64,000 bases of DNA from Diplonema papillatum. Lineage: Eukaryota > Euglenozoa > Diplonemea > Diplonemida > Diplonemidae. Location: positions 186,001-250,000 of the forward strand of contig JAPJBO010000192.1 of assembly GCA_030068145.1 (NCBI GenBank), written 5' to 3'. Positions 1 through 64,000 of this stretch are shown piece by piece (within the stretch, counting starts at the first letter, position 1; the number at the start of each line of letters is the position of its first letter). A program made the translations under genes and the position numbers. The notes under the pieces are model-generated. The model saw nothing but the letters and a program-made list of their open reading frames with translations. It searched no databases and was not told where the DNA came from.

Positions 1-818
1 CATTGACGTTGGCGCCGGCATCTATCAAATCTACGACGATGCGCAGGTGTCCATTTTGCGCTGCTCTAAAGAGTGCGGTGTCCCCGTCGCGAGTCGCAGC
101 ATTGACCGCGATTTCGGCCGCCACCAATGCCTTCACCACGTTTCCGTAGCCCTTGTCACTCGCGGCAATCAGCGCGGTGCAGCCATCGATGCCGAATGTC
201 GCATCAGTGCGAGCACCGGCTCTCACCAGAAACTCGACGATGTCTGGGCAATTCATCAGGCTCGCAGCGACGATTGCGGTCTTGCCGTCTTTGGGTTGCA
301 CGTCGACATCGGCACCGTGCCAGTTCAATGCTTGTACAATGGGTAATGACCGATGCCAACTCGCAAAGATGAGTGCAGTTACACCTTGTCGGCAGCAAGT
401 GTTGGTATCGGCACCAGCGCGTATCAGCATGCTCACAAGGCCTTCAGCGCATAACTTGACTGCATGCATTAGTGCGGTGGCCCCGAAGCGGTTCACCGTG
501 TTGACGAAAGCATGGGCCGCCAACAGCTGTTCCACGACGGCTACACGACCGAACTGGCATGCGTAAATCAGTGCAGTGTCACCGTCTCTTGCTTGTACAG
601 CATTGACGTTGGCACCGGCCTTCGTCAGCTCTGCCACAACGGCTTCGTGGCCCAGCCGACTTGCAAGCATGAGAGCTGATATGCCGAACGTGTTCGTGTC
701 ATCAATACTGCTTAAACTGCCTGTCCGTAGCAGTTCCTTCACAATCTCTGCGTCCCCTTGATGTACCGCGAGTATGAGTTTCGATGCTCCCAGCGTCACT
801 TCTTCGGGCACGGTATTC
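1..818 (-). CDS. Ankyrin-repeat protein, exon 2 (3' part cut by window edge)
   Basis: The minus strand is open from 818 to the window edge (about 272 codons). It reads as consecutive ankyrin repeats of about 33 residues with the usual TALM/TALI, LASRLGH and GANVNA signatures. It is a clear paralogue of the 22.9-25.0 kb gene: repeat order and linkers match. The exon start is chosen at a strong acceptor (TTCCCACAG) at 820-819; the same acceptor is present in the paralogue. Just upstream in the same frame lies a stop, so the exon cannot simply extend. Ankyrin repeats are protein-binding scaffolds; no catalytic domain is visible, so the partner and role are unknown. Coding sense is clear; the exact gene model is inferred. 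Confidence 0.8.
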
Positions 819-1445
819 CTGTGGGAATGTGGGGCTTTCAAAGACAATTGTTGGCTTCCAAAGATACCGCCGTAATCATACTACCCGTGTTTAAGTCGGA
901 TAGCCAAACCCCCTTGTTTGTTGGCAAGAAAGCAAATCCATCTTTAACCCCGCGAGTAAGGTTATGGTACCTACGAAGGTTTCGGCACGGTCACCCCATC
1001 AGCCGCATCTTCGCGACCTTGTTCTCTAAGAGTCTGAGGTTGCTTCTCCATAGGTTCAACACGTGGCTGAAATCGCAAGAGACAATTCCTGTAGCGGTGT
1101 CTTCGTGGTGATACTGAAACGCACCTATTCAGCTCTTGCGAATGACCTTCGTCCGTGCAAGCTACGAGTGCTTGACCACGTTCATTTGCCGTGCAACAGG
1201 CAAAACGGATCGGATGAGCGAATGACGAAGTCAGGCACCAACAGTCACTCAAGACCATGTTCGACAGACTATGTTGACACAGTGTGCAGCTCACCGCTCA
1301 TGCTACGCCTACAATGCCTACCCCCCCCCTTGATTAAGAGATGAACACCGAGACACCGTCAAAACCCAAAAATTTCATCCATCTTAAAAACAGGGGGTGG
1401 GTATGAAGCAGACATCCAACTAGGAAGGTAAAGGAACAAACACAC

Positions 1446-1615
1446 CTTCCGATGTTTTCTGGATCAGTCGTGAACAAAGCCGCAACATCGGTTTCTGTAC
1501 CTGAGGCAGCACCGGACGCCGCAAGTGCTTTCACTCTAGCCTCGTCACCGCTCTGACTTGCGGTTATGAGTGCCATGTTGACATTCTTGCGAGCTATGCT
1601 TCCTGTCATTTTCAT
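1446..1615 (-). CDS. Ankyrin-repeat protein, candidate exon 1
   Basis: The reading frame from an ATG at 1615 encodes an ankyrin-type helix pair (ALITASQSGDEARVKAL) and ends at a candidate donor (GGAAG/GTGTGT) at 1446/1445. The donor splits a codon after base 2, and the acceptor at 819 starts with the missing third base, so exons 1 and 2 join in frame across a 627-bp intron (1445-819). No acceptor or promoter was sought further upstream because a LINE 3' end begins at 1629, only 14 bp before the ATG. The ATG may be the true start, or the LINE may have displaced an earlier exon. The splice model is inference from phase and motif. Confidence 0.55.
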
Positions 1616-1628
1616 TTTCTTCCTGTCG

Positions 1629-5005
<3,377 letters not shown>

Positions 5006-5040
<35 letters not shown>

Positions 5041-5051
5041 ACACACACATA
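5006..5051 (+). repeat. (AC)n tail of LINE
   Basis: Short AC tract with a few slips directly after the LINE 3' UTR, ending at the hairpin head of the next element. Confidence 0.9.
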
Positions 5052-5676
5052 CTAGCAAGCTTGCTTGAGCGCCGAAGGCGCGTCTAGTGGGATCCACTAC
5101 GTTCTGTGGATAGGCAATGCATCCCCAGTTTCACATCCACTCGTTACGAGGTTAGACGGGAGGGATCACAATCCAACACACGTCGCAGGCTGGGTGTTGG
5201 CCCCCCTTTGGTTGGGTTCCCCTCCCTCTCTCTCCCTGGTTGGGTTCCCCCAATGTCGTTTTGCAGGCGCGGGCCCTGGCCGCCGGGGCCCGATTGACGT
5301 GCGCGAACGTCGGAGCAGCGGATGGAACTGCCTGCTGCGGACGCGGCGAGCGGCGGAGGTGCAGCGACAGGCTCGGCCTCTGGCGGGCACCCTTCGGGCT
5401 TTCCGTGACGATAGACGCCAGAGGGTGATGCCGCCCGGACCCCAGGGGATGCATCGCACAGAGGTCCCTTTGGTTGGGTTCCCCTCCCTCTCTCTTCTTG
5501 TGCCATTTTCGGCCCTTTCTAGCTTGCCTGTTTCCGTTTCCTTTTGTTACCCTGCATCCCGCAGTTGCTGCGAGGACGTGCACCCGCTGGAGAACGCCAG
5601 CGCGAAGCAACCGGCCAGTGTCGTGGCCAGTGGCCAGAGACGTCGACAAGTCCATAGAACGGAGTAAGGATCCCAT
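5052..5676 (+). mobile_element. TIR element copy 1 with hairpin head
   Basis: A head (ACTAGCAAGCTTGCTTGAGC, then the hairpin GCGCCGAAGGCGC) is followed at 5087 by GTGGGATCC...TTCTGTGGA, whose reverse complement closes the element at about 5651-5676. No transposase ORF is convincing, so this is a non-autonomous, MITE-like element of about 590 bp between the inverted ends. It differs from copy 2 by about 245 bp of internal sequence lying between direct repeats. Class is inferred from the inverted ends only. Confidence 0.65.
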
Positions 5677-6040
5677 ACTAGCAAGCTTGCTTGAGCGCCG
5701 AAGGCGCGTCTAGTGGGATCCACTACGTTCTGTGGATAGGCAATGCATCCCCAGTTTCACATCCACTCGTTACGAGGTTGGACGGGAGGGATCACAATCC
5801 AACACACGTCGCAGGCTGGGTGTTGGCCCCCCTTTGGTCGGGTTCCCCTCCCTCTCTCTTCTTGTGCCATTTTCGGCCCTTTCTAGCTTGCCTGTTTCCG
5901 TTTCCTTTTGTTACCCTGCATCCCGCAGTTGCTGCGAGGACGTGCACCCGCTGGAGAACGCCAGCGCGAAGCAACCGGCCAGTGTCGTGGCCAGTGGCCA
6001 GAGACGTCGACAAGTCCATAGAACGGAGTAAGGATCCCAC
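5677..6040 (+). mobile_element. TIR element copy 2 with hairpin head
   Basis: Same head and inverted ends as copy 1 (GTGGGATCC at 5713; GGATCCCAC ending at 6040) and near-identical flanking thirds. It lacks the roughly 245 bp found at 5232-5478 in copy 1. It runs straight into an (AC)n tract. Non-autonomous. Confidence 0.65.
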
Positions 6041-6063
6041 ACACACACACACACACACACACA
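6041..6063 (+). repeat. (AC)n tract
   Basis: Short AC tract separating the second and third TIR elements; the final CAC of the inverted end merges into it. Confidence 0.9.
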
Positions 6064-6864
<801 letters not shown>

Positions 6865-7019
6865 GGATCCGTAGCTTATCCGTTTCCAGCGACAAACGGG
6901 CTTCGGCTCGCGAACCCTCGTTGGGAGACACCAGTCAGGTGGGGAGTTTGGCTGGGGCGGCACATCTGTTGCGTGATGATGCTGCTTGAGGCGACAGCAG
7001 GTCTCGCCGGTGGGTGCTC

Positions 7020-7213
7020 TCTGACACACTCACTGCATCGCGGCTTTCTGATACACCCACTGCATCGCGGCTTTCTGACACGTTCACTGCATCGCGGCTT
7101 TCTGACACACTCACTGCATCGCGGCTTTCTGACACACTCACTGCATCGCGGCTTTCTGACACATTCACTGCATCGCGGCTTTCTGACACACTCACTGCAT
7201 CGCGGCTTTCTGT
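7020..7213 (-). repeat. 27-bp in-frame repeat, 7 units, in LINE C-terminal region
   Basis: Seven units of 27 bp, each carrying CTGCATCGCGGCTTTCTG on the plus strand, encode a nine-residue RKPRCSECV unit on the coding strand. The other LINE copy has a single KKPRCSECV at this position, inside its first Cys/His finger. The multiple of three keeps the frame. Confidence 0.85.
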
Positions 7214-8179
7214 GATGCGAGCAAACCACTCCGGGGCGGGAAGTATTCACCGCGCCTTCTGGGGCCTCGATAGGGGGAGCTCCTTTGCAGGTCCGTGCTT
7301 GAGCTTCTTCCTGCCGCTTCAGCCCTCGCCTTCCAGTCCGGCTTTCGCTGCGTCCATGCTGCCGGATAGGCCTTCTCTGGCAAAAAGGTCGCGGCCCATT
7401 CCAGGTGCGGAGGGAACGGGCGGTTTTCTTGTTGATCTGGCCGGGTTTTTCGTGTGTGATCGCGTATCTTCATGATCATATCCTCGGTCGCGGTCAACAA
7501 CTGTGCACGCCTCGGAACACTCCGCACAACCGTCCCTCCTACAGATGTCAGCACACAAAGTGGTGGAGTATTCATGGCCGCAGAACCACGGCTGTGCAAC
7601 CACTTTCCTGTACGCCTTCCCCATTTCTATGAGGCTGAGTGCTTTTCCTAGACCGGATCGGCGGAAGTTCGCCAGCATGGTCTCTTGTTGTTGCCGGGTG
7701 GGCCTTCGGCTGCACCAAGTCCATGGCGGCATTGCGTGCTCAACGCGCATAGTCAGCCGCCTGTGCAGGGACGACACCATCAAGGCCGCGCGCGTCAGGT
7801 ATGGCTTCAACTCTGAACATGCCATGCGTCGTGTGAGGTGTTCGACGACCAGCGCTGAGTCGCCTCGCACTGTGCACTCCTCTCCTTCCGCTTCGCCTGC
7901 ATTCCCCAGCAGGTGCAGGCCCGCCAGCAGTACGGCCGGCAGTGGCAGGACCACTTCTGCCACCTTCACCCCGTTGCGGTACACTACCCCTGCTCCGGCA
8001 ACGGCGAAGGCGGTTCCATTCGCTCTCGCTCCGCCATCGAAATATACGAGGAGCTTGCTGTCTCCCATTTCCCTGGCCGGTAACGTAGCGCGGGCTGCCG
8101 TCGCCTTGCCGGTTTGGCAGCCCAGATCCGGTATAGGACGGGGGTTATGGATAGGCCGTTGCGACAGAGGATCTCCGGT

Positions 8180-8530
8180 GCTCTGGCCGGACAACAAGGA
8201 AGCCCATCGGTGTTCCTGCGGCGAGGGGACGGCATGCCCAAGGGAAATTGATGAAATGCTGAGAGGACCTGAGGCCTGGGGCGGAATATTCCAAAGGTAC
8301 ACGAACATCCCGGAGCCCCAATGGGAAGCCTTCAAGACCCGCTACGCTCGGTACCTCCCTGCGCCGCACGCGATGGCATGCAAACCCATCGGTGCGGCCG
8401 ATGTGGATGCGGCCCTCAAGAAGATGGAGAAGACGACGTCCCCCGGATTACACGGCTGAGCTAAGGCAACTGCCGCCTGAAATCCTGAACTAATGGCCGA
8501 CGCCAAGAACGCAGTAGAAGCCGAAGGACA
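8180..8530 (+). mobile_element. Inverted LINE segment (region just before RT)
   Basis: On the plus strand the frame to 8459 reads FQRYTN...AADVDAALKKMEKTTSPGLHG, the conserved stretch that precedes RT in non-LTR ORF2 proteins. It lies opposite to the LINE around it. It therefore marks an internal inversion or a separate insertion. Confidence 0.65.
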
Positions 8531-9899
8531 TGCACGCAATAGTCCACCTCCTGCTGAAGCCCGAGGAAACGGTAGATTGCGCCCTTCTCTTGGCTACCCC
8601 ACGCTTTCTGGATTCTTTCTTTCCAGAGGCGAGTACGCTCCTCTTCAGATCTGCTACAGCTTCGCGTTGCGACCCTAACAGCTTCTCCGCCATCGCCACG
8701 AGGTTTTGCAACTCGTCCTCGTCCCCGGTGCAGGGGTGCAGCAATGACTCTTCAGCAGTATTCCTCTGCAAGCGTTTCTCGCGTTCCGTTCTGCAACCGT
8801 CACTGTGCAAGGCTGGCCACCGCTCAGTCTTTGCCTCGCCTTGGCGATCACAGTGCGTAGTATCCCAAGCACTTTGTCTCCCTGTCTCACGGACCAATCC
8901 GTCGCACCCCGTGTCGTGCACGCCTGCCTTGCGGACTCATGCGCCTTCCGAGTGGTGAACCCGCCAGCCCTGCCCCGGTAGGCGGTCGATCCTGGCGGGA
9001 GGCTCTTCCGGTGCAGGCCAATCAGGTAGGATTCCGCCACTTCTGATGCGTTTCTCAGCGCCCCATCTGCCCCGCTGGCCGCACGGCTGCGATCCAAGGC
9101 CGTGGTCAGTACACCCTTCATCTCCTCCTTCGTTCTCAACGGCGGCTTCTTCGGAAAAGGAGTGGGTATCCAGTGACCACGCTTGGGCGGTGTGGATGCC
9201 GGGATGCTGAGCGTAACAAACACTGGACAGTGCGTCGGGATGTCGTGTTCTCTTGCCTTGGCAGTTTCCACGGCCGCCAACGTCCGCACTGCTACGGCGT
9301 TCAGAAACACATGTCTATGCGAGAGCCTGCTGCCCCTGCCCTGGGTGGAGGGGCATGTGAACCCTCCTGGGCGGCTGCTGCGCGCGTCTGCCCGTCCATT
9401 TTGGCAGGCAGCCACTAGGGACATGTCTTCCCCTGTTAGTGTGTTAAAATCGCCCCCAAGACGGTTATCGGCACTTGTCCGAGTCCTGCAGCCATCTCGA
9501 ACACTCCGGCTTGGAGCTTCTCCCGTTCCTGGACTACCGCTGGCTCCGATAACACATGTAGCACCATTCGCGCATTGCCTGTTGCTACTACGGCATGTGC
9601 GACCTGTGTGCTCTTCGCCAACCGCTTCTCCAACTCCGTGGTAGGCTGCATGATTCTGGCCACTAACCCGCGGGTGGGCCGCTGTCCAATTCCGTTCGCC
9701 CCGACAACAATCGGTACGTCTTCCCCCCAGTGGCAGTCCCATCCGCAAGCTCCTAAAAAAGGTTTACACGTCCTCTTCGCTTCTGGGCCCGCTCTGGTCT
9801 CTTGTAGGGCAGCGATGTCCGCCGGCAGGTTCGCCACCGTCCGACACCTTGCGCTTATGGATCCAATGTTCGCCGTCGCGAGCACTATAGACCCACAGA

Positions 9900-12570
9900 C
9901 GCTTCTCTTGCAGTGTACTGAGGGAACTGGAGCAAGACGCATGGCTAGACGAGCACGACCACCTCGAATCGACACCAGAAGAATTCGGGGTGGGGCTGGC
10001 TTCGACGACTAGTATTATTCCGGTAAATGGTAGCACTCCTGAACAAGCCCGAACCAGCAGGATCAAAGAATGTCAGTCACACCTTCCCGAAGTTTTTGGG
10101 GAGGCGACATGTTTAGCGACAGGGGAATGGGAACCTGCCCTTGGGATGGCTCCCGGGGCGGTTAGCGGGTTTGACCCGTCATGTTTTACAGGATTCGCTC
10201 CGTCTGGTTTGAATCAAACCATTGTTCCATTTCTGTATCCTTGGGGTTCTCCGCAAGGACCGTTTTTCATGGGTGGTTCTTCACCTCCAGGGTGGTTACC
10301 ACCAGTTGGTACCGCGTTTTCGCGGTCTCTTCCTCAGCCTGGCGTTGTAGGGGGATCAGCTGCACCAGGTGGACCTGAAAGCTCCGGTGCAACGGCGCCT
10401 GTGCACCACATCTCGGGAGTCTTGGCTCCGCAGGGATTGTTTCGCTCGTTGGAGCCGGAGTTTAGGGTGGCTGACCTGCTGCCTCCTGACGAATTGCCTC
10501 CCCCTCTCGACGTGGCAAGTTCCGGTTTTACAGCTCTACCTCCCCATGTAGGTGCCCTGGCTCCGCTGAGTGATATTGTGGGCCGGCGGGTCCGCAGTTT
10601 CACAAGACGTGCCCACAACACGCGTCTGCCGTTGTCTCAGTCCGAGAGGGAGGCCCCCCTCCATGTGGCGGAAGTGCCCGCCATGGACACAGAGTCGCTA
10701 CGGGAGAGGATGAAGCCTGACGTTCGCGTTAGGTTTGACTCGGTTTGGAGCGCCACGTTTTCCCCCGTTCGGGATCAGAATGAAAGCACACCCGGGGGCG
10801 GACAGAGGAGTCACCTCTTGAACGCCCACGCTGCTGAGCTCGTCAGATTGGGCATTGCGTCGCCGTCCGACATGCCGGGCACTTTCCGCAATGTGCCATT
10901 CACGGTGGTGGAGGACAAGGCAGGTCGCCTGCGCCAGCGTTTCATCCTCTGGACGCAGGAGGCCAATGACTTGCTGAACCGCCAGGGCTACGTGGCCCAG
11001 GTACTGCTGGGCCACGTTTCGGAGTACCTCGATGTCGTGGGGTCCCCGAATGCGCCACAACGCGCGATTTGGGTTGTGGCTTCTATCAGATTGAAGTCCC
11101 GGAGGATGCACGAAAAAACTTCGGTTTCCTCGATGAGCATGGATACGCCTACGTTCTGAATAGGCTGCCCATGGACACTCGTGTGCACCAGAGTTGATGC
11201 ACACTCTGAGAGCCGTATTGGCTGGCCACCCAGATTTCGCCGCCGCCGAATATGCGGCCGACGGAGTAACAGTCCACGCCTGGGTGGACAACATTCGTCT
11301 TTGTGGGTCCCGTGCCGCAGTGCTCTGCCAGACCGAGGAACTTGATCGGCTGGCCGCACGGGTCCATGCTTCTTGGGAGCCCGAGGATAGCAACGACGCT
11401 TCCTCGGGCTATGATTTTATAGGGGTCACTTTTGACCACGGTCGGAAGACCGTCTCTCCGGCGGCTCGCCTGATCGAAAAGATCCGGGCCGTCGATCTCT
11501 CTAGCCCCACCGCCGGCGATTTAGAATCGCTCGGCGGTCGTCTGCTCCATGCGAGCGCAGTCGTGAATGCGTTCCCCGGCTCGTTCTGGTTCGCCGTCAA
11601 GTTCTTGCGACGGATAACGAACAGCCTCAACAAGGGAACCCGCACGCAATCAGAGACTGTGCTTGTGCCGGCCTCCATACGGAGGGATTTGCGATCATGG
11701 ATCGATTCTGTCGATGTGAACAGAAAGTTCACGCGTCCGTCCACGAACCGCCCGTACGCGGTCTACGTGGACGCTTCCTTGCTGGGGTGGGGTGCTGTCC
11801 TGGTGTACCGGCAGACAGCAGAACTGACTGTGTTGGGTGGCACGTGGACCGAGCAGGAAACTCGGCACCACATAAACACCCTTGAAGCACTGGCTCTGAA
11901 GAGAGCCGTAGATGCGCTACCCCCGTCAGTGGCAGGGAGCGCGGTCGACATCCATGTCGACAACACGACCGTGGTCGGGGTGGCGCGGAGGAAAAACTGC
12001 ATACTCAACAAGGCGTTGAATGACGCAGTTGTGCACGCGTTGACCCGACTACGCGATTTGAAATGTTCCTGGTCCATCTCGTGGATCAGCACGAAGGAAA
12101 ACCCGGCCGATGTCCCTTCAAGAGTTGCCCTTGCCGCTGACGCCTCGGAAGAGGATCGACAGCGACTTTTACTTGCGGTGAGGGCATTCTTTACTCGCGA
12201 GGGGGCAGGTGGCGTGACGTCGTCCCAGCGGCGATATAGCTTGCCTCATGGTCGGTGTTCTTCCCCTTCGTTTGTCTGTAAGTATCCGCTTTGGTTTCAC
12301 CCTTTGTTTTCAGATGGAGATGCACGAGCCGACCGGAGGAAGGGGTCAGCACAAGCCCCAGGTAGCCAAGCCAGTGCGAGAGGCCAGAAGACGCCAGCTC
12401 CAATTCCATTGCGAGCGGGTGGTGAGGCGCTTGCTCCCACGGCTGCTCGCCTGCTCAAGGGGATCTGGGACACCTCGGGGGCGGTTGTCGCCAGTTTCTG
12501 GAGGACGGCATGCGGTACGATCAATGCGTCATAGTGTTGCGTGGCCTGTATGTCAAGATTATTACGCGTG
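9900..12570 (+). mobile_element. Broken RT-RNase H retroelement (DIRS/VIPER- or Ty3-like)
   Basis: Fossil retroelement on the plus strand. Parts in order: a Pro/Gly-rich region that may be Gag-like (about 9.9-10.7 kb), reverse transcriptase (about 10.8-11.4 kb) and RNase H (about 11.75-12.12 kb). RNase H shows VDASLLGWGA, a HINTLEALAL block, VDNTT and an ENPADVPSR end, the arrangement typical of DIRS/Ngaro/VIPER and some Ty3-like elements. No integrase, tyrosine recombinase or long terminal repeats could be identified, so the family is uncertain. The copy looks broken, with at least one break, and appears moderately old. Its left border abuts the 5' end of the minus-strand LINE endonuclease. 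Confidence 0.75.
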
Positions 12571-12880
12571 ACGCATTTGCCGCCCGTCCCTCACACCTGA
12601 GGAGTGCCAGGTGCGTTGTGGAGCACCCGCACTGTTGCTGAGCACCTCAGCAGCTGCTTGCAGCGTTAGGTGATAACCGTACACCGGCTACGGTGAAGAG
12701 GTATTGCGCGCGGGTTGTGTCGTAGCTGCCATGTGACCTTCTGCCGTAGGGAAGCGGCCGAAAGACTCAGCCTACTCCTACGGAGCAAAGCTGCAAACTG
12801 GCAGTTACCATCTTTCTCGAATGGGACCCGTCTCGCCTCCCTTCGCCTTCCCGGCAGGCACCGGCCGCCTCGTCACTTCG
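12571..12880. other. No gene seen
   Basis: About 310 bp between the retroelement and the minus-strand coiled-coil ORFs. It is GC-rich, with no ORF, repeat or RNA motif that I can support. It may still be part of the retroelement's 3' region. Confidence 0.4.
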
Positions 12881-12897
12881 ATTAGTTGTTAGAGCTG

Positions 12898-13552
12898 TTA
12901 GTCCAGCTTCTTTGCGTCTTCTTCCTTCCGTGCCTTCTTCCCTTTCCTTGTGCTTGGATTTTGTGCTGCTGCTTGGCCAGGAAGGGGCTCCTCTGCAGCG
13001 ACATCCAACGGGCCAGGCGGCGAGGCTGCCGGTTGCGAAGCTTCAGCGGGCGGCGGGACAACTGCTGGCTGCGAGGGAGCCGCCGGTTCGGACGCAACTG
13101 CTGGCTGTGGGGGTGCCGCGAACCTGACGAGCAGAGACTCAACGCGGGCGTTCATTTCCTCGGTCGCGCCGGCCAGTTTCTGCTCGACCTCCGCCATCCA
13201 CAGCAGCTGCCGTGCGTATGCCGATTCCTCGCGTTGCGTCGCAATCTGGGCCTGTGCCTACGTCCAGCTCACCAAGCGCTTCTCGAAACGCTTTCTCCCA
13301 GGCAACAAGGGCGTTAGCCCGTTCCTTCTCCCACACCTCGCGCTGCCTTCTTTGCTGCTGCTCCCATGCAGCCCAGGCTGCCGTAGTCACGTCGTTGCGG
13401 GTCTCGTTCCGCATCTCTACGTCGCTGGTGTCGCGGGTTGCAGGATGCAGCTCTTCCAGCACAGCTGTGCCTGGAGTCGCTTCTGCTGCCTCTTCTTGGT
13501 CTCCACGTCGGCCTTGACCGCCTGTCGCCATTCGGCCTCGCCCCTCTAGCAA
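12898..13552 (-). CDS. Two overlapping ORFs, coiled-coil and Pro/Ala-rich; possible ORF1 of a mobile element
   Basis: Two overlapping minus-strand frames cover this stretch. The first (13552-13139) is rich in Glu, Gln, Arg and Trp with helical coiled-coil character (WAAWEQQQRRQREVWEKER). The second (13197-12898) begins with a helical segment (MAEVEQKLAGATEEMNARV), continues into a Pro/Ala-rich stretch and ends in a basic tail (RKGKKARKEED). Coiled coil plus basic tail recalls ORF1 or Gag-like proteins of retroelements. It lies upstream of the LINE endonuclease on the same strand, with the retroelement between. It could be ORF1 of that LINE, part of another element, or not translated. Not recognised as any family. 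Confidence 0.35.
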
Positions 13553-13774
13553 ACGGTGGGGCCTGCATTTGTCAGTATTTGCTTACCCCTCAGGCATCTT
13601 GTTAAGAACCATCCATCCATCCATCAGCCGGCTGACCCCGCCCCCCCCCTCAGGCTATTTTCACTGTGGAGGGGGGAGACGCTACCTGTCACACTCTAAG
13701 GTGGTCACCACGGTGGGCGGTCAGAAAAAAAAAAATTTTTTTTTGCCCCAAATACCCCAAATACCACACTTTTT

Positions 13775-13893
13775 CGGAACAAATTTTCACTTCCCGGAAC
13801 AAATTTTCGCTTCCCGGAACAAATTTTCAGTTCCGGAACAAATTTTCACTTCCCGGAACAAATTTTCAGTTTCGGAACAAATTTCACCTAATT
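13775..13893 (+). repeat. 20-bp tandem array, left copy
   Basis: About six units of a 20-bp sequence (CGGAACAAATTTTCACTTCC) with small variants. The same unit in the same orientation forms a second array at 15321-15504. Confidence 0.95.
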
Positions 13894-14930
13894 TCACGGG
13901 ACCCGGACCGAACCCAGAACTGGGGAGGACTGGGCTGACAACCCAAGGTGGCAACAAACGGAATCTGCACGCCACATTACATCACGCAAGAATGGCTGAT
14001 TCCTTCCTGAAGTCATCGACTGTCTTTGTGCCCACAGGAAGCGCGAACTGAACGCAAGGACCTTCCAGATGTGGAACACTGTACGGAGAGAAGACCACGC
14101 AACGGAGCAGGCGCCCACAAGTAGTTTCTAACAGGACTAATCCCTCACACCGAAGTGATCATGAGTTGCCTTAACGAAACGAACCTTGTGGAGCTGAACT
14201 CAGGCTGATAGGTGGGCCTTCTACAACGTTAGCACCGGTCAGCAAGTAAACGTATCCGACCCCTGGCACAGAAGGCACGCGGTGGCTATCGGTAAACTGC
14301 ATCGCGCACTCAGACAGACTTAACAGCATGTACTTGGAACCCCTTCCCACGGTCAGTAACTTGGACGACAATTACACTGGACGAACGCAGGAAATGACGA
14401 ATATCCTCGAGGCTGTCGTAAATTCTCTTCTCAAAAAATATTAAAATACATAGGGTCAAAAGGGCACCCCCCCGAAAAAAAAAAAAGACTCCAGATACGC
14501 AAACTCTTTCGAACGCTGCACACGGGTATCCTTCAAGTGACCTCTAACTATCTGTTGCATACGCGTATCCGGATCTGAAAGCCGAAGACTTTGTAACACT
14601 TTACCGCAACCGAAGTCGCGAACCGGGTTCGGCTTGCACTGCAAAAGCAGCATAATTGTGTCTTGCGCCCGAGCGCGGAAATCCGCCACCCGCCATTCGG
14701 CTAGAGTGCAAGAACACAATTGCGAAGCGTACTACAAACGGATAGTGTTACATAGGCGAACGAATCATGCGAGAACCTATGGAGGGGCCCCTCGACAGCT
14801 TTCAGAACACGGCATAGTAAGTCAAGAGTCGGATAAGCGAGTGTGCACATTCTACTCCCGTTTGATCTGCATTTTCCACCTTTCCCCCCTTTCTTTGATC
14901 TGCTGTGTGTATTTGAAAAACGTTATCGCA
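13894..14930. other. Unassigned stretch between repeat arrays
   Basis: Only short ORFs. Two minus-strand ones (14371-14171 and 14719-14456) have protein-like composition but no recognised domain; they could be exons of an unidentified gene. No strong splice signals or RNA features were found. Confidence 0.3.
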
Positions 14931-14933
14931 TGC

Positions 14934-15252
14934 GGGTAAGCGGGGTTTGCGGGTTAGGGTATGCGGGGTTTGCAGTGTTAGGGTACGCGGGGTTGCGGGT
15001 TCGGGTATGCGGGTTTGCGAGGTTAGGGTATGCGGGTTTGCGGGTTAGGGTATGCGGGTTTGGGTATGCGGGTTTGCGGGGTTTGCGGGTTTGCGGGTTC
15101 GGGTATGCGGGTTTGCGAGGTTAGGGTATGCGGGTTTGCGGGTTAGGGTATGCGGGTTTGGGTATGCGGGTTTGCGGGGTTTGCGGGGTTAGGGTACGCG
15201 GGTTGCGGGTTCGGGTTTGCGGGTTCGGGTATGCGGGGGGGTTCGGGTATGC
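14934..15252 (+). repeat. Telomere-like G-rich degenerate array
   Basis: About 320 bp built from interleaved GGGTATGC, GGGTTTGC and GGGTTAGG words, resembling TTAGGG/TTTAGGG telomere repeats mixed with a TATGCGGG variant. G-runs of three or four recur every few bases, giving strong G-quadruplex potential on the plus strand. It is interstitial here. Confidence 0.85.
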
Positions 15253-15320
15253 GTACCTTACACAAAAATTGTAAAAATCACACACAAATGGTGAAAATCT
15301 GGAAAATTTGGCAAACCCCA

Positions 15321-15504
15321 AATTTTCAGTTTCCGGAACAAATTTTCACTTCCCGGAATAAATTTTCACTTCCCGGAACAAATTTTCACTTCCCGGAATA
15401 AATTTTCACTTCCCGGAACAAATTTTCACTTCCCGGAACAAATTTTCACTTCCCGGAACAAATTTTCACTTCCCGGAATAAATTTTCACTTCCCGGAACA
15501 AATT
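15321..15504 (+). repeat. 20-bp tandem array, right copy
   Basis: About nine units of the same 20-bp unit as at 13775-13893, in the same orientation, with an alternating AACA/AATA variant (CGGAATAAATTTTCACTTCC). Confidence 0.95.
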
Positions 15505-15555
15505 AGTCGGAAAAAAAGCCTGAAAAAAAGCTCACCCAGGAATAAATTAGCTCGA

Positions 15556-15655
15556 CCCGGGGGGGGGAGGGGGGGGGGGTCTGGTTTATCCGGCCATCCG
15601 GCCAAAGTGGCTGATCCTTAACAAGAGCGCTGTTACCCCCCCCCCCCCCCCCAAC
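15556..15655 (+). repeat. Poly-G and poly-C tracts
   Basis: A G-run interrupted once (about 15558-15580) is followed roughly 55 bp later by about 18 C residues (15636-15653). The two can pair as a hairpin or form quadruplex/i-motif structures. Confidence 0.85.
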
Positions 15656-15687
15656 CGTTTTTGGCGGGTGGATATGAGGAGTTCGTT

Positions 15688-15755
15688 CAGAAATGTAAGG
15701 ATTCCAACTTGGCGCGCCGAAGGCGCTCAAGCAAGCTTGCTAGGTGTGTTGCTGC
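15688..15755 (-). mobile_element. Isolated head of a TIR element (fourth site)
   Basis: The minus strand reads AACACACCTAGCAAGC..., then the GC hairpin, then GTTGGAATCC: the same order of (AC) remnant, hairpin head and TIR start as at 5052, 5677 and 6064. The distal inverted end was not identified, so this is a fragment. Confidence 0.6.
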
Positions 15756-15829
15756 CGACGCCTCCCCCCCAGGTTGCTCTCGTGGGGCTGGACGTTGCGT
15801 GCGGGTGCGTGCAGCATTCCTTTTTCTTT

Positions 15830-15995
15830 TTTTGGTATAAGCACCTGCTTTGTAGGAAATGCTTGAGGAGACTGCCAGTTGCGATAGATCAAAGGAGGTA
15901 AATGTGCTGTAGCCCACACAAAACACAGGTAAATCTGGGTTTAGTGGCGGGCGCAAGCGTTCAACAAACATTTTCTGCCTCGCCCCTGAAAGCTT
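15830..15995 (-). mobile_element. SINE-like repeat family S, copy C
   Basis: The reverse complement matches 25815-25965 over about 150 bp, including the shared 3' block ACTGGCAG...GCTTATAC followed by A residues. Seven or so copies occur in this window on both strands. Confidence 0.75.
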
Positions 15996-15999
15996 TTTA

Positions 16000-17360
16000 C
16001 ATAAGTTGCTGGGGTAGTGTTTCGCACGCTTTGTCACACTTACTGTTCGTCGTTCTGACTGGTCGCCAGCTGCCCTCTCCGTTTTCTCGTATTGCAACGC
16101 CAATAAAACACCTCAGACGCACATGACATGAACGAAGCACCAGCAAAAGGGCCGTGGGAATGCATTGCTAGCGTTTTGTTTTCTTTTTTTCCCTTTCAGG
16201 ACGTAGAGAGGTGTGCGGAGAAGCGGAGGCTCTTCCGGAAGAATGTGAGATGGTGTGTACGGTGTGGTTGTTGAAACGACACCGGAACGGTTGCTTTTTT
16301 TTGTTTGGGGAACAGATACGGCAATTGCCACTTTCAGCCCGCGGGCCGCAATGTTTTGGTCAAGCCGCGGACACATGGGGCGGCGCGGAGCTTGGTTGTC
16401 GAACCTCGAGCGCGCCCATGCTCCTCGGCCCGCAATTTCGGGTTCAGGGAACCGTCATGTCCGCGATCGTGGCTGTCACCTCGATCCCGCCTTCACGAGG
16501 AACAGATCCACGGCGCGTCCGACCGTCAATACGCCTTCGCGAACGGCAGGAGCCCAACTGCGGCTCGTACTCAAGCGGAGCATTTCGTACCCGAAGGCGA
16601 GGCCTTGGGAGCCACCGAAAGCGTGAGCGTTGTTCCATGGCGGGGTCCAACGGTGACCTGACGCGGATGCTGGTGGATGGGAGACGGGTGGCCGTGCCAA
16701 CAGTGACTTCGCCAGAGGAACTCGAAAGATGCACTTCGATGCGAACTACACCGACCGAGCTTCCTTTCCCAATACGGCAACCTCATCGAGCAGTTCCAAG
16801 AGCCGATGGCGTCACCGCACAGCCTTGCCAGCACGTCAACGCGCCGCCCGCAGCGATCCGCGTCGCTGCGCACTGACGCAGATCCTGTCGACTGTCCACT
16901 GCAAATCGGGGTTCTCCCTCGCACGTGGTCGCGATCGCCTTGAGCACGACGGGGGTCAAATCTGCGATGGACGAGGCTTCGACCGTCGTCGTGGGGATTT
17001 TAATCGGAGTTGCCGACCTCCTCGCGGTGGCCCCGCAAGCACTGCTAATGACAACACGTGACAGTGCGCTGCTCAGGGTAGTTGAAGGCCTGTCAGTAGT
17101 TCCGAGGGACGATAGTACTAATGAAAACCCTTACGAAAACCGTCGTCGTATGGTACACAGCGTCAGCCACTGTCAGAGTGTACGCTTGGTTGTTTTCCAG
17201 GTCGCGCCCTTGCTTTGCGTGGCGTAAACCGCGTACAGGACTACTGTGAACTCAGCGCCGCGGTCGAACGTCTCGTTGAGGCTCTGGTCGAAAACCACGT
17301 GACTCGCGTTCATGAGGCCCCGAAAACGACATCCCGCCGGAAGTGGCGCTAGACATCCAG
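16000..17360. other. Unassigned GC-rich stretch
   Basis: Several overlapping ORFs of 70-220 codons on both strands, none with a recognised domain. GC-rich composition alone gives long chance ORFs. No repeat with other parts of the window was found. Confidence 0.3.
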
Positions 17361-17361
17361 C

Positions 17362-17612
17362 CTCTCCGAAGTGATGTGCGAACAAGATCCGATTCGAGCA
17401 AGGGTGGAAGGCCGCTTCGGGTTAGGGACCGGTGCGTTCGGGTCGCAGTAGCACCTTCCACTTTTAGTTCCGCCAGACCACTGGCACTTCAGCGGCTTCT
17501 TCGAATCCAGACTGCTGGGTGCTGAGACACAGTCTCCGAAGTATTGTCCATACAAGATCTGATTCGAGCAAGGGTGGAGGGCGGGTTCGTGTTAGGGTCC
17601 GGTGCGCTGCTT
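17362..17612 (+). repeat. 171-bp direct duplication (partial)
   Basis: The stretch from CTCCGAAGT to CCGGTGCG at 17362-17440 recurs at 17533-17612 with about ten differences. The offset is 171 bp, a multiple of three, so the duplication keeps frames in overlapping ORFs. Confidence 0.8.
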
Positions 17613-17914
17613 ACCGCCGAACCGGCACTCGACGGCGACAAGATCGAAGTCTGCGGCTTGGAGGTGGCCCCCGCAACCAGCCGTTTACCGTGTGCCCGGT
17701 GCAAGGGCTGCTCCGCCACGCGAGAATCAACCCTCTTCTTGGGCAGCGCACCGCGGCCTCGTCTTCGGTGCGGGCGCTGTCAACACGAAGGACCCCAGCT
17801 TCAGTCAGCATCTTGTGTTTCCAACGATTTCGAATGGACGTACACCCGCAAAGCCGGAGTGGCACACCATTCGTTCACATCCGCAAGGCGGGAGCGGCCT
17901 CCCGCATTTTGGTG

Positions 17915-18370
17915 CTAGATACAGGCGAATTCGTGTTGATCTTGCGGAAAGTCAGCGCCGTCACTGCCGCACTTCTTCACTCCAGCATTCACTCCTCCAG
18001 CCGGTGGGGAGTTCACAATCTCCGAAGGCGACCGAGACTTCGAAGGTGGCGGAGCAGCCCCGTTGCGGATGGGGGGTTCTCCCGCCCCTGCTTCCCGAAG
18101 AAGCCTGACGCAGTCGGCACGATGGTGCCGAATCGCGTGATCCAGGGCCGTCATGCCCTGGTCGTCCAGGTAGTCAACTCCGACCCCCTGCGACAGCAGC
18201 CGACTCACGTCGGTAGCGCTCCCTGCCGCACTGGCGACGATGAGCGCCGATTCTCCGGCGCTCGTACGGAGCCCACTCTGCAGGCAGCAGACGAGGGTGT
18301 CAACGCCGTTGACGGCAGTGTCCGCGCTCGCTTGTGCATTCGACACTGTTTCTTTTTTTGTTTGAGGCAT
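17915..18370 (-). CDS. Small ankyrin-repeat protein
   Basis: ORF of about 151 codons from an ATG at 18370. The central part holds two ankyrin-type repeats (SALIVASAAGSATDVSRLL and MTALDHAIRHHRADCVRLL). The N-terminal 40 residues and the Pro/Ser-rich C-terminal third match nothing recognised. Two repeats are fewer than needed for a stable classical stack, so this may be one exon of a longer gene or a decayed relative of the larger ankyrin genes on the same strand. Confidence 0.5.
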   Translation of the reverse strand: MPQTKKETVSNAQASADTAVNGVDTLVCCLQSGLRTSAGESALIVASAAGSATDVSRLLSQGVGVDYLDDQGMTALDHAIRHHRADCVRLLREAGAGEPPIRNGAAPPPSKSRSPSEIVNSPPAGGVNAGVKKCGSDGADFPQDQHEFACI

Positions 18371-18478
18371 AACCACCTGAGGCGAGAAGGTTACCGCTGC
18401 CTAATATATCCGACGAATACCAAACACTTACACGACATGGTTAATAACCCCGTCGCTATCCCGAAACATCACCCCCCG

Positions 18479-18773
18479 CTTGTATAAGCACCTGAGGACT
18501 GCTGCGGCCACCTGGGTGGCGGCTGTGTCAAGTGGCGAGTACTGGGCCCTGTGATGGCTGAGTGCACCTAAGCAGTGCTGCATCCTCGTGTTGTATCTGT
18601 GTTGTGCATTTGGCGGCTCTTTTGGGGATCACCACAGGGCACACACCATTCGCGACCGTAATTAGACAGCCGGGATTGCCTGGGGGCGGGTCTCCATGAG
18701 AGAAAGTAAAGCAAGACCTGCCCCCCTGCGCCTGTTGTCTCCCGGTGCTTCGGCAGACGCATACTACTACGCG
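18479..18773. other. No gene seen; scrap of family S 3' end
   Basis: A TTGTATAAGCACCTG scrap at 18480 (minus strand) matches the 3' end of repeat family S. The rest holds no supported feature. Confidence 0.35.
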
Positions 18774-18835
18774 TGCAAAGAGGTAGTCTGTAGCGGCTTG
18801 TGCAGTTCATCGTCACAGATTGTTGCTGCATACCA
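18774..18835 (+). repeat. Dispersed hairpin repeat, copy 1
   Basis: Shares GCAAAGAGGTAGTCTGTAGC and CAGATTGTTGC with 19535-19620. Copies also occur near 47470-47530 on the other strand. The CAATCT...AGATTG part of the second copy can fold into a short hairpin. Confidence 0.7.
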
Positions 18836-19094
18836 GGTGAGCAGCACGCTGGTGGCTGTCCAAGGCGGCTCCCTGATGCCGGCGGAAAAGAAAGTCCGAG
18901 TGGACACGCTGAGGACGGTTGGTGGCTCTCCGTACAGTACAGGGTACACGCGGAGACCGATACTCTGAGGGGAAGAAACAAGGGAAATACTGGAGACGCA
19001 GTACTACGTGCGCGCCATGGCTTTAACGAGTCGTGCTGCAAGCGAGGGCACCACGGAGCACGACTAGCGGTGAAGCGAGGGCCTGTCGGCCAAC

Positions 19095-19547
19095 GTGCGC
19101 CTCGAAGGGGAGCCGAAGCTGCGGCCACAGGGCCACAACCAACGAAACGGACACGGGTCGGGGCAAGCGGGACCACCGAACGGAGAATGTGCGGATGGCG
19201 CCTGCCCTGCCGGAAGCGCGGACGCGACGACGAGCAAGCAGGTGGAAGCGCCCGCAGAAGCAGAGGCCGCAGCAGCCGCCGAAGGAGGGGCGCATATCAA
19301 AAATGGGCAGCCCACGAACCCAGCCGAAGCGGAGCCGCGAAGACGAGCAGGCGAAGGCAAGGAACATAGGGGAGTCAAGATCTCGGCCGCGGGGACAACC
19401 CGCGAGACTGAAAAGGAAGTGCGTCGAATCATCTGGTGGTTCCTCGAGCTCGTCAAACTGCACAGCGGACGTGAAGCGCGCACCGGAGACAAACAGTACG
19501 CGGGGCAAGAAGCGACCGAACCACGACACGACGCGGCAAAGAGGTAG
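19095..19547 (+). CDS. Hypothetical Ala/Glu-rich ORF
   Basis: ORF of 150 codons, low complexity (Ala, Glu, Gly, Arg) with no recognised domain. The overlapping minus-strand frames are also open over 140-190 codons, so composition explains much of it. Listed only as a possible exon. Confidence 0.15.
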   Translation: MRLEGEPKLRPQGHNQRNGHGSGQAGPPNGECADGACPAGSADATTSKQVEAPAEAEAAAAAEGGAHIKNGQPTNPAEAEPRRRAGEGKEHRGVKISAAGTTRETEKEVRRIIWWFLELVKLHSGREARTGDKQYAGQEATEPRHDAAKR

Positions 19548-19620
19548 TCTGTAGCGGCTTGTGCAATCTATCGTCACAGATTGTTGCTTCATATCAAGTT
19601 CAAACTACTACTACTACTTG
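19535..19620 (+). repeat. Dispersed hairpin repeat, copy 2
   Basis: Second copy of the 18774 repeat, extended on the right by an ACTACTACT stretch that is also present (reverse complement) at about 47465-47530. Confidence 0.7.
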
Positions 19621-22600
19621 AGGTAGAAGCTGCCCTCGCACACAGGTGGCTTGCGAGTCGCGATTCCCTGTCACTCGCCCTCACTACCATGCAAAGTCAA
19701 ATACTTGTGCCTTTTCCGTCCTCAGGTGCGAGGGGTTTACCACAAAGACCTGAGCACACTACCCCGTCGCCGTGAAAACTAGGCTAGGGGGGGCCTTTCA
19801 CAAGTCACCTTCTTGCATTCCCGCCATCGCTCTCCCCCTGTGGCAGCCCAAGTCGGTGGTTACCTGTGGGGTCCCCACATCCGCTCTTTGGCCACAGAGC
19901 TGCCCAGGAAAGGGGCCTGCAGTGCGAGCTGTCAACCTTTAGTCCAAGGGCGTCTTGGAACTCGATCTTTTCATTCCGACCGACATTTAATGGATTGCAG
20001 CCCAGACTGAGATTTTGCGCGAAACGCGTGTTCGCGCGTTTGGTTTATCATCGAGGGGTGACGCTTGCAATCGTTGCTGGTAAGCGAAACCTTCCAGCGA
20101 TCTGTGAGGGTCGCGGAGTCCGAGAACCAGTGTAAAGTACTTGCTCCCGATTCAGAATCAAAATCAATCAGAGCAAACATCGATTGCGGACTTCCATTGT
20201 GTTGCCGCTGTTGTCGACCACGCTGAAGGCGAAGAAACATGAAAACGGGTTTGTCTCGATGCTTTTGCGTTCGAAAGAGGTGCAAGCAATTGACTGGCTT
20301 TTGAGTGAAAGTTGCAGTCCGAGGTAGAAGTTCCGACGAGACTTGCGGTGTAAGAAATGTGAAAACGGGTTTGAAATGCGTAGTTTGCTTTATTCTTTTA
20401 CCACGGTTATGTCGGTATATCGATTTCTTGTCAGCCCCCAGCAGCGGTCAGATAGCGATCGGTCAAAAAAAACTTTTATTTGCACAGCACCTCATTTTCG
20501 TCACTCCCATTATGCCACTCCCAGACCCCTTGACCCCATTATGCGCACTCGGCTCAGAGTGCAATAATGGGGTTCAGGATGGCAAAACCGGACTCGGAAA
20601 TGGAGAAAGAAACACCTGCAAACGATTTATTCGGTGTTAGTTAGCGTCGAATATTTTCAAATTGACATCAAAAGCAACGCTTTCGATGTCAACGTGACTG
20701 CAACTGTGATGGAAACTGCGATGGAAAATAGGAAGGCAGGTCAGCGACCGTCAGGTCAACAAGTTCACTTGCGGGTCGGCTTGTGTGCAGGACAACTCGG
20801 CCATCGCTCACGCGCTGTGAAAAAGAAGCTGTCGGCACGGAACCTGGACGAGCAGTCGAAGGAGAAGCAAAGCCCCGAGCGCGCGCCTGAACGCAACAAT
20901 CAAGGCAAGCTGAAGACGAAAGCATGACACATAACGCGATAAGAGATATAACCGTGGCGCCGGCGATGCAGATTATCGGCGAACCCCTGGAACAAGATGA
21001 ATGTGTGTTGATATGGGAGGCTCTGGCGGTGTAGGCCTAGGCCTACAGCGGAACTAGACGGATGCTCAAGGCAGCTTGGAGCATGCATACCTCCTCGAAA
21101 GTGTGCACCTTGTTTTGCCCCGGTACAGTGAAAGAAAATACAGGCGCCGTCTCGGGAAGCCGCACTAAGGACGTCCTTGTTGCATGCATGGAAGATCAGG
21201 CGAGACTTGAGCACGTCCCCGGTGGCGAGCGGTTTGGCGTTATGCCTGCCTAGGCGATGCAGAAAACGTCGAGGCGAGGAGGCCCAGTCATGGCGACATT
21301 GGGGTAGCGCGACCAAACAGAAGGTTTTTGCGGTGTGTGGCCCAAACCGCCTTGGTGGACTCTTTCTCGTCGGAGAACTTGTCGGGAAGGGATCCCGTTA
21401 TGTCTTCCAAGGGCATGGCCGTTCCACACTTCTTCAGGACTTTCATCCGCACGGGTCGAAGTGGCGAACTGCACATCACAACCAGTATCCGCTTTCCTCC
21501 GCCACCACAGCCTCAGGTCCTTGTACGAGTCCAGAAGAATGCTTGCGAGGGGGGTTGGTTTTTGTTTCAGCCAACGCTGAAAGCTTTTCGGCGGCGGATG
21601 CGGCAAAGCTGGAAGCTGCTGAAGGACCCTGCGTGTTGCAACAGCGGTGCCGTCACCTCCACCAACGTCGAGAACGACCCCTCAATGGCTAAGAGCTGCA
21701 CTGAGACTAGCAAGCGTGCTAGTCCTATCAGCGACTCACTCGGGGGTGGAAGAATAGAATACGCGAGCGACTACGTGCGGATTTATTGATAAAAGTTTCA
21801 TCGATATCGATATCTTCAAGATACCAATATATCGAATCGATACCTTTCGACGTACCGATATGCAAATATTTCCATAACATCAAAAACTGTCGGTCGACTT
21901 ATTGACATAACCATGTATTACTTGTTTGTTGTCGACAACAAAAAACGTTGTTGTGGTGAAAAGAGCAAGTGGCTTTCGGCGGCGGGCTGGGGTGAGGTAG
22001 GGAAAAGAGGGTTGAACAGCACAACACTATTCGTTCTTGCTCGCTTATCGCCTCGGGGCATTATTCTTTCGTCACGACTGTTGAGGCTGTATAAGGGAGT
22101 ATTGTGTTCCGCCGTTGCGGGTGAGCATAATTGCAGACTCGTCTGATTGGTCACTTCCGATCAGTAGGCACGTTGGGCTGCCGGTCCAGGTGAAGGACTA
22201 TCGGCCGCTGGTTGATTACGTTTGCGACCTGGAGTGACGTGAGGTCGCCATACTTCGAAGCTCCGGCTGAACTCAAATTCATCTTCCATTGGGTTCGGTG
22301 CATTATCGCGCCGTGTGGAAATTCTTGTATGGGTACCTGCCATTCGCCGAGCAGCGACTTCTCCCGAGTTCGCATACCAGGATAGCAACTACCAATTTGC
22401 AATAGGCAAGGCGATAGGGAGGAACGACCCCGTTGTTCGGGTGAACGTCCTCGAATTCGCCAAACGCAACCCGGATTATTTCACCAACGAAGTCCCCCAT
22501 CCCCGAAAGCCATCTCGTGTTTGAAGCAACACAGTCTGTTCAAGGGTGCTTGCTACGCGGATGCAAGCAAGGAAGATGCAGTCGTATACTTGCCATGAGT

Positions 22601-22879
22601 CCCTGTTGCCAGCATGTCGTCAGAGACTGATGAAAATATAAGTCCGTGAAAGCGAATTCTTGTTTTCGCAGCGCGAAGAAACTGACAACTGATACTACTG
22701 CCCGTACGAAAAACTGCCCAATGTAACGCGAGTGTGCTGTTTGTCGACTACGCGCCCCATTTGCCACGGTTGCTACCCTGCGAGTACGTTTGACTACAAG
22801 AGACTCGGTTTTCGTCGCTAAATGCCGTTACAAAGAGTGGCTTGCATACATCCCTTGACTTGTCCTGTGCGTTTGAACC
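19621..22879. other. Unassigned stretch
   Basis: Only short ORFs on both strands, none recognised. The minus strand between 21606 and 21288 has protein-like sequence in two frames (for example PLEDITGSLPDKFSDEKEST) and could be a decayed exon. Features inside: a near-perfect inverted repeat at 20534-20572 (CCCCATTATG...CATAATGGGG type), a 16-nt palindrome of GTAGGCCTA at about 21030, and an AT-rich stretch of overlapping CGATAT words at 21795-21870. Confidence 0.4.
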
Positions 22880-25025
22880 CTACGTGGAACGAAAAGGCCA
22901 ATGATAACGCCGATGGAAGATAGACTCTCGCCTCCTCGCTCTCGCAAACCAGGTGTCCCGTGATTCCAAGTCCTTCTTGCGACAGGGAAACGTGTCGTCA
23001 ATGAGCTTGCCGTTGGCAGCGGCAGCTATTAGCTCGGATGTTGCGTATCCCAGCTGGCTTGCGACAAGAATTGCGGTGTTACGGTCTTTGTCCGCAGCAC
23101 ACACGTTGGCACCGGCTGCCAACAGTGCTCGTGCAACCTCGAAATCGTCGTACCATACCGCAATCATAAGAGCGGTGATACCATCGAAGTCTGCTGCATT
23201 GACGTCGACACCATGAACTATCAGTGCCTTTACCACGGCCGCCTGGCTAAACTTCACTGCCAGCATCAAGGCTGTGCGACCCACGGTGTCAACCGCGTCG
23301 GCTTTGGCACCGGCCTTCAGCAGTACCGGAACAAGGTGCCGACCAGCCCGTGTCATAGCTGCACTCATGAGCGCCGTGCAACGGAACTCAACGGGTTCGC
23401 AAGCGTTCACGTCTGCGCCTGCTGTCACCAGTTTCTGGAATGGGTCCATGCTGCCCTTCCAAACTGACACGCAGAGTGCGCTACCGAAAGGCCCTGTGAC
23501 ATCCACGTCGACGCCTTCGGCCTTCAGCAGTTCTTCGATAATTGCCATGTAGCCTCGGCTGACAGCACGCATCAGTGCAGTGAAACCGTGCCGATCCACA
23601 GCATTGACGTTGGCACCAGCCTTGATCAGTATCTGGACATTCGTTAGGCTGCAGACCCTGGTGGCCACAATGAGAGGCACGCGTCCGTTAAGTGCTCCAT
23701 TCACGTCGGCTTCGGCTGCCAGTAAATCTTCCATGATGCCGGGACTACGAGAAGAAGCTGCAAGGCTAAGTGCGGTATCCCCGAAGATGTCTGCACGATT
23801 GAGGTCAGCACCGGCAGATATCAACCTCTTCGCAACGCCTCTGTGCCCGTTCTCAGCTGCGAGGCTGACTGCGGTGGCACCGTTTCTATCGATAGCATCG
23901 ATGTTCGCGCCGGCTTCCAACAGTTTCTCCACCAAGTGTTCGTGACCACGTAGACTGGCCAGAAGTAGTGCGGCACAGTTCTCCTTTGCTGCGTTGACGT
24001 CGGCTTCGGCACGAAGCAGCATCTTGAAGATGCACTCATGGCCGTTCAAACTTGCGAAGCTTAATGCAGTTAAGCCTTGGTCGTCAACAGCATTGACATT
24101 GGCACGGGACGCTATCAGCGCCTCTGAGATGCCAATGCTGCCCACCTTACACGCTACATGGAGCGCGGTGCAGCCATCGGTGCATGCAGCATTGACGCTG
24201 GCGCCAGCAGCGATCAAACACATGACGATGTCCAGGTGCCCATTTTCCGCTGCTCTGATGAGTGCGGTGTCCCCGTTCGTAGTCGCAGCATTGACCGCAA
24301 TTTCGGCCGCCGCCAGAAGTGCCTTCACCACGTTTGTGAAACCCTTCTCACTCGCAACAATCAACGCCGTCCACTCATCGCTCTGGAACACCGCATCAGT
24401 GCGAGCACCGGCTCTCACCAGAAACTTGACGATCTCCGGGAAGTTCATCAGGCTTGCGGCGACGAGCGCGGTCCTGCCGTCTTTGGGGTGCACGTTGACA
24501 TCAGCGCCGCGCTCTATCAGGGTTTCCACGATGGCAAGTGACTGATGCCAACTCGCAAAGATAAGTGCAGTTCTACCTTGCTCGCAGCGAGCGTTGACGT
24601 CTGCACCAGCACCTATCAGTATGTGCACAAGGCCTTCATGACATAACTGGACTGCATGCATTAGTGCAGTGGCCCCGAGGTGGTTCGCCGCGTTGACGAA
24701 AGCAAGGGCCGCGTTAGTGTCATTGCTTCGACTACCCTGAGCAACGCACGCCAGACACAGCTGTTCCGCGACGGCTACACGACCGAACTGACATGCGTAA
24801 ATCAGTGCAGTGTCGCCGTCTTTTGCTTGTACACAGACGTTGGCACCGGCCTCCGTCAGCTCTGCCACAACGGCTTCGTGGCCCAGCCGACTTGCAAACA
24901 TGAGAGCTGTCATGCCGAACGTGTTTGTGTCATCAATACTAGTGCCCGACTGTAGCAGTCCCTTTACATGTGCAACGAGTATGCGTTCCCACTCTTCCAA
25001 CGTTACTTCTTCGTGCACGGTATTC
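22880..25025 (-). CDS. Ankyrin-repeat protein, about 19 repeats, main exon
   Basis: The minus-strand frame encodes about 715 residues from the acceptor at 25027-25026 to a stop at 22880. It contains about 19 consecutive ankyrin repeats of 33 residues with consensus features (G-TAL--A---GH---V--LL-AGA-VNA), covering nearly the whole protein, followed by a short basic tail (ARRRESIFHRRYH). The frame also runs upstream of 25025 to a Met codon, but the acceptor TTCCCACAG is identical to that of the paralogue at 820, so the upstream 50 codons are probably intron. Exon 1 was not found. Ankyrin arrays bind proteins; no other domain hints at the partner. It is a paralogue of the gene at the left edge. 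Confidence 0.85.
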
Positions 25026-25199
25026 CTGTGGGAATGTGGGTGGCAATGGACGCCATGGGATAGCATCAACTTGTTGATGAGGTGGCTTTCAAAGATAATC
25101 ACACTACCCACCCACCCCGTGATTAAGATGGTAGCCAAATTCCCTGGACGAAGATAGATATTGGCCGAGAGCGAATCCATCTTGAACCCGCGAACCCGG

Positions 25200-25730
25200 G
25201 GGCCCCTCGGGCAAAAGAAAACTTCCTCGGGACAATAAACCCTTCCCGGGACAGAAAGCCTGCCAATAAGATCTGCCTACCCTCCCCCGTGTCATTGAGA
25301 CAGCAGAAAACGCTTGTAATTGAGACACTTTTGGAGCTGAGGGCGGGGTGCCTCGTTTACGTTGCAGTAACGAACATGTACCAATGGGAGCACCATTGGA
25401 TCGACACACTGCACGAAGGTTCAGGAGGGGGCGCGAAGAAACGCGCCCTTTGATGGTAGCTGTCAGGAAGAGATGAGTTTCTGACACTCGGTGTGTTTGC
25501 GTTATTTCCAGTTCCTGTTGCATCTGCACTGGGGAACCTCGGACTTGCAGTCGTTCTCGTGGGATCAAGTAGAAAGCCCTCGGTAGATTGGTTGTGATGA
25601 AGAGCAAGTTCTCACACGCTTAGCTCCAACAACTGCTAACTTGTAAGCCGCAAATGATCAACGCCGATCTTTGCCCGAAAAACAAGCAGAGGAAGCTGTG
25701 ACTTCGGATGCGGAGTCAACAGACTGGAAG
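25200..25730. other. No gene seen between ankyrin genes
   Basis: Holds a minus-strand ORF without recognised content. It may be the intron upstream of the ankyrin exon at 25025. Confidence 0.35.
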
Positions 25731-25732
25731 AA

Positions 25733-25957
25733 ATACTCGAGGGACTGCCTTGTGCTCATTTCGAAGGAGGCTAGAGGGGGAGAAAACAATACAACTACAA
25801 AGTGGGTCTTTTTTGTTGAACGCTTACGCTCGCCACTAAACCCAGATTCACCTGTGTTTCGTGTGGGCTACAGCACATTTACCTCCTTTGATCTTTTGCA
25901 ACTGGCAGTCTTCTCAGGCATTTCCTACAAAGCAGGTGCTTATACAAAAAAACAACT
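25733..25957 (+). mobile_element. SINE-like repeat family S, copy A
   Basis: Good copy of the family: 5' block AATACTCGA...GACTGCCTTGTGCTC, middle block with GTGTTTCGTGTGGGCTACAG, 3' block ACTGGCAG...AAGCAGGTGCTTATAC and A-run. It lies in the inferred intron downstream of the acidic exon. Confidence 0.8.
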
Positions 25958-25969
25958 AAGCTCACCCGC

Positions 25970-26188
25970 AGCCGGACTTGCACGGGAACACGCGATTGCG
26001 AAATAGGTTCCTCATCAAGAGATGAATCGTCGTCGTCCGCTGAAGAAGCGTCATCCACCGAAGAGTCGCTCACGTCGCTGTCACTGGCTTCATCAGCCGA
26101 CACGCCAGCCTCATCATAATCATCATCATCATCATCGTCATCATCATCACCATCCACTTGGTTCATCACAGGTAGTTGCAACAACTCA
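25970..26188 (-). CDS. Acidic Asp-rich exon, probably C-terminal to the ankyrin gene
   Basis: The minus strand from an acceptor (GGTTCAG, 26190-26189) encodes a short leader, a run of about ten Asp from a CAT/TCA microsatellite, and a Ser/Asp/Glu-rich stretch of about 40 residues, then a possible donor (CGG/GTGAGC) near 25970. The upstream ankyrin frame has a donor of the same phase at 26615/26614, so joining gives an ankyrin protein with an acidic tail. Acidic tails commonly bind basic proteins or histones; the role here is unknown. The splice model is inferred. Confidence 0.45.
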
Positions 26189-26405
26189 CTGAACCAACCA
26201 ACCATTGCATCGTTGCATTGTGTCCTATAGTTGCACTACTGGTGCATACGCAGTTCAAACCTATGGTTTGTTACTCCTATCGTTGCACAACATCGTTTCA
26301 TTACATCGCTGCACTACATCGTTGCACTACATCGTTGCACTGCATCGTTGCATGGTTGCCCTATGCCTACCATAGTGAGCAACGATCATGCAACGATGCA
26401 ACGAG

Positions 26406-26440
<35 letters not shown>

Positions 26441-26470
26441 CATGATTTCCTGCAACCGATGCAACGATGG
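26175..26470 (+). repeat. CGTTGCA-rich repeats, hairpin and poly(A)
   Basis: Short repeats of CATCGTTGCACTA (26280-26345), an inverted pair TGCATCGTTGCATG (about 26341) and CATGCAACGATGCA (about 26388), then about 31 A residues (26408-26438) followed by another GATGCAACGA. This resembles a retroposed hairpin with a poly(A) tail, inside the inferred intron. Confidence 0.6.
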
Positions 26471-26614
26471 TTAGGGATATGTGCGCTCACTTGGGAGGCA
26501 CTTTTCTCTTTTTTTGTACCTTCCTCCGAGGAGGCAGAAGAATGAACGCTTTTTATTTTTCTGGCTCCGTAGCTCGGGAGCCAGCGCCTACAGCTGTAAA
26601 CGAAACCCACACAC

Positions 26615-27726
26615 CTACAAGACCAGGCGACAGTGGCAGGGTTCACTGTGGCCCCGGCCGCCACCAACAAGTCCACGATGCCACTCTGCTGTGCGCCACT
26701 CTGCATTGCGAGAAAGAGTGCGGTGCTGCCGTCGGTGGCTGCAGCATTCACGTTGGCCCTGGCCACCACCAGCACCTTAACGACACGCTCGTTGCCGTGC
26801 TCGCTTGCGAGCATAAGGGCCGTGTAGCCGCCTGTCGTTGCAGCATTGACATCGGCCTCCGCCTCCACCAGCATTTCAACGATGATTTCGTTGTCATTGC
26901 CATTCTCACTCGCGGCAATGAGGGCCGTGTAGCCTTCACGTGTTCTTTCGTTGACGAGTCTGGCGCCGGCAGCCAACAGTTCTTTAACGATGATCGAGTA
27001 ACCGTACCAGCTTGCGTACATGAGTGCTGTGTGACGGTAGCGGGCTGCAGCGAACACAACGGCACCGGCCGCCAGCAAAGCCTTCACGAGGCTCGCGTAG
27101 CCTTTCTGGCTTGCGAGAAGGAGGGGGGTCACTCTGCACAAGGAGGCATTAACCTCAGCCCCGGCTGCCACCAAGATGCTGGCGACATCTTCGTGGCCGT
27201 GCACAATTGCGAGAAGCAGTGCACCGTACCCATCGCTGCTTTCTATTTGAGCCCCGGCCACCAGTGCTTTCACGGTGGCCACGTCACCGGCCTGACTTGC
27301 GATGGTCAGTGGTGTTTTCGTCGGTCTGCAAAAGTTCTGGCAGCTCGCGAGAACAGGGTCTGCAAATTCGGCGAAGCGAGGTGGCCGCGGAGGTGTCGTT
27401 ACCGGGGGTCCGTCAACCGCTCGATAGCTACCGGGAGATTCGGCAGGTCCGGTTTTTAATGTATCGACGCCGGTACTCATGAAGCCCCCGGCCGTCACCA
27501 AGACCCTTGCCACATTTAGGTGGCCATGCAGGACTGCTATCAACAGCGGGGTGTAGCCGCTGCTGCCGCCCAGTGCCAACCTGTCTCGATCGGGATCACA
27601 CCGAACACAGCGTGCCACCAGGGCTGCCAACTCGACTGGCTTGCCGTCGAAACCAATCACGGTCTGCTCCGGCGGTGCACCTTCGGAGGATGCTCCGTTT
27701 TGGCAATGTCCTTGCACATCCAACAT
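26615..27726 (-). CDS. Ankyrin-repeat protein, about 8 repeats
   Basis: Minus-strand frame with about eight ankyrin repeats (for example YTPLLIAVLHGHLNVARVLV and YTALMLASEHGNERVVKVL) separated by a Pro-rich linker of about 60 residues after the first. The first ATG of the frame is at 27726, but the frame is open further upstream from a TTG, so an upstream exon is possible. The raw frame runs to 26386 through a poly-Phe stretch coded by the A-run, which is implausible; a donor (TGTAG/GTGTGTG) at 26615/26614 is the likelier end, in phase with the acidic exon. Function unknown beyond protein binding. Confidence 0.7.
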
Positions 27727-28497
27727 TTCTCTTTGTTTCTTGAAAGCATGCCAATACTGCAGGGAATAGTTGACTAGACCTTGAGTTTGTGCTAACCTCG
27801 AATTGGAGAGTCGGGAGAACCTACAAAGCCAAAAGCAGGACCGACCCCCCCGTTCGTGAGAAAAAGCGAAGAATAAAAACACCTTTTTTCCATCTATCGT
27901 TGTCAAGAGCTGCAACTCAACTATTCTCTTATTACCCTTATCTTGAGCCAATTCACCGAGCCCCCCTGAAAGTGACTTTAGCTCGATTACGCGTCTTATA
28001 TATATATATATAACTGCGTTTTCCGTGGCGGGCGCAGGAGCGGTCCTTTACAGAGGGGGCGTAAAGGACTCGAAAATTGTGCTCCCCAGATTCCCAGCCT
28101 CCGGCAGGAATTGGTGCGGTCCCTCTACCACGAGCGTTTCTTGACACTGCAACCTCGGTTGACCTAAGTCCCCTGTTTCGTGGACGGCGTTACAACTATC
28201 CGGGGACGACGCCTTCTTACACATGCGAGGTGCGGGGCGTCATGTTTCGTGCGCTTCCCTTTCACTTTTGCCGTTCTGCCTGGCTGGCAGCTGCCCTCTC
28301 TATCCCTCGCTTCCCCCGCTCCTCCCAACACAGATTGCTCGTACTACATACGCCTATAAATGTCAGATGGACACGTTTTCTTTTGCTGGTTTTCGGGGTC
28401 TGATGCGGTCAGAAATTGCGGTTTTTGAAGGAATTTGTGCCAGTTGGGGAAAAAGGACCCGGGTACTGGTGCCGAACTTACAACCGCACGCCGAACT
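27727..28497. other. Intergenic; left flank of the satellite element
   Basis: A (TA)n stretch at 28000-28013. From about 28375 the sequence (TTTTCGGGGTCTGATG... to CCCGGGTACTGG) is homologous to 60445-60600, so it is the conserved left flank of the repeat whose interior expanded into the satellite. No gene seen. Confidence 0.5.
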
Positions 28498-31400
28498 TAG
28501 CATCATCAGAACTGTAGAACTTGGCATCTCCCGAACTGTAGAACTTGGCATCACCCGAACTGTAGAACTTGGCATCTCCAGAACTGTACAACTTGGCATC
28601 TCCCGAACTGTAGAACTTGGCATCTCCCGAACTGTAGAACTTGGCATCTCCCGAACTGTAGAACTTGGCATCTCCCGAACTGTAGAACTTGGCATCTCCC
28701 GAACTGTAGAACTTGGCATCTCCCGAACTGTAGAACTTGGCATCTCCCGAACTGTAGAACTTGGCATCTCCCGAACTGTAGAACTTGGCATCTCCCGAAC
28801 TGTAGAACTTGGCATCTCCCGAACTGTAGAACTTGGCATCTCCCGAACTGTAGAACTTGGCATCTCCCGAACTGTAGAACTTGGCATCTCCCGAACTGTA
28901 GAACTTGGCATCTCCCGAACTGTAGAACTTGGCATCTCCCGAACTGTAGAACTTGGCATCTCCCGAACTGTAGAACTTGGCATCTCCCGAACTGTAGAAC
29001 TTGGCATCTCCCGAACTGTAGAACTTGGCATCTCCCGAACTGTAGAACTTGGCATCTCCCGAACTGTAGAACTTGGCATCTCCCGAACTGTAGAACTTGG
29101 CATCTCCCGAACTGTAGAACTTGGCATCTCCCGAACTGTAGAACTTGGCATCTCCCGAACTGTAGAACTTGGCATCTCCCGAACTGTAGAACTTGGCATC
29201 TCCCGAACTGTAGAACTTGGCATCTCCCGAACTGTAGAACTTGGCATCTCCCGAACTGTAGAACTTGGCATCTCCCGAACTGTAGAACTTGGCATCTCCC
29301 GAACTGTAGAACTTGGCATCTCCCGAACTGTAGAACTTGGCATCTCCCGAACTGTAGAACTTGGCATCTCCCGAACTGTAGAACTTGGCATCTCCCGAAC
29401 TGTAGAACTTGGCATCTCCCGAACTGTAGAACTTGGCATCTCCCGAACTGTAGAACTTGGCATCTCCCGAACTGTAGAACTTGGCATCTCCCGAACTGTA
29501 GAACTTGGCATCTCCCGAACTGTAGAACTTGGCATCTCCCGAACTGTAGAACTTGGCATCTCCCGAACTGTAGAACTTGGCATCTCCCGAACTGTAGAAC
29601 TTGGCATCTCCCGAACTGTAGAACTTGGCATCTCCCGAACTGTAGAACTTGGCATCTCCCGAACTGTAGAACTTGGCATCTCCCGAACTGTAGAACTTGG
29701 CATCTCCCGAACTGTAGAACTTGGCATCTCCCGAACTGTAGAACTTGGCATCTCCCGAACTGTAGAACTTGGCATCTCCCGAACTGTAGAACTTGGCATC
29801 TCCCGAACTGTAGAACTTGGCATCTCCCGAACTGTAGAACTTGGCATCTCCCGAACTGTAGAACTTGGCATCTCCCGAACTGTAGAACTTGGCATCTCCC
29901 GAACTGTAGAACTTGGCATCTCCCGAACTGTAGAACTTGGCATCTCCCGAACTGTAGAACTTGGCATCTCCCGAACTGTAGAACTTGGCATCTCCCGAAC
30001 TGTAGAACTTGGCATCTCCCGAACTGTAGAACTTGGCATCTCCCGAACTGTAGAACTTGGCATCTCCCGAACTGTAGAACTTGGCATCTCCCGAACTGTA
30101 GAACTTGGCATCTCCCGAACTGTAGAACTTGGCATCTCCCGAACTGTAGAACTTGGCATCTCCCGAACTGTAGAACTTGGCATCTCCCGAACTGTAGAAC
30201 TTGGCATCTCCCGAACTGTAGAACTTGGCATCTCCCGAACTGTAGAACTTGGCATCTCCCGAACTGTAGAACTTGGCATCTCCCGAACTGTAGAACTTGG
30301 CATCTCCCGAACTGTAGAACTTGGCATCTCCCGAACTGTAGAACTTGGCATCTCCCGAACTGTAGAACTTGGCATCTCCCGAACTGTAGAACTTGGCATC
30401 TCCCGAACTGTAGAACTTGGCATCTCCCGAACTGTAGAACTTGGCATCTCCCGAACTGTAGAACTTGGCATCTCCCGAACTGTAGAACTTGGCATCTCCC
30501 GAACTGTAGAACTTGGCATCTCCCGAACTGTAGAACTTGGCATCTCCCGAACTGTAGAACTTGGCATCTCCCGAACTGTAGAACTTGGCATCTCCCGAAC
30601 TGTAGAACTTGGCATCTCCCGAACTGTAGAACTTGGCATCTCCCGAACTGTAGAACTTGGCATCTCCCGAACTGTAGAACTTGGCATCTCCCGAACTGTA
30701 GAACTTGGCATCTCCCGAACTGTAGAACTTGGCATCTCCCGAACTGTAGAACTTGGCATCTCCCGAACTGTAGAACTTGGCATCTCCCGAACTGTAGAAC
30801 TTGGCATCTCCCGAACTGTAGAACTTGGCATCTCCCGAACTGTAGAACTTGGCATCTCCCGAACTGTAGAACTTGGCATCTCCCGAACTGTAGAACTTGG
30901 CATCTCCCGAACTGTAGAACTTGGCATCTCCCGAACTGTAGAACTTGGCATCTCCCGAACTGTAGAACTTGGCATCTCCCGAACTGTAGAACTTGGCATC
31001 TCCCGAACTGTAGAACTTGGCATCTCCCGAACTGTAGAACTTGGCATCTCCCGAACTGTAGAACTTGGCATCTCCCGAACTGTAGAACTTGGCATCTCCC
31101 GAACTGTAGAACTTGGCATCTCCCGAACTGTAGAACTTGGCATCTCCCGAACTGTAGAACTTGGCATCTCCCGAACTGTAGAACTTGGCATCTCCCGAAC
31201 TGTAGAACTTGGCATCTCCCGAACTGTAGAACTTGGCATCTCCCGAACTGTAGAACTTGGCATCTCCCGAACTGTAGAACTTGGCATCTCCCGAACTGTA
31301 GAACTTGGCATCTCCCGAACTGTAGAACTTGGCATCTCCCGAACTGTAGAACTTGGCATCTCCCGAACTGTAGAACTTGGCATCTCCCGAACTGTAGAAC

Positions 31401-34400
31401 TTGGCATCTCCCGAACTGTAGAACTTGGCATCTCCCGAACTGTAGAACTTGGCATCTCCCGAACTGTAGAACTTGGCATCTCCCGAACTGTAGAACTTGG
31501 CATCTCCCGAACTGTAGAACTTGGCATCTCCCGAACTGTAGAACTTGGCATCTCCCGAACTGTAGAACTTGGCATCTCCCGAACTGTAGAACTTGGCATC
31601 TCCCGAACTGTAGAACTTGGCATCTCCCGAACTGTAGAACTTGGCATCTCCCGAACTGTAGAACTTGGCATCTCCCGAACTGTAGAACTTGGCATCTCCC
31701 GAACTGTAGAACTTGGCATCTCCCGAACTGTAGAACTTGGCATCTCCCGAACTGTAGAACTTGGCATCTCCCGAACTGTAGAACTTGGCATCTCCCGAAC
31801 TGTAGAACTTGGCATCTCCCGAACTGTAGAACTTGGCATCTCCCGAACTGTAGAACTTGGCATCTCCCGAACTGTAGAACTTGGCATCTCCCGAACTGTA
31901 GAACTTGGCATCTCCCGAACTGTAGAACTTGGCATCTCCCGAACTGTAGAACTTGGCATCTCCCGAACTGTAGAACTTGGCATCTCCCGAACTGTAGAAC
32001 TTGGCATCTCCCGAACTGTAGAACTTGGCATCTCCCGAACTGTAGAACTTGGCATCTCCCGAACTGTAGAACTTGGCATCTCCCGAACTGTAGAACTTGG
32101 CATCTCCCGAACTGTAGAACTTGGCATCTCCCGAACTGTAGAACTTGGCATCTCCCGAACTGTAGAACTTGGCATCTCCCGAACTGTAGAACTTGGCATC
32201 TCCCGAACTGTAGAACTTGGCATCTCCCGAACTGTAGAACTTGGCATCTCCCGAACTGTAGAACTTGGCATCTCCCGAACTGTAGAACTTGGCATCTCCC
32301 GAACTGTAGAACTTGGCATCTCCCGAACTGTAGAACTTGGCATCTCCCGAACTGTAGAACTTGGCATCTCCCGAACTGTAGAACTTGGCATCTCCCGAAC
32401 TGTAGAACTTGGCATCTCCCGAACTGTAGAACTTGGCATCTCCCGAACTGTAGAACTTGGCATCTCCCGAACTGTAGAACTTGGCATCTCCCGAACTGTA
32501 GAACTTGGCATCTCCCGAACTGTAGAACTTGGCATCTCCCGAACTGTAGAACTTGGCATCTCCCGAACTGTAGAACTTGGCATCTCCCGAACTGTAGAAC
32601 TTGGCATCTCCCGAACTGTAGAACTTGGCATCTCCCGAACTGTAGAACTTGGCATCTCCCGAACTGTAGAACTTGGCATCTCCCGAACTGTAGAACTTGG
32701 CATCTCCCGAACTGTAGAACTTGGCATCTCCCGAACTGTAGAACTTGGCATCTCCCGAACTGTAGAACTTGGCATCTCCCGAACTGTAGAACTTGGCATC
32801 TCCCGAACTGTAGAACTTGGCATCTCCCGAACTGTAGAACTTGGCATCTCCCGAACTGTAGAACTTGGCATCTCCCGAACTGTAGAACTTGGCATCTCCC
32901 GAACTGTAGAACTTGGCATCTCCCGAACTGTAGAACTTGGCATCTCCCGAACTGTAGAACTTGGCATCTCCCGAACTGTAGAACTTGGCATCTCCCGAAC
33001 TGTAGAACTTGGCATCTCCCGAACTGTAGAACTTGGCATCTCCCGAACTGTAGAACTTGGCATCTCCCGAACTGTAGAACTTGGCATCTCCCGAACTGTA
33101 GAACTTGGCATCTCCCGAACTGTAGAACTTGGCATCTCCCGAACTGTAGAACTTGGCATCTCCCGAACTGTAGAACTTGGCATCTCCCGAACTGTAGAAC
33201 TTGGCATCTCCCGAACTGTAGAACTTGGCATCTCCCGAACTGTAGAACTTGGCATCTCCCGAACTGTAGAACTTGGCATCTCCCGAACTGTAGAACTTGG
33301 CATCTCCCGAACTGTAGAACTTGGCATCTCCCGAACTGTAGAACTTGGCATCTCCCGAACTGTAGAACTTGGCATCTCCCGAACTGTAGAACTTGGCATC
33401 TCCCGAACTGTAGAACTTGGCATCTCCCGAACTGTAGAACTTGGCATCTCCCGAACTGTAGAACTTGGCATCTCCCGAACTGTAGAACTTGGCATCTCCC
33501 GAACTGTAGAACTTGGCATCTCCCGAACTGTAGAACTTGGCATCTCCCGAACTGTAGAACTTGGCATCTCCCGAACTGTAGAACTTGGCATCTCCCGAAC
33601 TGTAGAACTTGGCATCTCCCGAACTGTAGAACTTGGCATCTCCCGAACTGTAGAACTTGGCATCTCCCGAACTGTAGAACTTGGCATCTCCCGAACTGTA
33701 GAACTTGGCATCTCCCGAACTGTAGAACTTGGCATCTCCCGAACTGTAGAACTTGGCATCTCCCGAACTGTAGAACTTGGCATCTCCCGAACTGTAGAAC
33801 TTGGCATCTCCCGAACTGTAGAACTTGGCATCTCCCGAACTGTAGAACTTGGCATCTCCCGAACTGTAGAACTTGGCATCTCCCGAACTGTAGAACTTGG
33901 CATCTCCCGAACTGTAGAACTTGGCATCTCCCGAACTGTAGAACTTGGCATCTCCCGAACTGTAGAACTTGGCATCTCCCGAACTGTAGAACTTGGCATC
34001 TCCCGAACTGTAGAACTTGGCATCTCCCGAACTGTAGAACTTGGCATCTCCCGAACTGTAGAACTTGGCATCTCCCGAACTGTAGAACTTGGCATCTCCC
34101 GAACTGTAGAACTTGGCATCTCCCGAACTGTAGAACTTGGCATCTCCCGAACTGTAGAACTTGGCATCTCCCGAACTGTAGAACTTGGCATCTCCCGAAC
34201 TGTAGAACTTGGCATCTCCCGAACTGTAGAACTTGGCATCTCCCGAACTGTAGAACTTGGCATCTCCCGAACTGTAGAACTTGGCATCTCCCGAACTGTA
34301 GAACTTGGCATCTCCCGAACTGTAGAACTTGGCATCTCCCGAACTGTAGAACTTGGCATCTCCCGAACTGTAGAACTTGGCATCTCCCGAACTGTAGAAC

Positions 34401-36172
34401 TTGGCATCTCCCGAACTGTAGAACTTGGCATCTCCCGAACTGTAGAACTTGGCATCTCCCGAACTGTAGAACTTGGCATCTCCCGAACTGTAGAACTTGG
34501 CATCTCCCGAACTGTAGAACTTGGCATCTCCCGAACTGTAGAACTTGGCATCTCCCGAACTGTAGAACTTGGCATCTCCCGAACTGTAGAACTTGGCATC
34601 TCCCGAACTGTAGAACTTGGCATCTCCCGAACTGTAGAACTTGGCATCTCCCGAACTGTAGAACTTGGCATCTCCCGAACTGTAGAACTTGGCATCTCCC
34701 GAACTGTAGAACTTGGCATCTCCCGAACTGTAGAACTTGGCATCTCCCGAACTGTAGAACTTGGCATCTCCCGAACTGTAGAACTTGGCATCTCCCGAAC
34801 TGTAGAACTTGGCATCTCCCGAACTGTAGAACTTGGCATCTCCCGAACTGTAGAACTTGGCATCTCCCGAACTGTAGAACTTGGCATCTCCCGAACTGTA
34901 GAACTTGGCATCTCCCGAACTGTAGAACTTGGCATCTCCCGAACTGTAGAACTTGGCATCTCCCGAACTGTAGAACTTGGCATCTCCCGAACTGTAGAAC
35001 TTGGCATCTCCCGAACTGTAGAACTTGGCATCTCCCGAACTGTAGAACTTGGCATCTCCCGAACTGTAGAACTTGGCATCTCCCGAACTGTAGAACTTGG
35101 CATCTCCCGAACTGTAGAACTTGGCATCTCCCGAACTGTAGAACTTGGCATCTCCCGAACTGTAGAACTTGGCATCTCCCGAACTGTAGAACTTGGCATC
35201 TCCCGAACTGTAGAACTTGGCATCTCCCGAACTGTAGAACTTGGCATCTCCCGAACTGTAGAACTTGGCATCTCCCGAACTGTAGAACTTGGCATCTCCC
35301 GAACTGTAGAACTTGGCATCTCCCGAACTGTAGAACTTGGCATCTCCCGAACTGTAGAACTTGGCATCTCCCGAACTGTAGAACTTGGCATCTCCCGAAC
35401 TGTAGAACTTGGCATCTCCCGAACTGTAGAACTTGGCATCTCCCGAACTGTAGAACTTGGCATCTCCCGAACTGTAGAACTTGGCATCTCCCGAACTGTA
35501 GAACTTGGCATCTCCCGAACTGTAGAACTTGGCATCTCCCGAACTGTAGAACTTGGCATCTCCCGAACTGTAGAACTTGGCATCTCCCGAACTGTAGAAC
35601 TTGGCATCTCCCGAACTGTAGAACTTGGCATCTCCCGAACTGTAGAACTTGGCATCTCCCGAACTGTAGAACTTGGCATCTCCCGAACTGTAGAACTTGG
35701 CATCTCCCGAACTGTAGAACTTGGCATCTCCCGAACTGTAGAACTTGGCATCTCCCGAACTGTAGAACTTGGCATCTCCCGAACTGTAGAACTTGGCATC
35801 TCCCGAACTGTAGAACTTGGCATCTCCCGAACTGTAGAACTTGGCATCTCCCGAACTGTAGAACTTGGCATCTCCCGAACTGTAGAACTTGGCATCTCCC
35901 GAACTGTAGAACTTGGCATCTCCCGAACTGTAGAACTTGGCATCTCCCGAACTGTAGAACTTGGCATCTCCCGAACTGTAGAACTTGGCATCTCCCGAAC
36001 TGTAGAACTTGGCATCTCCCGAACTGTAGAACTTGGCATCTCCCGAACTGTAGAACTTGGCATCACCCGAACTGTAGAACTTGGCATCTCCCGAACTGTA
36101 GAACTTGGCATCACCCGAACTGTAGAACTTGGCATCTCCCGAACTGTAGAACTTGGCATCACCCGAACTTTG
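28498..36172 (+). repeat. 24-bp satellite, about 319 units, 7.7 kb
   Basis: Head-to-tail units of 24 bp, each composed of GAACTTGGCATCTCCC (16) plus GAACTGTA (8). From about 28617 to 36060 I see no variant unit; variants occur only in the first few units and the last five, where CACC replaces CTCC in alternate units. The same 16-bp word in a short diverged array occurs at 60600-60810 with homologous flanks on both sides. Because 24 is a multiple of three, several frames on both strands stay open for about 2,600 codons. This is a repeat, not a gene. Confidence 0.97.
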
Positions 36173-36189
36173 CTTCACTAGAATTAAGC

Positions 36190-36800
36190 TTTGCCCGAAC
36201 TTTAACTGCTGCCTCTCGTCTCCGAAGTGACCGAAGAGGCTGCCGGTGGTGGGGACTGCCGGCAGTGGCAGCCTCTTGACGCGTCGCAGATTCTGGACAG
36301 CTTGTTCCTGACGCTTCCGGATTCTCTCCGACAGTTGGGACGCCCGCCCCCTTGCGTGCAGCATTACCCCAAGGCAGTCGAAACTGTCAGCACGCTCGTT
36401 ATGGCGTGGCAGTACTGTGATCCCGCATCCTGCTGCCAGCTCGCAACTTTCGACCGCCAGCGTGTCACTCGATATCCCAAAGACATGCGATTTGCGCATG
36501 CATATCGGCATACCTGTCATCCCCACAAATCTCACCGTCTTGTCCGCTTATTCTAGCGTTATTTGTGGATTAGAAGGTCGGTATTTTAAAGTCTCCGGTT
36601 GACCGTAGAGGCTTGAGTATGGCCGTATTCGTTGTAGGAGTTGGATTTCCTTGGCTGTGGCCGTGATGTCGTCCGCGAACGATCGGGGGTTACCTTTTAG
36701 CTCCACGTTTCAACAACCCGATCAACATGACAACAATGGCGCAGCCCTGCATGATGTCATTGTGGGCGTGATTCCCTCTCCGACCTAGCTACCTGGTGCA
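36190..36800 (-). mobile_element. LINE RT remnant next to satellite
   Basis: Minus-strand frames resemble the RT of the 2.3-5.0 kb LINE: MQGC near 36750, FADD (catalytic box) near 36665, then in another frame GMTGMPIC..KSHVFG and FDCLGVML followed by KRLPLPA, matching GLTGMKVC, FDVLGVML and ACLPLPG of that copy. The frame changes and truncation at both ends show a dead fragment of the same broad LINE group. Confidence 0.75.
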
Positions 36801-37300
36801 AGCACCCGTCATGGTCGGCTGGGTCACAGTCTTGAGATCTGTTTCGACTCGTGCAAAAAAAACAATAGGGCTGCTGGCTGCTGCCGAATTATGGCTTGCT
36901 TCCTCACTCTGATTCAGGCTTCGGCACCGGAGATATTCGATTCGCGGCTCGTACTGGAAACGCAGAAAGCAGCAGCCGACGACACGGGTAAAGGAGCAAA
37001 CGAAGGAAAGGACGAATACGGATCGGAAGCCAGCGCTTTCGGCGGGACGGGCCGTTTTGGCCCCCTATGGCGCCAGGCCCGCGCTACCGGGACGAACCGA
37101 AAGCATTGACCGGCGCATTGCAACGAATCAGCCCAACGACGGTCACTCAAAACCGGCGGCAGCTGCTGGTCCAGTGTGCTGATCATCGAGCGAACCCGAA
37201 GCACACACACACAGCGTCGACACACCGCGAGTGGGTTCACGCGCTTTCATTCGGTCTTGCGCTCTATTTGTAAAGGGGGGGGTCGTTGTAAAGGGGAGGG
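36801..37300. other. No gene seen
   Basis: Short ORFs only; G-rich run at 37275-37310. Nothing recognised. Confidence 0.35.
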
Positions 37301-37475
37301 GGGGGAGGCCGAATAATAACAGTTATTCGACACGCGTCTTGCTGTCAAAAAGCGCACTTCCATCATTCGACCCAGCTACCGCTCGACACGCCGCGCCTCC
37401 CCGGAATTACTTTGAGTATTCGACACATCAAATAATAACACAGGGTGTTGTTATTCGACCCGGCCCTTTAGACTG
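37300..37475 (+). repeat. Short element with hairpins at both ends
   Basis: Begins with CGAATAATAACAGTTATTCG (a 7-bp hairpin) and ends with AATAATAACAC...GTGTTGTTATT (an 11-bp stem with one mismatch). The words TATTCGACAC recur inside. MITE-like, non-coding; no second copy in this window. Confidence 0.45.
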
Positions 37476-38840
37476 CTTCTTGCGCTAAGAAGTCTGCGGG
37501 CTTTAAGTCTCCGATTGACTGGCGAGGCGGGACGAGGTCTTTTGAAAGGGCATGGGCAGGGCTAGTGTCACGGAGTAACTCGGGTTGCCTGTTGCCTTTC
37601 CATTTACCGTCACGTTTATGTCGTCTCAAGAATAGTTGGATTGCGCCGCTTGAGTGGTTCGGAGGTTCGGAGCGAAGGCTTGTTGTGCCCCTGTGTTTAG
37701 TCGCCTGCTTGAAGCAAAGCACAACACACACACACAGTACGCTGCGGCAACACCATTATACACGAGCCCCGATTACGTCAATAAGTAGCGCGAGGCCCAC
37801 TGCTGCGAGACCCTTTAATGCTCACATGTTTTCAGGACAGCAATGTGAAATCAACTCTTACTTCTAGCGTTTATTGTGGTTTAGAGGTTCGGTGGTTTAG
37901 GGTCTTTGGTTGACCACCGAGGCGGGTAGTATGAGGGACGTAGGCATGATTATACACTTTAACTACGGCTAGCCAAGTTTGTAAGCGTTGCGACCGACAC
38001 CAAGAAGAAACTCGCTTTGAATTTCTCTTATTTTCCTAACAAGTGGGTCGTGTACTGTTCGCATCCCCTTCCCCTCCTTTTGACCTCCAATAGATACACG
38101 GTGAACACGGTGAACGCCAACCAGAAGCTTGGAGGTACGGGTATGAGTCAAGTCACACTCTAGAAGCGGGTGCCTTTTGTGTTTCCAATGCAGTGCTGGT
38201 AGCGTACTACATGAAGCTTGCCGAAGCAGGCAAGTTCCGCGGGTGCGCACAATTTTTTAGAGTTAACGTCCGCATGAGATTTTCCTGGGGCTGGACTCCG
38301 CCGTGTACACCGCGAACTTTAGCCTCAGACGCTGGAGGAAGAGAAGTAGGCTCCGTGGGAAATGTGTCCAAAGGACTAGTCCCTGTTCCTCTTCGGCTGG
38401 ATCGTCTTGCTATTACTCAGCTTATTTCTCCCACACCCCTTGTTATTTCCACCTCCAGCTTCTGCGGCTGGACTTCACCTATACGTATACAAAAAAGCGA
38501 TAGCAGTCTCGCACCCGAACAAACAAATTGCGAAATGCCGCGACCTTTCTTCTTTGCTGCAAGTCCCGGCTCAGAGGATAGACGAAACGGAAGGAGTGAA
38601 CATAACAGAAGAGAGACCGAGGCATGTAAACATACTCAGAGGCACCGCCAGCACACTTTTAGACCGAGAGGGGAATGGCAATCAACAGACTGCTCACGTG
38701 TTGTGGTGTAACATGCTGGATAACGTGTGACAAAACATGTGAAAAGGCATAACATGTGATCACGCGTCAACAAAGTTGAAACATAAAAACCTTCACATGT
38801 TACCGACTCAACGTGACGGCAGCCATTGGGGTTCTGCTTG
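37476..38840. other. Unassigned; possible further LINE scraps
   Basis: Minus-strand phrases around 37500 (IGDLKPADFL) and 37880-37920 (GQPKTLNH) weakly echo GQPETLKY of the RT remnant at 36.6 kb. Otherwise only short unrecognised ORFs. Confidence 0.25.
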
Positions 38841-38843
38841 TTC

Positions 38844-39656
38844 ATGGCGACCCCAAGCGCGACAAGGGAAGGCAAAAAACGCCTCTGCGGCACTCTTTTG
38901 CTTGCATTCTCAGAAATTTTCGTTGGGCTATTTTCTTTCGGGGACTTCGTCCCTCATTGCATGCATTGGTGCGAAGAAACCCCCGGTCGCGAGAAGCAGG
39001 ACAAGGGTGACGTATCACCGGACACGCCAATTTCATTTGCTTGCTGTCCTTCAGCTCGCCATTTCGCGTGCGGCGTCAATCCCATTCCTCCTCTCGGCCA
39101 TCGCAAACTGGCGGCCGCCCTCGGGTATTTCTTGCAAAAGCCGGCGTGTATTCGAAAGTGGAAAGAAACAGAAGGAGATAGAGAGAAAAGCTGGCCATGT
39201 TACAATGTAGCTGCTGTAACAAGCGCGTCGTGTACCGTGTACACGCTCATCATTTTCATCATCATTGGTCAGTTGATGCTGATCGTCCGTTACTTCGTTA
39301 ATCGGTGCAAGCCCCAGCTCCGATGCTGCTTCCTCTCCAAGCTCTCTATCCCACAGCCCATCGACAGCAACGACGAACGATGTGGACACCAACGGCGGGG
39401 ACTCAATCCCATTCAGCATGCAGTCCCAAGTGCAAACGAGGGTAACCGAGCCCAATTTGAATGCTGTCTTGGCTCTGCGGAAGTAAGTTCTGGACCGAAA
39501 CAGAGGACTTTGGGATATTCCGAGCTTTTCTTTGGATGCTCCTGGATTGCTATCGAGGGAGTCAGAGCAACTCGATGCATGCGGTATTCCGGACAAAGGT
39601 TGATACATTTGTGCGAGTCTTCCTTCTTCCGCGTCGGCTCGCGAATCCTTGTTTAG
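38844..39656 (+). CDS. Hypothetical Cys-rich protein with possible membrane segments
   Basis: ORF of 270 codons from an ATG at 38844. It has a hydrophobic segment near residues 15-34 (LCGTLLLAFSEIFVGLFSFG), a second near residue 130 (TLIIFIIIGQLMLIVRYFV) and many Cys. No family is recognised. The opposite strand is also open over 250 codons (39806-39051) without recognisable content, so only one of the two, or neither, is likely to be real. Low confidence. Confidence 0.25.
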   Translation: MATPSATREGKKRLCGTLLLAFSEIFVGLFSFGDFVPHCMHWCEETPGREKQDKGDVSPDTPISFACCPSARHFACGVNPIPPLGHRKLAAALGYFLQKPACIRKWKETEGDREKSWPCYNVAAVTSASCTVYTLIIFIIIGQLMLIVRYFVNRCKPQLRCCFLSKLSIPQPIDSNDERCGHQRRGLNPIQHAVPSANEGNRAQFECCLGSAEVSSGPKQRTLGYSELFFGCSWIAIEGVRATRCMRYSGQRLIHLCESSFFRVGSRILV

Positions 39657-39807
39657 AAGACACCAGTTAACGCAGGTAAACTCAGCGGGAACAGACAGCG
39701 TTCTGAAAAAGATGGGTAGGACTAGGCGAGACAGGATGTTTCCGACAGACCCGCCTTCGATACACGATCTTCGGTACCGAGTCCCGGTGGAGGCATCGCC
39801 CAACAAT

Positions 39808-40170
39808 CACTGCCACGTCCGACGGCCGTCCATCGAGCTTTCTCTTCGTCGGAAAACCCCCTCCCCGCGGTGAAAAAGCACAGGGGCTAGTCCCTCAAGG
39901 TTTCATACCAGCCGTACACTCCTCTTTTTTCCCTTTTTCTATTTTGCATCCCTTTCCTAGACAACATCTTCCTCGAAGAAGACTTGATGCTAGCAACCGT
40001 GCATAAGAGGCAGTGCTCTGCCCAAACACTAAACTAAGACTTTCCCCCCGCCCTCAGTCTGGAAACCTTCCGGCTCCTTCTTATGCATTTGCGGATGCCT
40101 CGTGGCCGTTCCCCGCTGAAATCCGTGTCGCTTTCACTTGCGGGGACCCGAGCGGCGGCAATCTCCGGCC
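39808..40170 (+). repeat. Inverted repeat, left arm (flanks LIMR gene)
   Basis: 39808-39868 and 40045-40170 together match the reverse complement of 43195-43408 (shared words GGAAACCTTCCGGCTCC and CTTCTTATGCATTTGCGG). About 175 bp (39870-40044) interrupt the left arm and are absent from the right arm, indicating a later insertion. Confidence 0.8.
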
Positions 40171-40468
40171 ACCGCACAGGAGTTTGGCGAGAGCGCAGGC
40201 GCGTGGGTGGAGACGTGCGACACGTAGGTCTTTGAACTTTGCAGCTATCATTGGTTCGTGACTCGGCTCGATTTTTGCATCACCCTGTCTTCCAAGCAGC
40301 TGCGGGTATGCCATCCATACTCGTTCCAATCGGCATTCCCTCCAACCGCGAACGAATTGACAGCGGAGTGCCCCGCCGCCATTGGAGACGATCGAGGCGG
40401 TGTCATGCCAGATTAGCGAGAGCTGAAGTGGCAGTGCCGTGTCTGCAGCGATTCTTCCGCCGCACGCT

Positions 40469-42034
40469 TCAGTCGTCGTCTTCTGCCTCCAGAACATCTT
40501 TCGCCGACTTGGGTCCCTTGCATGAATACCAGATAAGGCCCAAAGCTGCGAAGGCTAACAGACCGTACTGGAGGTACTGCATGACGTACGACAAGAAGCG
40601 AATCTTGGATACGTACGAAGCGTACAGAGTGTCCACTACAGTGTTCGCTGCGTACTGTCGAAAGGACATGGCGCAGAAAGACACGGCAGCCACCGAGGCA
40701 AGGAGGATGAGGATGGTGTTGAACACGAACGACGACATCAGCGTGCCACCGATCTTCATCGGGTGGATGGTGAAGACGAGAAAGTTGATGCCAACCTTCA
40801 TGCACCCGTTCACGGTGGCCCAAAGGAGGTAGAAGCTGAACGACCCGTACGCGAGGACGCCGAACAGGGAAAACGTATTGTCCAACTCAGTGAACATGTT
40901 GTTCAGCAGCGGGTGGAAGTCGAGGGTGTTGTAGACGATGATGTGACAGATCCACATCGCGGACCAAACCACGCAAAAGATCCCCAGCAAGAGCCTCCCG
41001 TAGATGATGAAGGGCGAGGATAATTTCGCGAACTCCGACTTCTGGTTGTACGCCTGATTCCGCTGATGCTCCTTCTCCAGCTTCTCGACGCAAACCTGCA
41101 GGGCGCTGACCTTCTTCTGCTGCGGCTTGTTCAGCTTCAGCCGTTCCGTCAACTTGTCCGATACGGCGAGCAGAGCCCGAGTTTCGGCCTTGATCCTTTC
41201 TTTCTCCCTCGCGAAGCTTTCCCGAGTGACCGCCGTCAGTTTGTTCTCGTAAAAAGAGTAGCACATATCCAGCGGAAGCGACGAGAGACCGACGCCCCCG
41301 AAGACGACGAACAGGATCCATCCGATGCACGTCAGCACCGCGACCGTCGCAACGAAAAGCGAGACGTCGACGTGCAGGTCGCCGCTGCTCTTGACGCATG
41401 CCTGCGAGTACCCGGCGGCTTCGAGTCTGCTGACGTCGTCGCAGTCTTCGCCGCCCGGCGTTAAGAGGCGCGGGCACGTGTACAGTTCGACCGTTTCCGG
41501 AAGACACTTGTAGCCCTTATACGGAATGATGGCCTCGTTGACCCCGACTGCGAAGTACATCAACAGGAGGATGCCTATGAAGATGATCAGCGTGATCCCC
41601 GTCCAGCAAAACGCCGACGTCAGCTGCGTGGTGATGATGCGGAACTGCGACGCGTCGGTGTCAGTGTACTCGCGGGTGATTTTGGCTCCGGCCTGGTCTG
41701 GGTCCCACGCCTCGTAGTAGTAGAGGGCGAACGGGAGAACGATGACGACCATTCCGATGATGGTCCAGAGGGTTATCTGCCACAGGAGCGCAAGGTCAAG
41801 CTCCCCGCCGACGTCGTCTCGAATCGTCGGGTCTTTCCTGTTGGCCACGTCGAAGGGGAGCAGCAGCGACACAAACGCCGCGAGACTCAGCCCGAACACA
41901 ACGACGGTCTTCGGGAAGTACCCGCCTCCTTGGTACTTCTCCTCCGGGTCCAGGTACACCCGCAGGAGCCGGATGTTGATGATGATCGTCACCGCCACGA
42001 CCACGATCGCCACGACGATGAGAAACCAGTTCAT
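40469..42034 (-). CDS. LIMR/LMBR1-family integral membrane protein
   Basis: Single-exon ORF of 521 codons with a clean ATG at 42034. The N-terminal 70 residues carry the hallmark of plant and protist LIMR proteins: a first membrane helix (WFLIVVAIVVVAVTIIINI), then YFPKTVVVFGLSLAAF and LLPFDVANR. About nine hydrophobic helices are visible, with the family motif GVGLSSLPLD near residue 245. A charged coiled coil (about 260-330) separates the N- and C-terminal membrane halves. It ends in an acidic tail (EAEDDD). Length is typical of the family. Related animal proteins include lipocalin-receptor-like LMBR1 and the lysosomal cobalamin exporter LMBRD1, but substrate and location cannot be assigned here. 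Appears intact; no intron needed. Confidence 0.95.
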   Translation of the reverse strand: MNWFLIVVAIVVVAVTIIINIRLLRVYLDPEEKYQGGGYFPKTVVVFGLSLAAFVSLLLPFDVANRKDPTIRDDVGGELDLALLWQITLWTIIGMVVIVLPFALYYYEAWDPDQAGAKITREYTDTDASQFRIITTQLTSAFCWTGITLIIFIGILLLMYFAVGVNEAIIPYKGYKCLPETVELYTCPRLLTPGGEDCDDVSRLEAAGYSQACVKSSGDLHVDVSLFVATVAVLTCIGWILFVVFGGVGLSSLPLDMCYSFYENKLTAVTRESFAREKERIKAETRALLAVSDKLTERLKLNKPQQKKVSALQVCVEKLEKEHQRNQAYNQKSEFAKLSSPFIIYGRLLLGIFCVVWSAMWICHIIVYNTLDFHPLLNNMFTELDNTFSLFGVLAYGSFSFYLLWATVNGCMKVGINFLVFTIHPMKIGGTLMSSFVFNTILILLASVAAVSFCAMSFRQYAANTVVDTLYASYVSKIRFLSYVMQYLQYGLLAFAALGLIWYSCKGPKSAKDVLEAEDDD

Positions 42035-42122
42035 TTTGGGTTCTTTCTTTTTTTTCCTACCTTTCGCTGTGTGTCTCTTGCTCTGGGGTTTTTCTTTCCC
42101 CGCCCCTCCTTCCTTTCCCCGC

Positions 42123-42870
42123 TGTGTGCGTGTTCAGCTACGGGTGACCCCTGTCGCGGAATATAACCCATGCTTTTCGCATCCTCATGACACAGCTGAG
42201 GTTCCTGCCGACTGCCCGCGGTGTTACCGCAGCTCTAGCTTCCTGCCCATGTGCTGCATGGTACATGCCGCCGGGGGTACCGTCGCCTTTTGCATGCGCA
42301 GCATCGAGGTGCATCATGCTTCGCACATCTCGCTGTCGCATTCCTGGCTCGCCGTCGGTCGAGACCGCTGACTGCTTTTGCCCTTCTCCTGTTCCCTTCC
42401 CTTCCACTCGTGTGTGCGTGTGGATTTCAAGTATTATTATGGGTGGTCCCCTGTCGCGGAATAGCCATGCCTTTTAGCATTCTTCATGACACAGCTGAGG
42501 TGCCTGCCGACTGCCCGCAATGTTACTGCAGCCTCGTTTGATCTGGGCTTCCTGCCCATGTGCTGCATGGTACAGCATCGCGGTGCTCGTGCTTCGCACA
42601 TCTCGCTGTCTCATTTCCGGCTCGCCTCACCGTCGGTCGAGACCGCTGACTGCTTCTGCCCTTCTCCTGCTCCCTTCCCTTCCACTCGTGTGTGCGTGTG
42701 GGATTCAATTACGGGTGGTCCCCTGTCGCGGGATAGCCATGCTCATTTTAGCATTCTCACGCCACAGCTGAGGTTCCTGCTGACTGCTCGCGGCGCCCAC
42801 GCGGTGTTCGGAACTGCAGCTTCGTTTGATCTGGGCTTCCTGCTTCGTGGCCCATGTGCTACAGGCTGGC
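42123..42870 (+). repeat. Tandem repeat of about 280 bp, 2.6 units, upstream of LIMR gene
   Basis: Three anchors TGTGTGCGTGT at about 42123, 42411 and 42689, each followed by CCCTGTCGCGG, CACAGCTGAGG and TCCTGCCCATGTGCTGC blocks, define units of about 280 bp with 10-15 percent differences. The array starts 90 bp upstream of the LIMR start codon, so it occupies the likely promoter region. Confidence 0.85.
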
Positions 42871-43194
42871 CCCGAGGGGGGTGAGAGTGGAGCTATCAGC
42901 CCCTCTGTCCGCCGGCCGGTTCTGTATTTTCTACTCGGCTGTGGATGGTCCACGGGATGCTATCAGCACCCAGCAGCACCACATCCACCTGGCAGCTACG
43001 TAGTGTGCTCTCTGCGCTCCTGGGATGGTGCAGCATTCCACTACGCCCTGTACAAAGCTGTAGTGCTAGGGGGCGCTGGTTAGGTTTTTATGGCTCCGGG
43101 TACGTAGCAGCAGCCGGTAGCAGTACGTAGCAGCATCCGTGGGTCATTAGTTGCTGGGTGAGTGTGCCACTGATGCTGCCTGCAGAAGATGGCC

Positions 43195-43408
43195 ATTGCT
43201 CCTCCGGAGTTTGCCGCCGCTCGAGTCCGTGGAAGGTGAAAGCGAAAGGGAGTTCAGCGGGGGGACGGCCACGAGGCATCCGCAAATGCATAAGAAGGAG
43301 CCGGAAGGTTTCCAGACTGGGGGCGGGGGGGGATGGGGGGTTTTCCGAAGAAGAGAAAGCTCGATTGACGACCGCCAGACGCGGCAGTGAGGGCTGACAA
43401 CATTCGCC
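43195..43408 (-). repeat. Inverted repeat, right arm
   Basis: Reverse-complement partner of 39808-40170 without the 175-bp interruption. The two arms bracket the LIMR gene and its upstream tandem repeat at a spacing of about 3 kb. Confidence 0.8.
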
Positions 43409-45880
43409 GGCACAGCGAATGATTGGAGGCATTGGGGAAATCGCTTCCTCGACCTGTTCTCAAACTTTAAATGGGCGTGAGCCCGGGGTTACTTCATTGA
43501 ACCCTGACGTAGAATCCTGGTTCTAAGTGGGCCACTTCTGGTAAGCAGGACTGGCGACAGTTTCGAGTATGTTACTACTTGCCCAAGCCGTGGTTCAGGC
43601 AATACCTTCACGCATCCCTCACTGTCTGTCGCCTTTCAGCGTTTATTGTGGTTCGTTTCTTCGAAGAAGTACAAGAAAAACAAGAAACCCCCAAGAAGGT
43701 AGGCAAAGAAAAGAAGAGAGCGAAAAGAAAAGAGCGGCGGTACAACACAAGACAAGGGAAGGGGCGGGGAAGACATTTTTTTAAACCTTTTTTTGAGATG
43801 TGACTCGTTCGGCTAGGAGGAAAACAGCTGGGGACTGAAGCACAAAGAACATGTTTCCGGTGTTGAAGGCTTGCAGCGATGAAACGAAGCAACGGGCAAA
43901 CAGCATGCATCAACCGGTCAATTATGGTCAAAGCGGTTGGGTAAAAATGCTTATGATTATCGACGTGCAACGGGGTATGAACCTCGGGAACTTGCTCCTG
44001 GAATAGCAACTTCTATCGCTGGCTTCGTTTAACTTTCATGTGCAACCGTTGTTCGCCGGAAGTGTTCCCTTCAGAAAACTGTGCTGTAAAAAAGGCAAAA
44101 ATCAAAAACAAAAAAAGTAATGCAGGGGGAGGGAGAAGGGAGGGTCGACCAATTAGACCCTTCTCTCTTTTGTTCAGTGCACGTGTGTAAACGAACGTTC
44201 AGCGGCTTGAAGACGCTCCAGCGACTTTTTATACATCAGCTTTCCCACGATTCGTAGGTTCGCAAATGGCTAAGATATTTCGCTCTCACTCGGTGGGCCA
44301 CGCAGCGCCTATTTCGAAACTAGAGGGGGGGGGGCATTGCAGAACGTGTTCGGAAAATATGCAGGCGTTCATTCGAAAGAATGAAGGAGAATACTCGACG
44401 GAGCTGCGTTGACTCCGAATGAAATAAAGAGGTAGAGGGGCCAACGCAATCTATTTTGTTCTTCGCTTGCACCACCGTGTTGTTTTCAGGACTTTGACCT
44501 GTTGTGTTTGTGGGGTAGACCCGCATGACCTCACGTCCGTTCAACACGTGGTTCGGTAGTTACAGCACTTGGGAATCCCTTTGGTTCATTGACTGGCAGC
44601 TTTTGTCGAGCATTTCCTTCCAAAGCTGGCGCTTATGTAAAAAGGCTGGCGCAGAAAATCTGGTTTATGCGAGACCGGCTGATCGGCTTTCCCTCTTGAC
44701 TTCTACCCAGGCTACCATTCGGGCTAGGAAGCCGTTGAACACACTGACACCTGTAACAAGGGAGGCTCCAGAAGACTCTCGCCAAGTTGAGCGGCACCAG
44801 GAGCAGAACTGGCGAGTCCATGAATTGACGGCGTTGTCAGAAGAAGCGATTGATCGATTTGCACACTGTGAGTTCGTCAAGAATACCTTAGAAAACGTGC
44901 CCATTTTCAATTTGCGACAAAGGCGTTGCCGCGGACCAATCGTGGCTGCAGCGGGCTGATCGTTCCTGCTACCACAGGTAGGTAGGGCCTCTACCGTTTC
45001 GCGAGGTGCATGGGTTCGACAACTGACGAACATCGGTTCTCTTGTTATTTGTGTTTCTTCTCTTGTGACGTCCTGTCTCCCTCTCCTTCCTCGCGAGTAC
45101 TGGGCAACCAGGATCGCGGCGAATGGCGGAGTCATTTGTTTGCGCGCCTGGGAACACTTTCCCATAGTTTCCCAAACGCTTCCAACGGGTCTTTTTCTTC
45201 TCACGTGACAACCGGGTTGGAACCGTTAATAATGCTTTAGCCACATGCCGTGTGTGAGGAAACTGAACCGCCCAAGTGGGACCTTCTGATCATTGGTCAT
45301 TTGCCAAATTTGCCACCTGAAACCACGTCCAGGATTTGGGCTCAGGGTAGTGCGGTCAACGAAAACTCTAGTTTCCCTTTTCTACTTTCTCCTACTCTCG
45401 GTGTACGGTTTCTTCCGGTTGTCTTGCGCTTTGTTGCTGCGACTGTTCTTCGGTCCCTGTGTGTGGCGGCATAAAAGAATAAATAGGAACGACTCATCCG
45501 ACAACGATCTTCGTGCGTTCATCACATTTCCATCAAGGCGCCTCAACACGGGAAGCAAGGTGGGGGAAATCTTAGTTTAATGCTAAGACAGAACACTGCC
45601 TTTCATGCATGATTGCTGCCAACATCAAGTCTTCTTCGAAGTATTAGAGGGGGGAGCGATGGTGGGTAAAGAGCGTGAGCGGTTGCGTGAGTCTTTTGTG
45701 TTTTCTTTTTGAACTGTTGATTGTCTTGGCATCGAGTGTTTTCCGAAGAAGAAAACTTACAGTGTGTCGTAAAAAATAGGGCTTGTTTTCTGCGAATGCG
45801 ATTGCTTTTTGTTTTACTTCTTTATGTCGCCAACAAGAAGGGAGGGAGCCAACAATCCGAAGCCTTTTGCGTATTACACG
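43409..45880. other. Unassigned stretch
   Basis: Short ORFs on both strands (up to 179 codons) without recognised domains. A 3' scrap of repeat family S lies at 44592-44645 (ACTGGCAGC...GCGCTTATGTAAAAA). Purine-rich run at 43665-43760. No RNA gene identified. Confidence 0.35.
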
Positions 45881-46160
45881 GTGAACTCTAGCAACTTTTG
45901 CTCGAGCCGAAGTCCGGCCTCAAGTGCGGGTGTGACCACACCCGGAAATAGGGTGTGAAATAGGGTGTGAAATAGGGTGTGCACACTCTATTGCACGGTG
46001 AACTCCAGCAACTTTTGCTCGAGCCGAAGTCCGGCCTCAAGTGCGGGTGTGACCACACCCCAGGGGACTCTAGAAACCCTTTCAGAAACCGGGTTTTTCC
46101 GGTTTCGGTTATTCATAAAAATAAAATAATTTATAAAACTCAATTTCAAGTGGGCCCCCT

Positions 46161-46195
46161 GCAGTACTGTACCTGTACTGTACAGTACTGCAGTG
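46161..46195 (+). repeat. Perfect 14-bp hairpin
   Basis: CTGCAGTACTGTAC and its exact complement flank a 7-nt loop, inside an AT-rich spacer of the inverted-repeat cluster. Confidence 0.85.
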
Positions 46196-46834
46196 TCACT
46201 GCTATTCGAAGTTGTCACCCAACATCTCCGTAGTTTGATAGACGTGCACACCGCCACCGCAAGCCTATATCTCAACACCCCCTTCCTTAGTTTGCGTGCG
46301 CGGGGCGACGGTTCCAGGCACTCAGACACCCACAGGCCCAAAACCGGGGTTTTGGCTGAAACCGGCTTTTTTGCTCGGTCAGACAAAGTGCTAAAGTCCC
46401 CTGGCACACCCGGAAATAGGGTGTGAAACAGGGAGTGCACCGTATTGCACACCCTATTTCCGGGAATTTGCTGTGGGATCGTTGCTCACGTAGCACGCAT
46501 GAAAGGAAGGGAAACTCGTTCAATGGTCGTTCGCGAATCCACTGAATACATGGTAACTTGCGAGATGGAAGAAAAGGTCTCACCAAGGTTGGAGAAACAA
46601 CCCGGTGAAGTCGCTTTGGGGGAAAGGGAGGGTGGGCAAAAATCCAACGGATAGCTAGGAGAAACAACCCACTACCTGTGTTGTTCGTACGTGCACTTCC
46701 GCACCTCCTCTGTACACAAATTCCCTCAGTGGGGTGCTGCAAGTGTGGCACACCCGCTTTTGGAGAGTCTGGTTTCACTCGAGCAAAATTGCTGGTGTTC
46801 ACCCTGTACGAAGCGAGAGGCTGGCATGATGTGG

Positions 46835-46858
46835 GACTCATCAGCATGCTGATGAGTC
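46835..46858 (+). repeat. Perfect 24-nt palindrome (family S type)
   Basis: GACTCATCAGCA followed by its exact complement. Diverged forms of the same palindrome, centred on GCATGC, occur inside family S copies at about 51935 and 61285. Confidence 0.85.
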
Positions 46859-47285
46859 GGCACGAATGACAATGACTCCCCTCAGGAAAAGGAGGAGGAC
46901 GGCCCACTGGATACCCCAAACGGCTTCGACCCGCATTGTAGAATATCAGGGCCCTAGAGCCCGGCAAGAGGAAGCATTGCCTGAAGGGTGAGAGGGACGA
47001 ATCAAAAGAACGAAGGGTGCACGGTATACTCCGGCAACTTTTGCTCGAGTGAACACCAGACTCTCCAAAAAGCGGGTATTTCCGGGTGTGCACACCCTCG
47101 CACTTGAAGCCGGCCTTTAGCTCGAGCAAAAGTTGCTGGAGTTCACCGTGCAATACGGTGTACTCCCTATTTCACGCCCTCTTTCACACCCTATTTCACA
47201 CCTTATTTCGCACCCTTTTGCGACACCCGCTTTTGGAGAGTCTGGTTTCACTCGAGCAAAAGTTGCTGGTGTTCACCGTGTGGGG

Positions 47286-48800
47286 AAAACGTGCGGCCGC
47301 CCCCCTGCGCAAACCTTTCCTTCCTCATGAGAGCGCCGGCAGCACCACCTGGGTGGTGGTGGGTACGACCTCACTGGCCTGGCTTTGCGAAGAGAGCGCG
47401 TATCGAAACGGCAATCCTCAGCGTTTTCGGGACCAAAAAAGTTGCGTAGGGTGGCTGGTAAACGATAGTAGTAGTAGTTTGTTCTTGTTGTGCAGCAACA
47501 ATCTGTGTCGATAGACTGCACAAGGTAGTAGTGATTTCAGCTTAGTGTGAGTGTGTTCAAAGTAACATCAAGGCAGCCCTTACACGTAGTACTGGTGGTT
47601 ACAAAGCTAATGCTGAGTGAGAGAGCTTTGTTTGTGCGTGTTTGCCAGATTCAGGACGTAAGCGAGAAACTCCGCGGTTTGCGGTGACAAGCTTCCCATT
47701 TGTTCGTGTTCTGCATGTTTAGCTCGTTGAACGCAGTGCCTGAGTCGTTGTCTCAGAAAGCTGGAAGCGAAAGAACGCCACGGTTTACAAACATTTCATT
47801 TTCCTCCAGCATTTCATTTCACGTGTTTGGTTTAAAAAGGAATACTGCCACCTTGTCCTTGCCCTGCCAAAGTCTCATACCTGCGCCTGCGCGCTGCACC
47901 CGGAACTGTTCTAGACAGGCTCGATTTGGCTGAGGCTCTCGGCTTGCTTTGCGGAGGCAGGTTTATAGGAGAGGCTGCGCCGGGGAGGTAGTGGCGGTGG
48001 TGCAGGGGAGAAATCTTATTATTGTGTGCTTGGGCGGAACCCTTGCCTCTCTCTTTGTTGTATGTTTTGATGATAGCAATCCAAGTCGTCTTCGCGGGAA
48101 TGCAGAATTTTGCTTTTCTTCTTTTGTTTCCCCTGCTTTCTCCTGCCCGCTGGATTCGCTGCATGCGAAGCTTGAGTTGGAGTCGGTACCATTCGAAGCC
48201 GGGTCCATCCCTATCTCCTGGAACTGAATCGAATTGCCTATGCTGTTTGTTTATCACAGCGAATCAGGGCCACCATATTCAATCGGGTCCAGCCTTCCCC
48301 TAGAGCTGCACAGAATTGCCTGGAGCTGTTATCACGGTCTATAGTTTCTGGAGCAAAGCGCATGGCGGGAAGAGCACCTTTCCTGAAGCGACTCCAGGAG
48401 AGTTTTGGATGAGGCGGGTCTTCACATAGACTGCAAGCTCCGGCATTTTTTTATTAAATAGACCGAACCCAGCAGGACTAATCAATGACAGTCTCACCTT
48501 CTTCGTTCTTTTAGCTAGCTTCCAATTCCGATCAGGGGGTGACGGGCCTTACATTCTTTCGTCCTAGGATTCGACCGGTCTCAAACGGGCTTTGGTTTGG
48601 CGCGGAGCGTAGCTATTTTTTAGAGTTATAGTTCGCTTGAGAACTTTTTCTTTCTTCTTCATTCTCTCTGACCGACTGCTTTTCCGTATGACGTTGAATG
48701 GTTGCTGCGCAGGGTGCGGGGAAAGGTTAAGGGGGGGTGATACAGACGTAGTTTGGATTGGCTTCGTGCTTTCCCGGCCTGGTTTGAAGCAAGCATCGAG
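47286..48800. other. Unassigned stretch
   Basis: Holds a third copy of the hairpin repeat of 18774/19535 on the minus strand at about 47465-47530. Remaining ORFs (up to 141 codons) have no recognised content. Confidence 0.35.
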
Positions 48801-48804
48801 TCTT

Positions 48805-48950
48805 CTTTTGTCGAACGCTCAGCTGCCAGCGAACCCAGATTTTAACTGTGTTTCGTGTGGGCCACAGCACACTGGTTTTGCCGCAACTGGCGGCCTCCTC
48901 GAGAATTTCCACTCAGCAGGGTGCTTATACAAAGAAAAAGAAGAAAGGGT
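48805..48950 (+). mobile_element. SINE-like repeat family S, copy D (diverged)
   Basis: Matches the middle and 3' blocks (TGTTTCGTGTGGGCCACAGC; AACTGGCGGCCTCCTCGAG; GGTGCTTATAC plus A-rich tail) with many substitutions. It lies just downstream of the GST gene's duplicated last exon. Confidence 0.65.
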
Positions 48951-48961
48951 GGGCAAATAAG

Positions 48962-49614
48962 TAAGCTGTAGAACTTCAACACGCGTAAAGACTGGCGACA
49001 CTATCGAGTTGCGGCGCGCACAGCGACAGCTGCTTCGTCGAAGCTGATTTTGTAGTGCGGGCCGTCCCGCTCGAGTTTGAGGAGGTACCGGGCTATGTTT
49101 GGGTACCCCTCGAAGACAGTCGGGTCCATCAGCTTGAGCTGGTCTACCTCGGTCGCGAACAGGAAGTCGGCCAGCGTCATCGAGCGGCCGAGCACGAAGT
49201 CCTGCCGCGAGAGCAGCGCGTCGAACTTCCCCAGCAGCGGCCGCACCGCGGCGACGCCGTTCCGCCTGCGCCGGTCCCGCTCGTCGTACGCGGCCGCCCG
49301 CAGCCACGGCAGGAACGCGTCGGTCGTGAACGAGCGCGCCTCCTTCGCGTGCTTCCTGAAGTACTTGTGCAGCTTCGCTTTGCCGGCCGCGCCAACAGCC
49401 AGGATCCCGTCGGCACGCGCCAGGTACTCGAGCATAACCGAGCTCTCGTCCGAGACCACTCCAGCGTCGAGACCAACACCCCCGGGTGCTCGCCAGGCAT
49501 TCGGGCCGGCGGTAGTTCGGAGAGAAGTCACAGGTCCCAAAACCCAAAGTGCCTTGAAAGCCTTAACCCGCATGAAAAGGGCCAAGCGAGCTACACTTCG
49601 CTTCGCCCGCCCCT
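48962..49614 (-). pseudogene. Duplicate of the last GST exon and 3' flank
   Basis: 48962-49614 repeats 49616-50170 at high identity, including about 40 bp after the stop codon, so it is a tandem copy of the terminal exon. The C-terminal GST half is intact from SSVMLEYLARADG to AVRAATR and stop. The N-terminal half is shortened and frameshifted: the VPTLEDDELYLG part is lost and replaced by out-of-frame sequence. Upstream there is no full thioredoxin-like fold, so it is a downstream remnant rather than another domain. Confidence 0.75.
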
Positions 49615-49654
49615 GTAAGCTGTAGAACTTCAATACGCGTAAAGACTGGCGACA

Positions 49655-51035
49655 CTAGCGAGTTGCGGCGCGCACAGCGACAGCTGCTTCGTCGAAGCTG
49701 ATTTTGTAGTGCGGGTCGTTCCGCTCGAGTTTGAGGAGGTACCGGGCTATGTTTGGGTACCCCTCGAAGACAGTCGGGTCCATCAGCTTGAGCTGGTCGA
49801 CCTCGGTCGCGAACAGGAAGTCGGCCAGCGTCATCGAGCGGCCGAGCACGAAGTCCTGCCGCGAGAGCAGCGCGTCGAACTTCCCCAGCAGCGGCCGCAC
49901 CGCGGCGATGCCGTTCCGCCTGCGCCGGTCCCGCTCGTCGTACGCGGCCGCCCGCAGCCACGGCAGGAACGCGTCGGTCGTGAACGAGCGCGCCTCCTTC
50001 GCGTGCTTCCTGAAGTACTCGTGCAGCTTCGCTTTGCCAGCCGCGCCAACAGCCAGGATCCCGTCGGCACGCGCCAGGTACTCGAGAATAGCCGAGCTCT
50101 CGCCCAGGTACAACTCGTCATCCTCCAGCGTCGGGACCAACCCCTCTGGGTGCTTCGCCAGGTATTCGGGCCGGCGGTGGTCTGCCAGGTCGAAGTCGAT
50201 GCTGCGGAAAATCACGTCTTTTCCGGCCTGCGCCGCGTACCACCGGCACGCCCGCGACGGGGAAGAAACCGGGTTGCAGTTCAACACGGCAGACCCGCGG
50301 CTCCTCGGTGCCAGCGGAGTGGCGGATCGAGTCAACGGGGAGGACGAGAGGAGCCCGTCGTCGGCGGATGAAGACGACGGCAGAGTTCGGGTCACAGCCG
50401 ATACAGCGTCGGCGAAGGATTGGTAGGACGCAGCGTAGCCCGGGACGTCTCGCGCGACGCGGTTCAGGTAGCGGGAAAGGTTCGGGTACGAGTCGAACAC
50501 CAGCGGGTCCACGAGCTTCAGCTGGTCGACCTCTGCAGTGAACAAAAAGTCTGCCACCGACAGCGAGTTGCCGACGATGAAGTCCTGGCGCCCGAGTCGG
50601 GCGTCGAACTCCGCGAGCCAAGGCCGCACGGCGGCGATGCCGGTCGCCCGGCGGGAGTCTCGCTCGGACAGGGACCGAGCGGTGACCCACGGCCAGAAGC
50701 AGTCCTCGGTCAGCTTCCGCGCCTCCTTCGCGTGCTTCCGGAAGTACTCGTGCAGCTTCGCCGCCCGGGCCGGGCCGACCTGCTGCACGCTGTGGTCGCG
50801 GCCGAGGTACTCCGCGATCGCCGACGGCTGGCTCAAAAACAGGTCCCCGTCCTCGAGCGTCGGCACCGCGCCGTCCGGGTGAGCCCGGGACAGGTAGTCC
50901 GGCCTCCGGTGCTCGTCGAGCCACAGGTCGCTGTCTTTGACCGCCAGCGGCTGGCGCGTGTACTCGGCCAGCCACCGGCACGCCCGCGACGGTTGCGACA
51001 GCGGGTGTGTCTTGAGGACCGGCGTCGTCGAACCG
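49655..51035 (-). CDS. Poly-GST gene, last exon (two theta-like GST domains, stop)
   Basis: Encodes two complete GST domains: one from about 51018 (LSQPSRACRW...VPTLEDGDLFLSQPSAI) and the last from about 50288 (VSSPSRACRW...VPTLEDDELYLGESSAI), joined by a Ser/Pro-rich linker of about 40 residues, then a TAG stop at 49655. The frame is also open upstream to 51289, but that part is encoded by a 107-bp minisatellite and is taken as intron. The acceptor (GGTACAG, 51037-51036) gives an exon in phase with the donor at 52358. The last domain keeps the canonical Glu-Ser pair that binds the glutathione gamma-glutamyl group. No other C-terminal domain is present. Confidence 0.8.
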
Positions 51036-51037
51036 CT

Positions 51038-51830
51038 GTACCGTGAAGTGTGTCTGTACGAGCATTTGAGTGCAAAAGTGTGCACGGTGGAGTCCAGCCT
51101 CAGAAGAGAAAGGTGGAGCCGCTGTAACTGCAGAGAGTATGAGGGTATGCGGAAGTGTGTCTGTACGAGCATTTGAGTGCAAAAGTGTGCACGGTGGAGT
51201 CCAGCCTCAGAAGAGAAAGGTGGAGCCGCTGTAACTGCAGAGAGTATGAGGGTATGCGGAAGTGTGTGTGTACAAGCATTTGAGTGCAAAAGTGTGCACG
51301 GTGGAGTCCAGCCTCAGAAGAGAAAGGTGGAGCCGCTGTAACTGCAGAGAGTATGAGGGTATGCGGAAGTGTGTGTGTACAAGCATTTGAGTGCAAAAGT
51401 GTGCACGGTGGAGTCCAGCCTCAGAAGAGAAAGGTGGAGCCGCTGTACCTGCAGAGAGTATGAGGGTATGCGGAGGTGTGTGAATACTAGCATTTGAGTG
51501 CAAAAGTGTGCACGGTGGAGTCCAGCCTCAGAAGAGAAAGGTGAAGCCGCTGTACCTGCAGAGAGTATGAGGGTATGCGGAGGTGTGTGAATACTAGCAT
51601 TTGAGTGCAAAAGTGTGCACGGTGGAGTCCAGCCTCAGAAGAGAAAGGTGGAGCCGCTGTAACTGCAGAGAGTATGAGGGTATGCGGAAGTGTGTGAATA
51701 CGAGCATTTGAGTGCAAAAGTGTGCACGGTGGAGTCCAGCCTCAGAAGAGAAAGCTGGAGCCGCTGTACCTGCAGAGAATACGAGGGTATGCGGAAGTGT
51801 GTGTGTGAGTACGAGCCGATGAGGCTGGGG
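51038..51830 (+). repeat. 107-bp minisatellite in GST intron 2
   Basis: About 7.4 units of 107 bp (anchors AGTGCAAAAGTGTGCACGG and CAGCCTCAGAAGAG). Each unit carries the complement of GGTACAGCGG or GTTACAGCGG, the same bases that form the exon's real acceptor at 51036, so the array seems to have grown from the splice-site region. Confidence 0.95.
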
Positions 51831-52003
51831 TTCAAATGCGCCCGCCACACTGAACCCAGATTTACCTGTGGTTCGTGGATGCGGCACATTTACCTCCGTT
51901 GAGACTGGAATATTGTTGCGATAGCGGGGAGTCATGCGGCATGCTGATGAGTACCACATTATTTTGCGTATTACTTACAAAGCAGGTGGTTATGCAAAAA
52001 ATA
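51830..52003 (+). mobile_element. SINE-like repeat family S, copy E
   Basis: Contains the CCAGATTTACCTGTG block, the GTTGCGATAGCGGGGAGTCA plus GCATGC palindrome block seen in copy B, and the 3' AAAGCAGGTGGTTATGC plus A-run. It lies in GST intron 2. Confidence 0.75.
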
Positions 52004-52006
52004 CTA

Positions 52007-52072
52007 GGCCGCGCAAACAGCGCCTCGAACTGACCGAGCAGCGGCCGCACCGCCGCGACGCCCGCCGCAAGA
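52007..52072 (-). pseudogene. GST exon fragment inside intron 2
   Basis: About 65 bp nearly identical to 52605-52668, which codes for RPLLGQFEALFAR in the adjacent GST domain. It is too short to encode a domain and lies directly after the family S copy. Confidence 0.7.
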
Positions 52073-52357
52073 GATATTCGATGAAGGGAAACAGGGAGTG
52101 TAAGACTCCACGGGTAGGATATAGGGGACTAGTCCTCTTTCCTACAGTTTAAGTTCGCTTAGGAACCCGGGGGTTAAAGCTTCCGTGTGACTATTGGCGA
52201 ATGGAATCCTCTATCGTATACTAGTATGCGTATCGTATCTGCAGTCGTGGCAGTACGAAAGCTTGTGTTGGTTACCTATTGCCGACTATTCGACTAGCTT
52301 TAGAGCGCATGTGGTTGTTGTGTTTCCACTTGAGAATGTAAGTTCGTGAAGGCAGAC

Positions 52358-55300
52358 CTGCGGGGGGATGAGTACGCGCTGCGGGGCGCCAGCGTCGCGT
52401 CGAGGGAGCGGACCGCGGCGGCGAGCGACTCGTGCGACGCTGCGTAGTCGGGGATCTCGCGGGAGATCCGGCCGAGGTACCGCGCGATGTTCGGGTACGC
52501 GTCGAAGACCGACGGGTCGACACACTGCAGCTGCCCAACCTCCGGCGCGAACAGGAAGTCAGCCAGGGAAAGCGAGCCACCGGGCAAGACGTAGTCCTGC
52601 CGCGCAAACAGCGCCTCGAACTGACCGAGCAGCGGCCGGACAGCCGCGAGCCCCGCCGCCCGCCGCTCGTCGCGCTGGTCGTGGGTCTTCGAAGCGAGCC
52701 ACGGCGCGAAGCAGTCGGTCGTGAACCGGCGCGCCTCCTTCTCGTGCTTCCGGAAGTACTCCCGCAGCTTCGCCTTGCCGCCAGCCCGCTCGGGTAGGAT
52801 GGGATGGTTCTGCGCCAGGTACTCGAGAATCGCGGGGGCTTGCCCGAGGTAGAAGTCGCCTTCCTCCAGCGTCGGCACGCCGCCTTCCGGGTGACGCGCG
52901 AGGTATCCCGGCAGCCGGTCGTCTCCCGCCCACACGTCGACGGTCTTGATCGCGACGTTCTTGTTCGCGTACTTGATGAACCACCGGCACGAGCGGGACG
53001 GCTGCGAGACGGGGTGGCTGTTCAACGTCGGCACCACCGCCGGCCTCCGTGGCGGCATCGTGCCGTCCAACGACCGGACGAAGTCCCCCAACGCCGCGTA
53101 TGACGCTGCGAAACCTGGTATGTCCCTCGCGACTCGGTTCAAGTATCTAGCGATGTTCGGGAATGAGTCAAACAAAGCGGGCTCCATGTACTTCAGCTGG
53201 TCGACCTCCGGAGCGAACAGGAAGTCGGCGAGCGTCAGCGAGCTCCCGACGATGTAGTCCTGCATGCTCAGCTTGTCGTCGAATCTTTGCAGCAGCGCGC
53301 GAACGGAGGAGAGCCCCCTTGACTTCGCCTCGTCCCGTTCTTCCCACGTTTTCGCCGTGATCCACGGCCAGAAGCAGTCGGTGGTGAACCGTCTCGCCTC
53401 GACGCCGTGGCCCTGGAAGTATTCCTGCAGCCTCGCCCGCTCACTGGGGGTCTGCGGGGCGATCGGGTGTGTCTTCGCAACGTGTTCGAGGATCAAAGAA
53501 GGCTCGCTCAGGTACAATGAGGCGTCCTCAAGGGTAGGCACAGCACCGTCGGGGTACCTGCTGAGGTAGTCTGGTCGGCGGTGTTCCTGAGCCCACAGGT
53601 CGATGTTTCGGAGTTTGACCGGCTTCTGCGTGTAGTTGACCAACAAACGGCAGGACCTTGACGGCTGCGACGCGGGGTGGACGTTCAGCGTCGGGATCGA
53701 TCGGCGGGGGGGCAATGCACTATCCAACGCACGGATGGCGTCGCCCAATCCATCGTAGCATGCCGTGTATCCGGGTGCTTCGCGAGCGATTCTACCAAGG
53801 TACCTAGCGATGTTCGGGAATGAGTCAAACAAAGCGGGCTCCATGTACTTCAGCTGATCGACCTCCGGAGCGAACAGGAAGTCAGCCAGCGACAGCGAGG
53901 TACCGACGATGTAGTCCTGCATGCTCAGCTTGTCGTCGAATCTTTGCAGCAGCGCGCGAACGGAGGAGAGCCCCCTTGACTTCGCCTCGTCCCGTTCTTC
54001 CCACGTTTTTGACGTGATCCACGGCCAGAAGCAGTCGGTGGTGAACCGTCTCGCCTCGACGCCGTGGCCCTGGAAGTATTCCTGCAGCCTCGCCCGCTCA
54101 CTGGGGGTCTGAGGAGCGATTGGATGGTTCTTCGCAACGTGTTCGAGGATCAAGGGTGGCTCACTCAGATACAAAGAGGCGTCCTCAAGGGTAGGCACAG
54201 CACCGTCGGGGTACCTGCTGAGGTAGTCGGGGCGGCGGTGCTCCTGAGCCCACAGATCGATGTTTCGAATTTTGACCGGCTTCTGCGTGTAGTCGACCAG
54301 CCACCGGCACGATCTTGACGGCTGCGACGCGGGATGAACGTTCAGCGTCGGGGTCGTTCGGCGGGGGGGCAATGCACTATCCAACGCACGGATGGCGTCG
54401 CCCAATCCATCGTAGCATGCCGTGTATCCGGGTGCTTCGCGAGCGATTCTACCGAGATATCTAGCGATGTTCGGGAATGAGTCAAACAAAGAGGGTTCCA
54501 TGTACTTCAGCTGGTCGACCTCCGGAGCGAACAGGAAGTCAGCCAGCGACAGCGAGGTACCGACGATGTAGTCCTGCATGCTCAGCTTGTCGTCGAATCT
54601 TTGCAGCAGCGCGCGAACGGAGGAGAGCCCCCTTGACTTCGCCTCGTCCCGTTCTTCCCACGTTTTTGACGTGATCCACGGCCAGAAGCAGTCGGTGGTG
54701 AACCGTCTCGCCTCGACGCCGTGGCCTTGGAAGTATTCCTGCAGCCTCGCCCGCTCACTGGGGGTCTGGGGAGCGATCGGATGGTTCTTCGCAACGTGTT
54801 CAAGGATCAAGGGTGGCTCGCTCAGATACAAAGAGGCGTCCTCAAGGGTGGGCACAGCACCGTCAGGGTACCTGCTGAGGTAGTCTGGTCGGCGGTGTTC
54901 CTGAGCCCACAGGTCGATGTTTCGGATTTTGACCGGCTTCTGCGTGTAGTCGACCAGCCACCGGCACGATCTCGACGGCTGCGACGCGGGGTGGACGTTC
55001 AGCGTCGGGGTCGTTCGGCGGGGGGGCAATGCACTATCCAACGCACGGATGGCGTCGCCCAATCCATCGTAGCATGCCGTGTATCCGGGTGCTTCGCGAG
55101 CGATTCTACCAAGGTACCTAGCGATGTTCGGGAACGAGTCAAACAAAGCGGGTTCCATGTACTTCAGCTGATCAACCTCCGGAGCGAACAGGAAGTCAGC
55201 CAGCGACAGCGAGGTACCGACGATGTAGTCCTGCATGCTCAGCTTGTCGTCGAACCTTTGCAGCAGCGCGCGAACGGAGGAGAGCCCCCTTGACTTCGCC

Positions 55301-58174
55301 TCGTCCCGTTCTTCCCACGTTTTTGACGTGATCCACGGCCAGAAGCAGTCGGTGGTAAACCGTCTCGCCTCGACGCCGTGGCCCTGGAAGTATTCCTGCA
55401 GCCTCGCCCGCTCACTGGGGGTCTGGGGAGCGATCGGATGGTTCTTCGCAACGTGTTCGAGGATCAAGGGTGGCTCACTCAGATACAAAGAGGCGTCCTC
55501 AAGGGTAGGCACAGCACCGTCGGGGTACCTGCTGAGGTAGTCGGGGCGGCGGTGCTCCTGAGCCCACAGATCGATGTTTCGAATTTTGACCGGCTTCTGC
55601 GTGTAGTCGACCAGCCACCGGCACGATCTTGACGGCTGCGACGCGGGATGAACGTTCAGCGTCGGGGTCGTTCGGCGGGGGGGCAATGCACTATCCAACG
55701 CACGGATGGCGTCGCCCAATCCATCGTAGCATGCCGTGTATCCGGGTGCTTCGCGAGCGATTCTACCGAGATATCTAGCGATGTTCGGGAATGAGTCAAA
55801 CAAAGAGGGTTCCATGTACTTCAGCTGGTCGACCTCCGGAGCGAACAGGAAGTCAGCCAGCGACAGCGAGGTACCGACGATGTAGTCCTGCATGCTCAGC
55901 TTGTCGTCGAATCTTTGCAGCAGCGCGCGAACGGAGGAGAGCCCCCTTGACTTCGCCTCGTCCCGTTCTTCCCACGTTTTTGACGTGATCCACGGCCAGA
56001 AGCAGTCGGTGGTGAACCGTCTCGCCTCGACGCCGTGGCCTTGGAAGTATTCCTGCAGCCTCGCCCGCTCACTGGGGGTCTGGGGAGCGATCGGATGGTT
56101 CTTCGCAACGTGTTCAAGGATCAAGGGTGGCTCGCTCAGATACAAAGAGGCGTCCTCAAGGGTAGGCACAGCACCGTCAGGGTACCTGCTGAGGTAGTCT
56201 GGTCGGCGGTGCTCCTGAGCCCACAGGTCGATGTTTCGGATTTTGACCGGCTTCTGCGTGTAGTCGACCAGCCACCGGCACGATCTCGACGGCTGCGACG
56301 CGGGGTGGACGTTCAGCGTCGGGGTCGTTCGGCGGGGGGGCAATGCACTATCCAACGCACGGATGGCGTCGCCCAATCCATCGTAGCAAGCCGTGTATCC
56401 GGGTGCTTCGCGAGCGATTCTACCAAGGTACCTAGCGATGTTCGGGAATGAGTCAAACAAAGCGGGCTCCATGTACTTCAGCTGATCGACCTCTGGAGCG
56501 AACAGGAAGTCAGCCAGCGACAGCGAGGTACCGACGATGTAGTCCTGCATGCTCAGCTTGTCGTCGAATCTTTGCAGCAGCGCGCGAACGGAGGAGAGCC
56601 CCCTTGACTTCGCCTCGTCCCGTTCTTCCCACGTTTTCGCCGTGATCCACGGCCAGAAGCAGTCGGTGGTGAACCGTCTCGCCTCCACGCCGTGGCCCTG
56701 GAAGTATTCCTGCAGCCTCGCCCGCTCACCGGGGGTCTGCGGGGCGATTGGATGGTTCTCCGCGACGTGCTCGAGGATCGCCGGAGGGTCGCTGAGGTGC
56801 AAGGCTGCTTCCTCAAGCGTAGGCACAGCACCGTCGGGGTACCTGCTGAGGTAGTCCGGCCGGCGGTGCTCCTGGGCCCAGAGGTCGATGTTCCGGATTT
56901 TGACCGGCTTCTGCGTGTAGTCGACCAGCCACCGGCACGATCTCGACGGCTGCGACGCGGGGTGGACGTTGAGGGTGGGGATCGTGCGACGAGGAGGCAA
57001 CGTCCCGTCTACAGAGCGGACGGCGTCGCTCAACGATTCGAAGCACGCTGTGTACCCAGGCGCGTCGTGGGTGACCCTGTTGAGGTAACGCTCGATGTTC
57101 GGGTACGAGTCGAAGACGTGGGGGTCCATGTGCTTCAATTGGTCGACTTCCGTCGCGAATAAGAAGTCGGCCAAGCTCAAGGAATGCCCCAGCACGTAGT
57201 TCTGCCTCTCGAGGAGAGAGTCATACTTCCCGAGCAGCGGCCGGGCGGCGCGGAGCCCCGACGCCGCCGCATCGTCGCGCGCTTCCCACGTCTTCGCCGT
57301 GATCCACGGCCAGAAGCAGTCGGTCGTGAAGGACCGCGCGTCCCGCGCATGCGTCCGGTAGTACTCCTTCAACTCGCCCGCCGCCGCCGGGCTGGTCGGA
57401 AGGATCGCGTGGTCCGCCGCGAGATACTCCAAGATCGCGGACGCCTGCCCGATGCGCAAAGCGGCGTCCTCCAGCACCGGCACGTCGCTGTCCGGGTGCC
57501 TCGATAGGTACTCCGGCCGCCTGTGCTCGTGCGTCCAGAGGTCGACGTTTCTAACGTTGACGCTCTTCCGCGCGTAGTCAGTAAACCAACGGCAGGCCCG
57601 CGACGGTTGCGAAAGGGGGTGGCTGTGCAGGGTGGGCGTGGATCTTCTCGGGGGAAGCCGGCTGTCAACGAGTCGGATGGCATCGCGGAGGGACTCGAAA
57701 TTGGCGGCGTAGCCCGGGACTTCTCGGGAGATCCGGGCCAGGTAGCGGGAGAGGCTCGGGTAGGAGTCGAGCACCGTCGGGTCGACGCACTGGAGCTGGT
57801 CCAATTCGGGGGCGAACAGGAAGTCGGCCAGGGTGAGGGTGCTGCCGAGGATGTAGTCCTGCCGCGCGAGCACCGACTCGAACGTCGCGAGCAGCGGCCG
57901 CACGGCGGCGATGCCCGACGCCTTCCGCGCGTCCCTCTCCTCCCACGTGCCGGCCGCGAGCCACGGCCAGAAGCAGTCGTCGGTGAACCGCTTCGCGTCG
58001 GCCCGGTGCGTCCGGAAGTACTCCTGCAACGCAGCGGCTTGCGACGGGGTGGCCGGCGCGATCGGGTGGTTCCGCGCGAGGTGCTCCAGGATCGGCGGGC
58101 CTTGGCTCAGGAACAGCTCGTCCTGCTCCAGCGTCGGGATCGAATCCGGGCGTCGTGCGAGGTATTCAACTCTC
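52358..58174 (-). CDS. Poly-GST gene, large central exon (nine GST domains)
   Basis: An open frame of 5,817 bp from the acceptor AACAG at 58176-58175 to a donor CGCAG/GTCTGCC at 52358/52357. It starts inside one GST domain (RVEYLARRPDSIPTLE), then carries eight complete domains beginning near 57635, 56977, 56318, 55661, 55005, 54347, 53690 and 53030. Each has the theta-class start S-Q-P-S-R-A/S-C-R (compare LVSQPSRA of human GSTT2), a cis-Pro VPTLE loop, an HEYF/QEYF helix and an LADFLFA-EVDQL helix near the C-terminus. Domains 3-8 are a 657-bp tandem amplification. Linkers are short and Pro/Arg-rich (LPPRRTTPTL). No signal peptide or membrane segment. Glutathione-dependent chemistry is the family function; whether all domains are active is doubtful. 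Confidence 0.9.
53040..56985 (-). repeat. 657-bp coding tandem repeat, six GST units
   Basis: Six consecutive units of exactly 657 bp (219 codons) of very high identity. Alternating markers (MEPALF/MEPSLF; AAGGTACCTA/CGAGATATCT) recur every 1,314 bp, showing that a dimer was duplicated after the monomer. Confidence 0.95.
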
Positions 58175-58383
58175 CTGTTTTTTACAGTGAAAGTTCGCTT
58201 GAAACTAAGGGGTTTTAGTGCTAAAGTCTTGTAAAGATGCTTTTTTTTGTGTTTCCGGCAATAATCGCAAAGTCGGTTGCCTACGACGGCGGTCTTTCTG
58301 ATTGTTGTTCAGAGTACCGTATTAGGTCGGTGGTATAGAATCGCAGCTGATCTGCTGCGTGGACCTGCAATTGCAGTGTAGGG

Positions 58384-60320
58384 TTGATATGGACTCGAAC
58401 GTCGCGAGCAGCGGCCGCACGGCGGCGACGCCCGACGCCTCCGCGCGTCCCTCTCCTCCCACGTGCCGGCCGCGAGCCACGGCCAGAAGCAGTCGTCGGT
58501 GAACCGCTTCGCGTCGGCCCGGTGCGTCCGGAAGTACTCCTGCAGCGCAGCGGCTTGCGACGGGGTGGCCGGCGCGATCGGGTGGTCCCGCGCGAGGTGC
58601 TCCAGGATCGGCGGGCCTTGGCTCAGGAACAGCTCGTCCTGCTCCAGCGTCGGGATCGAATCCGGGCGTCGTGCGAGGTATTCAACTCTCCTGTTTTTTA
58701 CAGTGAAAGTTCGCTTGAAACTAAGGGGTTTTAGTGCTAAAGTCTTGTAAAGATGCTTTTTTTTGTGTTTCCGGCAATAATCGCAAAGTCGGTTGCCTAC
58801 GACGGCGGTCTTTCTGATTGTTGTTCAGAGTACCGTATTAGGTCGGTGGTATAGAATCGCAGCTGATCTGCTGCGTGGACCTGCAATTGCAGTGTAGGGT
58901 TGATATGGACTCGAACGTCGCGAGCAGCGGCCGCACGGCGGCGACGCCCGACGCCTCCGCGCGTCCCTCTCCTCCCACGTGCCGGCCGCGAGCCACGGCC
59001 AGAAGCAGTCGTCGGTGAACCGCTTCGCGTCGGCCCGGTGCGTCCGGAAGTACTCCTGCAGCGCAGCGGCTTGCGACGGGGTGGCCGGCGCGATCGGGTG
59101 GTCCCGCGCGAGGTGCTCCAGGATCGGCGGGCCTTGGCTCAGGAACAGCTCGTCCTGCTCCAGCGTCGGGATCGAATCCGGGCGTCGTGCGAGGTATTCA
59201 ACTCTCCTGTTTTTTACAGTGAAAGTTCGCTTGAAACTAAGGGGTTTTAGTGCTAAAGTCTTGTAAAGATGCTTTTTTTTGTGTTTCCGGCAATAATCGC
59301 AAAGTCGGTTGCCTACGACGGCGGTCTTTCTGATTGTTGTTCAGAGTACCGTATTAGGTCGGTGGTATAGAATCGCAGCTGATCTGCTGCGTGGACCTGC
59401 AATTGCAGTGTAGGGTTGATATGGACTCGAACGTCGCGAGCAGCGGCCGCACGGCGGCGACGCCCGACGCCTCCGCGCGTCCCTCTCCTCCCACGTGCCG
59501 GCCGCGAGCCACGGCCAGAAGCAGTCGTCGGTGAACCGCTTCGCGTCGGCCCGGTGCGTCCGGAAGTACTCCTGCAGCGCAGCGGCTTGCGACGGGGTGG
59601 CCGGCGCGATCGGGTGGTCCCGCGCGAGGTGCTCCAGGATCGGCGGGCCTTGGCTCAGGAACAACTCGTCCTGCTCCAGCGTCGGGATCGAATCCGGGCG
59701 TCGTGCGAGGTATTCAACTCTCCTGTTTTTTACAGTGAAAGTTCGCTTGAAACTCAGAGGTTTTAGTGCTAAAGTCTTGTAAAGATGCTTTTTTTTGTGT
59801 TTCCGGCAATAATCGCAAAGTCGGTTGCCTACGACGGCGGTCTTTCTGATTGTTGTTCAGAGTACCGCACTAGGTCGGTGGTTAGAATCGCAGCTGATCT
59901 GCTGCGTGGACCTGCAATTGCAGTGTAGGGTTGATATGGACTCGAACGTCGCGAGCAGCGGCCGCACGACGGCGACGCCCGACGCCAACGCGCGTCCCTC
60001 TCCTCCCAAGTGCCGGCCCGTGCGAGGTATTCAACACTCCTGTTTATTTAGAGTGCAAGTTTGCTCGAAACTCAGGGGTTTTAGTGTTGGAATCGCAAAG
60101 TCGGTTGCCTATGACGGCGTTCTTTCTGATTGTTGTTCAGAGTACCGTATTAGGTCGGTGGTATAGAATCGCAGCTGATCTGCTGCGTGGACCTGCAATT
60201 GCAGTGTAGGGTTGATATGGACTCGAACGTCGCGAGCAGCGGCCGCACGGCGGCGACGCCCGACGCCACCGCGCGTCCCTCTCCTCCCACGTGCCGGCCG
60301 CGAGCCACGGCCAGAAGCAG
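58384..60320 (-). repeat. 516-bp tandem repeats carrying GST pseudo-exons
   Basis: Units start at about 58384, 58900, 59416, 59931 (partial) and 60212 (partial), each a copy of the 5' part of the central exon with its acceptor plus about 200 bp of intron. All units share a one-base deletion relative to the real exon (GCCTCCGCG for GCCTTCCGCG), so they are frameshifted pseudo-exons derived from one ancestor. The two partial units on the right are interrupted. Confidence 0.9.
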
Positions 60321-60329
60321 AGATTGTTT

Positions 60330-60866
60330 TTGGACTAGATAATAGTGCGGAGCAAGCTTCTTTCCCCCTGCCAAAATGCATAGGGGGTGGGCGTCGGCCT
60401 TCAGGCCAGTAGGCCCGGGTTCGAACCCCGCCCATCACACTTTTCCGGTCGAAGATTGTTTTCGAGGTTTGTTGCGTTCCGGGGTCTAATGTGCCCGAAA
60501 TTTGCGTTTTTTGCGGAGGTTTTCAGTATCTCGCGGTATTTGGGTCACCCCGGGAAACGGAGTCGGGGGGGGGTCCGGGGGGGTCTCCCGGGTACTGGCG
60601 CCGAACTTGCCATTACAGGCCAAACTTGCTACCACACGCCGAACTCAGCATCACCAGACCCGAACTTTGCTTCGCCCGAACTTAGCTTTGCCGAACTTTG
60701 CTTCACCAGAACTTAGCATCGCCCGAACTTAGCATCACTCGAACTTAGCGTCGTCCGAACTGAGCTTCACCAGAACTTAGCATCGCCCGAACTTAGCTTC
60801 ACCCGAACTTTAACTGCTGCCTCCAGTCTCGCCACGCGCCGGCCGTAGCCGAGCGCACGTACTTGT
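60330..60866 (+). mobile_element. Dispersed element with short 16-bp array (parent form of the satellite)
   Basis: 60445-60600 and 60800-60830 are homologous to the left and right flanks of the 28.5-36.2 kb satellite (shared CCCGGGTACTGG and CCCGAACTTTAACTGCTGCC). Between them about a dozen diverged 16-bp words of the type GAACTTAGCATCACCC replace the 24-bp units. At 60390-60440 a GGGTTCGAACCC box lies in a tRNA-like setting. The element interrupts a 516-bp unit, whose missing tail resumes at 60867. Confidence 0.75.
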
Positions 60867-60973
60867 GTTTCCGGCAACAATCGCAAAGTCGGTTGCCTAT
60901 GACGGCGTTCTTTTTGATTGTTGTTCAGAGTACTATGTTAGGTTGGTGGCATAGAATCGCAGCTGATCTCATC

Positions 60974-61095
60974 AGGGGAGAAACAATACAACTACAAAGA
61001 GGGTAAACACAGGCACACCCAGAGTTACCTGTGATTCACCTCCTTTGAGATTTCGAAACTGGCACCTCCTCAGTATTTCCCACAAAGCACGTGCT
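60974..61095 (+). mobile_element. SINE-like repeat family S, partial copy F
   Basis: Contains GGGGAGAAACAATACAACTA, a shortened middle block and the 3' block ending AAAGCACGTGCTT plus A-run. It is directly followed by a full copy. Confidence 0.7.
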
Positions 61096-61498
61096 TAAAA
61101 AATACTCGAACGACTGCCTTGTGCTCATTTCGAAGGAGGCCATAGGGGGAGAAAAATACAACCTCAAAGTGGGTCTTTTTGTTGAACGCTTCCGCCCGCC
61201 ACTAAACTCAGATTTACCTGTGTTTCGTGTGGGCTACAGCACATCTACCTCCTTTGATCTTGGTATTGTTGCGATAGTGGGGAGTCATCGGCATGCCGAT
61301 GAGTACCACACTATGCCTGCCTTTCGCTACGTGACACCGGATGGGTCACTCTTCCGTCGTGGTGCCCGCGACGGCTGCTGCTGGTAGCTTGTGACAAGTT
61401 CGTCGTCAGATCCGGAATGGGAGTCCTCCTTTGATTCTTCGTAACTGGCAGCCTCCTCAAGCATTTCATACAAAAAGGCAGGTGCTTATACAACAAAA
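61096..61498 (+). mobile_element. SINE-like repeat family S, longest copy B
   Basis: About 400 bp with the 5' block (AATACTCGAACGACTGCC), the middle block, a palindrome TCATCGGCATGCCGATGA near 61285, an extra 130-bp segment and the 3' block ending in GGCAGGTGCTTATAC plus A-rich end. The shorter copies lack the segment between the middle and 3' blocks. No coding capacity; A-rich 3' end suggests retroposition. Confidence 0.75.
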
Positions 61499-61529
61499 AA
61501 TACAGAGAGAGAGAGAGAGTTGTAAATAC

Positions 61530-64000
61530 CTGTGGTCCTGCGCCCAGAGGTCGACAGTGCGGTTGGTGACGTTTTTCCGAGCGTAGCTGGCTAGCAGCAG
61601 GCAGGACCGAGACTCCTGGGAGACGGGGCTCGTGTTCAGCACGGGGACCGACGCGACGACGCGGCGGGCGGGCAGGGTGCGATCAACGGCGCTCACGGCC
61701 TCGGTCAGCGAGTCGAGCTGGGCGGCGTACCCGGGGACTTCGCGGGCGATGCGGCTTAGGTACCGCGCGATGTTCGGGTAGGAGTCGAAGACGTTCGGGT
61801 CGACAAGCCGCAGCTGGTCTACCTCCGGGGCGAAGTGGAAGTCCGCAAGCGTCAGGGTGCCCCCCAGCACGTACTCCCTACGTTCCAAGAGCTGGTCGAA
61901 GGAGAGCAGCAGGTCCCTCACGGACGCGATGCCCGTCCGCTTCCGTTCGTCCCGCTCGTCCCACGTCCTCGACGTGATCCACGGCCAGAAGCACTCGTTC
62001 GTAAACCGCCTCGCCTGCTTCGGATGCTTCCTGAAGTACTCGTGCAGCCTTGCTTTGACTCCTGGGTTCGTTGGTAAGATCGCGTGGTCCTTCGCGAGGT
62101 ACTCGAGGATCGCGGGCGTCTCGCCTAGGAACAAGTCGTCGTGCTCGAGCGTAGGCACCGCGCCCTCCGGGTGCTTGGCGAGGTAGTCCGGGCGGCGGTG
62201 CTCGTCGGCCCAGAGGTCGACGTGCCGGCAGTTGACGCCGAGCCTCGCGAAGTCGGAGAACCAGCGGCACGAGCGCGATCCCTGCGAAATCGGGTGCGTG
62301 TTCAGCACCGGCGTCGAGACCACACGGCGCGGCGGCAGCGTGCGGTCCACAGCACGCACGGCGTCTCCCAGGGAGTCAAAGGACGCAGTATACCCGGGGG
62401 CTTCCCTGGCGACACGGGCTAGGTACCGCTCGATATTTGGGTACGGGCCGAGCACCAGCGGGTCCATGTACTTCAGCTGGTCGACCTCCGGCGCGAACAG
62501 GAAGTCAGCGAGCGATAGCGAGCCGCCCAGGATGAAGTCCTGGCGAGCCAGCACATCGTCGAACCGGCCCAGCAGCCCCCGCACGGCGGTCAACCCGGCG
62601 GCCTTCCGCTCGTCCCTGTCCTCCCACGTCCTCGAGAGGATCCACGGCGAGAAGCAGTCTGTCGAGAACCGCCGCGCCTCCCGGACGTGCTGTCTGAAGT
62701 ACTCCCGCAGCGCGGTCTCATGGCTGGTGGTTGGGGGGTGCAGGTAGTGGTCGGCCGAGAGCTTCTCGAGGATCGCGGAGGCTTCGCGGAAAACCAGCCC
62801 GTCGTCGTCTAGTGTGGGGACCACAGCGTCGGGGTGGGTCACGAGGTAGTCCGGCCTGTGGTGGTCTAGCGCGAGGGCATCGGCCGGGCGGATGGTCACG
62901 TCCTTCTTCGCGAAGTCGGCGAACCACCGGCAGGCCCGCGACGGCTGCGAGATCGGGTGCGTCCGCAGCACCGGCGGCGGCCGCCGCCGCGGCGGCTCCC
63001 GGATCACGATCGGCGACAGCGGCGGCTCGGGCTCCCCCATCGCGCGCACGGCGCGCTCGAGGGCGTCGTACACTTTTGTGTACCCTGGCACGTCGCGTGC
63101 GAGGCGGTTCAAGTAGCGGGCGATGTTCGGGAACGAATCGAACACCGTCGGGTCCATGATCCGCAGCTGGTCGACTTCCGGGGCAAACAGGAAGTCAGCC
63201 AGCGTCAGCGAATTGCCGAGCACAAAATCCTGCCGCGCGAGGAGATCGTCGAACTGCAAAAGCAACGGCCGCACCTGCGCGAGGCCGTTGGTCTTCGCGC
63301 TCGCTCTTGTGTCGTACGTCCGCGCGACCAGCCACGGCCAGAAGCACTCGGTCGTGAACCGGCGCGCCTCCTTCGCGTGCTTCCTGAAGTACTCGTGCAG
63401 CTTCGCACGGCGCCGCGCGTCCCGCGGCAGGATCGCGTGGTTGTGCGACAAAAACTCGAGGATCGCGGCGCTCTCGCCGAAGTACACGTCGCCGTCCTCC
63501 AGCGTCGGCACCAGCCCGTCTGGGTGCCGCGCGAGGTACGTCGACCTCCGGTGCTCGTCAGCGAAGATGTCGACCGTGCGCACCGATGCCGGCTCGCCCG
63601 TGTACTCGAGCAACCACAGGCACGCTCTCGACGGCGAAGAGACGGGGTGCGTGTTGACCACCGGCACCGACCGCGGCCGCTCGACGGCCCGAGGAGGAGG
63701 CGGGGGAACAGGCACCGGTAACGGCGTCGAGGGCGCGGCGTACGGGACTTCCGTCGCCGGGTGGGCCCGCAAAGCGGACCCGAGCCGGTCGAACGACTCC
63801 GCGTACGACGGCACTTCCCTCGCGAACCTCCCCAGGTACCGGTCCACGTCCGGATGAGCGTCGAACACGTACGGATCCATGTACCGCAGCTGGTCGACCT
63901 CTGGGACGAGGAGGAAGTCGGCGAGAGTCAGCGAGTTTCCGACGGCGAAGTCCTGCCTCCGGAACTTGTCGTCGAACCGCGCGAGCAGCGGCCGGGCGGC
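61530..64000 (-). CDS. Poly-GST gene, 5' exon in window (open at edge)
   Basis: The frame is open from the window edge at 64000 to the donor at 61530. It holds the C-terminal half of one GST domain (AARPLLARFDDKF...LADFLLVPEVDQL), then three complete domains starting near 63661, 62972 and 62312, and the first 38 residues of a fifth (VLNTSPVSQESRSC...), which continues in the central exon. Pro-rich linkers separate domains. Units here differ from each other by 40-50 percent, so they are old compared with the central amplification. The domain at 63661 keeps the canonical GES glutathione-binding pair. Start codon, N-terminus and promoter lie outside the window. Confidence 0.88.

Follow-up and report, generated by a model that had tools for sequence, protein, structure and literature searches.

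We confirm from the sequence that a single nuclear gene of Diplonema papillatum, a marine single-celled flagellate, would encode a protein of ~410 kDa that contains 15 glutathione S-transferase (GST) units and is under selection. GSTs are normally single small proteins and have been studied as small dimers. Based on the pattern of conserved and altered active site residues, we suggest, at roughly even odds (probability ~0.5), that this protein is arranged as beads on a string and functions as a multivalent, high-capacity binder or scaffold with few canonical glutathione sites rather than as 15 equal enzymes.

Three open frames are predicted to form one gene with 15 GST units

The stretch of DNA analysed (from here on, the window; 64,000 nucleotides) corresponds to C192:186001-250000 of the 300,413-bp contig C192, the window end being C192:250000; other positions are those of the window. 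As the preliminary description had claimed, the minus strand of positions 49,655-64,000 contains three long open frames with GST domains end to end, i.e. 61466-64000 (open at the window edge), 52300-58308 (2,002 codons), and 49655-51313 (552 codons). The Pfam GST_N and GST_C models match all three: the first frame has 3 and 4 matching stretches, respectively, the middle one 8 and 9, and the last one 2 and 2. The window contains 14 instances of an N-terminal Ser motif, all of them on the minus strand. The two in-phase introns proposed to join these frames are also borne out arithmetically: the exons add up to 2,471 + 5,817 + 1,381 = 9,669 nt, or 3,222 codons, with a single, terminal stop. Each putative intron begins with GT, ends with AG and interrupts a codon between the second and third bases of that codon (AG/G, Arg; AG/C, Ser); the D. 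papillatum genome paper describes GT-AG introns in this genome (PMC10161547). Units were numbered u00-u14 from the N-terminus, and the window edge cuts u00. The predicted gene is laid out as follows:

61530..64000, minus strand: exon A, in-window part, with the end of u00, u01-u03 whole and the first part of u04; continues to the ATG at C192:251212
58175..61529, minus strand: putative intron 1 (GT-AG), inside u04, containing tandemly arranged partial copies of the beginning of exon B
52358..58174, minus strand: exon B, with the rest of u04, u05-u11, and u12 minus its linker end
51036..52357, minus strand: putative intron 2 (GT-AG), in the u12-u13 linker, containing a 107-bp minisatellite
49655..51035, minus strand: exon C, with the linker end, u13, u14 and the stop codon

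There is good support for intron 1 because it cuts u04, and the rejoined u04 aligns with the other units with one residue missing. Intron 2 is less certain; because it lies in a linker, what speaks for it is its phase and its splice dinucleotides, and its acceptor adjoins the minisatellite.

The window contains 14 complete GST units and the end of u00, in agreement with the earlier count of at least 14; because the window cuts the first unit, the full count is 15. Upstream of the window, the frame remains open as far as C192:251266; the first ATG in it lies at C192:251212, 1.2 kb past the window. With the same two putative introns, the full coding length is 3,683 + 5,817 + 1,381 = 10,881 nt, which corresponds to 3,626 aa and 410 kDa. 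In a motif scan of minus-strand frames of at least 100 codons in C192:249001-289000, only frame 249002-251266 was found and no further GST frame upstream. The predicted protein begins with a Ser/Pro-rich head of 276 aa (16% Ser, 14% Pro, 21 SP/TP motifs), which is followed by the 15 GST units with short linkers. When a 404-aa piece comprising the head and part of u00 was compared with Pfam, only the GST part matched (E up to 0.01). The predicted N-terminus is MSSPS, not MGC.

The array contains a recent duplication and is under selection

Several repeated pieces occur within and beside the predicted gene:

53695..56322, minus strand: units u07-u10, two tandem 1,314-bp two-unit blocks with 11 differing sites, the most recent duplication seen
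58247..60320, minus strand: the beginning of exon B together with the intron sequence upstream of it, present in three 516-bp copies and additional fragments; a frameshift relative to the exon is common to the three copies
51045..51806, minus strand: minisatellite in intron 2 that comprises about 7 copies of a 107-bp repeat and abuts the acceptor site of exon C
48961..49552, minus strand: second, degraded version of the u14 end, located downstream of the stop codon, 98% identical over 300 nt and about 70% (ungapped) over 270 nt at its upstream end

Between the two youngest blocks, DNA identity is 99.7% for u07/u09 and 98.6% for u08/u10. The spacing of the motif in the window is regular, at 218-244 residues (slightly wider than the 215-240 first described), with six successive spacings of 219 residues; this regularity is partly due to the recent duplication. 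Gene pieces that are tandemly repeated beside genes have been described in D. papillatum (PMC10161547), and flanking copies of this type occur here as the 516-bp copies in intron 1 and the downstream copy of the u14 end. The exons have open frames throughout, in contrast to the three frameshifted 516-bp copies, which we read as non-coding.

Among the 14 in-window units, dN/dS was below 1 in 91 of 91 pairs (0 to 0.65, rough values as many dS are high), and the range for u06-u11 (15 pairs) was 0 to 0.19. For instance, u07 and u08 differ by 19 silent changes and one replacement. From the fact that nearly all differences between the newest units are silent, we conclude that the protein is under selection. 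No stops were found between units within the exons, and in 14 of the 15 units there is no Met from 15 residues before to 8 residues after the start of the unit, the lone Met being in the tail of u11. With neither stops nor starts between units within the exons, a row of separate single-domain genes was rejected, and the original proposal of one coding array is supported.

The array likely derives from a single-domain GST

In a tree of 35 rows, computed from units trimmed to 215 residues, all 15 array units group together as a single clade (support 100/99), and their sister is a single-domain GST encoded on contig C556 (98/95); P0095_2 was dropped from this tree for its long branch but kept in another analysis. 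The tree supports an origin of the array from a single-domain GST such as that on C556, through successive in-frame duplications. The C556 protein has one unit with an E-S glutathione motif and is 45% identical to u03.

We searched 271.4 Mb of the genome in 2,910 contigs (the genome paper reports 6,181 contigs and 280.3 Mb in total; PMC10161547) and found no second copy of the array. At least 13 of the 50 GST_N matches listed are on C192. On other contigs, identity over a whole unit does not exceed 45%, with fragments reaching 54% (C863) and 46% (C556, upstream copy). The same genome contains other single GST frames as well as a three-unit protein that starts with MGC and is followed by another MGC GST frame. 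In a database search that covered proteins of ~1,100-3,500 residues, a range outside which the 3,626-aa protein itself lies, the 2,002-aa frame had no match at E 0.001 among 7,989 proteins scored; separately, a profile of the unit matched 92 of 7,998 proteins scored and exon A matched 4 of 7,990. A viral relative was also considered: 40 stretches in viral contigs fitted a pattern, and none was confirmed as a relative. In the main text of the genome paper (PMC10161547), "glutathione" and "transferase" have 0 occurrences, and in the open-licence texts consulted, PMC4974336 and PMC4138524 among them, we found no description of a protein with more than two GST domains.

All units are of the Ser type, and a modelled unit has the GST fold

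A model of a single unit folds as a GST (pLDDT 95.8) with a thioredoxin-like N-terminal domain and an all-helical C-terminal domain, as in the cytosolic GST superfamily. In all 15 units, a Ser aligns with the Ser of delta GSTs that we take to be the catalytic residue, identifying the units as Ser-type GSTs. The Ser motif that had been noted in each unit is present throughout, and the label "theta-like" is apt in part: this motif is common to theta, delta and epsilon GSTs, and among solved structures the closest are insect delta GSTs by sequence and insect delta/epsilon GSTs by fold, with human theta GSTs slightly lower (within about 2 Z units by fold). These insect and human proteins share the fold and the catalytic Ser with the array but are single-domain proteins of ~200-270 residues with about 17-25% identity to u07. 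A three-unit model, based on a 10-row alignment, showed no confident packing between units (pTM 0.42), a result with which stable pairing of units is compatible; that a contact between E70 and R101 pairs units is an idea only. The structure alignment A3 used 20 of the 92 matches of the unit profile.

The catalytic Ser is invariant whereas a glutathione-binding Ser is mostly replaced

We compared the units with delta GSTs and with 21 relatives of our choice, comprising 17 database or genome units and four bacterial GSTs (P0002-P0006, P0093-P0095, the bacterial P0007, P0009, P0017 and P0020, and frames on C556, C95, C1338 and C101); P0001, which is the window's own, and P0096, a longer zinc-finger protein with a single GST-like end, were not included. 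Both the catalytic Ser and the cis-Pro are present in 15 of 15 units. Position 65, presumably the gamma-glutamyl-binding site like Ser65 of delta and Ser67 of theta GSTs, is Ser in only three of the 15 units (u00, u01 and u14) compared with 19 of the 21 relatives; it is Thr in u03, Pro in seven units, Ala in three and Gly in one. The neighbouring Glu at position 64 is kept in 10 units and, by sequence, the Glu-Ser pair that would bind the gamma-glutamyl group is found in u00, u01 and u14 but not in the array as a whole. Both relatives that lack the Ser are the second and third units of P0095, and the loss of Ser65 is, therefore, not special to the array. Among the columns conserved in the relatives, position 175, which is outside the site, has changed even more than position 65.

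Pro lacks both a hydroxyl and a backbone NH, so that units with Pro at position 65 may bind glutathione weakly, although loss of one Ser need not abolish binding. The catalytic Ser has remained invariant despite heavy divergence at silent sites, which argues for retained chemistry in every unit. We regard the invariant catalytic Ser as the main result that speaks against a purely structural role, and the lost Ser65 as the main result that speaks against 15 equal enzymes. Cys15 is also invariant (15/15) and lies within helix 1 of the unit model (residues 10-22) rather than at the catalytic position, and we rejected Cys-based catalysis for this reason. An explanation of the altered site by trypanothione as the thiol is disfavoured, given that diplonemids are reported to have lost it.

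A beads-on-a-string model and its alternatives

In the model that we favour, transcripts would be spliced across the two introns to yield a head of 276 residues followed by 15 independent Ser-type GST beads on short linkers. The units with Ser65, mainly near the ends of the chain, would be canonical glutathione binders; most inner units would bind glutathione weakly or hold other ligands, probably hydrophobic or electrophilic ones. That most inner units lack the glutathione-holding residue suggests more than plain detoxification. More tentatively, labour might be divided in the chain: the end units would be ordinary glutathione sites, and inner units, having multiplied and been kept uniform by selection, would retain the catalytic Ser in a pocket redesigned to take a different ligand or thiol, so that the chain would act as a multivalent sponge for ligands or electrophiles that is, maybe, anchored by its head.

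Alternatively, neighbouring units could pair as GST dimers and all 15 conjugate or reduce substrates with glutathione, providing a high local dose of activity. The catalytic Ser and cis-Pro in every unit agree with this, as does the newest duplication, which copied two units together, and expanded families specific to D. papillatum have been reported in oxidative stress protection (PMC10161547). Nevertheless, 11 of 15 units have Pro, Ala or Gly in place of the gamma-glutamyl Ser, and the modelled units do not pack confidently, which makes this alternative rather unlikely; the same two results weaken the uniform self-dimerising detoxification array of the preliminary description, although the catalytic Ser of every unit speaks for chemistry having been kept. 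The sink or structural role also proposed there may apply.

Somewhat less likely still, the GST fold might merely be a rigid bead in a long chain for structure or tethering, and the Ser/Pro-rich head a tail that is used for attachment or is regulated. A precedent for a non-enzymatic role is provided by the S-crystallins, which are GST-derived and single-domain. The regular 219-residue period and the 21 SP/TP motifs of the head would fit such a protein, and three database relatives with two or three units begin with MGC, presumably an acylation signal. However, a pure bead needs neither the active site Ser nor the cis-Pro, the array's own predicted start is not MGC, and the period is in part a product of recent duplication.

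Two further alternatives concern the gene itself. Because the exon B frame continues past the donor to an in-frame stop at 52300-52302, the locus could comprise a 13-unit gene ending there and a separate two-unit u13-u14 gene, without intron 2; this is improbable given that the GT-AG sites preserve phase and that the u13-u14 frame has only one Met before u13, within minisatellite sequence. Finally, an assembly artefact or pseudogene, as the near-identity of u07/u09 and u08/u10 and the junk partial copies adjoining exons might suggest, is very improbable because silent changes predominate among the newest copies, the exon frames are open in contrast to those of the frameshifted copies in intron 1, and the genome, reported to be haploid and to contain very few variants, was assembled from long reads (PMC10161547).

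Relation to other tandem GSTs and implications

The predicted 15-unit protein has shorter counterparts in Euglenozoa. Leishmania TDR1 (4AGS), also euglenozoan and with tandem GST domains in one chain, was the top Foldseek match of the three-unit model; with a TM-score of 0.39 (target) and an rmsd of 18 Å, its domain arrangement, therefore, does not match the array. Work by Fyfe in 2012 is said to have linked TDR1 to antimonial prodrug activation. TDR1 was absent among the 60 matches listed of 274 and 340 sequence matches. It is described as a trimer of two-domain chains and grouped with Cys-type GSTs (PMC4138524); compared with the tandem Cys-GSTs TDR1 and Tc52, the array has 15 Ser-type units and neither two domains nor a catalytic Cys. 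Other multi-unit GSTs are DIPPA_70170 of D. papillatum (P0095) and the diplonemid-like P0093 and P0094, with three, three and two units, respectively; they start with MGC and have the gamma-glutamyl Ser in 6 of 8 units, and none of their seven units used in the tree groups with the 15 array units. Two- and three-domain euglenozoan GSTs are thus known or annotated, and fifteen is extreme: within protein searches bounded by length and number of candidates, and in the open-licence literature, we found no tandem GST longer than three units.

The array widens the range of tandem GSTs in Euglenozoa beyond two-domain TDR1. A 15-unit chain that is under selection and whose inner units have repeatedly changed at a glutathione-binding residue represents a natural experiment on a multiplied GST fold, and it can be tested because gene replacement is reported as feasible in D. 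papillatum (PMC10161547). If labour is indeed divided between end and inner units, the GST fold would have been turned into a giant repeat protein.

Features surrounding the GST gene

Outside the 15-unit GST gene, the window contains the following features:

1557-4157, reverse transcriptase frame (transposable-element)
1867-2270, long AC microsatellite
6430-6862, long AC microsatellite
11164-12534, RNase H frame (transposable-element)
22880-28047, minus strand, two long ankyrin-repeat frames (798 and 553 codons)
28493-36169, 24-bp satellite (~320 copies with 99% matches)
40469-42133, minus strand, LMBR1-like membrane protein frame
43373-43559, isolated large-subunit rRNA fragment (~190 nt; match to eukaryotic large-subunit rRNA)

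The LMBR1-like frame has the same orientation as the GST gene. Several reading frames remain open through the 24-bp satellite, and these frames of ~2,500-2,700 codons are spurious. Transposable-element frames are present at 1557-12534, and both AC microsatellites lie among them. Judged by eye, there is another ankyrin-like frame at 2-880.

Other GST loci of the genome

The single-domain GST that is the sister of the array in the tree (C556:34484-35756) carries, immediately upstream, an incomplete duplicate of its start, and is apparently another repeat-bounded gene. At C101:388289-391658, a second GST frame, which has an MGC start of its own, lies downstream of the locus of the three-unit GST DIPPA_70170. 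On a further contig (C863:36505-36981), a piece resembling u13, the next-to-last unit of the array, occupies one frame with sequence that by eye looks like that of a transposon; this suggests that a mobile element either carries the GST fragment or received it by insertion.
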